Source: Gracilariopsis chorda (Eukaryota; Rhodophyta; Florideophyceae; Gracilariales; Gracilariaceae). From it: DNA of 64,000 bases. Location of the stretch: assembly GCA_003194525.1 (NCBI GenBank), contig NBIV01000346.1, positions 1 through 64,000 of the forward strand. The letters are read 5' to 3'. Shown here one piece after another: positions 1 to 64,000 of the stretch (position 1 is the first letter of the stretch; each line of letters begins with the position of its first letter). The position numbers and the translations under genes are program-made. Under the pieces are notes generated by a model that did not search any database, was not told the origin of the DNA, and worked only from the letters and a program-made list of their open reading frames with translations.

Positions 1-254
1 CCAACAATCCGAACACTTCTGAATTCGCTCGACGATTCTGTAGCATAAACTCTACAAACTTCTCGAATGTGACATCGCTTTAGGGACCCGGAGCCTCTCG
101 ATTCCGCGTACGCATCACGGACGGACATAAACACATTCCAGATGGTTGTGAAGCTTTCCGAAATGCTCATGTCTGAGGGCGGGTGCGCAGGAGCCCTATG
201 CCCTATCACGGGTGCACCTGAGGTACTCCCCTGTTTAGTGGAGGGGAACGACAT
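1..254 (-). pseudogene. 5' end of the methyltransferase-SET gene, left arm, broken and cut by window edge
   Basis: This is the left-arm counterpart of the gene that starts at 53885. The predicted start is the ATG complementary to 252-254, with Ser/Thr/Pro-rich first residues like those on the right. About 57 codons in, the left copy lacks two bases relative to the right near position 75-80, which shifts the frame. The remainder lies outside the window. It is transcribed away from the palindrome array at 536-705 and so is divergent from the ParB-like gene. Confidence 0.6.
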
Positions 255-535
255 GGGTGGAATTTGGCGGAGATGCACAGATGCACGAAAGATGCGTTCG
301 AGTTTGAATGGTGCGAAGGAGATGCTTCGTGGCAACCGAGGAACGAAACGCCCGTTCTGATGGTTCACGTCCCTCGAACTTCGAATAGATTTGATTTCGA
401 AGTGTGTAATGGAGCACGGAGGGAAACTTCGGAGGGTTTTGTTTGGAATGAGGGAGTTGGGCAGTGCAGAATAGACGGAGAAGGTGAAACTTCGAGAATT
501 CGTCGCAGTTCTCACAGTTCAGGTGTCGGTCTAAC

Positions 536-705
536 GCGCAGCTGCGCCGGGTGATGGTCTTGACATTGTCGGTCGACAATGTCAAGCACGGACACCCAAG
601 ACATTGTTGTACCAGAATGTTGATTTTTGATTAAATTACGGGGGGTCGTTCTTGACATTGTCGACCGACAATGTCAAGACCGACCACCCGGCGCAGCTGC
701 GCCGG
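536..705. promoter_or_regulatory. Palindrome array between two divergent genes, left arm
   Basis: Two near-perfect 28-base palindromes lie at 559-586 and 651-678. Each has 13-base arms (CTTGACATTGTCG and its complement) around a 2-base centre, GT in one and AC in the other, so the second is the exact reverse complement of the first. They are flanked on the outside by a second palindrome type, GCGCAGCTGCGC (536-547) and CCGGCGCAGCTGCGCCGG (688-705). The whole array is therefore itself a dyad. It lies between the divergent starts at 254 and 999, where operators or partition-type binding sites would be expected. A partial half-site (near 595-610) occurs only in the left copy. Confidence 0.75.
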
Positions 706-998
706 CCTGGGGGTCGTGCCAGCAATGAAGCGTTGACGCGTGGCAGGGGGGGTTAGAGAAGAGGTGGAAAGGGCGACCGGAATGCTTCCTCCGCAAAGAA
801 CTGTGAGCGAACTCACCGAATCCACTTCTTCGTGCCACCTTAGCACCTGGTACGACTGAAAGGACGCAAAGAGAACCTCTGCCTACCCTCAGGGTTGAAT
901 TCAGCTGTTAGCACGCGCTGATTTTCGCGACCGTCTGCACCAGATTACGCGATTCTGTGTCGCTTATCGAAAGGTCGCTTATCGATATGTTTCCCATC

Positions 999-3784
999 AT
1001 GGTGCGCAAGACTGCAAATGCGGACAACAGGCGGCACACTAGGAGGTCTACCAGAACCAGTGCCTCTGTGCGGAAAGCGAGGGCAACACCGTCCGATAGC
1101 GCAATGCCAACAACGCGCAGCGGCACAAAGCAGCCCAGTGACCCATCCTGGGGCCGAACCCAAGCAAGAAGGTGACCCTGGTCGTCCGTCTACCGAATGG
1201 GGAGAAGACGAGCGTGGGACTGCCTTTGTCGAAGGTGATTCCGGTGCTGGTGGCACTTGGTGAGGACGCTGCATGGGCACGAAACTGACGGGGAAGCCGA
1301 CAGAGGACCTTGTCGTCATATGGAAGGTGCTCATTGAGGATGGCCAAGATATGCAGTACCCGTATCAGTTCAAGACGAGTGACAGCGTGCCGAACACTCT
1401 GGGAGATATGGAGAGCCACGCTTTCTACTGCTGGGACGTGAACATGATGCAACCTTCTCGTGGCGGAGCCTCCACTCCCTGCACTCCCGCTGCGAAACCG
1501 TCTTCCGCCCAGACTCCCGCTGCGACGAAGAATCCGTCCACCAAGAAGTTGAAGCAGAAAACCGCAAGAAAGGCGAAGGCGAAGAAGTTGACGCAATTGG
1601 TGAGCTTGAGTGACGACGAAGGTGATGAAATACACAAGGGTGCGTTGCACTCCAATTTGAAGACGACCACCTCCACCGGAAAGGCGAAGGTGGTCAGACT
1701 GAGCGATCCGAAGAAAGGAAACAGCGCGAATCCCATTGTCACTCCGGCGAAGCCTCCACTAAACCCGGGAGCCAGCAGTGGGGGAGGTGCGTCGCAGTTA
1801 CAGACAGCGCAGACTGCCGTTTCTGCCCCCCCGAAATCCTTAACAATTGCTGAAGGAACTGCTGGCAACGCAAGTGATGCAGGCAGTGGTGGTCAGAGTC
1901 AATTGGCGTATCAGACCCAAGTTGCAGAAGCAATTATGGAGGCAGGAAACAGCGCACCGATGGAGGTTGTATTCCCAGAGCAACCTGGTGGGAAGGAAGA
2001 AGGAAGTGATGATGATGAGGTGCAGTTCGTGGGTTCGAAAGCATTGGCTTCAGAGGCCAAAGTTGACTTGTTCGATAAGGGAGATGAGCTACCTCCTGAT
2101 GATGTCGACGACAGTATGCTGGATATTTCGTTTGATATGAACGACTACACATACCATACGTATGTTGTCGATATTGACCTCATTAAGCCTCCGGATGACG
2201 GTGTGCGAGAACTAGACCTCACCCACAAGAACGAAGTAGAGCAGCAAATAGAGCTCTACGAAATCTTGGGGTCCGTTGGGAATCTGAGTTTCACATTTAT
2301 CGGTACGAAGAAGCCGGGACATGACTGGTTTGAAGGGAACCGAATTGTGGTAGAATGTACTTTGGTTGACGGGTTACACCGCTTGAATGTTTACCTCGAC
2401 CAGAAGAAAACGAATGAAAAACTTCAGGATGTCTGCCACCGGCTCAGTGTATCGTTTTGGAGAAGACATGATGGGCTGCAAATGACCATGTCTCAAGTGA
2501 TTTCGATTGGAAACGCGCTGAATGATACGGTTGCTGCGGCTAGAGTGATGTCATTTCGAGACAAACTCTACTCCATTCATTCGTTTATGAAAACGATTGA
2601 AAAGGAGACGAAGGTGGACTTCAAGAAAGTCACGCGCACAATGCTACGTGGTGCAATGTTGAAGTGCAAGGTGATAGGGACTTCATACCCCAAAACATGT
2701 TTGCGGTTTGTGGACATGGGTTTGAGAATGTTCACCGACGAAGACTTCATGTCGAGAATGAGGGAAATGTGCTTCAAGTACCCGGAGCTGGGGATTAAGC
2801 ACTTTTCCAGTGACAGGTTCTTCAATCTGAAGGGGGACAGGATGAAATTTGCGTTGGAAGCCTTACAGGAACACTATGACGTGCGAAGAGCATCAAAAGG
2901 GACTGCTATGGGCAGGTTTCAGGACATGAGGTTGCATTTCTTCAGATGTTGTGAGCAAGCTTACAAACTATTGAAGAAGTGGCGAAGACGTAGAACATAG
3001 GGCTTCACATCGTGTTCAAAACTGAGGTTTTGATAGGGTCCTTGGTTGTTCCTGTTTCGAAATTATGTTGCCAGAAACACCGCACGCCTGGAGAGGGCGG
3101 CCACTCCTGCCATGTGGGAAGAAAACATATCGAAGAGGCTAACGAATCTGAAGATGAGACTAGGAACGACGTTCCGTAAGGACTTTCAAAAGCCAAATCC
3201 AAGTCCTGTCCCTCCCGCACCTGTTACCTGTTCCGACGACACAGGGGAAAAGCGCAGTTCAGGGTAGTAATTCGAGCTTGCCCGCGAGGGCGAGTAAGAA
3301 GAAGGCTCTGGGCCACTTGAAAGACGGAATTGCAACGGGGATGGTTTCTGCGGGATCTACGCTGGGGAAGAGGAAGAGAAAGGTCCGGAAAACAAAGAAA
3401 CCGGCAGAGGAAGACTCGGAAGACGAAGAGGACGCTGAGGAGCTGGTGTTTGAATCGGTGGACGCCGATGCGAAAAGGCAGAGAACCGATGATGTTCCTG
3501 ACTTCGTCATCAACATTCTGAAGCAGAAGCGAGGACGTGAACTATGCCACTTCTTAAGAAAGAATAAGCTACTGCTTTTCAGTGACGACGAGGGGGGAGA
3601 AGATGAAGACAGGAACGATCCAAACAAGAAGAAGTTTGATGATGAAGTGCCTCAGATTCTTCCAGGAGGATTGGTCAAGGCCGAAGAGGATACCAATGTG
3701 GGGGACTTGAGCTGGCTCAAGTATGTGGGCATGTTGCCCAGCAGGTGGCCCACCGCAACTGCAGATGGTGTTAAGGGCATTTAA
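999..3784 (+). pseudogene. ParB-like domain protein, left copy, frameshifted
   Basis: Comparison with the right arm shows that a single reading frame of about 928 codons was intended, from the ATG at 999 to the TAA at 3782-3784. In this copy it is broken. One G is missing near 1150, so the open stretch restarts at about 1273. One T is missing near 2970, and there are further single-base indels near 3053, 3228 and 3250. The stretch 1273-3000 is open for 575 codons. Seen features: a Ser/Pro/Lys-rich linker after the first ~150 codons; an acidic patch; then a globular part with the motif VDGLHRLNVY (near 2368-2397), which resembles ParB/sulfiredoxin box II; then helical and finally Lys/Asp/Glu-rich segments with likely nuclear-localisation clusters. 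The ParB assignment rests on motif resemblance only. Most lesions lie in homopolymers, so sequencing error is possible. Confidence 0.6.
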
Positions 3785-3790
3785 GCGTGG

Positions 3791-4004
3791 ATGGACAGGA
3801 TAAAATCTTCCCAAGGAGCACCGTTGCCATTTGCTTGGGCCAAACGACATGAGGGATGTTCATCACGCAGTTTTCTGGCATGGTGCGTTCCAGGAGCTTT
3901 TGAGCGAATGGAATAGGGAAAAGAAAGTGTCTGAAGAAGCAGCGCCGGTTCTCAGCGATGCGGAAGCGAACAGTCTCTGGGAGCGGGCAGTGGAGGAGGA
4001 CTAA
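3791..4004 (+). pseudogene. Small ORF between ParB-like and dioxygenase genes, left copy
   Basis: This is the counterpart of the intact 70-codon ORF at 50143-50355. The left copy carries one extra A near 3801-3804, which shifts the frame after a few codons. Upstream it is separated from the ParB-like frame by TAA plus six bases. Downstream it is separated from the dioxygenase ATG, again by TAA plus six bases. No family recognised. Confidence 0.5.
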
Positions 4005-4010
4005 TACGCC

Positions 4011-5114
4011 ATGGTGTACTTTGCGAAGAAGACAAGCGAGTTGAAAGAGCGAGGATTTTGTGTGCTGGAAGGTTTCGGAACGGATGAAGAAATGAGGAGC
4101 AGGCTCCATGCCATGAGTGACTTGATGGATGGTGATGTGAGTGAGAATCTGCTTGGAATCTTCGAGGAGTATTTCAATCGCCAACAAGATCTTCGAGAAG
4201 CAGAGAATCAAGAGTTCTGGAACCCCATTTTCAATGCTGGGGAGGCAGCTGATGAAGCAGACAGACTGTCTTGGTCTACAAGGTATATGAATACACGGAG
4301 AGGAATCGCGGATGAAATGGAAAGAACGACGGAGAATCACTGGGTGGCGAAGAGGCGGGCGTTGTTGGATGCACGTATGGGTCAGATCTGTGTATGCCTA
4401 GGATTGGAAGATAACCGAGTGGCGGTGCATAAGATGTTCGCGCCAAAGACTGGGGGTAGAGTGTTGTGTACTGGACGCGGCTGTCCCAGACAGAAGCTAC
4501 ATACGGACGTTCAGACGCTGACGATCCCGGAGAAACTGAACGAAAAGAATCCGGGGTACTTTATGATAGCCTCTGGCAAGTATTCGTTTCCGTTGTGGGT
4601 GTGCGAGAGGTCTCACAAGCATTTTGTGACAACAAATGCGGAGTTGGAAGCGGTTTCTGGAGGATACGCGACCAGGAAGTTCTTAATTCCACCGTTATCT
4701 ATATTCATTGGAAGAGGAGATGTGTCCCATGCGGGGGCAGGGAGTAGAGATGCGATCATGGCACAAAATTTTCTGTTCCGTTACATATATACAGGTACCA
4801 GAGGACTACAAGCTACCGGATGCGGTTCAACTTCAATCGAGTTTTAGACCCAGGTTTGTGGAGGACGAGGACTTAATACGGAAGTACAAAAGCGGAACAA
4901 AAGGAACCATTCTGTTGCCAGGAGTTGGGGATAACGAAGAGGGCTCCGCTGATGACAGAGTGTCACAAGAACCTCTAGAAGACGACGAGAACCCCAAAAT
5001 GAAAATGATGGCGAATATGATGCTAATGAAGATGGAAATGATAATGCGGACGACGCCATTTATACTCAAGAGGAGGGTGAGAAAGGAGATGAGGATATGG
5101 AGGAAGATAATTAG
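4011..5114 (+). pseudogene. Probable 2-oxoglutarate/Fe(II) dioxygenase, left copy
   Basis: The frame is open from the ATG at 4011 for about 260 codons. It then shifts near 4783, where one C present in the right copy is missing. The tail continues in another frame and would end at the TAG at 5112-5114 with a strongly acidic Glu/Asp/Asn-rich segment. Family signs are the same as in the right copy: a KLHTD (HxD) iron-ligand motif near 4500, and a distal histidine followed by Arg in SHAGAGSRD near 4728-4754. An AATAAA signal follows at 5145-5150. Confidence 0.5.
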
Positions 5115-5144
5115 CGATGACAGATACATTCTAGTACCGCCGTA

Positions 5145-5150
5145 AATAAA
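5145..5150 (+). terminator. Polyadenylation signal AATAAA
   Basis: AATAAA lies about 30 bases after the end of the dioxygenase tail and is conserved in the right arm at 48995-49000 (minus). It sits between two convergent genes and is consistent with one shared 3' end for the ParB-like/70-codon/dioxygenase unit. Confidence 0.5.
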
Positions 5151-5234
5151 GCATTGTCTCATTTATATCATGATGCACATAAGAGCTAGGAGTCGCCCTT
5201 TTCTTTCTTCATCAGAAAAATATGTCTTAACCTG

Positions 5235-5896
5235 TCAACGTTTCTTCTTCAAGAGAGTACCTCGCTCCACATCTTCACTTTTGTCTTCCATTCTTTTCCT
5301 CGTCCCTAGGCAGCTTCTATGAGCACCGCCTGCTCCACCGGCCCCATGTTGCGCTCCGTTCACTCTGTTTCTCAAGTGCACCTGAATATCAACGGCCTCT
5401 CTAAGCTGCATTTCAAGGACAGTCACTCTGTCTTCTAGAGCATTGTTCTTTCGATAAACTGCTCCTATTTCCCTCACCAAGCACTCCACGATCCTTCCAC
5501 ATGATCCCCCATCAAGACCCCTGCCATTTTCATCCGATTTCGAACAATAGTACCCACGTCCAGTGGAATCCCACCATCAGAAAAGCTCCAAGACAGGCCA
5601 CCCTACTCAAACACTACATCTGTCATACAAGTATACAAACTCTCCTTCAACGAGGCACTTAAAGCCTTGACCTGGGCCTTCATATCCTTTCTGAATCTGT
5701 GCTCCGGTCCACCACCTGCATCTCCTCCTCCATTCGTTGCCATTATCCCAACTCCCAGGTCTCCTAGCCCAACAGTCTTCTACTTCTCTTCTGTTCCCTC
5801 ATAACCATCTGCTTCATCTCTGGGAGGCGCTTCGGGGACTTCCGTGTGATTCAAAAGAGTGAGCAGTTCTTCATCTCTAATGTACCCACTCGACAT
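5235..5896 (-). pseudogene. Coiled-coil protein gene, left copy, broken
   Basis: Counterpart of the intact 220-codon gene at 48248-48910. The start ATG (complement of 5894-5896) is kept, but an in-frame TAG near 5786 and single-base indels near 5605 and 5495 break it. Only the last 84 codons (5235-5489) remain open. The C-terminus is a heptad-like segment followed by a Gly/His linker and a basic end. Unknown function. Confidence 0.6.
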
Positions 5897-6544
5897 CGGG
5901 AAAATAGCTTAAGCTCTGAACAAAGCCGCGATATAGTACGCGAGATATTTAGTATCCACGCTAACCCGTCCTCAAATATTTCAGTCTCCAACTTTCTACT
6001 CAAACCGTACTTCTGCGACATCTAAACAGCTTTCCAAGTACGCAGCTTGATATGTTAATACTACAATATGCGTTTAACTGTGTTTCTGAATCAGAATGAA
6101 CCAAATATAATTCTTACCGTGTATGGAGTCGTCTACAAGGAGAACCTTGGCATTGGATATCTTACTTCAAGCTCACTCGCTTTCTAAAACGTACAATGAA
6201 CTCACTCGCGTACATTAAAAAGTGGTATAGTTATAAGAAAAACCTCTAAAATGGGGTATAGAAGAGAAGCATAGTATGTAGCTCACATATCCTAAATCTT
6301 AACAGCTGTGCAAAGACGCCAACTGGAAGGGAATGCGGAAGATAGAAGATGAAGGGGCTACGACAACGAAGGTATTCTGTATTTTTGGTCTGTTGTTCTA
6401 GAAGTTATTCGTACGGAAGGACCCGAGAGGTTGGGGGTCTGGGGTTTTTTCCGATAGCTGCAATATATCGCTTGAATCTATATTTGATTTCGTAGTCTAT
6501 AGCGCTGGAGCAGACGAGGAGAAGAATGAATAAAGTGTTAGTCA
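5897..6544. other. Gene-free spacer in the left arm
   Basis: AT-rich, conserved in the right arm (47740-48247) but without a convincing ORF. It separates two minus-strand genes and probably holds the promoter of the coiled-coil gene and the 3' end of the membrane-protein gene. Confidence 0.5.
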
Positions 6545-7603
6545 CTAGTGGGGGAAACCTCTGTGGGTTGAAAAGGCAGAAGGTTGGATGGACTCCGAAG
6601 TGAAGTGCGCGAAGAAGACGGGCACAACTCGACGAAGAAAGGTGCGAATGGAGATTACGATGTCGTCCAGGAACAATGCTCTTCGAAGAGACTTCCAGGC
6701 TGTTGACGTAAAAATTTGTATGATGTTGGAGAGATAGTGTGGCGAATATAGGAGAAGGACTCTGTTGTTGAACGGGTGGCCTGTGAGGGCGTACACGGCC
6801 AATCTGTCGACAAAGTAGACTCTTAGGGCAAAAAAGAATCCACCGGGAAAGAACGCGATGGAGGCGTTCCGTATAGAACAGCTTAGGGAAGCTGGCGTTG
6901 GTAGCAGTTCGTAGCTGGCGAATATGTTCGCGTTCAGGGCGAGGAGTCCAGCTATGGCAAGTCCTGCGAATCTTGCGCTGATGGTGCTCAGTCTGCCATA
7001 ATGTTGAGTGGGGTTCACTGGGCTGAAAGAGAGGGAGCCGAACAACTCCTTGTGAAGGGAGAATGCAAAGTCGAACAACAAGATATGGAGTACTGTCTCG
7101 ATGATACCGTACAGTATGGTATATCCAGTCTCCGCTTCACAGGAGTAATGGCCGGATAGAAGGAATTTGGTGACCACTGGTTTCAAAACACCGTAGAGAG
7201 TTCCGATGGCGAAGGAGAGGAGGGAGGTGAAAATTAGTAGAGAAAGAAGACTTTCCATATGGAATGGATTGTTCGAAAGGGATTGATAGGAAGGAATGTA
7301 GTTGGATATGTGTCGAAGGTATGGGAGGTCTTGTAGTAGAAGGTGATTGTGCAAGAACCGGGGGTCAGAGGGGTTGTTGCGCAGGAGTTGGTCAATGTTG
7401 GTCATTTCGGCTTTCAATTCATCACTTAGAATGGATGCTGCGCCTGAAAGATATGACTTTTTTGTGTCCCTGCAGTACTCTAGCTTCAAGCAATTGTTGA
7501 AACGAAGGTAGGTTTTGTTGGGGAGAATGTCGAACGTGAGAGTTGCTCGAACGTCATTGTGGAGGAAGACGTATTGTTGGGAGCGAAAGTTCTCGAACAA
7601 CAT
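6545..7603 (-). CDS. Multi-pass membrane protein, left copy, shortened C-terminus
   Basis: I chose the ATG at 7603 because the frame upstream contains a TATA-like TATAAAA (complement of 7679-7685) rather than a start codon. The frame is open for about 352 codons. Hydrophobic segments are visible near 7200-7260, 7070-7140, 6935-6990 and 6815-6865. Compared with the right copy, one C is missing in a C-run near 6549. This shifts the end and removes the last hydrophobic segment and about 47 residues. No recognised family. Its presence in both arms makes it part of the duplicated block. Confidence 0.6.
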   Translation of the reverse strand: MLFENFRSQQYVFLHNDVRATLTFDILPNKTYLRFNNCLKLEYCRDTKKSYLSGAASILSDELKAEMTNIDQLLRNNPSDPRFLHNHLLLQDLPYLRHISNYIPSYQSLSNNPFHMESLLSLLIFTSLLSFAIGTLYGVLKPVVTKFLLSGHYSCEAETGYTILYGIIETVLHILLFDFAFSLHKELFGSLSFSPVNPTQHYGRLSTISARFAGLAIAGLLALNANIFASYELLPTPASLSCSIRNASIAFFPGGFFFALRVYFVDRLAVYALTGHPFNNRVLLLYSPHYLSNIIQIFTSTAWKSLRRALFLDDIVISIRTFLRRVVPVFFAHFTSESIQPSAFSTHRGFPH

Positions 7604-7678
7604 GTTTAGAGGTGCTAGGTCAAAGGCGGAACTGTTGATGAAGAACGGGAGAGAGAGAGAACGGGCAGGTGTGTCTGA

Positions 7679-7685
7679 TTTTATA
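7679..7685 (-). promoter_or_regulatory. TATA box of the membrane-protein gene, left copy
   Basis: TATAAAA on the minus strand, about 75 bases upstream of the ATG at 7603 and conserved in the right arm at 46458-46464. It decides the start: the open frame extends through it, but those codons would lie upstream of the transcript. Confidence 0.45.
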
Positions 7686-8243
7686 TGCAACAGAATAGCT
7701 TTATTGAACTAGATGATGGCGACTAGATGAAGGAAGATCAAATGCAGGACCAAACGGTTGTTCTATGCGTTTTGAACGCGTTTCTGTTCATATTCAATGC
7801 ACAATATTGAGAAGTGAGGACGAAGGAGATGAGAAACACTTTCTGGTAGAAGTGGTATAAGAGGCCCAGAATGTGCGCAGAAAAAGGGGAAGGGGTTATG
7901 AAGAAGAAATAATGAGGTTTATGTAAATGGGGGCTGTGGGATGGCGGTAGAGGTAAAGAATATGAGTTTATTGGCCATTGAAGGGGTACATCTGGGGTGT
8001 AGAGAGGGGGTGACGATATGAGAGAGGTTATTGGGTGGGGTAGAAATGAAAGTAAAAGCGGAAAGTGCTAGATATTTTGAAATACAGTGAATGGGGGTTT
8101 TTGGAAGGGGGTAAAATGGCGGGGAAGTGAATGCGCGCGAGGGGCTGGCGCGTGAGGTTCTCACCGGGGGTTGTTCCACTTATTTCGATCTCTACCACTT
8201 CTTTTGATCCTTGCCGCTTTCTTTCAGCTGTGTTGTGTTTGAG

Positions 8244-9086
8244 ATGACGAGTGGCCGCGGATCGCGCAGCTGGGGACAGTTCCTTGCGGAGATTGAGGAA
8301 GCCGTGGCTGTGGGGATGTGGAAGAAGCGGGAACAGAAGGAAGCGGAGGAGGAAGGGTTGGAGGGAGTGCTTGCGTTGTGTTCTAGGGCGATGGTGAGGG
8401 AGGTGGGGAAGGAGGTGGAGAGGGGTGTGCGTGGGATGCGGAAGAAGATTGCAGCGTTTGTGGTTCGAGAGGTGGGAGGGTTGAGGGAGGAGCATGAAAG
8501 GTTTCAGGCGCGGCTACGGGAGGTGGAGAGGTTGGTGAAGGAGGGAGGTGGAGTTGGGGAGAGTCGTGGTGGACGGCGGGGCTCACCCGTGACTGTGACG
8601 CCGAATGGTAAGATGACGGGTGGTTTTAAGTATGTGAGTGGCGATGGGATAGCCTTTGGACCTGGAGACGGGGGCTTTGATGGGGAAGTCGAGAAGGAGG
8701 GGGTACGGTTTGTGGCCGAGACTGCGGAGAGCGAGGGAGAGGTGTGCAAGGGGAGGGTTGGGGAGAAGATGCCGATAGTGAGAGAGGACTTGAAGGGATG
8801 CGGTAAGCGTGGAATGGGTGGAGGGAAGGAGGCGAAGAAGGGCACTAGGAAGGGGACTCGTGGGCTTAGGAGTGTAGGAGAGGCAGCGAGGGAGGCAGAG
8901 AGAATCTTGGGTGATCAGCGCAAGAGGAGGTGGGAGGTGGATGGTGAGGTTGATGAGGAGAGGCGTTGTGGACGTTGGGGGAAGAGAGTGAAGAAGGAAA
9001 AGGAGGAGAGCGTACCGGACGACTTCTTCAAACTGACGTTCCCGGAGACGGAGACGCAGCCGCCTCTCGGTGCGGAGTGGTTTTGA
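8244..9086 (+). CDS. Charged, Gly/Arg/Glu-rich protein of unknown function, left copy
   Basis: Intact 280-codon frame. The first ATG is at 8244; the open frame begins earlier, but without an ATG. The first ~110 residues are rich in Glu, Arg, Lys and Leu with a heptad-like pattern, so probably a coiled coil. A Gly-rich linker follows, then basic clusters near residues 195-260 (KEAKKGTRKGTR, KRRWEV, KRVKKEKEE) that could be nuclear-localisation or nucleic-acid-binding segments. The coding strand is extremely purine- and G-rich. It is open in both arms, unlike most other genes of the block. No family recognised; a DNA-binding role is inference only. Confidence 0.65.
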   Translation: MTSGRGSRSWGQFLAEIEEAVAVGMWKKREQKEAEEEGLEGVLALCSRAMVREVGKEVERGVRGMRKKIAAFVVREVGGLREEHERFQARLREVERLVKEGGGVGESRGGRRGSPVTVTPNGKMTGGFKYVSGDGIAFGPGDGGFDGEVEKEGVRFVAETAESEGEVCKGRVGEKMPIVREDLKGCGKRGMGGGKEAKKGTRKGTRGLRSVGEAAREAERILGDQRKRRWEVDGEVDEERRCGRWGKRVKKEKEESVPDDFFKLTFPETETQPPLGAEWF

Positions 9087-9391
9087 TGGGTGTCGTCGTG
9101 ATATGGGTTGGTAAGAGCGGTTCTTAAGCTCCAGACCCGTTATTCACATCTAGCGAATGACATACAAAACTCCACGGTAAACTAGCGACGTCTTTTGCGT
9201 TCGTTTTGCATTCATAATATGGAAGAATCTGTGCTAGAATCGAATGCGAAAACTAGCTGGCACTCTAAAAAATTAACGAAAATTACCTCTGCATTCGCGA
9301 TCCGTCATTTTCTGCAGACGTTTTGGACGACATATTTCAATCAGACCAAACTAGCCCCAAATATTAGCGTTTCGAGAACACAGACGCTGTC
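9087..9391. other. Inner end of the left arm
   Basis: Non-coding, base composition balanced, about 97 % identical to 44752-45056 reversed. It ends in CAGACGCTGTC. This is the last sequence shared by both arms and is the candidate terminus of the duplicated element. Confidence 0.6.
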
Positions 9392-11027
9392 GAATAAGGC
9401 GCCGATGAAGGGGAAGACCATTTCGAGGGTGCGGTAATCCTTTGCTTCCAGCATTCTCCGTAAGCCTTCTGTGGTGCAGAAGCCGTTGAGGGCTTGGAAG
9501 TTGTCGGTTGTGGAGAAGTCGATGTGGGGGCCGGGTGCGGGGGAGTCCTTTTCGATGGTGGCAAGGATGGAGTTGGAGTGTTTAAGGATGGAGGTGCAGA
9601 TGGAATGGTAGGAACGTTTAGTGTTGTTGGGGCCGACTGTGGTGAAGAGTGATTCGGAGTGGAGTCGTTCGATGGCGGTGGCTTTGATGAGCTTTGAGAC
9701 GCTAAGGTGGAAGTTGTGAAGGGGTTCGAAAGCGAAGATGTTGTAAGAAGAGAGAAGGGAAGTGATGCTTAGAATGGTATAACATTCGAAGAGAGAGAGA
9801 TACTTTGCGAGGGAGAGGGACTGGAGGGCTCTGGTTGCTTGTAACGTTTTGGTGCAAGCGACTTTTGGCTTTCAGGCGAGCCGGCCTTCGTCGGACTGGC
9901 GGAGGAGAGTGGCGTGTTCTCTGCGTTTTTCTCTGCGTTTGTTTCCAGTCTGGGATTGTGTGCCGAAGTGGATGGGGTTTGTGTTGAGGGAGAGGTATTC
10001 GCGGGTGACGGTACATCTGGGGCAGGGGTGCTGTGGTCGTGTTCCGTGCGAGATGTCGAGGATGTCCTTTGCCTCTGGAATGTCTGCGCAATAGCTGGAG
10101 AGGATGGGGTGACACTGGCGGAGTACAACGTGGGCGTCACGGAATGAGAAACCGAGGAGGGCGGAAGAGAGGAGTGGGTTGAGGATTGCAGAGGTGACGC
10201 GCTGACTGAGGTCCATTCTTGTTTCGCGTGGGATCTTGGAGGACGAATGTGGGATGAAGTCTGCGTGGTCGGGGGAGGAAGAGGGAGAGGAGGAGTTTGG
10301 GAGGTATCCGCGGAGGGTGAGGTTTTTCAGAGATACATTTTCGGCGAAATGCGTCTGAGAAGTTGAGAAGTGTGATTTGAAGGGGATATGAGTTGATGGG
10401 GGAGCTCTTGAGTGAGGTGGCGGACTTATCGCAGTAAACCTGGACGAGACCGACGAAATATTCCATACCAGTTGTTTCGGGGGTGTGCCAGACGATGTCA
10501 TTGATTTGGCACTGCATGACGGCTTGTTTGAAGGCAGGAACGAATTTGTTTCCAAAGGCTGCGTCCGTAGGATGGGCGAAGGCGGGGGTGGAAGAGGAGG
10601 AAGGGGAAGATTGGGAGACAGGTTGGAAGAAAGTGTTGTTGAAGTGTGCGAGAGCGATTTGTTGCTTCAGGACGTCTGTGGCGCGTTTTTGGAAGAGGGT
10701 TGCAGAGAAGAAGTTGTGCTCGTCGGTAAGTGTGAGAGGGAGGAAGCTAGTGGAGCGGATGCATTCCTTGAGGAGGTGTTCTTGGAGTGCGAGGCACTGC
10801 TTTGCGGAGGAGATGGATTTCTGGAAGGATGACTTGGAGAAGTCTGGGTGGTTGAGAAGGCAGATGAGTTCGTTGGCTTTGCGTGTGGTGAAGGAGGAAG
10901 CGATGGAGGAGATGCAGCGGACGAGTTGCTCAAGATGGGGATTGTTGAGGAGAGGGGAGGGGGATTGGGAAGAGGTATGGGGAGGTGGGTTTGAGGAGGA
11001 GATTGAACAGAGGGCGTGACTTGCCAT
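9392..11027 (-). pseudogene. KDZ/Plavaka-like DDE transposase remnant
   Basis: Reading downwards from the ATG at 11027, at least three frames are needed. They contain: a helical N-terminal part (NELICLLNHPDF); a strand-type segment VQVYCDKSATSLKSSPINSY (near 10420-10480), which fits the family's first catalytic-Asp strand; then a segment with DAHVVLRQCHPILSSYCAD and a CPRC zinc-type pair (near 10010-10140); then FEPLHNFHLSVSKLIK (near 9685-9735); and a C-terminal helix ending at 9391, where the inverted arm begins. The order fits Kyakuja-Dileera-Zisupton/Plavaka transposases. A possible zinc-binding N-terminal extension with CCDPRC lies near 11300-11320. It is broken by frameshifts and probably truncated by the arm. 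Confidence 0.5.
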
Positions 11028-11329
11028 GTGGTGTGTATCTTGTGTTTGGAGGGAAAGGGGGCCCTGTTGGATGTGATAGGGTTCATCTTCGGCGAGGGGG
11101 ACGTTGTAGGAGGGGCGGTGTGAGGGAGTGGGAGGAGGAATGGTGGAGAGATTTGGAACGGTTTTTCATCGCTTGGTCCTTGGAGGGAACTGGACGGGAG
11201 CGTTGGCGGAAGAAGAAGGGCGTTTGTCGGGGGTTAGTCGATGAGGGCACCTGCGTTGGTGACTCGGAGAGAGAACGCGGTGCGGCCATAGAAGGTGCAA
11301 CGGGGATCGCAACAGAGTATCATGGCGGG

Positions 11330-11893
11330 GGAAGGAGAACGGAGAACGGGATGCTTGGAAACGGAGAAGGGAGGGTAGTAGCGGAGTGGGATATCGGGTA
11401 GCGTAATATTATGGCGCACGTAGATGAGGTGGTGCACGTGATGTAGAGCGTCTTTTCGAAGGGCGTGGGGTAGAGCATGTGATGCAGGGAGCAGATCGGA
11501 CAGCGGGTGATAGAATGCCAAAGCTATTTGGTTATGTAAACGCTATGTATCTATTCTATCTCTTCTATCTATTATATTTTGGTATTTGAAGGGGCACTCG
11601 CTCAGGACCAGTAAGATTTGGATTCCACGCGCACCTGAGAGAGTAGGTATTAGTGGAGTCTGGCGCTAGTTTTACCTCCAAAAAATGGGAAATGTCTAGT
11701 ATACTGCTAGTCGTTTGTCCCAAGCAAACTAGCTCTGTGCTATGTATGGAATTATTTCGAGAAATTTGATTCATTAAAAATTGGGTTTGAAGAGTCGTTA
11801 TTCGTTCATTTTAAATCTTTGCCTTTTTAATACCAAACTAGCATAACGAGAACACCGACGGAACTCTCGGGGAGATCCAATATAAAGACAATC
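11330..11893. other. Unassigned stretch
   Basis: AT-rich from about 11520 on. It may hold the lost 3' LTR of the gypsy element that follows, but I could not find a matching copy near 21 kb. No gene seen. Confidence 0.4.
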
Positions 11894-12892
11894 TTGCACG
11901 TCTCGGAAACGCCTTTGAACAGTACCAGGCTATCCCTGTGCACAAAAACGTACTGCATGGGACGCATCCGCTATTGTGTTCTAAGTTTTGATATCTTCCA
12001 CGTGAGTCACGGTCGTCTTATATCTTCAAATGATGCCCCTCCCATTGGTGATATCTTACAACTTATCAGAACACTGAAGCGAGTAGGATTCGCTTGCCAC
12101 ACCTTTTGAAGGTATGTTCCAATTCCATTAGCCCGGGCCTCCATTGCAGTGTGCCGGGGATGCTACGTAGAGCTTCCGCCTTGCATCACGTACGTGGGCA
12201 TCCGGTTAATGAGAAACCCACTCATGGGGTGGTGGTTCGTTGTGAACACTGAGTGGGCTTGGCGAACGGCGGTATATCTCCTCCAAAAGGCCTACAACCA
12301 ATATCTTCTTCGGTATATCTCACCGACTCCTCGTATTCACATCTGGTCCCTTGATCTCAAAATACAGCTCGGCGGCAATGGAAACTTTTCAGAGGTGGTG
12401 AGCCCCCTCAATGTTATCGACAATACCGATTGGAATACAGTGCTAGTGAGCTGGGCGACTCACGACGATGAGCTGGATGCAAGTGACCGATCACCGGGAA
12501 GGAAGACTCCCCTAGTGGGTGATTTCACTTATTACGATCAGTAGAAGCGGGTGAGAATTACTCGAGATGAGGCTTTCATTCTTCTAGAGGCCAAAAGAAC
12601 CCCCCTTGCAGGACATTTAACTGGGTTTGTCGTTACAGACGAGTTCTTTCACGGGGTGGATCCGCCCGATACACTGCTGTATGGTGTTCCTAATGAGAAT
12701 AACGGAAATGTGCCCGTGGCAACGGGGGATCCAGTGGGCCATGGAGCAGGGCCTTCAGTGTTTGTAGCTTCGGTATCAGATTCTGTGCATCCTCCAGCTG
12801 CGCCGGTTCCAGTTTCATCCACACTGAGTACATCAGCCGCATCAACGAGGAATAATGCCCTGTGTGCTGCTTTGATCTCTCAGTTCCTCTAG
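11894..12892 (+). pseudogene. Antisense ORF remnant of gypsy element A
   Basis: The segment 12149-12544 encodes RGCYVELPPC...SPGRK...GDF and aligns along its length with the antisense ORF of the young element at 60460-60840 (RGCNVELPPC...SPGRN...GDF). Upstream, a shared R-Y-V-P segment aligns across a TGA stop near 12107. The downstream part (12551-12892) is low complexity. It is carried on the strand opposite to the element's gag-pol. Function unknown. Confidence 0.65.
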
Positions 12893-13391
12893 GAGGCTGG
12901 CTCATCTGAAATGGTGGCGAGTAACGTCGAACAAATGCAAGGTGCCGTCCAGACGAGAATGGGCCCAAACGATGGGAATCAACCAGGTTCCAGTGGATGT
13001 TTCTCCTGATGAAAAAGATATTTGTTGAGTTACCAATTAGCTTGGATGTTATGAATCCAAATAGCCGGTACCAACATAAAAATGAACTTCCAGTAAACTG
13101 TGCTTCTCTGATTTTTTCTTCTTCTCCTCCCTTTTGGTATATCCGTGTATATATAGTATTCCATTGCATCTTCTTTGCCACGAGTCTTTTTTCGTTCGTC
13201 AACGCTTCATTTTTTCATTCATTTCCAGGCTTCCGTCTTCTTCTTGTTCTCCACTACAGTAGTTGTGGGCTCTTCATTCTAAATCGTGGGTATGACCGTG
13301 TCGCTACGGCGTGAGGCTCCCCTAAGAGGGCTTGATGAAGGTTTCGCAGCAGGGCCGAGTGATTACGACGATGGTATTGCTCGATAACGGA

Positions 13392-13835
13392 TCAGGGGAG
13401 ATGTTCAACCGATTCATGCGTGTCTATTGATGGTGGGAAGCCGTACCAACGGACATGGTATTGTATGAACCGATCGGGGTGGAAACTGGGTCCTACAATG
13501 CGGTCGATTACAATTCCCTGTGGAAAAACTTCCTGAGTCGCATTATCTGCAAGCATCCAGTTCAAAGATACTATCCACGGCTGCGCTGGGGGTGTAACCA
13601 CCTGGCGGGATAATCTTAACGTCTGAGATGGAGTAGAGGAACTCTGATGAGTACCTGTTACCTTCTTCATCGAGAGGCACCAAGATTTCTCAAGTGTGAA
13701 TGGCCTAGATTCCGTGGATTGACGGGGGTCCCTGTTCGCGGGCAGCGACGGATTAGACCAGAGAGATGGATCGGTGATACCAAGATAACGTGATAGTGAT
13801 AGTGGCGCGTCCATGGGGGTGGTGCCAGAATGCAC
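13392..13835 (-). pseudogene. Integrase C-terminal tail with chromodomain, gypsy element A
   Basis: The last ~50 codons read as a chromodomain: an initial V-I-D-R-I-V strand, then QYHVRWYGFPP, and an acidic/His end. It is homologous to the chromodomain at 61549-61730. Chromodomains on gypsy integrases are known to steer integration to heterochromatin. The Ser/Pro/Thr-rich linker between integrase core and chromodomain is spread over 13.9-14.8 kb with several frameshifts. Confidence 0.65.
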
Positions 13836-14842
13836 ACTGCTGGCAACGAACCTCCACTGGTGTGGGCGCGTGGCAGGTCGCGTGACGTGCCGCGCGACAG
13901 TGATACTGCCTTTTCAGTGTCAACTACCCTAGACTAGGCTGCCAATGAACGTTCGAGATCCATATCCTGGTGTCCCTGGCCATCTTGACGGGTGCTATGC
14001 TCATCATTTACACTACTAGGTGATGGTAGCTTTGCATGATGCATCTTGGTGCGAATATTTTCTACTTCATACTGTGCGTTGTAATGCGAAGAACGGTTGC
14101 TGATTGGACCGGGATCTGCCATGACCAATTTCGATCGTCCAGCAAGCTGCGAGAACGAGCCAACTTCAGCGATGGTGTGGTGTGTGGACGACGGAGTATC
14201 TGGGTTAGCCAAATTAGAACTAACCAGAGCTTCTGTGTCCACCATCCCCTCTCGGTCAGGGATGTCATTTTCCAAATCCGACTGCGTCCAGGAATCTTCC
14301 AGAGAGTGATCAACAAATCGTGATACATCCTTGACGTTGTGAGATAACTCAGCTCTCTACAGCGATTGGCTCTCATCTGATGAGCCCGAAAATTCCTTCT
14401 TAACAGTGTCACTATTGCTCGCAATGGGTGCAGTATCCGTTTCAGCATTAGCAATCAGCTGAGCCAACTCGGTTATCTACAAGGGGCTATTCCACTTCAG
14501 AAATCCGTATATCACGAGCGCTAGACGACGGTCGTGACACTGGTAAATGTTCCTCGCCTGAGCGGGAAATCTCCTCCTTTTCCTTAGATGGAGCGACATC
14601 TGGAGCCGACAGTATGTCCGGTGGCGGACTAATAGGAACTAAGGAGAGAGTATGAACCAATTGGTTTGCAACCGAAGAATCGGTTGACGAAAACGACGGT
14701 ATATCGGTAGGACCTCGCAAAGGGGTCAGTATCCCTGTAGGGGTGATTTCAATGTCCCTCTGTGCTGCTTTGTCTAACACAGTGTCGACCATTCCAGTAC
14801 GGGGGCGTCTTGCCTCGTATGTAGTTTAGAGGCTTGAAGCAC

Positions 14843-15844
14843 TCAATCTCGAGAAAAGCCTTCGTGATTGTCACCAACTTCCAGTACCACTGTGCCCTTG
14901 TCGACGTTGACAACCTTATAAGGGCCATCCACGATGGGTGAAATTTGTGGAGTTTTCTCTCTGAGAATTATAGTGTTACTTGCGAACAAAGCCCAAGTGT
15001 TCTTTCTCAAGGAATGGAAGATGCCAGCCGATGAGAGCATTGAAATTACGCTCATAAGCGCCTTGTGCCTTTTTCCATAGACTACTTAGCGAACGGTACA
15101 ATCTTAGTTAGTCAATTCTTCCAATGGGTGTAGAGATCCGTTGTGGATGGAAGCTTATACAACAAAAATTGAGATTCAAGCGCCACAGGTGGTGGTGAGC
15201 GTGTGAAAACCGGTTTAAATGGAGGTAAACCAGTACCTCTTTGGACTTCCGTATTATAGGCATACGTAATTATATCCGTAAAATTATCCCAAGTCCTCGG
15301 CTTTTCAACCGAATAAGCACGGAGTGCTGATAAAAGGGTACCATTATATTGGGATTGATAGGTTATTGTAAGAAAATTCATCACATTGAGTAGTTGACAA
15401 ACGTCTTGAAAGACGCGAGCCACAAATTGTGGTCCATGATCTGAAAGGAGATTAACCTGGGGGCCGTACACCAAGACCCAGTGACGGGCAAAAGCTTCCG
15501 CAACACTGCAAGCAGTAATCTTCTTCAACGGAACTGTCCGGAGTAATCTAGAGAACCTACCTGTGATAAGGAGCAAATTATTTCGTCCGGGATGTCCGGA
15601 GGGACTCATTGAGAATATCGATAGCCACAAATTTCAAAGGAGCCCGCGCCAAGAACAACGTCAATTTCTTCGCATGTTGACGAAACCTAACTAGTTTGCG
15701 AGCACAGTGCGTACAACTTTTCATCATTGAATAACAATCAATCGCTAATGCAGGGCAGTAGAAATCCCGACGAAGCGTCGTGTAAAGCTTCCTGGCGCCA
15801 GAGAAAGCCGACATCTTCCAGTGATGGGTAGATGTAGAACTCAC
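14843..15844 (-). pseudogene. Integrase core of gypsy element A, catalytic Glu deleted
   Basis: The zinc-binding region (CTHCARK) near 15690-15720, the first catalytic Asp in AIDIL near 15620 and the second Asp in LLSDHGPQF near 15430 are visible. At the third position the young element has NGQVERFNRT; here the frame goes directly from NG to T-L-L-S-A-L near 15335-15350. An in-frame deletion of about seven codons has therefore removed the catalytic Glu. A post-integrase beta-barrel-like segment follows to 14843. Confidence 0.7.
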
Positions 15845-16189
15845 GATTGCAGCGAATGAGAAACCACGATCTTTGTGTTAGAACGGACTGTTCGTACCAG
15901 ATATCCCTGTGAAGTGAATGCAAAGATGGTATCAGCACCGCCATCAATCTGGGCGCGTAGTACAAAATGGATCTCCGAACTGTTCGCGAATTAGTTCTTC
16001 GGGGGTTATGGGGGTAAAGCATCCTGACTCCAGGTCCTCTCCATTCGAAACGTATAGGTCATCAGAGACATCGTCTGACAACAGATCCCAGTCTTGGTCA
16101 TCCTCCTGAAAGAAAAAGCAGGATATCTCCTGTTGCCTTCATCGACACGGACGGCCTCACAATTCGTTCCTAAGCGAGATAATACATCC

Positions 16190-17480
16190 GGTTAATCGTT
16201 GAGATTACCTTTCGTATAGGCCACTTCATGGTCAGGCACAGCAAGCCAAAACCCCCAAATTATTAGACGGCCAGAAGGTTTGGTTATCAACATCAACCAA
16301 AGCAAGGCAGAATGAACCGTGTTGACGGTAAGGCGGGTTCCCATAAGATATGGCTGCAATGTCTGCAAGGCCCTTACCATGGCAAGAAAATCGTTCTCTG
16401 GTAGAGAATAGTTCCGTTCATAAACGATGAGCGTCTGTGACTAGTATACAATTGGCTTTCGTTCCCCACCGTGTGTGGTTCGAAACAAAGCACAGCCGAT
16501 CTGGTAAGCACTAGAATCCGTACGTACGGTGAAGGGTGGGTAACGATCATATCAAGGAAGAACTCACTGCCTGTTTGAAAGAATCAAGGGCTTCCGCTTG
16601 AGCGGGTGTAGGTGGATCCAGTTTTGGTGGATTTCCTTTCGTCAGGAGTGCGATAAGCGGTCAAGTGATCCTGACAAAGATGGAGATGAAGCATCGACAG
16701 ACGTTGAAAATTCTTAGGATGGAGCGGAGCTCAGTCTGTATGGTTGGTTGGTTAGTCTTTTTGAGGGACTAAACACGAGCCTCCTCGATCACCAGCCGTC
16801 CTGGACGGATAAAATTCCCAAGATACTTGACCGAGTCGGTAAAGAAATCACACGTCCTTAATTTCAAGGTGATTCCGGCATCGTGTTACTTGGCCATGAC
16901 TTCTCGAAGGTGTTCGAGTTCAACATCTAGATTACTGGATAAAATAATGATATCGTCAAGATAGACCATACAACTCCGCCACGTGAAGCGAGCGATGATA
17001 ATATCCAAAGCACGCTGAAACATAGCTGGAGCATTCGTTAATCCAAACGGCATACGCATAAAGCGGTAAAGTACAGAATGGCATGTAAATGCATTCTTAT
17101 CCCCGTCTTCCGGTCGAACGGGTACTTGCAAGTAATTCCAGTTCGCCTCTCTGGTGTAGAACACTGTACCCTCACCAAGGGACTCGATATATTCGTCCAT
17201 GCGAGGTATCGGATACACATCCTTGATGGTGACGGCATTCGGGCGTCGATAATCGAAACAATAATGCCATGCACCATCCCGTTTCAGAGACAGCACGAGC
17301 GGAGATACCCAAGGGGACTGAGCAAGCTCAATAACACCAGCGCCGAGCTTCTTATCGACTTGAACTTGTTCATCTTTCCATACTGTCAGGCCGCTCCGTA
17401 CGGGTGCTCAGCAATCCACTGCGCGCCAGGCACGGGAGTAATACAGTGCCCTATGCCTGAGATCTCTCCAAGAGAGCCAT
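16190..17480 (-). pseudogene. Reverse transcriptase-RNase H of gypsy element A
   Basis: SPWVSPLVLSLKRDGAWHYCFDYR (17250-17330) followed by the VYPIPRMDEY and MPFGLTNAPAMFQR motifs and the catalytic VYLDD (near 16960) are typical gypsy RT signatures in the correct order. The RNase H part down to about 16190 is interrupted by stops. Confidence 0.8.
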
Positions 17481-17716
17481 TTCAAATAGGTTTGAACTCA
17501 CCTAACATATCTTGCAGTGTCTTTTGGTGCCAATCTGGAACATGTCCGAGATTCAACGTTTCCAACTACTTAATAGGGTCAAGCTTATCATAACTCGTAG
17601 TAACAGCCTTCATTTTCGAATCATTCTTGTCGTTCACCTGTTTCAAAACAGATTCACCACTCTCCCCATTCATAGACTGATGAGCTTCTTCCAAGGTAGG
17701 AATTAGTGCGAGTATA

Positions 17717-18912
17717 TCAATGGCTGACAACTTGGTTCTTCATCGGGTACTGAGCCTGCTTACCGAGATGGGCAGTGGAGACCTGGAAATTGTGTTTATT
17801 TGATATTTGAACTGCACCCTTTGCTAAGGCGAGCTGATACTTCTCATCTAAAGAGTTCAACGTTTGAACAACTCGTAACCCTCGAGGAGCGGCTGTGACA
17901 TCGACCATTACCTGGGTTTCAGGAGGAATAACGACGGTTCGTGTGACACGACGCTTCGGCGACTACTTAAGATGTGAAGAATCCTGCAGAGAGCGGGTAA
18001 AGGAATCAATTTTGAGGAAGCCCTAAGCAGGGAGCAACTTACAATTGGTACGGTAGCGCCATCATCCATTTCAACATCATGCGACCGCGGCCGAATCGAA
18101 TCGACGAATCGATCACAGAAGTTACAACCCAAGGTAATAAGGGCGGCAGGCGTTTTTGAAAACGATGAACTCCGGCTGCACAACGCAGTTTCTGAGCTTT
18201 AGAACTATTGAAACGATACCTGCCGTCTTCAACCGGTTATTGTTAGCGTCGGCAATGTTGATGACAGGTCCTGGACGAGCTTAAGCACGAATTTCCGGCA
18301 GTAACAACGATTCAATAATGAAATTTGGGCAAGCACCTGTATCCAAGATGGAAAGATGACACAACATATGCTGGGTAGAAAGGCCAAGGTCAGCAAAGAA
18401 TTTGTAATTTCTCTTGCCCATAACTATGATTCTATCCAACATCCGGTTGTTCCTGAACCGTATCCATTAGGGAAGCAACCCATCAATAGTCTTCGAATCC
18501 ACGTCCTTGCCGGCTATTCTCTTTGAAAAGAGAGTCACCGGGTGGTTAATCTTTGACGCCTCGCGCGCTTTAGGCCTCAACTCCGGCGGCTCTTCAACGG
18601 AGACTCCCCCACTCAGTTTCTCTGAGTGGCTTACCTCACGGGGGCAACATTCTGTTCCAGCAGGTGGTGTTGGGCAGCCTGAACAACGGTTACAACTGGT
18701 TTTTGAACTCACAACGCAGCCAGTATCGACGCGTGAGCGGTATGCCGATGAGAAAAATCCATTTTAACACAAAGGTACGAAGCTATCGGAACTGATGCCT
18801 TCTCTTCGGGAGTCAACGTTTCACATGGACCAAAGATGGTGGACATCTCCCTCATCGTGAGACCACAGCGCGGAGAAGCATGTCCAGGTTCATAGCAAAT
18901 ATGAAATATCAA
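17717..18912 (-). pseudogene. Zinc knuckle and retropepsin region of gypsy element A
   Basis: A knuckle-like ICYEPGHASPRC lies near 18865-18897 and the protease active-site motif LDTGAC near 18329-18345. The reading frame changes several times. It lies between gag and RT as expected for this superfamily. Confidence 0.6.
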
Positions 18913-18999
18913 CTTCCGAATGTGTTATCACCAACCATTCCCTAGGGGGATTCGGTAGCTCGCTGTGATCCGCACAAATAACCCTATACGAAGGGGTGC

Positions 19000-20909
19000 C
19001 ACTTGTGGCAGGGAGTGTCCTATAGATATCTCGAAAAGCAGTGCGCGACGGAACGTGTGATCAAGGGTACGTGGTTGGCGAGTGATGCGCTCGGAAGGAC
19101 GTGGGAAAGCCGCAAGGCATGCACTGCTTTCAGAAATCTGAAAAAGGATCCAAGACTAGAGACTTGTGTGCATGCCCTCCTTTCCCGTCCGTTTTCTGAG
19201 AACGTCAATGCGTTGGCGACTAGGTACTGCACTGATAGCAGCTCCTAGCTCCTGCTAAATCATAAAAAATCTAGATATTATAAGCGTGTGCGTCTTGGCA
19301 AGCACCTACTGTGCTACAACCAAATTAGTGGTACAATCCACATATGAGCGCTATGACCCACTGCACCCACCAATAGCCCATATCAGTACGACCGGTTGCT
19401 CGAAATTACAGTCCTGGTATGAATTTTCCTCACTCACTTGGATAAAAACTGCGCCCCAGAACGAAGAATACTTCTGAAGCCACACCGAATGAGTTCCGCC
19501 TTCTGTCCATAGTCCTGGAACTTCGCCGCAGTGCGCGTATTGACCCGCAAAGGCCTCTGAGAACGTATCCCAGCGGAATTGTGAACTTTTGGAGCTTGAA
19601 AACGGGGATGGTCTGCATACAGCAGTTGAGTATCCTCCTTCTGCGAGGCTTCTGTGGTAGACGTATGCTCCGTAGGGGGACGGACACTAAATTATCATGA
19701 GCAAGGTGTACATTTTCCACCTCGATGCGGACGTAGGTCTGGGGCATCATGGATATAGAGGATGGGGAAGCCTCCAGGTGTAGTGCTCTAGACTTCACCC
19801 GATTACCTGAACGTGCATGTATAGCGTCTCCCTCCACTTTCGCGTATAGGACCAGCTCCGAGTAGGTAGCCTTTCACTTATCTCTGTGGCACAGAGCAAC
19901 GAGTGTGCGGATAGATCCATCCAGTGGTCAAAAGAATTCTTACAATGCTCGAACGACGAGTAAACATTACCCCAATGGTGGAAAGCCTTGTTCAGTAGGA
20001 CTGAGTACTCGGTTTCCGTTTCCATCGGGCGTTGCTTGGTTTTGCGTACCGCAAAGATAGCGTAATGAAAGGCATTCCCTGTGGCAAACGAGCGAAGTAA
20101 ATATTGAACAGCTTCTGATCATGAAGTAACGCCTCCATCAGAGAGCCGTGACGACCCTCTGATAGATTTGAACTGATCTTCAGAGATTACACGTAGAAAA
20201 TACGGCAAGGCAACGAACGCTTGTCCGTGATTCATGCCGAGGATATTTGCTTCCGCTACAAAGCCTGCAAGAAAATCCAAGACAAAGATAGGGTCTTCCC
20301 GAGTAAAGAACTGGTTACAATATGAAAGAGCCATCCGCTTGATGCTGTCCTTCACCTGACCCATACCACGGGGTGTCCATCTAAAGACGAATCTTCCAAG
20401 CAGTAGCACCGATAAGATAAAAGCTCCGTATACAAGGGGTTAGTAGGCCGTAGTGATTTCAAATTGGAGTGGATTCTACCCTTAGCACTGGATCTAATCA
20501 CACCTTAGGTGCCTTTAGAACGATGCGAGCCCTCCGAAAGGCTACAACAATTCGATGAATAGGACGAGTCAGAGTCGTATTGAAGATCATTCTCCCGCTT
20601 TGGTTACTTCTTTCCAGGGTGGCTGACACGTCCCTGATAAGAAACGTCAGCGTTTGAACCAGGGCCAGCTTCTCCATGACGGACGGTATTCTCGAAGGGC
20701 TCAATACGACCCAATACGCGATTAAAGTTCGAGTAAATCCCCTCCACAATATCAGGGTATCCACTTAAAACTTCTAAAAGAGAGTTAAACTGAGTTTGAA
20801 AATCACGAATGTCTTCGGATACACTACCAGCGAGTTCTATATCAAACCTCATACGGAATGTATCCACCTCACTGACGAGGGCAGCCTGAGAGGTTCGTTG
20901 AACGGACAT
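19000..20909 (-). pseudogene. Gag-like region of gypsy element A
   Basis: The first open block (20604-20909) starts with an ATG. A capsid-like helical block with ALPYFLRVISEDQF lies at 20119-20409. Several stops separate the blocks. Assigned by position and helical character only. Confidence 0.45.
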
Positions 20910-20910
20910 C

Positions 20911-22510
20911 TAAACCTCCAAGTGACGAACTTGTGCTTCCGTCTCGACAGCAATTGCATCACTATCCACATTTGGGGTCTGAAGGACTTCCTTAGGAATA
21001 GTAGAGGGCCCACCAACTGGGACAGCTAATGATTTAGTAACTTGTTTTTAACCTTCGGCCTTTTTCAGTTAACATCCTGGTTACCAGGGGCTGGCCGCGG
21101 GCGTGGCCGCAAATCTGTACAAACTGACCTCCGTTCTGAGTTGCTCCGAGTTCGGGACGGCTTCCTTCCAGAACCGATCGCGATTTCGGAAGAACAACTT
21201 CCATTCAGGAATGACAAACCAAAGCAAAACAACAGCAAAAATCCAACAATGGAGCGACGAATTGTATAAACAGAAAGTGATACAGAGCCACTTTGTAGAT
21301 CTGGAGACCATTTTATGGTGCCATATCCTGCAAAGGGAAAGACAGACGAAGGCGTTCGGATCCTCCTCTGTAAAGGGTAGCAACAGTAAACAGAGCCACA
21401 TGCGGTGGCCGCGCTACTCCAGGGTAAGTCCGAGGTGCACCGTCATGACTGGCGTGCAGGTGTGCGGTATACTAGGAAAGGAAGCGCAAGACAAGCGACA
21501 AAGAAATAAGTAATCACCGGCGAATATGAGAGTGCTGCTTTTATCAGGGAAAATATAGACAAAATAATGGAACATGCAGAGCGTATGATAACGCGACGCG
21601 GATTGCAGTTCGAGATACTACAAGGTAGAATAACTAGGCCCGCACAAGCCATTGGCTCTCCGACGGAGTTTAACAAACACCAAGGGTTCCTGAGTCAGAG
21701 CCGAACACTCAGTTGTTGTGTTTACTTCCCCACATTGGGGTGACGGTCACCTGCCGAAGTATAGGTGGCGCGGGCCCACTGTCTGGCAGCTATATTAGAT
21801 TAGCTAAATAGAATATAGCTATTTCTAAATAATAGATGCCAGTACCACTACACGTGTGCTAAATGTGCAAAAGTTGCAAGTAAACTAATTTCCATTAAAA
21901 TATGGAATTAACCTCGGCGTCGAGTAATAAAACATAGTAAAAGTGAGATACAACATAATAAATATTATATATGCGGAGTATAGGTGAGGGGAAAAATGCA
22001 ATAAAACTCCGCGAATGCGTTGCAATACATGCTGCACAGTGCTTCCTTGAGGTAAGTAATTGGTCGAGTGTATGCTTTTCGTTTTCTGTTATCGCTTTTT
22101 GATGGGATGGATAGTGCGTTGGCTAATGAAAGTTGCTGCAGAAACGTCTCCAAAACTATAGTGCAGTCTGATTACGTTCGCAACAGCACAGTGGCTTGCC
22201 TACAAAATCTTCTCTCCGTATCCAGTCAGCCTTTATTTTGGCTGTCTGACGCCGCATTGATAATTTCGTGGTAGGCATGGTGTCTTGATACGTTTCTTAA
22301 AGGGATGAAGCTAAACCACCGTGGCGAGTATGGGACGCTGTCCGTTAGTTGGATATGAGCAGCAATCAACTGACCAAATTGAGATGTGCCTCTACGAAAC
22401 TAAGCCCTTTGCTAAATTGAGGCTTTTCGAAAGTAACCAAACTTTGGTACCAATCGCAGCTGGAAATATAGAGTATTCAAAAGTACAGGTTTTTAGTAAA
22501 CTGCCAAGAT
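20911..22510. other. Unassigned stretch between two gypsy elements
   Basis: Probably contains the 5' LTR and leader of gypsy element A and the flank of element B. No convincing ORF, RNA gene or direct-repeat partner was found. Confidence 0.4.
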
Positions 22511-22748
22511 AGAGAGAGGGCACGTCTAAATCGTGGATCTTCCTCTTCGATTTACAAGGGGGCAGTTCATTCCTCTAATCATACTGCGATCTCACTGCAT
22601 TCGCTTGAAAACAGACAGTGACAGCGGGATTAGGAATGTGTAAGCTTCTGAAGTGACGAAGACGTCACTGTGGCTACCTTGTCTAGCCACAACTCCCTTC
22701 GTCTGAACAATATCTATATTGTTTAGAACTATAAAGCTGGGCGTAGCA
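22511..22748 (-). repeat. 3' LTR of gypsy element B
   Basis: Direct repeat of 36711-36949, sharing AGAGAGAGGGCACGTCTA, then ATCTTCCTCTTCGAT and GTCTGAACAATATCTATA. In element direction it begins TGCTACGCC. The outer end is less certain because the terminal TG/CA is not preserved there. Confidence 0.75.
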
Positions 22749-23187
22749 CTGCCCCAAAAGCTAGTCCTTGGTTGTCTACTGTAATTTGAACAGCTTAAGA
22801 GGTGTTCCTTTCAGATCACGTTTTCCGCTGGAGTGAAGAAAATACTCCAGTAATCTTAGTAAATCAGCATGAATCTGGTCCGCTGTCTTCCATGTGAGTT
22901 CGGTCGTATCGGTGCAGTCCTTCTCATTCAACCTGAACCTTCGAAACATTGATCTCGGGTTTTAAGCAAACATATCGAAAGCATTGAACTTTTTGATACT
23001 GTAACCCAGAATGTTGCACAGCCTTCATGAGCACATCGTTGACCTCCTTCCCATTCATTTCTGACCGATACCGGGGTTAAACTTTGTGCATGCAATAGGT
23101 CTTGTTTTCCTGTGAGGACGTTATCTACCCTATAGACCAGAGGCCATTCGGCCTCTAGAAGTTGGTGCGGTCCCTTCCAACGGAATC

Positions 23188-24243
23188 TCAGCTTATGTCC
23201 TCCTTTGCTCTACAATGAACGAGTACGAATTCTCCTTGCCAAAAGTTAGGGCTTTGTACATTTTCCTGTGTGTTATGGCCCTGAACAGCACCCTCACGCA
23301 TCGCATATGCCCTTGACGAGACCTGGCGATGCATCTTCTCCAAAGATTCTTGGATCGTGTAAATGCTCAAAATCTGTCGTAGTCGCATCTCGTGTGCGCT
23401 CTTAGCCGTCTCGTAAATATTACAAGAAGATGCTCGCATTATCATAATACCAGCGTGAGCCCTGTAAACACCTCTAGGGGCGTACGAAGGACTCTGGGTG
23501 TCGTCTTGCTTCTGAGACCCAGGCGTCTCAGGGCAGCATGATTGATTACGGATTGCACACAATCAAGTACCCACGGCCATTGTTTGGGCCCCAGATGCCA
23601 TTCGCTAAATAGCGCTTTGGAAGCTTATAGAATCTCTCCTGGGACACGCTCCGCTGAGCCACATGCCCATGGGCAGTAGGGTGTCGTAGAATGTTGCCCG
23701 ACTCTGGTTTCTTCCGTTAACTTTCCGATCAGAGCGTTCTTGAAGTGTGTGGATTCGTCCGTGACTACCCATAGAAAGGGTCCAAATACACCAAGTCATT
23801 CACATAAAGCGTCATCTGGAGCTTCTGTGGAGGGAGATTTGGCAGGCCAGAGCCACACATATCCCGATAGATCCTTTCATATAATCCAAACGTAGACGAA
23901 ATCTGTATCGGAGGTTTCCATGTATTCGATATCCAGATGTAGGACCTTATTTGCCCTTTTCCTGTACAAGGCCTGCGCTAAAGGCCTTGATACTATATTC
24001 CCTTTTTTGATCACCAAACAGTGCAAGCTGGTTTTGACAAATGAATGGGTATCCTTCATATTATTCGGCCACCCAAAGCTCTCGAGTAGCACGCTTAGCG
24101 TTGCGTATGCACCTCTGGGTCCTGGAATTCCACGATGAGGTACTCCGAACAGATATAATCGTTACTGCAGAGCCGTAGAAGGGATCCAGAGACCTGTAAT
24201 TTTTCTCCACATTCCATCCTGGGCATCCCGGCACAGACTCCAC
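23188..24243 (-). pseudogene. Integrase of gypsy element B
   Basis: LHLDIEYM (first Asp, near 23920-23940), KDLSGYVWLWPA, the second Asp in VVTDESTHFKN (near 23755) and PYCPWACGSAERV (Glu region, near 23650) follow in order, with a conserved helical end (QSVINHAALRR...). Stops separate the pieces. The C-terminal segment continues to about 22820. Confidence 0.7.
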
Positions 24244-24359
24244 TCTGGTTCTACGTCGGGTGATGCTCGTTGTGCTTCTTTGACTTCAACGAGGTTGGGC
24301 CACTTAATGTCATCTGGGCTAGGGACCAGTTGTTGCTCATCGCACAAAACCAGACTCTA

Positions 24360-25259
24360 CAATGCAAATCGTGGTTCCGGATCACGGTAGCCTCGATTCC
24401 CGCAAGTAATTATGTCCACAAAAGCATTATCCTCTGCTTTGATGTGTTTAATAGCATAGAAGATCTGTGACAGGTAAGACGCCCATCTCTGATCCTTGGT
24501 GACGACATGTCTTTCTAATAGGGGTAAAAGCGCGAGTGCTGTGAACAAAATGAATACCCGGGTATCAGGCCTACCACCAAAAAGGTAGTCGAGTTTCTCA
24601 AATGTCTGGAAGATTAAAAAAGCGTCTTTTTCGAAATTGTTCCAGGTTAGTTCCAAGTTCCAAAACGCAGAGCACAGAACTGCAAGTGGCTCGTGTGCCT
24701 GCTCGGTGGTTGGCAGACGTAGTTGTTATTTTGTCGTATGCGTGAGAACGCCTGACCAGTAGTAGTCGGAAGCTTCCGTGAAAACACATGTCCCTTTGCC
24801 CGGGTCGGGGTAAGTCTGCTTGACCACATCCTCCAATGAGTCCCGTATTTCAGAGTATGCCGTCCTTTGATCAGGCCCCTGACAGAGAGTAGACAATAAT
24901 ATTCTGCTGATGGACGTTGTAGTTCTCTCTCCAATTTTGGTCTAAGCCTCTTTAAGTACCTGTGTAAGGGGTGCCACACGCTCAGCAAAGTTTGGAATGG
25001 CGAGCTACGTCCATTGACAGCAGTATACGAATTGTGATAGCTCTCCTTCCGCTCGATGTATTGCCATGTTTCGCAGACTTTTCATAGTTGACGGATCCAT
25101 GCGGTACCCAGAGCTGTCAATGACGTAGCCACACCACTTCAGCTCCTTTTCGAACAGGACACTTTTCCTTGCAGACAGGAAAGCCATTTCTCCTTGCACA
25201 CAGCAAACACCATCTCCAATACATCAAAAAATGAACCCTCGTTGTAGTAGAGTACTATA
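24360..25259 (-). pseudogene. Second half of RT and RNase H of gypsy element B
   Basis: Begins at the insertion point of element C with DIVLYYNEG, then continues through ELKWCGYVIDSSGYRMDPS, a typical thumb/connection motif, and into RNase H-like sequence with frameshifts. It is the downstream half of the RT whose upstream half lies at 33466-33997. Confidence 0.75.
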
Positions 25260-25263
25260 TCGT

Positions 25264-25767
25264 TCGGCCAACTGGCATAGTAGTCTACCCGAGGGTAGTA
25301 GCGGCAGAGAGCCAGCCACTTTGGTGACAATCCACTGGGTGTACTATTGACGCGTGCACCAACTGGCAGCAAGGCGCATTGGGCGGGCGCTATCTCACGC
25401 CCCTACAGATTGGGAGAATGGGAGCGATTGCTTGGAGGCCTTTGTCGTCTTACTGGCTGCTCATGGCGGTAAGAAGACAGCGATGGTGCTTACTTTTCCT
25501 CTTTGCAGGTCAGCTGCACTCGAGCCAACTTATGTAGCTGGCCAGCGGCTCTAACCTCCGTAACGTATCCTAAAATATTAAATAAAATTAGCCACATAAT
25601 AAAACCTATGGCCACAATTCCCTAGCACTTGCACTGTCCCCTGGTTTCACCACACCGGCACTAAGCTTAGCCACGTGAAATATTTGGGCCAGCGATGATC
25701 TGACCTCTGCTTGCCCATTCCCTTGGTTACCTCACCATTCTGCCTTCCCGATGGTCATTCTCCTACA
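25264..25767 (-). repeat. 3' LTR of gypsy element C
   Basis: Direct repeat of 32951-33460. Shared blocks include CCAACTGGC, AGAGCCAGCCACT, GCACCAACTG and TATTTGGGCCA. It ends CTCCTACA next to the polypurine tract. Confidence 0.9.
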
Positions 25768-26400
25768 GACCCCCCCCCTAAGAGCCAACGTCCCGTCTGT
25801 TCCTTCCCTGTTAGGGGTCTCAGCTTTCCCTCCAGCCAGTTTCTTCTCCCTACAATGAGAAAAATCGTCCTCAGATACCCTTACCGGTGTAGTTCATCTG
25901 TTCTTTGGCTGAAATGGTCCACCAGCCCTCCTGCGCTCCGTAAGGCGCGGGTACTATCGTGCGTCCATTTGGGCGCGTTTTCGTCAAGTTTCACGTGGCC
26001 GCTACCATGCCATTCGTTCCCTGCGACGGCGTCTCCTCCCGTAGTAAGCATCCATCTCGGGGCATGCCCCCTGCTCTTGCATTCTCCCAACCCCTTTGGC
26101 GGTCGCCGACACTTCCCTCCGGATTACCTCATCCTTCCGGGAAGGCGGAGTTATGTGAATTCCTATTCCGTCATCGTGGTTGCAAACCTTGGGAGGCACA
26201 AGCGAGTTGGGGTTAGGTGGGAAGCGGTTCCTTAACCGCGGTTGCAAGCGGCGGGCTGCTGGAGGCATTTGCATGAGCGACGTGGCCAGTGGCTGGAATC
26301 CTATTGGACGGAGGCAGGTTAGGCACGTGATGGCACAAATCTGGGGACGGAGATACCCCCCTCCTTGTGGCCACGCTCCGTATGGCTTGTCTTCGTCCAT

Positions 26401-26540
26401 TAGAGGGCCAAAAAAGTATCCGGGGTTTCTGACTTTAGAAGCCAGGTATCGTCCTTCGGTTCATAGCCATACCAGCGGACTTGGTAGCGCACTTCAACAT
26501 CGTCTGTCAGCCCAGCGGGGACGATGTGATCAATCAGATG
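26401..26540 (-). pseudogene. Chromodomain of gypsy element C
   Basis: On the minus strand this reads VRYQVRWYGYEPKDDTW, a chromodomain core with the aromatic residues kept. It follows the integrase after a frameshift. The stretch 25782-26400 between it and the LTR contains no recognised gene. Confidence 0.65.
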
Positions 26541-26817
26541 CTCCTGTTGGTCGTGCCAGTCTGTAACCTCTGGTAACTACATTTGGCCAGGGGACCGTAT
26601 TCGTGAGCGTCTGAAGGAACAGTGCCGTGAGCCTGTGCAGCGACGTCCATCGGGTCGGGTACTTCTTCAAAAAGTACCATTTCGTCCAGGGGGCCGTAGA
26701 AATATGAGAGAGTGCTTCCGGGATCGTAGGAGACTTGTGGTTTTCTAGAACTTATAGGGACATCAAACAGTGATTCTGTAGGGGTGGAGTGTGGGACAAA
26801 GGTCGAGCGCGGAAGTC

Positions 26818-28106
26818 CTATGGATCACTTGATGGGCGGCGTGGCGCCAAAAAGACACGGTCAATTGTGAATTTCTCCTGAAGGCCATATCGGTCGGTAG
26901 CAACAGAATGCCCAAAGAACTTAAGTACCTTGAAGGGCCCGGTAGACTTAGGCAACAATTGTTTTGTGATTTCCTCGGCCTCGTGCTTTTCTTGTGGTCG
27001 TCTGTCCAAATGTACGTAATCTTCCATGGCCACTTGCGGTGTGAACGAAACGGACCAATCGAAATCGGCCTTATAGCGCGCCTGTGCTTTCTCCAACGCG
27101 GTGTGCGCAGCCTTCAGGACAGAATCAATTCGCTTCCGCGAGTACCGTTTGGCCTGGGTGGGAGTCATTTCCTTTGTCGTGTCCTGAGGCGCTCCCACGT
27201 TCTGTAGATCAACCATGTACCGCGCAGGTGCAGCTAAGAGTATGAAGTCAAAAAGAGTTGTACCGGTGGACTTCTGCACTTCATTTTTATATGCATAGAC
27301 AAGCGGTTGAACATGGTCATCCCAGTCCAATTTGTGCTCGAAAACGTAGTGAATCAACCTCTTGGCCAGGGTTCTGTTGCAACTTTTGGCTTTTCCATTG
27401 GTCTGAGGATGGTGCGGTGTAGTGAGGAGATGTTTTAGACCTAAGTCAGAGCACACATGCTCAAAGAATTTGGAGATAAACTGAGCGCCGTTGTCCGTCA
27501 GGACGTAGAGCGGTAATCCATAGGAACAAATCCAATGGACTAGGAGAGCCATGGCTACGTCTGTAGCGGTCGTTGATATAAACGGAATTGCCCCGGTCAA
27601 TTTAGTCATCCGATCGGTAACCACCAATATATATCGGTTACCATGGGTCGAATTGGAAATGGAGCTAGGATATTCAAAACAATGAACACCAACGGCCCGG
27701 CCGCTGGGAATAACTTCAGTTTTCCTTGGTGTACCGCTCTTTTCCCTTGGACTTTCGCGCATGCTGCACAAGTCCTTGCCGTTTTCAGTACGTAATTGGC
27801 CATCAGAGGCCAGTAAAAATATCTCCTCAGGGTCTGATACATCTTAGTCCCTCTGGAAGGGCCAGTCAACAACGGATCGTGAGCGAGGTAAAGAAGGCGT
27901 GCGCTTAAAGGCTTTGGAACCACGCGCTGTATCGCACTGTCCACCGGTGACCTGTGACAAAATATGCCCTGGCGGTCATAATCGAACAGCGACCCAGGAG
28001 TCCCTACTTTTTCTCCTACCTGGGCGCAATATTCGTCCTTTTCCTGGGCCTGAAAGAATTCGTAGAGGGGTATTGGTGTAAGATCCGCGCTTTCAGGCTG
28101 GGCCAT
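26818..28106 (-). pseudogene. Integrase of gypsy element C, catalytic residues lost
   Basis: Zinc-binding part CAACAKV near 27770. The first catalytic position reads LNIL (Asp to Asn). The second Asp is kept in LTDNGAQF near 27490. The third position reads NGKAKSCNRT instead of the usual NGQxER, so Glu is lost. One frameshift lies near 27650. Confidence 0.75.
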
Positions 28107-28151
28107 ATGGACATCGAGCCGTGGATCTTCCCAGTACTTGGTGCATTAGAT

Positions 28152-29981
28152 CTATGCGCCGTGTCCGTCCATCTCTTCGGCCATTCTCACCTCAGCCATC
28201 CGTTGTTCTCCTCCTCCCTCCACAGTGTCCTGTGGCCCATCCCATATGGTGGGAATCTCATCGTCCATTGCAGTTTGCTCTCTACCATTGGCCAGAATGC
28301 GTGACAGGGCATCTGCGGCCTGATGTCTCAGCCCTGGCCTATAGGTTACTTCATAGTCGAACTTGGTCAGGCGCAATCTACATCGGGCCGGACGGGAGGA
28401 TGCGTCCGTCATGTTTAGTAACTACCGAAGGGAGTGGTGATCTTTCCTAATGGTAAAGCGATTTCCTTCCAGAAAAGGGCCGAAGATAGAGCACTCACAT
28501 CACAATATCCAGAAACCTCTTTTCCGTTGTGCTATAGTTCCTTTAAGCCTTGGTCAGGGACCTACTCCAGTAGCCTATTGGGCAATAATGCTTAGGGGAT
28601 TCCTGCTCTTGTAGAAGAGCACAGCCTAGCTGGGTCACAGATGCATCCGTATCCAGGATATACGGCTTAATGGCCCTGGGTAGTGCCAAGATCGGCGGAT
28701 TACGCAATTGGTCTCTGAGGTTCCGATAAGCTTCATATTGCTGGTCCATGGGGCGGTCAAATTCCGAAGGGGACCCTTTTTTCAGCATTTAATTGAAAGG
28801 CACTGCGATTTTCGCGATCCCCTACGTTACACACTGCATAGGCAAAGCAAGGAACGCAATTCCGTATGGGTCCTTGGGGGTCGTGCTTTCCTTATAGCTT
28901 TAGTTGTAGCTTTAGGTACTTGTAGTTTTCCAGCAAAAACCACATGGCTAACGTATTCCACAGAAGGCTGAAAGAAGAAACACTTGTTCAGCTTCCATGT
29001 TACGCCCAACTGTTGGAGTAACCTAAGGACTGCCTTCGAATGTGCGAAACTTTCCCCAAAGGACACGAAGAAGATGATCACATTAGTTAAGTACACCAAG
29101 GCAAACTTTTATTTGACATTAGACAGAATGATGTCAATGGCCCGCTGGAAAGTGGCTGACACATTCATGGGACCAAAGAGCATCTGTATAAATCGGAATA
29201 TATCTTCGTGGGTCGTGAATATAGTTAGCTTCTCCTTCTCGTCAATGGGTACTTGCCAATAACCACAATTGGCATCCAGCGTGGTGAAGATTTGCGCGCC
29301 CCCAAGAGAATCTAGACAGTCTTACATTCGGGGGATAGGATATGTATCCCTCTTAGTAACCGCATTTAGTTTGCGGTAATCAATACAACAACGTACGTTC
29401 CGGTGCTTCTTGGCCACCAAGACAAAAGGGCTAGCCCATTTGGCCTCCGAAGGTGGTGCACGCGCAATGACCCCCGCGGACTTCATTTTCTCAATCTTCT
29501 TGGCCACCACCTCCCATCCTTTTAGGCCAGTTCGATATGGGTGTTGATATTGGGGCGTGGCCCCGTACTTAAGGTCAATTCGATGCTGTGTGGCATCGCT
29601 TTCGCCCAGCTCACCACTCCACATGCCAGCAAAGCCCTTGAGGAGGCTAATGACTTGTTCCCTATATGGTTCGAAGTCCTCGCCCAGGTTAACGCCATTT
29701 CTCCAATCTGCCAGGGGATCACCCTCAGGAAGCAACTCTTCCTTGTCAATCTCCATAATTTTCACGGGAGCGGGCATAGATATCCCCACCACTGCAACCT
29801 TAGGCAACCTTGCAGGCTTTTCACGGACGTTGCTCATGGTAACCGCAAAGGGCCGGTTGGGTACCATATTCATTACTCCATTGGCCATGAGGGATAGGTG
29901 TTTCACTACCAACTTGGGATGGTTATGCAACAAAACCAGACATGAGGACTCGCATATCGCTGCAGCAGCCACCTGAGTCAT
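28152..29981 (-). pseudogene. Reverse transcriptase-RNase H of gypsy element C
   Basis: SEAKWASPFVLVAKKH and CCIDYRKLNAVTKRDTYPIP (29322-29460) are canonical. The catalytic YLDD reads VYLTN (near 29090), so the enzyme is dead. RNase H shows ILDTDASVTQLGCALL (near 28650) and TYRPGLRHQAADALSR (near 28300). The parts are in different frames. Confidence 0.8.
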
Positions 29982-30304
29982 AGGCGTTATAACTTTCGCT
30001 CTTGGCGATCTGAAATTTTGGACGAAGTCTTCGTGGGGACTTTGACCTTAGCTGGGGTAGCCTCGGGTCCAGGGTTTGAGCCGACGATCGCCTATGGTGG
30101 TCCTTGATGGAAGGCAAACCTCTTTTGGCCAGGGTAGATCGCTTTTACATATCTATAAATAAATCCCATCCCTAGCATTTCTTCTGCCCGCAGGTTCGGA
30201 CAGACAAGAAACCAAGTCTTAACATTCAGGTGTCCCAGTTGGACATAAGGCGGCAGTATTCCGCGAAGGTCCACCGGCCGACGTGATCAGGCCGTTACCT
30301 TCGG

Positions 30305-30532
30305 TTACTTTTTGTCTTGTACCATCCTTTCCCACCCCAATTGTAAGACCTTCGGATGTACCAGATTGTGGCCTGCTCCACTATCAAACACGGCCGTAAA
30401 CATCCTTCTGGTGTTGACCTGCAGTCCCAACGTTCCATGTAACTTGTAATTATCCTTCCTTAGGACACAAAAGGCGTCCTCTGGGTCTTCCCATTGGTCC
30501 ATGGCATACACCCGACTCGAGACCACTGTCAT
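30305..30532 (-). pseudogene. Retropepsin of gypsy element C
   Basis: FDSGAGHNLV (near 30370-30390) is an aspartic-protease DSGA active site placed between the gag knuckle region and RT. Confidence 0.65.
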
Positions 30533-30621
30533 TTCTTCCTCTGGTTTCTTTCATTTCTCGGCTTCTGTGGTCCGCGAGTCTGATAGTTTGAGGCGGCAGT
30601 TCTGAGAGAGACGATACGCTT

Positions 30622-32330
30622 CTATGTGTCCCTCCGATCGTTTGACTGCGGGGTGGGCACCATGGTATCGCTTCGTCCGTCCAGATTTTCAACGCTATTC
30701 CTCGGGTCTTCAACCATATTGACCTGAGTTGGTTGCATCGGTGTGGTGAGAGGAGTCAAGTACTTGGAGCTCCCTGGCGTCCCAGTTATTCTTGGAGGGA
30801 AGGTCCTCTGGAAGTAACCCTCCGATCGGCGCACCGGATAGTTCTCCTTCCTTCGCGCCATCCCCTTGCAGATGTCCTCAGGCATGTATTTTATGCAGTA
30901 AGACGGTCGGGCCGTGGAAAGGCAGATATAACAGGCCTCATTGGACTTCGTAATGACTTCCGTACTGGGTGCAATCGGAAAATAACGGGGTGTCGCCGGG
31001 GTCGATGGGGTGGTCGTCTCTGACGAAAAGGATGGTGGTGCTCCTGAAGAAGCTGAAGAAAAGCTCAACGCAAGAGCATCCGGGTGTCGGAGTGTCCCAA
31101 GGCCCAGTCCGACTACTACGCGGACTCTACCATGAAGGCCTTCGATTCCTTGGATAGGAGTTTTGCACCACCTCTGGTGTCTGCGTCACCGATTCGACGG
31201 GAAGTCCTATAGGTCTTGCCATATCCTTCGACATACGTCACTAGTTGACGCAGCGTCAAGTCCGGGTGGACAGTGTGGTGGTTTTAGACATGAGTCCGTG
31301 TGGCAGGGAGCAACATCGCTATAAAATGGCGCTTCAGCCGACCCTCCGAGAACACATCCTCGCATCTGCGGGCTCTAGTGCAAAGTTGGTCGGCTTAGTC
31401 CGTTTCGGACATGGTCAAGCTCTGTTGGTAAACAGTTAAGTACTGGTACGCATCCATTATGTTGTCGTCAGTCGCATAAGTTTCTATCAGGTAATGAACA
31501 AACTCCGGGTAGTTCCTCAGAAGCTCCTGATCTCGGGCATCAATGGAGCTGGCTGAGCCGGAGATCTTGGCAATTACTTGGTCCTCCGCTTGTCCACGTA
31601 GGAAAAACTTGAAGCAATAGAGCGCAGCTCCCTCACGCACTCTATCCTGGTCACAGGCCACCTGAAACGAGCTGAAGAACTTAAGGACTGTAATGGGATC
31701 CTTCCCAGAACACTTGTCCGGAATTGTCAGCTGCATTTTCTTCGCCAACCTGGAAATCTTTTTGGTGACTGAAGAGATGTATCGGGTGGGCCGATCCATC
31801 AAGCGGTACGTTTGCACGTCTAAGACCTTCTGGAAAAGCTCATTAGTTGCGACCAACGGTTTCAAGTACCGAACATCCGCCTCATCCGTATCGGTGTCGG
31901 AAGAGTCCGACGAGTCCGAATGGTCATCGCCCGAGTCTGAGTGGTGCCTCCTCCAATGGTTCTTCCTCGACTTACGCCTTCAGCTGCATCTTTTCTTCCT
32001 ATGGGTCTCTGTATTTACGAGGTCTTTTTGGGCGAGCTCTTCATCTTCCTTGAGGTACTCACCGGTGTACCGAACGCAATGATGTCCATTGGCTTCATCT
32101 TCCGTGCGGCCTCTTTGCCTCTGGAGTCTCTCTTCTCTAGGCTTTTTAAAACCCACTGGGTCTTTCTGTTCTGTACCCAGGCGATGGCCTACTTCTATAG
32201 CTGCTCCCTGAGGTCCGGTGTACGATGGCAGATGGACATCCAATGGTAAACTTTGAGAAACAGCCCGAGGGCTGTGAAATATGCCTACCTGGCTGGTTAT
32301 TTCCCCTTGGGTATTCGTGGCAGTGGACAC
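30622..32330 (-). pseudogene. Gag region of gypsy element C
   Basis: The capsid-like helical block (31395-31865) has AALYCFKFFLRGQAEDQV and TYATDDNIMDAYQYL. A Cys-rich segment (CYICLSTARPSYC, near 30920-30960) follows. Frames change at least twice. Confidence 0.6.
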
Positions 32331-32950
32331 TACGAGGAAGTCTGACTCGTTAAGCTGAAGAACCAGTTGTTTGACCAGAGTGGAGAGGCGCTCGCGTTAT
32401 ACTCTATCCAGATGGTCCCTGAGGAATTGTTTTACTTGGTTTTAGCACCAAGAGAGGAGTTGCGGCCATAGGAGAGCGGCGACATCATCAACAATACGGA
32501 GGGTGGGTGCGGTCGCTGGTAAGTCCTAAGGCTGGTGGTCATCATTACTCGTGCCTTGTAGAAGGTTAAGCTGTTCCATCCTCTCGCGCAGGCGAGCGAC
32601 CAATGCCAAGTCTCTGGTTATCCTTTCGGGACTGTCCACAGGGTCCATGAAAAGTCTACCTGAGTGGTTGCCGATACTGCTACGGTCACTATTATCTTCC
32701 GCTTGGGGGTCCATTGGGGTAACGGCGACTGCGAGAGATGCGGCTGCATCGGGGGTTCCTTAGTGTTCTTCGTTACTTCGGTTGAGTTGTTGGATATCCA
32801 TACGGTCATTGTTGCCTTCCAGCCAGTTGCGTCGACTAATAGACCAATGGTAGAAGTACTATAGGTAAACATCTTTCTTTAGGGTCAAATACGGCTGTTC
32901 CTGTAGGATTCTAGGTCCGTGGACCAGTTGCAGTAGAATACTACGGCCTT

Positions 32951-33460
32951 TGACCAACTGGCGTAGTAGTATAACAGGAGGTAGTAGCAGCAAAGAGCCA
33001 GCCACTGGGGTGACAATTCACTAGGTCTACTAGTGACGCAGGCACCAACTGCCCTCGAGGCGCAATGGGGGGGCGCTATCTCAAGTCCCTACAGACTGGG
33101 ATAATCTTAGCGATGGCTTGGTGGTCCTTGGCGTTCTACTGGCTGTCTATGGCGGCAAGAAGACGGCGATAATGCTTGCCTTTACTCTTCGGAGGTTGGC
33201 GGCACTCGAGTTAACTTATCTAGATGGCGAGGCGCTCTGACCTCCAGAACTTATTCTAAAAAATTAAATAAAAGTAGCCGCATCATGAAACCTATGGTCA
33301 CAATGCCCTGGAACTTGCACTGTCCCCTGATATACCATGCACCGGCACCCAGCTTAGCCACGTAGAATATTTGGGCCAAAAGTGGTCAGAAATCTGCCTC
33401 TGCCTGCCCACTCCCTTGGCTACCTCACCACTCCGCCTTCCCAGTGTTCATGCTCCTACA
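32951..33460 (-). repeat. 5' LTR of gypsy element C
   Basis: Partner of 25264-25767. It starts TGACCAACTGG, ends CTCCTACA, and is followed directly by the ATCGT target duplication. Confidence 0.9.
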
Positions 33461-33465
33461 ATCGT

Positions 33466-33997
33466 CTGTGGCGTGAAGGTTAAAGTAGTCCAGCTATGCT
33501 TTCATATTTCCACGTATTTCCGCGAACAGGGGCTCTACCGTGCTCTGGAAATAACTCATCGCGTTAACCAGAGCAGTTAAAACTAGTTTTGATGCAATCA
33601 CCCCCTTCGGGGTTACTATCCCACATGCAGTGTAAGAATAACCGTGTAATGGGAGCTTCCAATACGCGGAGACGAAGTTTATACTTGCAATTACCGAGCT
33701 TCCCGCAAATTAGTGAATCTTCGAGTCAAGGTGTGGCATTGGCCTTGAATATTTTATGGTTGTGGCATTGAAAGGCCGTAGGTCCACGGTCATCCGCAAG
33801 CGAGCCTTGAAACCCGGCTTTGGCACTAGCAATGGCACTGCATGCCATTTTGCAGTCGATATTTCCACGGAGAACCCCATATCTTTCAGCACTTTAACGT
33901 ACTTCTTGGGAAACTGGCGCTGGTGGGTAGGATAAAGTCGCGCATTGACCTTCACAGGTCGTTTCCCCGGAAGAAGTCGTACCCTTATTTGTGGCAC
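33466..33997 (-). pseudogene. First half of RT of gypsy element B
   Basis: KWHAVPLLVPKPG, RMTVDLRPFNATT, VSAYWKLPLH and GIVTPKGV are RT fingers/palm motifs. Close to the end the catalytic LDD reads LDY and the residue two before it is a TAG, so both a missense and a nonsense change hit the active site. Element C begins about nine codons further on. Confidence 0.75.
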
Positions 33998-34422
33998 TGC
34001 GGCTGGTGGGGATTCTCCCAGCCGCGCGCAAAAACCGAGCGGTACCTGAGTAGCAATGATTAGTGCTTCTAATCGCCTTCTTTGCTCATCCCATTGGTTC
34101 TTGAACTGTCCAATAATAGGGACAGAGCTTCTTCTACCTCGTCTTCACTGTCCTTACCAAGATCAATGTACACATTTGTGTCTTCGAGAAAGTCAGGTCC
34201 TTCGTTGCCGTAACTATGAAAAGTGCTTCCATGTACGGCGTAGGAAAGCAGCACACCGCAAATGGAGTTTGTAGTGCCGTTGGCGCCGGGACGGTTAGGC
34301 TGCCCGACTGTGCGCAAGGCCTCGTCTACATCAATAAATACATTATGTTTGTCGCGGGCAATTTGGGGAAGCTTGCGGGTATCAAGTCCTATAGCTGTAA
34401 GCACATTTCTACCGATATAAGT

Positions 34423-34677
34423 TCAATCTACTTCCTTGTCTGCGACGTACCAAATCATTTTGGACAGAGACAAATAGCTATCATGCAACACTAGTAGACG
34501 ATTTGGCGCTCGAATCGTCCGGCCGCACCCGATCCGTTCCGTGGATAGCAACGGGTTTCTAAAGGACACGGGTTGATCTAGGGTAGTGACTGGCAAACTG
34601 GAATCTGCCTTTCGAATGTCGCGGAGAAGGGAAGGTGGTACGAGGTTTCCGTCACACCCTTCATCTGCCATGAGCAT
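34423..34677 (-). pseudogene. Protease-like region of gypsy element B
   Basis: MLMADEGCDGNLVPPSLL fits a degenerate retropepsin active site, and the position between gag and RT fits. An acidic linker follows at 34069-34404. Confidence 0.45.
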
Positions 34678-34965
34678 TGTCTCAACGCCACCGTCACAAA
34701 AACTTGCAGAAAATTAATACATGTGATATTTTGCTTTGGAGCTCAAAATCCAACCAACTGACCCTGATGTGGACTTGCGCTGGTGTCACTTACGGCGCTT
34801 GGCGTAATACTAATCCTTGAGCTTGGGCTTTAGCTTTACATAGGTGTTTTTACAGTCCCGTAATCTGTGATATTTTTCGCAGTCGTGGTTCAAACGAGAC
34901 CCCAATTTTGGTTTACGATTTAGATGTCTGTCTGGGGCTCCTGGTTTTGAATCGTTATTGCTCTT

Positions 34966-35232
34966 TTAGGCGCGGCTTTGCTTCATAGTACTATTGCGAT
35001 TTCGCCATTTTATCTCATAGCGCGAGTGGTTGTGTTCCTTAATCCCTTTCGAGGTGCGCATTAAATTGGTGTCAGAATTTTCTGCTTCCACTATAACAGA
35101 ATTGCCGCGAGCTGATGCCTGAAGATCGATCGCTTTTGCTTCTTCGTTAGCTTTCCACACATACTTGTGAAAATCTTCTTCGTACTCTTCTTTTTGAAGG
35201 TCCAGAATCATCTTCATCCGTGTTTTGAGCAA
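34966..35232 (-). pseudogene. Gag-like fragment of gypsy element B
   Basis: Helical, charged fragment (ATG at 35232) upstream of the protease-like region. Assigned by position only; the flanking 35233-35834 has no convincing ORF and would be leader sequence. Confidence 0.35.
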
Positions 35233-35834
35233 GCGATCGGTTATTTTGTGGTGGATATGCCGGATGGCTAACTTGGGTTTAGTTTTGATGAACTTAACGT
35301 ACCCACAATTCTTCAGCGTTGTCTTTTATTTTAGACACAATCTTCAAACTTGCTTTTCAAGGCTGACGTCAAGGCAAGGGTTTTCCATTTGAACGAGAGA
35401 TATGTCGCGCTAAATTGTCCCCAGATCTTAGTTGTTTTCGTCTATGTGGGCGCGTTCTTCAATGAAAGCTTTAAGTTCTTCTTCCTTGACCTCATTAATG
35501 GTTGAAGCCTCGATCCGGTTTGGAATCAAAACAAATTCCAGTACTGAGTCTTCAATTGAGCTGCGATGAGTAGATAGAGAAATCTTTACCCCAGAGTCTT
35601 CATTATTTTATCCAACTTTTCTCTCGCGTACTGCTCTGTTCTCTTTGAAATTAACAAAACCAGAGACGTTTACAACTGTCAAACGCGGAGACTAAATGGT
35701 TTTGACAATCTTCTGCTTGACAGTATCCGTAGGCAGAACAGATCGTGCTTGATTGTTGTCACTAGAAATTTTTGGCCTATCAGAGAGACGATGACGGCCA
35801 GCTACAAATCATTCTGTTTCGAAACAGGAACTAC

Positions 35835-36490
35835 TGTAAATCTAGAGCAATCCCCAGAAGCGGGAGAGCACCGAAAGATGTTCGGCATCTTTCCTCGCTA
35901 GAGGTGAACCCAGTTGGGAAAAGCCTTCCCAGGGGTGGCACAACTATGCTGGGTTATAAGGCCAAGGCCACCAGTTGCGAATTGCCCAGGGAGGTGGTGA
36001 CAAGAATCAGGTATCCGGAGGAGCGGTGTGTGGGGGTAATCGTACTCTAGAGAGGTGAGGTTTCCACGTTAGTGGCACGCTTGAACACGAGCCATAGGTA
36101 GCGGGAAACCCACCCTGTAAAGGAATAATGAGTGGGAGCTGAGTCACGAGTGTCATGACGAAGACTAACAGAAGTGCCGATAACTAAACCTTATACAAGG
36201 CGAACACCAAGACAGTTGGAATAAAAACCCGAATACTGTGGTTATTTAGATGGGCAAGGTGGTTAGACTTTCCGTATGCTATTGTGCTTACCTCCAGGGA
36301 GGAGTAGAGAACACACGAAGGCGGTCAGGTCTAGAGCCAATTACACAGGTTGGAGTCCCTTGTTCGGGAAGGTTTAAAAGTGCGACAGCAACTCGCCGGC
36401 GCACTAAGTACTACGCATCCCAGAAATGGGTGTAAAAATAATAAATAAAATTAATTAAACTACTCTACTTTGGTGGTTCATGCCCACTAT
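35835..36490. repeat. Solo LTR-like repeat inside gypsy element B
   Basis: Similar in order to 42929-43570: an early GATGTTCGG...ATCTTTCCTC block, GAGGTGAACCCAGT, a GC-rich hairpin near 36385-36405, and an AATAAATAAA run near 36445. No internal domains of its own surround it, so it looks like a solo LTR. Both ends are approximate. Confidence 0.5.
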
Positions 36491-36710
36491 TGTGGCCAAC
36501 CGCCAAATGACTCTTCCGTTTCCCTCGTGTCAAATACAGTATTAGTGGTCGTAGGTCATGCAATGACTACATGAACGAAACATTCAGGAAATCAACCAAG
36601 TACCAAGAATTCCTCCCTTAGGCCATTGCACTTCAGTGAAGATCAATAGCGACCACTTGGCGGCTTTCTGCAAAACCGAAGGTGGAGTTCGTGCTTGGAA
36701 CTCTGAGGGG

Positions 36711-36949
36711 AGAGAGAGGGCACGTCTACCTCGTGGATCTTCCTCTTCGATCCCCGAGGGGGCCTTTTACTTCTCTGATCATATTGCGATCTCACTTTAT
36801 TCGCTTGAAAAGGGATAGTGACAGCGAGATCAGGAATGTGTAAGCTTGCCACCTGACAAAGCATTCATTATGAGTACCTTATCTAGCCACAACTTCCTCC
36901 GTCTGAACAATATCTATACTGTCCTGAAGCTCTAGAGCTTGGCATAGCA
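36711..36949 (-). repeat. 5' LTR of gypsy element B
   Basis: Partner of 22511-22748, of almost identical length. Many substitutions separate the two. Confidence 0.75.
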
Positions 36950-37404
36950 GAGAGCAAACACTTAAACCGAATCGAGAGATGTTACGAAAGCTGTACAATA
37001 GAAGTGAGAGCCTGCTCGTGAAGCAGAACTGTACAAAGTGCGCAGCTAGGTGAAGGGAAACACCAACAACACACGTCGGTAGGGAAAGCACAAGCCCAGA
37101 GAAACGGACACATGAAGTAGAACCATGAATAAGAGCATCTCCAGGGCACAGACCCATACCCCAAAACAGTCAAGCAAGATAGTTTTGTTTAAGTGGACAG
37201 ACTCAAAATTCGTTTTTGGGCTTCGTTCAAAAAATTTTGAAACCCACCGCAAACTTCCCAAGCCCCATTTCTAAGCCCCATTCCCAAACCTTCTTACTGG
37301 CGATCACGATGAGCAAATTCCGACTCCGAGATCAACATCTTTGCTGCGAGTTTTGCTATATCTTCCGCAGCAGTTTTCTTTACGGGAATGGCTAAGAAAC
37401 GCCG

Positions 37405-38035
37405 GTGTTCGAGACGCGTTGGCTCCCAGCTCGGGAGAAAAGCCAATCCAATGCCACGCCAGAACGTCAAGCCGTGGCACAACGTATCGATCAAGATTAC
37501 TTTTGTAGGACAAACGGCGTATTAACTCTGTCCTCAGAAGCCGGGTTCAATGTTGGTACAGGATGCTTTGAACTGTCTACGAGAAGTTGAGGAGTGCAGT
37601 ATGCAAAGCTGTTGATTACTTTTTGCAAAAGCGAGATGTCGTTAAAATTATAGGTGCGACAACCGATCAAAAGATTGCAGTGGCCCTTCGTCAACTGTTG
37701 CTTAGTATATAAGCAGATGCCATCGTGGCGTTTGTTAAACTTAAAGAGATTACCAACTCAGAATACTTGAAACGCTTTGGTAATGAAGTTTTAGAGGACT
37801 TTGAGGGGGATTGGTTACATTTTTCTACTGCTGACGAGCTAAAATCGCTGGAATCTCACTACGCAACTCTGAGTTGCCCGGGTGTTATCGGGTGTTTAGA
37901 CTGTGCCAGATGGGAGTAGAAGAACTGCCCAATCGCGAACTAAGGACAGTACAAGGGGAAAGCAAAGAAGGCCGTATGCAAAATGGAAGTTGTCTGTGAT
38001 GAAGTCCTCCAGATCTGGCACGTTATATTAATAAT
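37405..38035 (+). pseudogene. Harbinger DDE transposase remnant
   Basis: LSCPGVIGCLDCARWE followed by KNCP and GQYKGK, then KMEVVCDEVLQIWH, matches the catalytic core of HARBI-type nucleases. Two stops fall at the positions of a conserved Trp (TAG at about 37917) and of the residue before GQY (TAA at about 37939). The N-terminal part has a D-Y-F motif near 37490. Sequence after 38035 is not recognisable, so the enzyme is truncated. Confidence 0.65.
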
Positions 38036-38828
38036 TTGAGTTACTAGTTTTTTTAATTATAATTGTTTGGTGCCAAGAATGATTTGAATATACTACATTA
38101 AAGCGTTCTGTTCAATAAGATACGTGTTGGTATATGGCCCTCGGTGCGACCGAGCAATGCTATTTTGGGGAAGTTAGTCGATTGGTACTATTATCATGTT
38201 ATCTTACCAACAGAGTACATCCCCGATATCGTATATTAGTTCAGACTATAGCAGATGCTCATAAAAGGAAGGAGAAGCTGTTTGGAGCACATCAGGAAGG
38301 TCCCAAGAAAGCAGTGGAGAGGGTATTGGACGCCCTCTTCAGCCGTTTCTATATACTTTTTTAACCATCACGGCTCAGGTAAAAGACTGATATGAACGCC
38401 GTTGTCAAGTGCTCTTGCATCATACAAAATATAGTGTGCGAACAGCGACGAAACAGCTACAAAGGAACGATAAGCATATGCATCAAAATGGAGGATCCAT
38501 TGCCGTGCGAAGTAAGTTTCGTGAAGTCACACGATTGTACGTATAAACAAGCAGAGGGGTGGCGAAACCATACAGACTCCATTGAAGACCCCGAGGATCA
38601 CATGCAACTACAAAATTGCCTTGTGGAACATATATAGGAGCTGGCAAGGAAGGAGGAATAAGGAAGAAGGTAAGAGGAAGAGCATCATTCCCAGGAGTAA
38701 TAAAGTTTTACCAACACTTCGTTTGCTCCTCCCTCGCTTCCGCGAAACGCAGGCGACCGAAGAGCGAGAACAAAGCCCACGATGCCGAGCTTGCCAGGTC
38801 GCGCAGCGAGCGGACGCTCGGGTGGTTC

Positions 38829-40055
38829 TCAGTCCTTCATCTTGCTCGGGGTTACTCCAAACGTGTCCAAAACCCGCATCAACCCCTCACTGGAATTCTT
38901 CTCATAACCATCTGGGGGCTGTTTGCGCATGTTTGTGGTAGATCTTGAGCCCTTTGTATTGTGTAAACTCTCTGCATCCACGTCGCAGGACGAAGATGTG
39001 GAAGAGGAGGAGGCGCGGCTCTTCTTAACGGGGGCTACAACCGAGACCTCATTTGTGTGTTTCGCTTGCACCCCGACAAATTCTCTGGCCCTTTGGTCAC
39101 CCTCGAGTTCCTTCTGTGCGTGTTCAGACGCTCTCTGAGGTTTTCTCAGCAGGTTGCGTTGCAAAAGTGTCTCCAACTCAGCACGCTCTCCATCTGTAGC
39201 AGTAGACTGCAGTACCAAAATCTCCCTCGTCATATCCTAGTCTAACGTTCACTCTTCCGGGTATATGTTCCACTGCATTATCTCCGCCTTCTTTACTTGG
39301 GCGTCATTGAATATATGCTCGAACGTTGACATGGATGCTGCCATATCAGCGGCGCTTTTCTCCATTCCATCATGAATGCCTACTTTCATTTTCTTGGTTT
39401 CTTTCCATGATTCGTCCTTGGCAGCATCGTTCCCTTTCGGTCGAATGTGCTGTTCGACTTCGTGCACATCAAGCCCGTCATACAGAGCATTCTAAGCGTG
39501 ACTGGAACTATCCAGAATTGTTGTTCTCTCCGACAAGAATGTATGTACGTCCGGATATGCGAATGGCTTTCTAATTACGTACTTCGGGTTACGGATAATG
39601 TCGTAGACATACGGTGTAACTTCGCCAATCAGATTATAGAAACCAGTAGCGCTATGCTCAAGATCTTGAGATGTCGGTGATCCAGTAAGCTGAACGGCGT
39701 CGACGGCCTCGACAGCTTTGACGCGTTTCATGGCAGAGTGGAAGCACGAACATCCCTTGCAAATATTTGTCCATTGATGTAGACGGGAGTCAGGGTTTCT
39801 ACGATCCCAATGACACTCGTCGAAAACACCTCCTCTTTTACCTCCATTGCAGTCGTCCGTCGGACCCGTATGGTCTTGGAGAAAGCCTTCGCAAATAGAA
39901 CGTACAAACTCAGCTGTTTTAATTCCAGACCCTTTGATGGGAATAATTGTTGCGATGTATGCAACTTTGGTCAGGGCGAGTAGCTCAACGCTACTCCAGC
40001 CCAAGCCCTGCCCCCTCTTGCCGGTTGAGCCTGGCTCTTCGTCGATAGTTGCCAT
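38829..40055 (-). pseudogene. Harbinger SANT/Myb-like accessory protein
   Basis: The ATG is the complement of 40053-40055. GLGWSSVELLALTKVAYIAT is a SANT/Myb-like first helix. GSPTSQDLEHSATGFYN and a Ser-rich region with likely coiled-coil C-terminus follow. It is spread over three open blocks with frameshifts near 39490 and 39240. In Harbinger elements this second protein escorts the transposase to DNA ends and the nucleus. Confidence 0.6.
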
Positions 40056-40375
40056 TGTGAGGGATGGATGCGTGGTTTGGCGGCAGGATGCGTGCGTGTG
40101 AGAGCGTTGGATGGGGTACAAGTAGTATGGTCCCGAAACTATAATTTGAGAATCAGACCCATAATCTCAAATTGTGGTCTGAGATTGGCCTCGGACAAAA
40201 ATTTGGCCCGGGTTTTGTGATGTGAGATTGTGCGGTTACAGCAAGAAAATAATAAAAAAACAGAAGAAATAAACCCCAGCGCACTGCGGTGGGGTTTATT
40301 TTTTCTAAAATCGTCGGTCCATAACCCAAACAATAAACATTTGGGTTATGGGCATGCGCGCTGGAGATGCTCTAA

Positions 40376-40737
40376 CCCCTCTTTTCCAAGATGCATAAAA
40401 ATATTTGTAGATCCAGCGACATGATTGGTGATTTTTGCTTCGCTTTACATATCTTTCTAGCTGTTTTGGTAGTTTAAGGATTAACTTCGGTCCAAGTACA
40501 GTGCGCGAAACTCTTTTAATCACACCCACCCGACTGCCCGTAAAGGCGGTTCAAAGGTGCAAGCATGACACTAGTCACGCTTTCATGAGGCCAAAACGGG
40601 TGCCCAAAACGACAGTGGTATGTGATTGACGCAGTTGCGTTTCATAGGGAGTACATATTAAAATCAAACAGCGAAATAGGTTTAAGCATGCGAAATAAGT
40701 TATGAAACATGTAATAAAACTGCATGCATTTATTTTT
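40376..40737. other. Unassigned stretch between Harbinger and mariner elements
   Basis: No ORF of note. It may contain one end of the mariner element, but I did not find convincing terminal inverted repeats. Confidence 0.35.
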
Positions 40738-41738
40738 CTAGTACTTTGTACCACCACCGCGCTTGTCCATCACAGCTAACAAGCGTCTACAAATAGATCG
40801 ATACAGTTTCTCCATGTAGTCTGCAGTGAGACTGCGCCATACATTTAGAATAGAGTCCTTAAGATCTTCGACATTCTCGAACTGCTTACAATTTGCGTAA
40901 ACCTTCCTAGCCATTATTCCCCAGACATTCTCAATTATGTTAAGGTCTGGGGACTTAGCAGGACAAGATAGAAGCCGATCCTGATGTTGGAGTAACCAGT
41001 TCTTTGTGCAAATAGAACGATGAATTGATGCACCGTCCTGTTGAAACTCTTAAGTTGACATAGGTCCACATTTTTCTGCAGTCCAAGGTTGTGGTCCAAG
41101 TTTTAGGGTATCGCAATATTTTTCAGAATCCTCAGTGCCCAGTAAAAATAATAAGTAACTGACACCATACAATGATATTGCACCCGAAACCATGACCGGG
41201 CTACCACCTCCAACACGGGAAGATAGACGTCAAGGCTCTGTTCTCAACTCATGCCAGTAATATGAAAGACCATCTGGACCGTCAAGGCTAAACTTTTTTT
41301 CATCTGAGAAAAAAACTTTAATCCAAAAACATCTCCTATAGATATGTTGCGTCGTGCCTATTGTAGCCGTGATATCTTATGATCTTCGGTCATTTTTGGG
41401 CCCTTCATCATTTTTGAATATTTAAGCATTTCGTCTTCTTTGAGTAGCTGCTGCACCCGGCGAACAGATAAACTAAGATTGAGGTATTTTTTTAAATCTG
41501 ACGCACTAGAGTTGCCGTTACGTGCCTCCCGAACCAAAGCGCAATGTTGCTGTGGAGACAGTTTTTAAAACGTTTTGGCGATGTCAGGCTAATTTGGATT
41601 CGTTTTTGAAGTCAAGAAGCTCTTTACAGCCCTGACAGAGCGTTGTCCATGGTCTGCAATTTTGCGTAAAGACATTCCATGGCGGAGTATGGATATCTAT
41701 CCTTTCTCAAATTGAAACAAGTACTTTCCTCTTGCCAT
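40738..41738 (-). pseudogene. Tc1/mariner transposase pseudogene
   Basis: From the ATG (complement of 41736-41738) MARGKYLFQFEKG is followed by a helix-turn-helix-like region. Then come a GGG-S-V/M-W-type strand, FQQDGASIH (second catalytic Asp region, near 41010-41040) and CPAKSPDLNIIENVWG (third catalytic region, near 40920-40965). The end is a TAG at 40738-40740. Six or more in-frame stops (several at TGG or CAA/CAG-type codons) and one or two frameshifts inactivate it. About 333 codons, normal for the family. Confidence 0.85.
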
Positions 41739-42432
41739 ATTTGGGGCCTTGGTTGGGAAAACAAGCAATGCAGTGTTTGCTGTCACTAATACTAACTAGT
41801 GCCAGGCAAGAGGTTTGAACTGGCAGAAAGTTCCGCCATATTTGTGACATGTGTCATATGGTATTTCGTGGGTTTAAAGAAGTTTCGCAAGGTGTTTTAA
41901 TGATAGCAGAGCTGTAGTTTCTTTTTATGACAAAAAGAGTCTACGAATGTGATTAACTAACCAAAATTCAGCGTGCATCACATCGCTATAACGCCAAAGC
42001 GTGCCAATACCTACAGTGCCGAGCTCCACAAAGTTGAACAACACGAGAAACAACGACGAGTAAAGTAGCAAGCAAGTTTCCTTTTACTTCGAAGTTTGGA
42101 CTTCATCATGTTCAATGATTACAGTTTCACATGTTCCACTACGACAAAGAAACATCATCACTTGTGCAGAAGTAGTCCAACACTTGTTCAACTTGAACAC
42201 AAAGACAGATAATTGCAGTTTTGTCCCTTATCTTCTTGAAAGACACACAACCAAAGCACTCATAGGAATAATAAAAAATTACAGTCACTAAACGCCTTGA
42301 CTTCTGAATAATCAATCGCTTCGCATAAAACGCTTCGCCGCTCTCGCTTCCACTTCAGGGCAGATCTCAGCTTCAAGTCGAGTGCCATTTTGCGGCATTT
42401 GACTTCGCAATTGCTCTGCAAACCGAAAGAGG
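41739..42432. other. Unassigned AT-rich stretch
   Basis: No gene, repeat partner or RNA recognised. Probably eroded element sequence. Confidence 0.35.
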
Positions 42433-44720
42433 TCATGGCACTTGGTATCCATCAACATATCGAGTTACCCGGCGAAGTGTGGCCAAATGATCAAACTCCA
42501 ACCTTGCGACTCTTCGCTTTTCTTTCTCTACAGCAACTATCCATGCTTTCTCCGCCCCTTCCACATCCTTCACATTCCTCTGCTGCTTCTTTCTTAAGTA
42601 CTGCAACTTCAACAAGCCCCATGCCGCATCAAATGTAAGTACGACACCATATGTAGTGTCAAGAAAACCGGACGAATGGACATTGACATCGTTAATACCA
42701 TCTTCAATTGACCAATCGTTCTCCTTATTTATCATATTTACCATTTCTTCAACAATGGCAAGGCGATAGGGTTCCTCTAAACTATAAGGGCGAGCTTGAG
42801 AGAAGAGATGACAGTCATCGAACAGATATATTCCGCACCTCGAGAATCCAGAGTTGATGTTGGAATTAGTTACGCTGAGAGTATGCGCCTTTGAAATGAT
42901 CTGGGACACATCAAACTCGTTCATAGATGTACTGCAATGCCCGAAAGCGAGAAAACACTCGGGAGATGTTCGGGATCTTCCTCTCACGAGGTGAACCCAG
43001 TGTAAGAGCCCTTCCAGGGATGACTCGGCGAAGCCGGTTGTAAATCGGGGTCACCCTTCGCGACAAGAGTAGGAAGGAAATTAGAAGCCGGTTTTCGGTA
43101 TCGCTCCAAAGGAGGCAGATATCCACAAGATGGCGCACACACGACGGTAAGTCAGTATGAGCCACGACAGTGGAAGCTGGCCAAAAAGGGAAAAAGAAAG
43201 GAAAAGGAAAGGGAAAAGGGGGGAGAATGGAGTAGGGGTGCGAGTCACGAGAGGGAGTCGGGCGCGAAGCGGCAAGGCCGGACAAACCGTATACACGGGC
43301 TAGAACCACAACAGTGGGTAGTAGTATCCCAACTATGGGCTGTCTCAGGCGAGCAAGGGGGTTGAGTGAGCCGTGTGCAACGGGATACCTCTCCACAATG
43401 GAGTTTAGTACCGCCGAAGGCGAGAGCACTCAGAGCCAAGTACTTGGAGTAGAACACCCTTGTTGGGGAAGTTTACTGAGGTGCAGCGGCGGCTGCCGCT
43501 ACAATAAGTACAGTACACTACCCAGTATAATAGCTAAATAAATAAATAAGTTGTATCTAGCCCGCTATCCACTACTGTGGTGTACCCGTGTAACACGCGC
43601 AGATTCCGTTTTTACGGCGCATCTGGCCAAGCCGTTGCCACGCGCACGATCTGATCCGTCAGCACAAGTATACCCTCTACTCATAAATGAGCAACAACCC
43701 GGAATACCCGAAACGGCGATTAAGTGCCATCGCAAGCGGTTGCACTTCAATAAGCTTTCGTGCCCTGCATCAAAATCGGTAGAAATTCTCCAGAATTGCA
43801 CGATAGTGATACTTCAGCGATCGAAATATGGCTACGTCAAGAGGCTGCGTTGTGCCACTGGTGTGAGCTGGGAGATCATAGGCTATGACTTTTGATGTGG
43901 CGAGCATTTCTAAGATGGGAATGTCTAGGTGACTACGATACCCATCATAGATCAGAAGAATCTTACCAGTGCTTCTCTTCTCCTCTGTTTGCTTCAGAAA
44001 CTGTTCAGCTCACTTCATGAAGTTCGCACGGTCAACTGAGGCGATGTCTTTTCGTGCCGTCACAAGCGACCCGTGTGGCAACAACTCGCTTATACATTCA
44101 CTTCTCTCTTCGTTCCTCCGCTTCTAGTTATTCTGCGTACACGAAGTCGAGTTTCTTGGAAGACAAAACTTGGAGGGCCGAGGTCACCGTTTGCGAATAC
44201 GGCTGCTAGTATAGTGATCAGATTAAAATTCTCAAAGCTTGGATTCAGCAACATTGGTGTAACTCCTTTCCAAGCCAGAAATTTCTTCTGGTTTCCATAC
44301 TTCCGCTCAGTGCTCGGCGAAAATCCAGTTTCGTCTACGTTCGCAATGTGGCAAGGGAGAATTTTGTGAAACTCGATTAGTTTCTTCAATTTGCCCATGT
44401 GGGCAAGCAGTACTTTCGCATTCGTGGCTTCAAATCGCTTAGCGTCGTGTCGAGATGGCTTTTGGAATATGATTCTATCGCTATGAAGGGCTTCAAAGAG
44501 TTCAAAAAGCGCCTTCTGGGCCTGCCGTTGCGAAGCCGGAGAGATTCTTTGCACCAAGGGGAAATGTCTTCACTAGATTCTCTACGGTATCCATCAAATC
44601 CTGCCGAGACAGGGGACGACCACGGCTGGCGTGCTCCAGGAGAATATCGACGACGTGTTTCTTCTCGGATGCTGTTAGGCATATCCTGGAAGCCTTTCTC
44701 TGCTGTGTTACTTTGGATGG
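42433..44720 (-). pseudogene. Pogo/Tigger-like transposase pseudogene, split by a solo LTR
   Basis: In gene direction: a CENP-B-type helix region (SEKKHVVDILLEHASRGRPLSR, near 44600-44660); NVDETGF (first Asp, near 44320); GKILLIYDGYRSH (second Asp, near 43950); and TTQPLDVAIF (third Asp, near 43830). Then comes an LTR-like insertion (42929-43570), then the C-terminal IISKAHTLSVTNSNINSGF and GIYLFD (42780-42910). There are frameshifts near 44560 and 44450 and a TGA shortly before the insertion. The 5' side meets the right inverted arm at 44752. Confidence 0.8.
42929..43570. repeat. Solo LTR-like repeat inside the pogo pseudogene
   Basis: It interrupts the pogo coding sequence, which resumes on the other side. 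It contains the GATGTTCGGGATCTTCCTC and GAGGTGAACCCAGT blocks shared with 35835-36490, a long purine run (43186-43226), a GC-rich hairpin near 43480-43500, and AATAAATAAATAA near 43537. Starts TGTACTGCAAT; the exact end is unresolved. Confidence 0.55.
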
Positions 44721-44751
44721 TCGGTGGTAGTGGTAATATAGTGCTGATGGG

Positions 44752-45056
44752 GACAGCGTCTGTGTTCTCGGAACGCTAGTATTTGGGGCTAGTTTGATCT
44801 GCTTGAAATATGTCGTCCAAAACTTCTGCAGAAAATGACGGATCGCGAATGCAGAGGTAATTTTCGTTAATTTTTTAGAGTGCCAGCTATTTTTCGCATT
44901 CGATTCTAGCACAGAGTCTTCAATATTATGAATGCAAAACGAACGCAAAAGACGTCGCTAGTTTACCGTGGAGTTTTGTGTGTCATTCGCTAGATGTGAA
45001 TAACGGGTCTGGAGCTTAAGAACCGCTCTTACCAACCCATATCACGACGACACCCA
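44752..45056. other. Inner end of the right arm
   Basis: Non-coding partner of 9087-9391. It begins GACAGCGTC and continues into the 3' flank of the charged-protein gene. Confidence 0.6.
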
Positions 45057-45899
45057 TCAAAACCAGTCTCCACGGAGAGGCGGCTGCGTCTCTGTCTCCG
45101 GGAACGTCAGTTTGAAGAAGTCTTTCAGTACGCTCTTCTCCTTCTCCTTCTTCACTCTCTTCCCCCAACGTCCACAACGCCTCTCCTCATCAACCTCACC
45201 ATCCACCTCCCACCTCCTCTTGCGCTGATCACCCAAGATTCTCTCTGCCTCCCTCGCCGCCTCTCCTACACTCCTAAGCCTACGAGTCCCCTTCCTAGTG
45301 CCATTCTTCGCCTCCTTCCCTCCACCCACTCCACGCTTACCGCATCCCTTCAAGTCCTCTCTCACTATCGGCATCTTCTCCCCAACCCTCCCCTTGCACA
45401 CCTCCCCCTCGCTCTCCGCAGTCTCGGCCACAAACCGTACCCCCTCCTTCTCGACTTCCCCATCAAAGCCCCCGTCTCCAGGTCCAAAGGCTATCCCATC
45501 GCCACTCACATACCTAAAACCACCCGTCATCTTACCATTCGGCGTCACAGTCACGGGTGAGCCCCGCCGTCCACCACGACTCTCCCCAACTCCACCTCCC
45601 TCCTTCACCAACCTCTCCAACTCCCGTAGCCGCGCCTGAAACCTTTCCTGCTCCTCCCTCAACCCTCCCACCTCTCGAACCACAAAAGCTGCAATCTTCT
45701 TCCACATCCCACGCACACCCCTCTCCACCTCCTTCCCCACCTCCCTCACCATCGCCCTAGAACACAACGCAAGCACTCCCTCCAACCCTTCCTCCTCCGC
45801 TTCCTCCTGTTCCCGCTTCTTCCACATACCCACAGCCACGGCTTCCTCAATCTCCGCAAGGAACTGTCCCCAGCTGCGCGATCCGCGGCCACTCGTCAT
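45057..45899 (-). CDS. Charged, Gly/Arg/Glu-rich protein of unknown function, right copy
   Basis: Intact frame of 280 codons from the ATG complementary to 45897-45899, with a handful of substitutions against the left copy and no indels. Coiled-coil-like N-terminal third, Gly-rich middle, and basic clusters near the C-terminus. Open frames in both arms suggest that it either decayed later than its neighbours or is under constraint. No family recognised. Confidence 0.65.
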   Translation of the reverse strand: MTSGRGSRSWGQFLAEIEEAVAVGMWKKREQEEAEEEGLEGVLALCSRAMVREVGKEVERGVRGMWKKIAAFVVREVGGLREEQERFQARLRELERLVKEGGGVGESRGGRRGSPVTVTPNGKMTGGFRYVSGDGIAFGPGDGGFDGEVEKEGVRFVAETAESEGEVCKGRVGEKMPIVREDLKGCGKRGVGGGKEAKNGTRKGTRRLRSVGEAAREAERILGDQRKRRWEVDGEVDEERRCGRWGKRVKKEKEKSVLKDFFKLTFPETETQPPLRGDWF

Positions 45900-46457
45900 C
45901 TCAAACACAACACAGCTGAAAGAAAGCGGCAAGGATCAAAAGAAGTGGTAGAGATCGAAATAAGTGGAACAACCCCCGGTGAGAACCTCACGCGCCAGCC
46001 GCTCCCGCGCATTCACTTACCCGCCATTTTACCCCCTTCCAAAAACCCCCATACACTGTATTTCAAAGTATCTAGCACTTTCCGCTTTTACTTTCATTTC
46101 TACCCCACCCAATAACCTCTCTCATATCGTCACCCCCTCTCTACACCCCAGATGTACCCCTTCGATGCCCAATAAACTCATATTCTTTACCTCTACCGCC
46201 ATCCCACAGCCCCCATTTACATAAACCTCATTATTTCTTCTTCATAACCCTTTCCCCTTCTTCTGCGCACGTTCTGGACCTCTTATACCACTTCTACCAG
46301 AAAGTGTTTCTCATCTCCTTCGTTTTCACTTCTCAATATTGTGCATTGAATATGAACAGAAACGCGTTCAAAACGCGTAGAACAACCGTTTGGTCCTGCC
46401 TTTAATCTTCCTTCATCTAGTCGCCATCATCTAGTTCAATAAAGCTATTCTGTTGCA
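45900..46457. other. Divergent promoter region in the right arm
   Basis: Gene-free spacer between two divergently read genes (45899 downwards, 46540 upwards), strongly C-rich on the plus strand in its first half. The corresponding left-arm stretch is 7686-8243. Confidence 0.45.
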
Positions 46458-46464
46458 TATAAAA
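46458..46464 (+). promoter_or_regulatory. TATA box of the membrane-protein gene, right copy
   Basis: TATAAAA 76 bases before the ATG at 46540. The upstream extension of the frame uses no ATG and overlaps this box, so translation must start at 46540. Confidence 0.5.
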
Positions 46465-46539
46465 TCAGACACACCTGCCCGTTCTCTCTCTCTCCCGTTC
46501 TTCATCAACAGTTCCGCCTTTGACCTAGCACATCTAAAC

Positions 46540-47739
46540 ATGTTGTTCGAGAACTTTCGCTCCCAACAATACGTCTTCCTCCACAATGACGTTCGAGCAA
46601 CTCTCACGTTCGACATTCTCCCCAACAAAACCTACCTTCGTTTCAACAATTGCTTGAAGCTAGAGTACTGCAGGGACACCAACAAGTCTTATCTTTCAGG
46701 CGCAGCATCCATTCTAAATGATGAAGTGAAAGCCGAAATGACCAACATTGACCAACTCCTGCGCAACAACCCCTCTGACCCCCGGTTCTTGCACAATCAC
46801 CTTCTACTACAAGACCTCCCATACCTTCGACACATATCCAACTACATTCCTTCCTATCAATCCCTTTCGAACAATCCATTCCATATGGAAAGTCTTCTTT
46901 CTCTACTAATTTTCACCTCCCTCCTCTCCTTCGCCATCGGAACTCTCTACGGTGTTTTGAAACCAGTGGTCACCAAATTCCTTCTATCCGGCCATTACTC
47001 CTGTGAAGCGGAGACTGGATATACCATACTGTACGGTATCATCGAGACAGTACTCCATATCTTGTTGTTCGACTTTGCATTCTCCCTTCACAAGGAGTTG
47101 TTCGGCTCCCTCTCTTTCAGCCCAGTGAACCCCACTCAACATTATGGCAGACTGAGCACCATCAGCGCAAGATTCGCAGGACTTGCCATAGCTGGACTCC
47201 TCGCCCTGAACGCGAACATATTCGCCAGCTACGAACTGCTACCAACGCCAGCTTCCCTAAGCTGTTCTATACGGAACGCCTCCATCGCGTTCTTTCCCGG
47301 TGGATTCTTTTTCGCCCTAAGAGTCTACTTTGTCGACAGATTGGCCGTGTACGCCCTCACAGGCCACCCGTTCAACAACAGAGTCCTTTTCCTATATTCG
47401 CCACACTATCTCTCCAACATCATACAAATTTTTACGTCAACGGCCTGGAAGTCTCTTCGAAGAGCATTGTTCCTGGACGACATCGTAATCTCCATTCGCA
47501 CCTTTCTTCGTCAAGTTGTGCCCGTCTTCTTCGCGCACTTCACTTCGGAGTCCATCCAACCTTCTGCCTTTTCAACCCACAGAAGTTTCCCCCCACTAGT
47601 GACTAACACTTTATTCATTCTTCTCCTCGTCTGCTCCAGCGCTATAGATTACGAAATCAAATATAGATTCAAGCGATATATTGCAGCTATCGGAACAAAC
47701 CCCACACCCCCGACCTCTCGGGTTCTTCCGTACGAATAA
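46540..47739 (+). CDS. Multi-pass membrane protein of the duplicated block, right copy
   Basis: 399 codons from the ATG at 46540, with no lesion seen. The soluble N-terminal ~110 residues are followed by hydrophobic segments. These include SLLSLLIFTSLLSFAIG, TILYGIIETVLHILLFDFAF, RFAGLAIAGLLALNANIF, a Phe-rich segment near 47290-47340, and a last one, TNTLFILLLVCSSAI, near the C-terminus that is absent from the left copy after its frameshift. I do not recognise a family; transporter or membrane-anchoring roles are both possible. It lies divergent from the charged-protein gene. Confidence 0.65.
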   Translation: MLFENFRSQQYVFLHNDVRATLTFDILPNKTYLRFNNCLKLEYCRDTNKSYLSGAASILNDEVKAEMTNIDQLLRNNPSDPRFLHNHLLLQDLPYLRHISNYIPSYQSLSNNPFHMESLLSLLIFTSLLSFAIGTLYGVLKPVVTKFLLSGHYSCEAETGYTILYGIIETVLHILLFDFAFSLHKELFGSLSFSPVNPTQHYGRLSTISARFAGLAIAGLLALNANIFASYELLPTPASLSCSIRNASIAFFPGGFFFALRVYFVDRLAVYALTGHPFNNRVLFLYSPHYLSNIIQIFTSTAWKSLRRALFLDDIVISIRTFLRQVVPVFFAHFTSESIQPSAFSTHRSFPPLVTNTLFILLLVCSSAIDYEIKYRFKRYIAAIGTNPTPPTSRVLPYE

Positions 47740-48247
47740 CTTCTAGAACAACAGACCAAAAATACAGAATACCTTCGTTGTCGTAGCCCCTTCATCTTCT
47801 ATCTTCCGCATTCCCTTCCAGTTGGCGTCTTTGCACAGCTGTTAAGATTTAGGATATGTGAGATACATACTATGCTTTTCTTCTATACCCCATTGTAGAG
47901 GTTTATCTTATAACTATACCACTTTTTAATGTACGCGAGTGAGTTCATTGTACGTTTTAGAAAGCGAGTGAGCTTGAAGTAAGATATCCAATGCCAAGGT
48001 TCTCCTTGTAGACGACTCCATACACGGTAAGAATTATATTTGGTTCATTCTGATTCAGAAACACAGTTAGACGCATATTGTAGTATTAACATATCAAGCT
48101 GCGTACTTCGAAAGCTGTTTAGATGTCGCAGAAGTACGGTTTTAGTAGAAAATTGGAGACCGAAATATTTGAGGACGGGTTAGCGTGGATACTAAATATC
48201 TCGCGTACTATATCGCGGCTTTGTTCAGAGCTTAAGCTATTTTCCCG
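47740..48247. other. Gene-free spacer in the right arm
   Basis: AT-rich partner of 5897-6544; nothing recognised beyond probable promoter and 3'-end sequence. Confidence 0.5.
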
Positions 48248-48910
48248 ATGTTGAGTGGGTACATTAGAGATGAAGAACTGCTCACTCTTTTGAATCACAC
48301 GGAAGTCCCCGAAACGCCGCCCAGAGATGAAGCAGATGGTTATGAGGGAACAGAAGAGAAGAAGAAGACTGTTGGGCTAGGAGACCTGGGAGTTGGAGTA
48401 ATGGCTGCGAATGGAGGAGGAGATGCAGGTGGTGGACCGGAGCACAGATTCCGAAAGGATATGAAGGCCCAGGTGAAGGCTTTAAGTGCCTCGTTGAAGG
48501 AGAGTTTGTATACTTGTATGACAGATGTAGTGTTTGAGTATGGTGGCCTGTCTTGGAGCTTTTCTGATGGTGGGATTCCACTGGACGTGGGTACTATTGT
48601 TCGAGATCGGATGAAAATGGCAGGGGTCTTGATAGGGGATCATGTGGAAGGTATCGTGGAGTGCTTGGTGAGGGAAATAGGAGCAGTTTATCGAAAGAAC
48701 AATGCTCTAGAAGACAGAGTGACTGTCCTTGAAATGCAGCTTAGAGAGGCCGTTAATATTCAGGTGCACTTGAGAAACAGAGTGAACGGAGCGCAACATG
48801 GGGCCGGTGGAGCAGGCGGTGTTCATAGAAGCTGCCTAGGGACGAGGAAAAGAATGGAAGACAAAAGTGAAGATGTGGAGCGAAGTACTCTCTTGAAGAA
48901 GAAACGTTGA
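48248..48910 (+). CDS. Coiled-coil protein of unknown function, right copy
   Basis: Intact 220-codon ORF. An acidic N-terminal 50 residues is followed by a Gly-rich patch, and then a globular region around GIPLDVGTIVRDRMK. A heptad-patterned segment (VYRKNNALEDRVTVLEMQL) suits dimerisation. The C-terminus is very basic (ending LLKKKR). It is convergent with the dioxygenase gene. The left copy is broken. Function unknown; a structural or DNA-associated role in the element is only inference. Confidence 0.6.
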   Translation: MLSGYIRDEELLTLLNHTEVPETPPRDEADGYEGTEEKKKTVGLGDLGVGVMAANGGGDAGGGPEHRFRKDMKAQVKALSASLKESLYTCMTDVVFEYGGLSWSFSDGGIPLDVGTIVRDRMKMAGVLIGDHVEGIVECLVREIGAVYRKNNALEDRVTVLEMQLREAVNIQVHLRNRVNGAQHGAGGAGGVHRSCLGTRKRMEDKSEDVERSTLLKKKR

Positions 48911-48994
48911 CAGGTTAAGACATATTTTTCTGATGAAGAAAGAAAAGGACGACTCCTAGCTCTTATGTGCATCATGATATGAATGAGACAATGC

Positions 48995-49000
48995 TTTATT
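48995..49000 (-). terminator. Polyadenylation signal AATAAA, right copy
   Basis: AATAAA on the minus strand, conserved with 5145-5150, about 30 bases after the dioxygenase tail. Confidence 0.5.
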
Positions 49001-49030
49001 TACGGCGGTACTAGAATGTATCTGTCATCG

Positions 49031-50136
49031 CTAACTATCTTCTTCCATATCCTCATCTCCTTTCTCACCCTCCTCTTGAGTATAAATGGCGTCGTCCGCA
49101 TTATCATTTCCATCTTCATTAGCATCATATTCGCCATCATTTTCATTTTGGGGGTTCTCGTCGTCTTCTAGAGGTTCTTGTGACACTCTGTCATCAGCGG
49201 AGCCCTCTTCGTTATCCCCAACTCCTGGCAACAGAATGGTTCCTTTTGTTCCGCTTTTGTACTTCCGTATTAAGTCCTCGTCCTCCACAAACCTGGGTCT
49301 AAAACTCGATTGAAGTTGAACCGCATCCGGTAGCTTGTAGTCCTCTGGTACCTGTATATATGGTAACGGAACAGAAAATTCTGTGCCATGATCGCATCTC
49401 TACTCCCTGCCCCCGCATGGGACACATCTCCTCTTCCAATGAATATAGATAACGGTGGAATTAAGAACTTCCTGGTCGCGTATCCTCCAGAAACCGCTTC
49501 CAACTCCGCATTTGTTGTCACAAAATGCTTGTGAGACCTCTCGCACACCCACAACGGAAACGAATACTTGCCAGAGGCTATCATAAAGTACCCCGGATTC
49601 TTTTCGTTCAGTTTCTCCGGGATCGTCAGCGTCTGAACGTCCGTATGTAGCTTCTGTCTGGGACAGCCGCGTCCAGTACACAACACTCTACCCCCAGTCT
49701 TTGGCGCGAACATCTTATGCACCGCCACTCGGTTATCTTCCAATCCTAGGCATACACAGATCTGACCCATACGTGCATCCAACAACGCCCGCCTCTTCGC
49801 CACCCAGTGATTCTCCGTCGTTCTTTCCATTTCATCCGCGATTCCTCTCCGTGTATTCATATACCTTGTAGACCAAGACAGTCTGTCTGCTTCATCAGCG
49901 GCCTCCCCAGCATTGAAAATGGGGTTCCAGAACTCTTGATTCTCTGCTTCTCGAAGATCTTGTTGGCGATTGAAATACTCCTCGAAGAATCCAAGCAGCT
50001 TCTCACTCACATCACCATCCATCAGGTCACTCATGGCATGGAGCCTGCTCCTCATTCCTTCATCCGTTCCGAAACCTTCCAGCACACAAAATCCTCGCTC
50101 TTTCAACTCGCTTGTCTTCTTCGCAAAGTACACCAT
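49031..50136 (-). pseudogene. Probable 2-oxoglutarate/Fe(II) dioxygenase with acidic tail, right copy
   Basis: ATG at 50136. The fold signs are an N-terminal GFCVLEGF strand-turn-strand; KLHTDVQTL (HxD, first two iron ligands) near residues 163-171; FPLWVCERSHKHF; and then IPPLSIFIGRGDVSHAGAGSRD, which supplies the distal His and a 2-oxoglutarate-type Arg. These are the hallmarks of the phytanoyl-dioxygenase/prolyl-hydroxylase superfamily; which subgroup I cannot tell. Near 49359 the frame shifts, so the open stretch ends at 49270. The original tail is readable to 49031 in another frame and is almost wholly Glu/Asp/Asn. It follows the 70-codon ORF after TAA plus six bases, in the same frame. 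Possible targets (DNA base, histone, RNA) are inferred only from the methyltransferase nearby. Confidence 0.55.
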
Positions 50137-50142
50137 GGCGTA

Positions 50143-50355
50143 TTAGTCCTCCTCCACTGCCCGCTCCCAGAGACTGTTCGCTTCCGCATCGCTGAGAACC
50201 GGCGCTGCTTCTTCAGACGCTTTCCTTTCCCTATTCCATTCGCTCAAAAGCTCCTGGAACGCACCATGCCAGAAAACTGCGTGATGAACATCCCTCATGT
50301 CATTCGGCCCAAGCAAATGGCAACGGTGCTCCTTGGGAAGATTTATCCTGTCCAT
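50143..50355 (-). CDS. 70-codon ORF between ParB-like and dioxygenase genes
   Basis: Open in the right arm from the ATG at 50355. It is helical, with HHAVFWHGAFQELLSEW and an acidic end. It lies in the same reading frame as both the upstream ParB-like ORF and the downstream dioxygenase ORF, with only a TAA and two codons between each pair. It could be a separate small protein, or a linker of one longer protein whose frame is interrupted by two stop codons. Confidence 0.45.
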   Translation of the reverse strand: MDRINLPKEHRCHLLGPNDMRDVHHAVFWHGAFQELLSEWNRERKASEEAAPVLSDAEANSLWERAVEED

Positions 50356-50361
50356 CCACGC

Positions 50362-53146
50362 TTAAATGCCCTTAACACCATCTGCAGTTGCGGTGGGCCA
50401 CCTGCTGGGCAACATGTCCACATACTTGAGCCAGCTCAAGTCCCCCACATTGGTATCCTCCTCGGCCTTGACCAATCCTTCTGGAAGAATCTGAGGCACT
50501 TCATCATCAAACTTCTTCTTGTTTGGATCGTTCCTGTCTTCATCTTCTCCTCCCTCGTCGTCACTGAAAAGCAGTAGCTTATTCTTTCTTAAGAAGTGGC
50601 ATAGTTCACGTCCTCGCTTCTGCTTCAGAATGTTGATGACGAAGTCAGGAACATCATCGGTTCTCTGCCTTTTCGCATCGGCGTCCACCGATTCAAACAC
50701 CAGCTCCTCAGCGTCCTCTTCGTCTACCGAGTCTTTCTCTGCCGGTTTCTTTGTTTTCCGGACCTTTCTCTTCCTCTTCCCCAGCGTAGATCCCGCAGAA
50801 ACCATCCCCGTTGCACCTCCGTCTTTCAAGTGGCCCAGAGCCTTCTTCTTACTCGCCCTCGCGGGCAAGCTCGAATTACTACCCTGAACTGCGCTTTGCC
50901 CCTGTGTCTTCGGAACAGGTACAGGTGCGGGAGGGACAGGACTTGGATTTGGCTTTTGAAAGTCCATACGGAACGTCGTTCCCAGTCTCTTCTTCATATT
51001 CGTCAGCCTCTTCGATATGTTTCCTTCTCACATGGCAGGAGTGGTCGCCCTCTCCAGGCATGCGGTGTTTTTGGCAACATAATCTCGAACAGGAACAACC
51101 AGGGACCCTATCAAAACCTCAGTTTTGAAAACGGTGTGAAGCCCTATGTTCTTCGTCTTCGCCACTTCTTCAAATAGGTTGTAAGCTTCCTCACAACATC
51201 TGAAGAAATGCAACCTCATGTCCTGAAACCTACCCATAGCAGTCCCTTTTGATGCTCTTCGCACGTCATAGTGTTCCTGTAAGGCTTCCAACGCAAAGTT
51301 CATCCTGTCCCCCTTCAGATTGAAGAACCTGTCACTGGAAAAGTGCTTAATCCCCAGCTCCGGGTACTTGAAGCACATTTCCTTCATTCTCGACATGAAG
51401 TCTTCGTCGGTGAACATTCTCAAACCCATGTCCACAAACCGCAACATGTTTTGGGGTTTGAAGTCCCTATCACCTTGCGCTTCAACATTGCACCACGTAG
51501 CATTGTGCGCGTGACTTTCTTGAAGTCCACCTTCGTCTCCTTTTCAATCGTTTTCATAAACGAATGAATGGAGTAGAGCTTGTCTCGAAATGACATCACT
51601 CTAGCCGCAGCAACCGTATCATTCAGCGCGTTTCCAATCGAAATCACTTGAGACATGGTCATTTGCAGCCCATCATGTCTTCTCCAAAACGATACACTGA
51701 GCCGGTGGCAGACATCCTGAAGTTTTTCATTCGTTTTCTTCTGGTCGAGGTAAACATTCAAGCGGTGTAACCCGTCAACCAAAGTACATTCTACCACAAT
51801 TCGGTTCCCTTCAAACCACTCATGTCCCGGCTTCTTCGTACCGATAAATGTGAAACTCAGATTCCCAACGGACCCCAAGATTTCGTAGAGCTCTATTTGC
51901 TGCTCTACTTCGTTCTTGTGGGTGAGGTCTAGTTCTGGCACACCGTCATCCGGAGGCTTAATGAGGTCAATGTCGACAACATACGTATGGTATGTGTAGT
52001 CGTTCATATCAAACGAAATATCCAGCATACTGTCGTCGACATCATCAGGAGGTAGCTCATCTCCCTTATCGAACAAGTCAACTTCGGCCTCTGAAGCCAA
52101 TGCTTTCGAACCCACGAACTGCACCTCATCATCATCACTTCCTTCTTCCTTCCCACCAGGTTTCTCTGGGAATACAACCTCCATCGGTGCGCTGCTTCCT
52201 GCCTCCATAATTGCTTCTGCAACTTGGGTCTGATACGCCAATTGACTCTGACCACCACTGCCTGCATCACTTGCGTTGCCAGCAGTTCCCTCAGCAATTG
52301 TTAAGGCTTTCGGGGGGCAGAAACGGCAGTCTGCGCTGTCTGTAACTGCGACGCACCTCCCCCACTGCTGGCTCCAGGGTTTAGTGGAGGCTTCGCCGGA
52401 GTGACAATGGGATTCGCGGTGTTTCCTTTCTTCGGATCGCTCAGTCTGACCACCTTCGCCTTTCCGGTGGAGGTGGTCGTCTTCACATTGGAGTGCAACG
52501 CACCCTTGTGTATTTCATCACCTTCGTCGTCACTCAAGCTCACCAATTGCGTCAACTTCTTCGCCTTCGCCTTTCTTGCGGTGTTCTGCTTCAACTTCTT
52601 GGTGGACGGATTCATCGTCGCAGCGGGAGTCTGGGCGGAAGACGGTTTTGCAGCGGGATTGGAGGGAGTGGAGGCTCCGCCACCAGAAGGTTGAATCATG
52701 TTCACGTCCCAGCAGTAGAAAGTGTGGCTCTCCATATCTCCCAGAGTGTTCGGCACGCTGTCACTCGTCTTGAACTGATACGGGTACTGCATATCTTTGC
52801 CATCCTCAATGAGCACCTTCCATATGACGACAAGGTCCTCTGTCGGCTTCCCCTTCAGTTCGTGCCCATGCAACGTCCTCACCAAGTGCCCACCAGCACC
52901 GGAATCACCTTCGACAAAGGAAGTCCCCACGCTCTTCTTCTCCCCATTCGGTAGACGGACGACCAGGGTCACCTTCTCGCTTGGGTTCGGCCCCCAGGAT
53001 GGGTCACTGGGCTGCTTTGTGCCGCTGCGCGTTGTTGGCATTGCGCTATCGGACGGTGTTGCCCTTGCTTTCCGCACAGAGGCACTGGGTCTGATACACC
53101 TCCTAGTGTGCCGCCTGTTGTCCGCATTTGCAGTCTTGCGCACCAT
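50362..53146 (-). pseudogene. ParB-like domain protein, right copy, frameshifted
   Basis: Start ATG complementary to 53144-53146. The first ~280 codons are open and include the stretch lost by frameshift in the left copy. One C missing in a C-run near 52315, one T missing near 51447 and a TGA near 51026 (TGG in the left copy) break it. The domain order is: basic N-terminus; a compact domain around KVTLVVRLPNGEKK; a Lys/Ser/Pro linker; an acidic patch; then VVDIDLIKPP...ILGSVGNLSFTFIG...VDGLHRLNVY. This resembles the ParB N-terminal fold, with GLHRL in place of the classic GERR box. A helical domain and a charged C-terminus with KRKRKVRK follow. ParB-type domains bind DNA palindromes and CTP or act as nucleases; which applies here is unknown. 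Confidence 0.6.
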
Positions 53147-53442
53147 GATGGGAAACCTTTCGATAAGCGACCTTTCGATAAGCGACACAGAATCGCGTAA
53201 TCTGGTGCAGACGGTCGCGAAAATCAGCGCGTGCTGACAGCTGAATTCAACCCTGAGGGAAGGCACAGGTTCTCTTTGCGTCCTTTCAGTTGTACCAGGT
53301 GCTAAGGTGGCACGAAGAAGTGGATTCGGTGAGTTCGCTCACAGTTCTTTGCGGAGGAAGCATTCCGGTCGCCCTTTCGACCTCTTCTCTAACTCCCCCC
53401 CTGCCACGCGTCAACGCTTCATTGCTGGCACCGACCCCCAGG

Positions 53443-53598
53443 CCGGCGCAGCTGCGCCGGGTGGTCGGTCTTGACATTGTCGGTCGACAATGTCAAGAAC
53501 GACCCCCCGTAATTTAATCAAAAATCAACATTCTGGTGCCCGTGCTTGACATTGTCGACCGACAATGTCAAGACCATTCACCCGGCGCAGCTGCGCCG
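53443..53598. promoter_or_regulatory. Palindrome array between two divergent genes, right arm
   Basis: Order: CCGGCGCAGCTGCGCCGG (53443-53460), 28-base palindrome (53470-53497), AT-rich centre, second 28-base palindrome (53545-53572), CGGCGCAGCTGCGCCG (53583-53598). Both 28-mers have the same 13-base arms as in the left arm, beginning CTTGACATTG. The array lies 297 bp from the ParB-like start and 287 bp from the methyltransferase start. It is a natural candidate for an autoregulatory operator, a partition-like centromere site or a transposase binding site. Confidence 0.75.
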
Positions 53599-53884
53599 TT
53601 AGACCGACAACCTGAACTGTGAGAACTGCGACGAATTCTCGAAGTTTCACCTTCTCCGTCTGTTCTGCACTGCCCAACTCCCTCATTCCAAACAAAAACC
53701 TCCGAAGTTTCCTTCCGTGCTCCATTACACACTTCGAAATCAAATCTATTCGAAGTTCGAGGGACGTGAATCATCAGAACGGGCGTCTTCGTTCCTCGGT
53801 TGCCACGAAGCATCTCCTTCGCAACCATTCAAACTCGAACGCAATCTTTCGTGCATCTGTGCATCTCCCGCCAAAATTCCACCC

Positions 53885-56800
53885 ATGTCGTTCCCCTCCA
53901 CTAAACAGGGAAGTACCTCAGGTGCACCCGTGATAGGGCATAGGGCTCCTGCGCACCCGCCCTCAGACATGAGCATTTCGGAAAGCTTCACAACCATCTG
54001 GAATGTGTTTATGTCCGTCTGTGATGCGTACGCGGAATCGAAAGGCTCCGGGGTCCCTAAACGCGATGTCACATTCGAGAAGATTGTAGAGTTTATGCTA
54101 CAGAATCGTCGAGCGAATTCAGAAGTGGTCGGATTGTTGGAAAGATTCCTTGGTTCCTCCCACACCTCCTAAGGCGACGAAGAGGTCACTGCTTATCTTT
54201 GCACCTCTTTACAGGGTCCGACGCAGTACTTCCGACAGGTTTATCGATATGTGGCATTGTTCGATAAACAAGACGGGTCGAAAGACAGGCGTGTACGGGA
54301 CTTTCACGAGTGGACCCTTGACGGGAGGCGCGGAGGTGGAACAGGGATGGTACAAAGGGTGTTCAACAGTCACATCTTCAAGAGGTAATTTCGCGTAGCC
54401 GCTACGGGGAAGGGAAGGGGAAGGTTTAGGACCGTTCCTGCTACTCGATTCCAACAGCTGCTGTACCTGTCGGTGGTAAAGCACATCGAGATTGAACGCA
54501 CGGCTCGGGAACGGAAGTGACGCTTCGGACACGGAAAGAAGGTGAAGGCAGTTAAGTACGTGGAAAGTTTCACCATGTCTAATCCCATGCACGGTCAGTG
54601 TATGGCGTACGGCGTACAGCACGTATGCAGGGCTTGGGACGCGTTCGCTGTCGTTCTGGGTTTCAGATACTGCGAGCAGATGATGCTTCCTTATCTCCTT
54701 ATCAACAGAGACACTTTAGAGCTCTCTGATATTCACTCCCGAACGATTGGTTACAGCCCCAAAACCGCCGCGTACAAGCTGGGACAAGAAATGAAGCCGA
54801 CGGTATCCGAGGACAATGTTGTTCCCTGGGCTATTGCTTTTTCGGATGACGTAGACCGCAATATGCGTATTCTGGCCAGAGAATTCGTCTCGGATCTTCG
54901 GCGTATTGTACTGGACAAGAAGATGTATGAGCTGAGTGAAACCGAGCAATGGCCAGTGCTATCTACTTTTACGCGAAGCGGTACGAACCCACCGGTTCAA
55001 TTTGACTCCTTGTCCGAAGATATTGCCAAATCAGTGAAGGAAGCATGTGCAAAGCATAATGTTCAACCCAGCAAAGCTTGGTCGCGCCCTACGGATGTAC
55101 ATACCAAACCATCCGCCGCTCCTGGAACCAAGAGCCACACGAAGAGCGTGCAGGCCGTTGGAAAGCAGCTCCGTGAGAGGTCCAATGGCTCCGGACAGAC
55201 GGATGGGAGCGGTAGTAGCAGTGATGACGTAATTGCCACGCCTACTGCTCCCACTGCTGCGGAGATACAGGCAACGGTGGACGTTTTGGTGAACATCCTC
55301 CCTCCTCATGGGACGTTGGGGCCTGTGACTGCGAAGGTTATGAAGATTCTGGAGTCCGTGATGGACAAGAACTTTGCGTTCTACTGCGTGGACTCCGAAG
55401 AGCTGGTGGACGTTCATGAACGTGTTCTGGGAGGCACCATATCTCCGAGGGGGAGAGTTCAGCTCTCTATATCTGACGCGCCGTATCAAATTCGGGATAC
55501 CGAATACGATCGCATCAGTCACCAGAAGATGGTTTCGTTTGCCGATCACAACTCGGATTGCCTGCGTCCTGGCGGACCCTTGTTCGTCTTCTGTTCAGGT
55601 TTTCAGTCCTGATATGGTACAAGATTTTGACCGACTGCCAATACGTTGATGCAGACGGGAGGATGAAGAAGTCTTTCACCGTGGATAAGACGTCCCTGTT
55701 GTGTTTGCGCCATCGCTCAAACCCGATGGCGTTCCCTCGTCGCAACAACATTAGCTTGTTCCCCGCAGGGGAGCAAGTAGTGCATGCGGTTCGGAATGGC
55801 ATTCCCTATGCGGAGCGGAAGACAATGGTGAACTACCGTAAGTTCAACCATGTTGACAGCCGATACCCTGGACATGTCGGAGTAATCGATCAGGTTCCCA
55901 ATCATGCCCCAGGAGAGAGACTGTACTGGAAGGTGCGGGATGGGCAATGATTTGTAAATCGTCAGATTCGCCCGGAGCAGAAGTCGAGACAGTTGATGAA
56001 AGAGCTCATAGCACGTTTTTCTCAACCTGGAGACCTTGTCATGGATTTCTTCTCAGGAACGTTTACCACAGCACTCGCGTGCATGGAACTTGTTCCGCAC
56101 AGAAAGTTAATCGGCGGTGAGAAGTATCGTTATTGTTTCATACACGCGAAGCATAACGGTATAGTGCATATGGGAAAGTTAGTTGCCGACAATTCCCTCA
56201 AAGTCGGTGACTTGGAATGTGATGAACGCATCGGTACGAATGCTGTTGTAAAGGCAGCACTTCATGTGGCCACGGTGTTCAGGAAGAGATCCAGAGGAAT
56301 GCAATGGACAGCACCGAAGGATTTCCCGCAGTATCAAAGGTTTCTTTTCCATATAATGGCTTTTCTATCGACTTTATGGTGTGATATGGATCTTATCGGC
56401 AAGTATCGTACTAAGGCTTTACATCTGTGGCCGCAAAGCACTCAGGCAAAGCTGAACGAGTTAGAGCCAGAGTTGTTGCGTGGTGTAGATGCTTCAAGTT
56501 ACTGGTGCGTGGTGGCGAAGTCTTCAGTGAAGCACCCATCTAGAGGGCTCGGAGTCTTTAGTGCACGATATTTCGCAGAAGGAGAGGCTGTTTGTCACTT
56601 CTATGGGACTATTGTGTATCATGACATTAATCAACGTCCCCAACAACATGTTACGTATGGGGAGGGGCTCATGGCAGCTACTGTTTCGCGTAAACAAGTT
56701 CTCCATGGAAGTGGTAGGTAGCGGCATTGGTTTTGAAACTCTGCCTACCTATAATGGAGGAACGAAGACAGCGAGGATATGGATTGTTCCTGCACCTTTT

Positions 56801-57025
56801 TGTATGGCAGGCTATATTAATGATCCCCACTACCTGGACGGAGACGAGGAGAAAGACTTAGCAGAAGATGAACCCAACATACGAAGAAAGGCGAATGCTC
56901 AGATACGTCCGGTGAGCTGTACGTTATCGCAGCAAAGGATTATGGAATACATTCTGCTATTTGCGAGACCAATACGCGATATAAAGGAAGGAGAAGAGTT
57001 GTTTCTTCGTTACGGGAATGATTAG
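53885..57025 (+). pseudogene. DNA methyltransferase fused to a SET domain, broken
   Basis: From the ATG at 53885 one frame continues to 55612, interrupted only by TAA (54170), TAA (54386) and TGA (54518). Near 55612 a 4-base insertion shifts the frame, a TGA follows at 55948, and another shift lies near 56700. Methyltransferase signs: SDAPYQIR (motif IV, 55472-55495), an R-P-E-Q-K segment, and then VMDFFSGTFTTALA (motif I, AdoMet binding, near 56040-56080). Catalytic motif before AdoMet motif is the beta-class order of N4-cytosine/N6-adenine enzymes; Ala replaces the first Pro of DPPY. The C-terminal part is a SET domain: GLGVFSARYFAEGEAV, AGYINDPHY, a later N-A pair and IKEGEELFLRYG. A fused DNA and protein methyltransferase of about 1050 codons is unusual. 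Confidence 0.7.
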
Positions 57026-57530
57026 GTTTTTAGAAGCACGGATTGAAGTCTTCTTACCTGTGTTACTTGTGAAGCACTATTTTGAGTAAACTTCGATTCT
57101 GTTATTCTCGACATCCTGGTTCCTGTCTTATTCGTTGTTAAAGCTTTCAATTGTGAAATGGGATAGAGGTGCTAAATGGCATTTAGTTCAAGTGAATTAA
57201 TAGAAAGAAAGAGGAACAGGATAACATATGTATACCTGTCGTTAAGGATTTGAGGGAGTGTGTGGAAACGAATCGTGAAAGATATGGATGAGGGTTTCCA
57301 AATACTCCATTTTTGCATAGGTTTTTGGGTAGCTCGTCGTTCATGGCGGGATATTCAAAAATCCATTTTTCTCGGGCTTCGGATGACACAGTTTATACAT
57401 CTTCTGGCTCTTTCGCCTCATCCCGCGAAGTCACTTTCGAAGTCAATCCTTTCCTTTGTCTCCAACCTGGTCTAACTTCTACTTTCCGCATCCCGATACC
57501 ACCGTTTGGTTCAATACCGCCTATTTACGG
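57026..57530. other. Gene-free spacer after the methyltransferase-SET gene
   Basis: AT-rich at first; no convincing ORF. Probably the 3' end of the upstream gene and the promoter of the next. Confidence 0.4.
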
Positions 57531-58430
57531 ATGGGAAAACAGCAGCAGCGCGTACGGTACAGTAAGGACGGCGGTACGTCGAAGTCTCTCAAAGTAAATG
57601 GTGGGAGGCCAAGTGTGGACTCGGAAAGACCCTTCGCGGGAAGTTCAAGTGCTGCAGATGCGCGGAAAAGCAAGAAACCGGGTGTGTATGTGAAGAGAGG
57701 TCCGCCGCGTTCTGGGTTGCAAACGACGGAGAGGCGACGTGAAAGTACCATCGTACAAACGGGGAAGGAAGATGAAAAGCAGGAAGGAGGCACCTCAACT
57801 ATGACGGACCGTAAGGTGAGAGATGTCGTAAGGAGGAAGACGGAAAGACAGCCGAGAGGTCCAGTTACTCGTAATCGTGCCGTTCACACGGTTTTATTGG
57901 TAGAAAGTGAGGAAGAGGAAGAAGGAGAAACCGAAAGAGAACCGAAGAGGCGAAGGTCTAGTGGCAGTTACGGCGGTGTTGTCGAGGAGAGACGTAAAGG
58001 GAAGGCAGCCGAACAGTGTTTAGAGAGGAATGAGGAGCAGGGCAGCACTCTTGCCTCAAAGTAACACGTGAGTGAGACACCGCAAGACGAAGTACACCAA
58101 GGTACGGGGGAAACTAGGGAACGCAAGAAGGGTCCCGTTCGTTTTCAAGCTGCATTACGACGTGTTGGCGGGGAGGGACGTGGAGGGAAGGAGAATACGA
58201 AGCAATCAGCCGTTGTCTGCGGAAATGGAGGCCGAACTCGCAGAGTCCCGGCACGCAGAACAACGCAAGGGTCCTCTTACCGGCTAAATCGGGATAATGC
58301 TATGAAGAGTGTCGAACATGGATACGCTGACGAAGCTATACGAAGGGAGTCGATACAGTGCACGAGGGTAGGTGGAGGTGGGAAGGGAGATCGGATCTGG
58401 GAGAAGGAAAGGTATGAGGAGTAGGAGGTT
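57531..58430 (+). pseudogene. Basic, nuclear-type protein gene cut by an LTR insertion
   Basis: The ATG at 57531 opens 177 codons to a TAA at 58062. The same frame stays open for another 119 codons to a TAG at 58422, ten bases before the LTR of the next element. The protein is rich in Arg, Lys, Gly and Ser. It has a Glu run followed by REPKRRRSS, which looks like a bipartite nuclear-localisation signal. The part after the TAA is similarly basic (RERKKGPVRF, GRTRRVPARRTT), which suggests that the TAA is either recent or not the natural end. No family recognised. It may be the next gene of the duplicated block. Confidence 0.45.
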
Positions 58431-58431
58431 G

Positions 58432-59370
58432 TGTGGTGCAATACCACACGTGGAAAGGATCCCGCGACAGCGGCAAAGTCACCCAAGGTTTCCGAGCCTT
58501 GCTCCCTTGGTGAGGGCGGCTCAGAGGTAGAGCCCTCCGAACGTGACCCACACGAGTCGGATGTAGGGCCGAACGGTCACTTCTCGCACAGCGCACGGAG
58601 GTGTGGGGAGAATCGGATCTAGCGCTCGACGGACAGTCGATCAGTGTGCTACTCGGTGTTGCCGTTGGCCTAGTGGAGTCCGCTGTATGCCGCAGCGCGG
58701 CGAGTGGAACACCCACGAATGAGGGAACGATCCGTACAACGGTATCCTCTAGGACAAAGAAATGAGGGGTGGGGAACGAGCCGCACGGCCGGCGCAGACT
58801 CGTGGCGAGCAATGAATATCCCAAGACGTCGGGGCCAAACCTGATACAGGGCGGAGTAGAAACAGTCCGTATGACGATAAACAGAAGAAGAAACAACAAA
58901 AGAAAACAGAAAGTAGTCCGTAAGTAACGGTTGTATCACTCATTGATGTGCAAGGGGGGTGACGGAACCGGATCGGTAGCAGCACTCCCCTAGGTTGGGG
59001 TCGTAGCCGTATACCAACGGTCAAAGTCAGAGCCAAAACCCTTTTTGAGGTTTTCTTCCGTAGGGTCGGCGGCGAGTGCCGCCACCTAAGTACGGCCACT
59101 GTAGTGTGGATTACTAACTAAAAATAACTAATTACCCCGGGTGCACCGGGCCTGACTTCCACTTGTGCGTGGTGGCTCACTTGGCATGAGCCGTCCACTC
59201 AGGCGGTGTGCACTACACGTGTTACCCACAAGTACCCCCTTCATAGGGGCATCTCCCATATAATGGGTTAGCCCAATACACCTCATGTATTCCGTATCCC
59301 AACGGCTAACCACGCATCTTATATGAAGAGCGATTTGATTCCTTCTACCTCCGGAGGCTATTGCACCACA
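58432..59370 (-). repeat. 3' LTR of gypsy element D
   Basis: 939 bp bounded by perfect 12-bp inverted ends, TGTGGTGCAATA (58432-58443) and its complement (59359-59370), so it starts TG and ends CA. A minus-strand polypurine tract adjoins it at 59371-59384 (AGGAGGGGGAAA). The GC-rich hairpin near 59072-59087 and the following AT-rich block resemble the two solo LTR-like repeats at 35.8 and 42.9 kb. No second LTR lies in the window, so the assignment rests on ends and tract. Confidence 0.7.
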
Positions 59371-59384
59371 TTTCCCCCTCCTGA
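59371..59384 (-). other. Polypurine tract of gypsy element D
   Basis: Minus-strand AGGAGGGGGAAA directly before the 3' LTR, the usual primer site for plus-strand DNA synthesis. Confidence 0.6.
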
Positions 59385-59425
59385 GATGAAAACACTGGAA
59401 CAACTTCGGCGACTTCCATCCCAAG

Positions 59426-61319
59426 ATGGCCATAAATAACCGAGAGGACTCGAGCGATGCAACCGACTCATCGGAGAGCCAACGCGAACTCGCGCTTGTT
59501 CCTTACCATCCTTTTCCATGCCATCCAACGACAGCTGCGAGGAGCTCCAACCAACCGCCAACCAATTCGTCATCGGGTCCTTCCTCTCCGCGAATCCCGC
59601 GGTATCCGAGGCGCACTCCGACTGCTCGGGTATATGTTCCCGTGCAGTCACGGTTTCGTTTGGCTCCCTTGCCACCTCCGCTCGCGACGGCTCCACCATC
59701 GGTGGCTCCGAGTGAGGACATCTTCGCAGGCTCGGGTCAACCAAACCAATCGTTCCTCCGCGATTGGAGCGACGCACCCGGCGCATCGATGTCTGCCGCT
59801 TCTAGTGGGTGGCCAACGTATGGGGCCTTGCGCATCCGGACTCTGGCGAGGCATTCCGAGTGGATCGCTCGGGCTCCTTGGTTCGATCCCGAGGCTGTTC
59901 GGAACACTCCGCTCATCGATTCGTATGCGGTGGACGGAATCCTACCCGGTAGGCTACGGGTGAGCGTTGTCCGGTCGTGGGACTGGTTGGCGCACGTTGC
60001 GCTCTCCACGCCACTACAGTGGTGGGCGTCAAACAAAACCGAACATCGGGCGAGAAGTGAGATGGCCCGATTGGGCTATCGCCGATACCATCGGTTGGCA
60101 AACGAAGTGCCCGTTCCGTCGAGTTATGGGTTCGACGTCGCGTATTACCGTACTTACGGAGAAGCCTCCTATGGAGACCGCTTATACGGGGTGATACCAG
60201 AGTTGGATCAGTACTCTGGAAGTGTCCAGCCGTACCAGGACCTGGTTCTCTGGACACGACCGATTCTCCGGGCTGAGCTCCGGTACCTCCGCAAGAGTTC
60301 ACGCGGTGAGTTCTTCGAGATGGTCCGCTTTGAGCGGAAGCAACGTTCCCGTCGGGGGCTCCTGGTACCATACCAGCACATCGAGATCGAACGCCTCTCG
60401 TAGAGGGCCTGGAATCGATACGTTCCGCTGCCTACTTTCTGGCCTGCGGTGGAAGTCCCTAGAGGGTGCAACGTTGAGTTGCCTCCGTGTCTCACGTATT
60501 TGTACTCACGGTTCTTGCACAATCCGCCTCGTGGTCTCTGGAGTCTCCTAGCGACGGAGTGGACCGTCCGGATTGCAGCCTTCCTCTTGTGGGAGGTGTA
60601 CGACAAGTACCGGGTCTGGTTCATTCCAGAGTTGGTCCGCCATTCCATTCGCGGTTTGGATTTCTCCGAGGTACTCGGTTCCGTGCGTAATGCGCGAGAA
60701 GCCACCGGGTTGGTGGATTTGATTGACCAGGTCGACTGGGACACTGTACCGCCAACTCAAGCGTCGGAAGGGATCCCCCGTCATTGGGATAAGTCTCCTG
60801 GACGGAATGTCGCTGCGGGCGATTTCGTATACTTCGACCCGTGGCAATGGGAGCAGATATCCGCTAGCGAAGCGGCTGAGCGGCGCCGTGCAGAACGGAT
60901 TATCCCCGATGATCATCCAAGGGGCTTCGTGTTCGTCGAGGAAGACGAGGGTGGCGAGGAATATGAGGAAACCGCTGAAGCGGGGTCACCGATGTCGGAT
61001 GGCGACGGCGTGGTCGAGGAGATCGACATCACCGACAATGTCGGGGCATCCAGTGGTGCTGGTGACATTCCCTCGTGTGGGGGCGATGCTCCAGTGGCTC
61101 CTCCTTCCCCGGTGGCGGGGGGGGGGTGCGAACAACAGTAGCACCAACCCGCAAGTTGCAGTAGTCCGCCAATTCCTCGCTGGAGTTGGTGTACCCGTAC
61201 CAGATACGGTAACCACCCTTGCGCAGTTGCAAGCGCTCGCCTCCGAATACTTTCGGGGAGGAGGTGGCGGTGGTAACTCTGGTGGGTACTTCTCCGGGAT
61301 GGGAGGAAATCTCCCCTAA
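59426..61319 (+). CDS. Antisense accessory ORF of gypsy element D
   Basis: The ATG at 59426 opens 325 codons to a TAG at 60401. The same frame continues without a break to 61141 (another 246 codons). A run of Gs near 61118-61127 then shifts into a frame that ends at 61319 with Gly-rich repeats. The N-terminal 100 residues are Ser/Pro/Thr-rich. The middle is Tyr/Trp/Arg-rich (SYDVDG-type turn, YRTYGEASYGDRLYG). The conserved block is RGCNVELPPC...FLLWEVYDKYRVWF...DWDTVPP...SPGRN...GDF, and an acidic tail follows. It is read against the direction of gag-pol and lies between chromodomain and 3' LTR. A homologous remnant occupies the same place in element A. Unknown function; antisense ORFs at this place are known in some plant Tat-type elements, but I see no sequence link. 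Confidence 0.6.
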
Positions 61320-61548
61320 CATGGGGTTTAGACTCGTGTGGTAGTCCCATGATAGAGTGGGTGCCACCTGTGAATAGGTGGTAAACTTCTCCGGCAGCCG
61401 CCGGCTTGGCATGCTTCTTCTTCTCTTCCTTCCTTCTTCTTCTTCACTCCGCCACGGGGCGGGCTTTCCGCAATAAGCGGTATGTTTCTCCACAATTAGC
61501 GGGTTGCGCTCAATAATGTGGGTGTTACTCCACAGAAGGTCTGGGTGG

Positions 61549-64000
61549 TCAACCCACTTGGGCATTGTCCAGCGTAGCTGGTATTGGAGTCCGCGTCCTG
61601 CGGTGGTATTGCAAGACCTTCCAGCGTGGAATGTGCTCTATCGGTTCGGGTGTATCTTCGTTTGGAGGGTATCCGTACCAACGGACTCGGTAGACCAATT
61701 CCCCATTGGAATCGTAACCATGGCTCACGATGGTCTCAATGACAAACTCTTTGTCGTGTACTTCCCGCTGTATGGGTGGTACGCGGCTTTCCTCGGCGGA
61801 GGGCTCCGTTCCGCTGTGACTGCGGTCGGCTGTGACTGTCTTCTCCCGCTTCGGCGGTAGCGCGTCCTGTACTCCAGGTGGTTTCCGTGAGCCAGGCCAC
61901 AGTGCCTTGGAGGCGGTTGTAGTGCGCTCCCTTGGTGCTACGTCAGGATTCTTCGGGTCCTCCACCTCAGAGTGGTTTTCCTGGGGCTTCCAGTCGTCCC
62001 GTACTGCGAGTTTCCTCGGCTTCGAGGGGTGTTTCCGTGTTGACGGAGGAGCTTCCGCGTCGCGCGCGCTTAGCTTGCGGTGCACGGTCACGTGCCGTGG
62101 CGGCGGTTGGCCGTTTGGCACGGGCGGTTCACTGTCAAGCTCCACGTTGCCTTGGGACGGGCCGTTAATTTCGGAATTTCCAATTTCAAACGGCGGCCGT
62201 TTTGCGACGGGGCCACGCGTTGCACTTGTGAGTTTTAGCTCCTGTGGAGGCGGTTCCCCTACGGGGGGTGACACTTGGCGCTCTTTTGGCGCGTCCATGT
62301 GACTTGGTGAATCTCCACTCTCCGTGGCGCGTGTGCGCGCTCCGTTATCACGGCTCCCGTCCGTCTTCTCGACGGTGTCGTGAGCGACTTCATCAGACAA
62401 TCCCAGCTCTGGGTCAGCAGTCACCGAGCGTTCTCGGGTGTTCTGCCTTTCTCTTGCCGCGATCGCAGGGGTTCTCTTGAATTCCTTCCGCGTTTGTGGT
62501 ACGTCTCCCGCCTGTGCGGGCTTCCTGCTATCATCCTTCTTCTCTGTTTCCGCCGTTTGCGGTTGTACTCCCCGCGATGGGGTAACCGGCGAATCCGTTT
62601 GCGACGGCGAAAAACTGGAAGGTGTAGCTGTCCCCTCCCCCTCCTTTGCTGGAGCGACGGGGTCAGAGGTAAGAATCCCCGTGAGCGGGGCGATGCGTGT
62701 GTGGATGTGGGACGGTGCCGGGGGTGCCGGGTGAGGTTCCGACGCGGTCGGCAAGTAAGCAAGGCCACGTTCCGGGTGGGGTAGAACAGTAGGGTGGGTA
62801 GTTTCCTCATCCGCGGTGGGGGTTTCCGTGTCGACGGGTGTGTCCTGTGCCGGAAGTTCCCGGGTAGCGGCGTTAGCTGGCCTCGGCGCGAGGACGACGT
62901 GGTCTCGAGAGATACGTTCGTGCTGTGCCTTGATATCAAGGACTACCGTCGTTTCGGTAGTAGAAACAACCCTATATGGGCCCTCCGCGATCGGAGACAG
63001 CTTGTGCCGCTTCTCCTTTTCGGGGATGTAATTCCTTGCGGAGAAATACGTAAGAGTTCTCCACGAACTTCGGGGTCCTGTCCACTCGGGCATCGAGATT
63101 CCGCTTATAAGCGGCTTGCGCTTTAGACATCGCATTCCGTACAACGGGTAAGATCTTGGTTAACCAAGCTTTCCAAGCGTCCCTGTGGTACCGTGGTGAC
63201 GGAAACTTGTCCAACGTAGCTTGGGGTTCGATTGCCACCGGTGGTGGGGTACGCGAGAGTACCAGCTCAAATGGAGCAATTCCGGTGACTCGGGGAACCT
63301 GCGTATTGTAGGCGTAGGTTACCGCGTCGGTGTAAAGATCCCAATCAGTGGGTTGTTCCGCAACGAACGTTCTGAGGGCGTTCAGCATTGTGCGGTTGAA
63401 ACGCTCCACCTGCCCGTTAGCTTGCGGGTGGTAGGTGGTAGTAAACCAGTTCTTGATGTCAAGAATGCGACATACGTCCTGGAAAAACTTCGCTGAGAAC
63501 TGCGATCCATTATCCGATAACAAATCAATCGGTGGTCCATAGGTGAAAACCCAATGGTTAACAAAAGCCTTCGCGACGGAGGTAGCTGAAACCTTTGGCA
63601 AGGGGACCGTACGCACAAGTTTAGAGAAGCGGTCAGTAATTACCAGCAAGTAGCGGTTGGCCCGAGGTGTTCGGACGAATTCGCCCAAGATATCGATTGC
63701 GACAAATTCAAGGGGAGCCCTTGCGGGGAATAGGACCAACTTCTTGGAGTACTTGCGCAACTTGATGCGGTTCTTCGCACATGCTGAGCAACCTCGGACG
63801 GTAGCATATGCGTCAACAGCCATAGCTGGCCAGTAGAAATCCTTGCGTAAGGTGTAGTACAGCTTTCTCCCGCCTGGGTGAGCGGATAACTTCGCATAAT
63901 GCGAGAGATTCAGAACTAGAGACTGCAGGGAGTGAGGTACCAAGATCTGTGGGCGATCTCCGACAGTTCGGACGAGGTAGCCTTGGTCATTCGGGGCAAA
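61549..64000 (-). pseudogene. Integrase with chromodomain of gypsy element D (partial, one frameshift)
   Basis: From the window edge down: an HHCC zinc domain (His at about 63901 and 63880, CSAC near 63783-63790), then catalytic Asp in AIDIL (63694), Asp in LLSDNGSQF (63514) and Glu in NGQVERFNRT (63406). The last two give exact D-35-E spacing. A single frameshift near 63040 moves to the frame that continues through KLSPIAEGPYRVV, a long Pro/Thr/Lys linker of about 350 residues, and a chromodomain (61549-61730) with VYRVRWYGYPPNED. The stop is TGA. Apart from the frameshift it looks functional. Confidence 0.85.

Follow-up and report, generated by a model that had tools for sequence, protein, structure and literature searches.

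We found that the 91-Mb genome of the red alga Gracilariopsis chorda harbours a DNA transposon of ~20.4 kb in many copies. The element is of the Plavaka type and carries two large genes arranged head to head. One encodes a DNA methyltransferase fused to a SET domain, the other a putative ParB-like region fused to a putative dioxygenase, and palindromes lie between them. This arrangement suggests that the elements manage their own chromatin marks. Large transposons of this kind form a superfamily in the genome. That their gene pair acts as a self-recognition and anti-silencing module is plausible, if somewhat short of probable. Transposons editing their own chromatin would offer a rare view of the host-parasite contest over epigenetic marks. 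Here, a single vehicle combines two fusions that face each other: a DNA methyltransferase of bacterial type with a domain of histone-methyltransferase type, and a possible eraser with a possible reader of DNA sites.

A multicopy Plavaka-type transposon

The window, that is, the 64,000 nucleotides analysed (positions 1 to 64,000 of contig NBIV01000346.1), contains the same block twice in opposite orientation (1-9391 versus 54140-44752, 97.6% over 9412 bp; Table 1). An earlier note on this DNA had described the two as inverted arms. The duplication and its orientation hold, but the copies are separate insertions: their unrelated flanks, and the insertion of copy 1 inside another Plavaka-type gene, rule out two arms of one structure. 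In the window copy, neither of the two large genes is intact. Copy 2 stops at an LTR-like repeat at 58432, and its resumption beyond the LTR element was ruled out, as the 170 bases that follow the repeat's second copy do not match the right part of the element.

Table 1. Features of the window, with positions counted from its first nucleotide.
Feature	Position	Strand	Remarks
Copy 1, same element as copy 2	1..9386	-	cut by contig start; nested in related Plavaka-type element
Remnant of related Plavaka-type element around copy 1	9387..11860	-	TIR-like end 11838-11860, 4 mismatches
Copy 2, left ~13.7 kb (two thirds) of Plavaka-type transposon	44757..58428	+	right third with transposase missing
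Left terminal inverted repeat	44757..44779	+	CGTCTGTGTTCTCGGAACGCTAG
Gene A, charged, coiled-coil-like (by eye) protein	45057..45932	-	291 aa; no family match
Gene B, predicted membrane protein	46540..47739	+	399 aa; 4 hydrophobic segments; no family match
Gene C, small charged protein	48248..48910	+	220 aa; sub-threshold DivIVA match only, E = 0.0048
ParB-like/dioxygenase-like fusion gene, broken	49031..53266	-	open in other copies
Dioxygenase-like domain	49360..50136	-	HxD...H...R pattern
ParB-like motif region	51740..51980	-	loop resembling Box I, followed by LVDGLHR = GxxR; boundaries set by eye
Palindrome array between divergent genes	53443..53598	.	53443-53460, 53469-53498, 53545-53572, 53583-53598
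MTase-SET fusion gene, broken	53885..57025	+	N6_N4 MTase motif IV ~55473, motif I ~56044, SET ~56500-57022
Gene G, 5' part, charged protein	57387..58428	+	runs past break point in other copies
LTR-like repeat at break of copy 2	58432..59370	+	second copy C346:69043, 98.3% over 940 bp

The block had been thought to end at 58430. This was ruled out by other copies: all nine right-hand loci that were read past the equivalent point continue, and the two that were followed ~6.8 kb further both reach the same point, the right terminal inverted repeat (TIR). The length of ~20.4 kb is the sum of the window copy and C94, and C1065 (24-20844), in which both ends are nearly reached, agrees with it; the window family measures ~20 kb. 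The TIRs are 23 bp long, with termini CGTCTG..CAGACG, and the right terminus, as read in another copy (L038:6896-6918), is the reverse complement of the left TIR with 2 changes. The left end is sharp at 44757, and flanks differ among copies. A matching 2-bp target site duplication (TSD) was found in 7 of 10 end pairs (absent in C12, C3 and C105), one of the seven being a diverged relative, C53, whose right end is weak (7 mismatches). Counts of element genes across the genome are minimum values because just part of the first-look candidates was scored (95 of 211, 46 of 372, 44 of 348 and 123 of 133 in the respective scans). The left 2 kb of the element gave 22 matches of at least 1.5 kb at 95% or more among the 33 listed in all, and 20 near-full right ends were found genome-wide, at 84-100% identity. 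An identical internal deletion occurs at three insertion sites. The view of the block as a selfish mobile element of a eukaryote is thereby borne out: the genome search returned many further copies with a common gene order and common ends, and the genes did not appear as scattered single-copy loci.

The transposase, which the earlier note had left unidentified, is encoded in other copies. It is 1053 aa long and of the Plavaka type, with the domain PF18759 matched at L038:1796-4954(-) (E = 1.2e-13, 51.5 bits versus a cut-off of 26.3). Across the genome this profile matched at least 114 times, with 4 matches scoring below the cut-off, and it matched in none of 14 control genomes. C(2)C and H(3-4)H motifs between the second D and the E are described as a Plavaka trait (PMC12730594). 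In the copies read, except for one broken alignment (L027, first row), they take the forms KPCHRC, KPCYIC or HPCPRC and FHLLGH, FHLLDH or YHLLDH. Candidate DDE residues, assigned by eye, lie in YSDKSS (L037 and L025) or YSEKSS (L038), in ADIPEAKD and in IYEHAH. The termini match neither those of PlavakaA (TGT..ACA) nor those of PlavakaB (CATCA..TGATG) (PMC12730594). By PF18759, the C(2)C and H(3-4)H motifs, the TIRs and the 2-bp TSDs, the element is a Plavaka-type DNA transposon (CMCT clade).

Two fusion genes

Profiles and the fold of a relative firmly place a beta-class N6_N4 amino-DNA-methyltransferase and a SET domain in one reading frame, as the earlier note had read them. PF01555 was matched on the window frame (E = 8.1e-11) and in relatives, and a 351-aa open frame in C37 holds PF00856 (E = 1.6e-6; 29.0 versus 22.4) together with PF01555. 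The relative P0002 confirms both folds: it resembles CcrM (E = 4.5e-11), the bdelloid N4CMT structure 8s9o is also among its fold matches (E = 3.0e-9), and its SET part matches SET7/9, SETD8 and PRDM9 (E 3e-5 to 5e-5). In NCBIfam, P0002 matched adenine methylases at scores far under the cut-off and one effector weakly; the four other proteins scanned had no match. The MTase-SET frame is open over 1065 aa at four other loci. Introns in the large genes were ruled out, since long uninterrupted frames exist in other copies. Motif IV (DPPY type) precedes motif I, and an open stretch from C53 has the canonical motifs SDPPY and DLFAGT. The window family has SDAPY or SDVPY as motif IV, and the broken copies in C172 and C204 have DAPT and SDPHM, respectively; hence, some lineages may have lost methyltransferase activity. 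The prokaryote contigs searched held no MTase-SET.

On the other strand, the ParB-like protein and the dioxygenase, previously taken as separate genes, are parts of one intronless protein. Its frame is open over 1038 aa in C179, 1417 aa in C204 and 1349 aa in C172, the last two representing families other than that of the window (L089, L090). Among 18 aligned dioxygenase-like domains, the first H is present in 16, the D and the distal H in 17 each and the R in all 18; the C320 copy, outside this alignment, has Y at the distal H. The domain is under purifying selection between families, with dN/dS of 0.12-0.19 in 6 between-family pairs; two close-copy pairs gave 1.1 and 1.3, and four others 0.35-0.63. 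In the ParB-like region, all three families aligned have a G(I/L/W)L-type loop (Box I by eye) followed by LVDGxHR. The two candidate assignments, dioxygenase and ParB-like, are drawn only from the HxD...H...R motif and from the Box I/GxxR-like motifs, respectively.

Profile and structure searches supported the MTase and SET domains and left the two other domains with their motifs. For the dioxygenase-like domain, Pfam, PHROGs and PDB returned no dioxygenase, Pfam scans at E up to 10 returned no TET/JBP match, and AlphaFold gave no usable fold (pLDDT 32.4). The ParB-like region had no Pfam match, and hhalign aligned it weakly with two ParB-like proteins of phages (E = 0.022, probability 2%; control 0.27). 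PDB sequence and profile searches with both regions as queries returned nothing but two weak matches, the best (E = 0.042) being a histidine kinase. None of 7992 candidates was related to the 1038-aa fusion at E up to 1e-3, within a length window that leaves out short relatives. The membrane-type and charged proteins that had been noted are present.

Palindromes between the divergent genes

The palindrome array reported between the divergent genes is confirmed: palindromes of 30 and 28 bp are flanked by others of 18 and 16 bp. Single-letter shuffles of the array gave arms of at least 10 in 1 of 200 cases and of at least 12 in none of 200. Head-to-head fusion genes with palindromes between them were found in all four families for which the sequence read covers at least the beginning of each gene; C70 was left out because its intergenic stretch (L106) has a gag-like frame in place of the pair. 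Across the four families the palindromes are of three unrelated sequence types, while the position between the genes is kept. They range from a perfect palindrome of 86 bp in C204 to imperfect ones in C539 (longest perfect arm 9), and repeats are spaced at 75, ~112 or ~235 bp. Genome-wide, and as lower bounds, the MTase gene lies head to head with the dioxygenase gene at 17 of 85 dioxygenase loci and on the other side at none, and a Plavaka gene has the expected side and strand at 35 of the 85 and the other side at one.

The window-type palindrome has 45 exact copies in the genome (reversed control, 0), all 45 near element genes, and deletion derivatives of the window family still hold the array. 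Neighbours were typed from element matches on palindrome-holding contigs. Of 51 sites with C204-type palindromes, 50 were listed; at 23 of these 50, a Plavaka gene was near and no MTase or dioxygenase was listed, so amplification does not require the gene pair in cis. For C53, C241, C48, C332, C745, C114 and C550, the C204-type palindromes are known from an exact match to a 24-bp core, and all of these except C332 have a second core ~236 bp away.

The palindromes may be sites that a protein of the element recognises, in the simplest case the ParB-like one, in the fashion of parS and ParB. The ParB-like protein would load at the palindromes and then spread or recruit, which would bring the fused dioxygenase onto the element's own DNA to remove a host silencing mark. 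MTase-SET would write an element-specific DNA and histone mark, so that the element stays expressed or transposable. This role would be akin to that of VANC in Arabidopsis VANDAL elements or of transposon-borne TET/JBP in fungi. To our knowledge, Arabidopsis VANDAL elements do not carry enzymes of the MTase-SET/dioxygenase kind. In its fullest form, the ParB-like protein would carry the eraser, MTase-SET would write a private DNA-plus-histone mark, and palindromes and protein would have co-evolved within each family, letting an element recognise itself and not its rivals. We offer this form tentatively and rate its chance as low. As the palindromes vary by family at a constant position, self-recognition by a eukaryotic transposon becomes directly testable, and the open reading frames can be used for biochemistry.

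Alternatively, the palindromes could be operators of a shared bidirectional promoter at which one of the element's proteins autoregulates the gene pair, the enzymes acting on the transposase or on host chromatin at large and not on the element. Operators are commonly palindromic, and in all four families read the array separates two divergent starts. However, some palindromes are unusually long and are repeated at the spacings given above, and at the 23 sites with a Plavaka gene only, one palindrome copy persists with no listed pair to regulate. We regard this alternative as unlikely, if credible. Those same 23 sites, and the retention of the array in deletion derivatives, would suit palindromes that serve transposition or replication in cis, as hairpin or replication-associated sites, with the enzymes as separate cargo. 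Yet the palindromes are in the middle of the element and not at its ends, their sequence differs between families, and one ancestral deletion, amplified later, would equally account for the retention; this makes such a role quite improbable.

It is more doubtful still that the module restrains the element, with MTase-SET placing repressive marks on its own copies as copy-number control or domesticated silencing. The bdelloid N4C-methyltransferase, whose structure is among the fold matches, marks host transposons, and a partnership with SETDB1 has been proposed for it (PMC8885841). Here, however, a transposon carries the genes, and purifying selection acts on the dioxygenase part, which better fits a benefit to the element. 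Finally, large intronless genes, phage methyltransferases with ParB-type domains (PMC12704722) and one frame with a sub-threshold match to a poxvirus transcription factor (E = 0.074, 12.2 bits versus a cut-off of 22) would agree with an endogenised virus or plasmid, but this origin has a negligible probability given the TIRs, the 2-bp TSDs, the Plavaka transposase, the absence of capsid, polymerase or packaging families from the 10 element proteins or stretches scanned, and the 33 viral-contig loci that match the methylase part of MTase-SET only.

Relation to known elements and enzymes

The earlier note had considered the element undescribed, and we found no description of a Plavaka transposase combined with the ParB-like/dioxygenase-like and MTase-SET genes in open PMC papers, most of them judged by title or the start of the abstract. 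Its hint at transposon-borne dioxygenases was apt, as Plavaka elements carrying TET/JBP genes are known in Agaricales fungi (Kojima 2025, PMC12730594). The red-algal element shares with these the Plavaka-family transposase, a transposon-borne gene of dioxygenase type and target duplications of 2-3 bp. Unlike them, it lacks a TET/JBP profile match, its dioxygenase-like domain shares one protein with a ParB-like region, and it has an MTase-SET partner, palindrome arrays, CGTCTG..CAGACG termini and a red-algal host; ParB is not mentioned in the main text of that source.

SET histone methyltransferase genes are likewise carried by HarbingerS and MuDR transposons of Phytophthora, which belong to other transposase superfamilies; the passage that names them makes no mention of a fusion to a DNA methyltransferase (PMC12730594). 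The bdelloid N4CMT (PMC8885841; PDB 8s9o) is also a bacterial-type amino-methyltransferase joined to a chromatin module in a eukaryote. However, it is a host gene with a chromodomain that silences transposons (PMC8885841), whereas the red-algal enzyme is transposon-encoded and SET-fused. If the reading of the red-algal gene is right, red algae gain a transposon-borne route to amino-methylated DNA. VANC of the VANDAL elements is an element-encoded, sequence-specific anti-silencing protein, as in the role proposed here, but VANDAL is a different transposon family (MuDR) (PMC10398659; PMC12730594). ParB-CTPase fold proteins include phage fusions to N6_N4 methyltransferases, with parS sites for canonical ParB; they share a Box I-like helix and loop followed by GxxR and the association of ParB with a methyltransferase, a likeness that here is at the level of motifs, and the main text describing them mentions neither dioxygenases nor transposons (PMC12704722).

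In Amoebidium appalachense, many genes of the 'Plavaka giant repeats' are tyrosine recombinases, with dinoflagellate and red-algal database matches (PMC11244446). Their description sets them apart from the red-algal element, as SET domains, 6mA and ParB are not mentioned in its main text (PMC11244446). Our results suggest that Plavaka elements with complex cargo extend beyond fungi and Amoebidium.

A Plavaka-type transposon and its boundaries

The block that the earlier note placed at 44752-58430 is real, and it occurs twice in the window in opposite orientations, with 97.6% identity over 9412 bp. Its left end is sharp and common to all copies compared, being entered at 44757 from differing flanks by copy 1 and nine other loci. 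A search of the genome (91.3 Mb, 1081 contigs) for further copies found many, with common ends: the left 2 kb gave 22 matches of at least 1.5 kb at 95% identity or more among 33 rows in all, the remainder consisting of shorter fragments and of relatives with 74-88% identity. The right limit at 58430 had to be abandoned, as the same sequence runs on beyond 58428 in all nine right-hand loci read. Contigs C37 and C94 remain similar for another 6.8 kb past the break of the window copy, where the reverse complement of the left terminus is found, and the full element, summed from the window copy and C94, measures about 20.4 kb. Copy 2 is cut at 58432 by an LTR-like repeat, which is paired at equal spacing on C168, C127 and C96; no resumption of the transposon sequence was found directly after the second repeat copy on C346. 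Copy 1 lies within another element, a Plavaka-type relative whose transposase gene it disrupts (42% identity over 151 aa). Left flanks are shared by C3 and C228, and likewise by C1 and C330, so that each pair probably represents alleles or a contig duplication.

Features of the window (first 64 kb of contig C346) and of the element's right end
Feature	Position	Remarks
Copy 1	1-9386 (minus strand)	Cut by the contig start
Related Plavaka-type element around copy 1	9387-11860	Own TIR-like end at 11838-11860
Retroelement remnants	12690-32000	Reverse-transcriptase, integrase and gag-like frames (by eye)
Direct repeat	25241-25767 / 32927-33460	80%
Copy 2	44757-58428	
Stretch from which the MTase-SET and ParB-like genes diverge	53443-53598	Palindromes of 30 and 28 bp, with 18- and 16-bp ones flanking
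LTR-like repeat	58432-59370; second copy from C346:69043 (stretch L107)	98.3% over 940 bp, ~10.6 kb apart
Tandem units and long imperfect palindrome near the element's right end	L038:5790-6015 and 6386-6535 (L038, right-hand part of the C94 copy)	~119-bp units, 1.9 copies; window palindrome motifs not found in this region

The element is a mobile DNA transposon. It ends in terminal inverted repeats of about 23 bp (21 of 23 positions identical in C94), and 2-bp target duplications match in seven of the ten copies read at both ends (TA three times, AT, TG, AG and GT). Among these seven is a diverged relative, C53, with seven mismatches in its right end; a matching duplication is absent from C12, C3 and C105. 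The third of the element that is missing from the window copy carries a 1053-aa minus-strand frame with the Plavaka transposase domain (PF18759, E = 1.2e-13), which provides the transposase that the earlier note left unnamed. Copies of this transposase show C(2)C and H(3)H motifs, common to the clade according to the available text of PMC12730594. The termini, CGTCTG..CAGACG, are unlike those of PlavakaA and of PlavakaB as described in that text; because they fit neither description, the element, as judged from its sequence, is Plavaka-related and placed in neither group. A form with an internal deletion (junction 49121|53303) lies at three distinct insertion sites, in C1, C12 and C3 (L027, L028 and L029 among the loci read), and a second junction, joining 56618 to L038:1566, recurs in C12 and C3. 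The recurrence of identical internal deletions at separate insertion sites is evidence for movement of a shortened derivative, in which palindromes and transposase region are retained.

A divergent gene pair with palindromes between

The palindrome array reported between divergent genes is present in the window, where it separates the fused DNA methyltransferase and SET gene (MTase-SET) from the ParB-like gene. We fetched the corresponding stretch for four further loci. The dioxygenase-like parts of C204, C172 and C539 share only about 44% identity with those of the window family; at these three loci, too, the two genes lie head to head with arrays between them, the C539 pair being read over the first 50-60 or so residues of each gene only. 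The fourth stretch, C70, holds neither gene and has a gag-like frame instead. The arrangement is present in all four families with at least both gene starts read. The C204 array consists of an 86-bp and a 76-bp palindrome, both perfect and spaced 235 bp, that of C172 of two imperfect palindromes of about 84 bp and a decayed third unit spaced 232-236 bp, and that of C539 of imperfect units at a spacing of about 112 bp. Neither the window-family array nor that of C204 resembles any other (blastn, E up to 1e-3), and the C172 array is related to that of C539 (E = 3.9e-9). Thus, there are three unrelated palindrome types in four families, with position and symmetry kept and sequence changing.

Single-letter shuffles of the window, C204 and C172 regions gave arms of at least 12 in 0 of 200 cases each; in C539 the longest perfect arm is 9, and shuffles reached 10 in 0 of 200. 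The genome contains 45 exact matches to the window-type palindrome (reversed control, 0), each near element genes, and 51 to the C204 core (control, 0). Among 50 listed C204-type palindromes, 42 are near element genes, 23 of these near a Plavaka gene only, so the latter are probably shorter, amplified derivatives that retain one palindrome. Such Plavaka-only sites, with no listed MTase or dioxygenase gene, include C7, C12:585751, C13, C14, C15, C23, C57, C64, C144, C232, C253 and C281, and others.

Merging of the match lists left 85 dioxygenase, 40 MTase and 114 Plavaka loci, every count being a lower bound and copies within one family not being independent. Of the 85 dioxygenase loci, 17 have an MTase gene head to head no more than 9 kb away (12 in the window family, plus five more at C46, C7, C151, C314 and C745), and none has one on the wrong strand or the other side. 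Within 25 kb, 35 of the 85 have a Plavaka gene with the expected side and strand (10 of these belong to the window family, 25 do not); at three it is on the wrong strand and at one on the opposite side. In addition, a Plavaka gene converges on the MTase gene from within 12 kb at 24 of 40 MTase loci, and at none is it on the same strand. The gene order anticipated for copies of the block therefore recurs across the genome; read as ParB-like/dioxygenase-like <- palindromes -> MTase-SET ... <- Plavaka, it is the hallmark of a superfamily of elements and no isolated accident. We regard a Plavaka-type transposon superfamily with this module as practically certain.

The predicted proteins

The large cargo genes have no introns, being long uninterrupted frames. 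The MTase-SET frame of C12 has 1003 aa and is ended by a deletion; at C53, C332, C745 and C241 it runs for 1065 aa without a stop, at 34% identity to the C12 frame. Methylase and SET do occur in one protein, as the earlier note held: in a natural 351-aa frame of C37, the methylase end is followed by a SET domain that scores above cut-off (PF00856, E = 1.6e-6), and the predicted fold of the relative P0002 agrees. Eight protein relatives were found; all are annotated with PF01555, and four of them with PF00856 as well. In our own scan of seven (P0008 left out), SET was above cut-off in five, below it in P0004 and absent from P0007; a SET-like stretch could be aligned by eye in all eight. P0007 and P0008, from other contigs, are very Gly/Ala-rich, perhaps from a high-GC host. 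The AlphaFold model of P0002 (mean pLDDT 71) resembles beta-class methylases, among them the N6-adenine enzyme CcrM (E = 4.5e-11), as well as bdelloid N4CMT (3.0e-9); it also matches SET7/9, SETD8, PRDM9 and MLL3 (3e-5 to 6e-5). Motif IV reads SDAPY in 11 of 12 window-family rows (one a broken alignment) and SDVPY in one, with DAPT and SDPHM in the broken copies of C172 and C204; an open stretch of C53 has the canonical SDPPY and DLFAGT. The predicted MTase would methylate A or C.

The partner gene, a fusion of ParB-like and dioxygenase-like parts, has open frames of 1038 aa (C179), 1417 aa (C204) and 1349 aa (C172). Its dioxygenase and ParB-like assignments are at the level of motifs. The C-terminal HxD...H...R pattern has the first H in 16, D in 17, the distal H in 17 and R in all of 18 aligned sequences; C320, outside this alignment, has Y at the distal H position. 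Because this domain has no dioxygenase match in Pfam, PHROGs or PDB and no usable fold prediction, "dioxygenase" is a motif-level reading. In the ParB-like region, LVDGLHR, LVDGYHR or LVDGRHR follows a Box I-like loop in all three families aligned, and fits the GxxR box that the available text of PMC12704722 gives as a feature of the ParB-CTPase fold. A profile comparison with two phage ParB-like proteins was weak (E = 0.022, probability 2%) but scored better than one with an unrelated control (0.27). Among 14 pairs, dN/dS of the dioxygenase-like domain was 0.12-0.19 in six between-family pairs, synonymous sites being near saturation in four of these; two pairs of close copies gave 1.1 and 1.3, another four pairs 0.35-0.63, and two distant pairs were saturated. 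The low between-family and higher close-copy values fit selection between transposition generations, followed by release.

Possible role of the module, and its host

The ParB-like fusion may read the element's own palindromes and bring a putative mark-removing activity to the element, and MTase-SET would write a protective mark. As a whole, we hold this self-recognition or anti-silencing mechanism tentatively, as a reading that could well be right but falls short of being probable. Transposon-borne anti-silencing has precedents in TET/JBP genes on fungal transposons (PMC12730594) and VANC proteins of Arabidopsis (PMC10398659). That the palindromes are an operator seems unlikely, that they are a cis-transposition site more doubtful still, and self-restraint of the element through the module improbable. 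Published studies describe Plavaka transposons with a TET/JBP gene and name SET genes on other transposons (PMC12730594), and report large Plavaka repeats (PMC11244446) and a host amino-methylase carrying a chromatin domain (PMC8885841). Our literature search found no transposon described as encoding an MTase-SET fusion or a ParB-like/dioxygenase-like fusion, or as having palindrome arrays specific to each family. Hence, these are a variation on known elements, possibly with self-recognition of a new kind.

A profile search found seven phycobilisome-linker genes (PF00427) in the assembly contigs, all over the cut-off, and C12 holds both one of them and one element copy; in 14 control genomes, PF00427 matched in a cyanobacterium only. 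Of three relatives found for the dioxygenase-like domain, the sole named one is from the red alga Gracilaria domingensis. From the linker genes and this relative, the host of the element is very likely a red alga. In the window itself, GC skew is strong (0.32-0.46) at 6001-12000, over the inverted copy and the nested element, and is of opposite sign in part of copy 2 (44001-48000).
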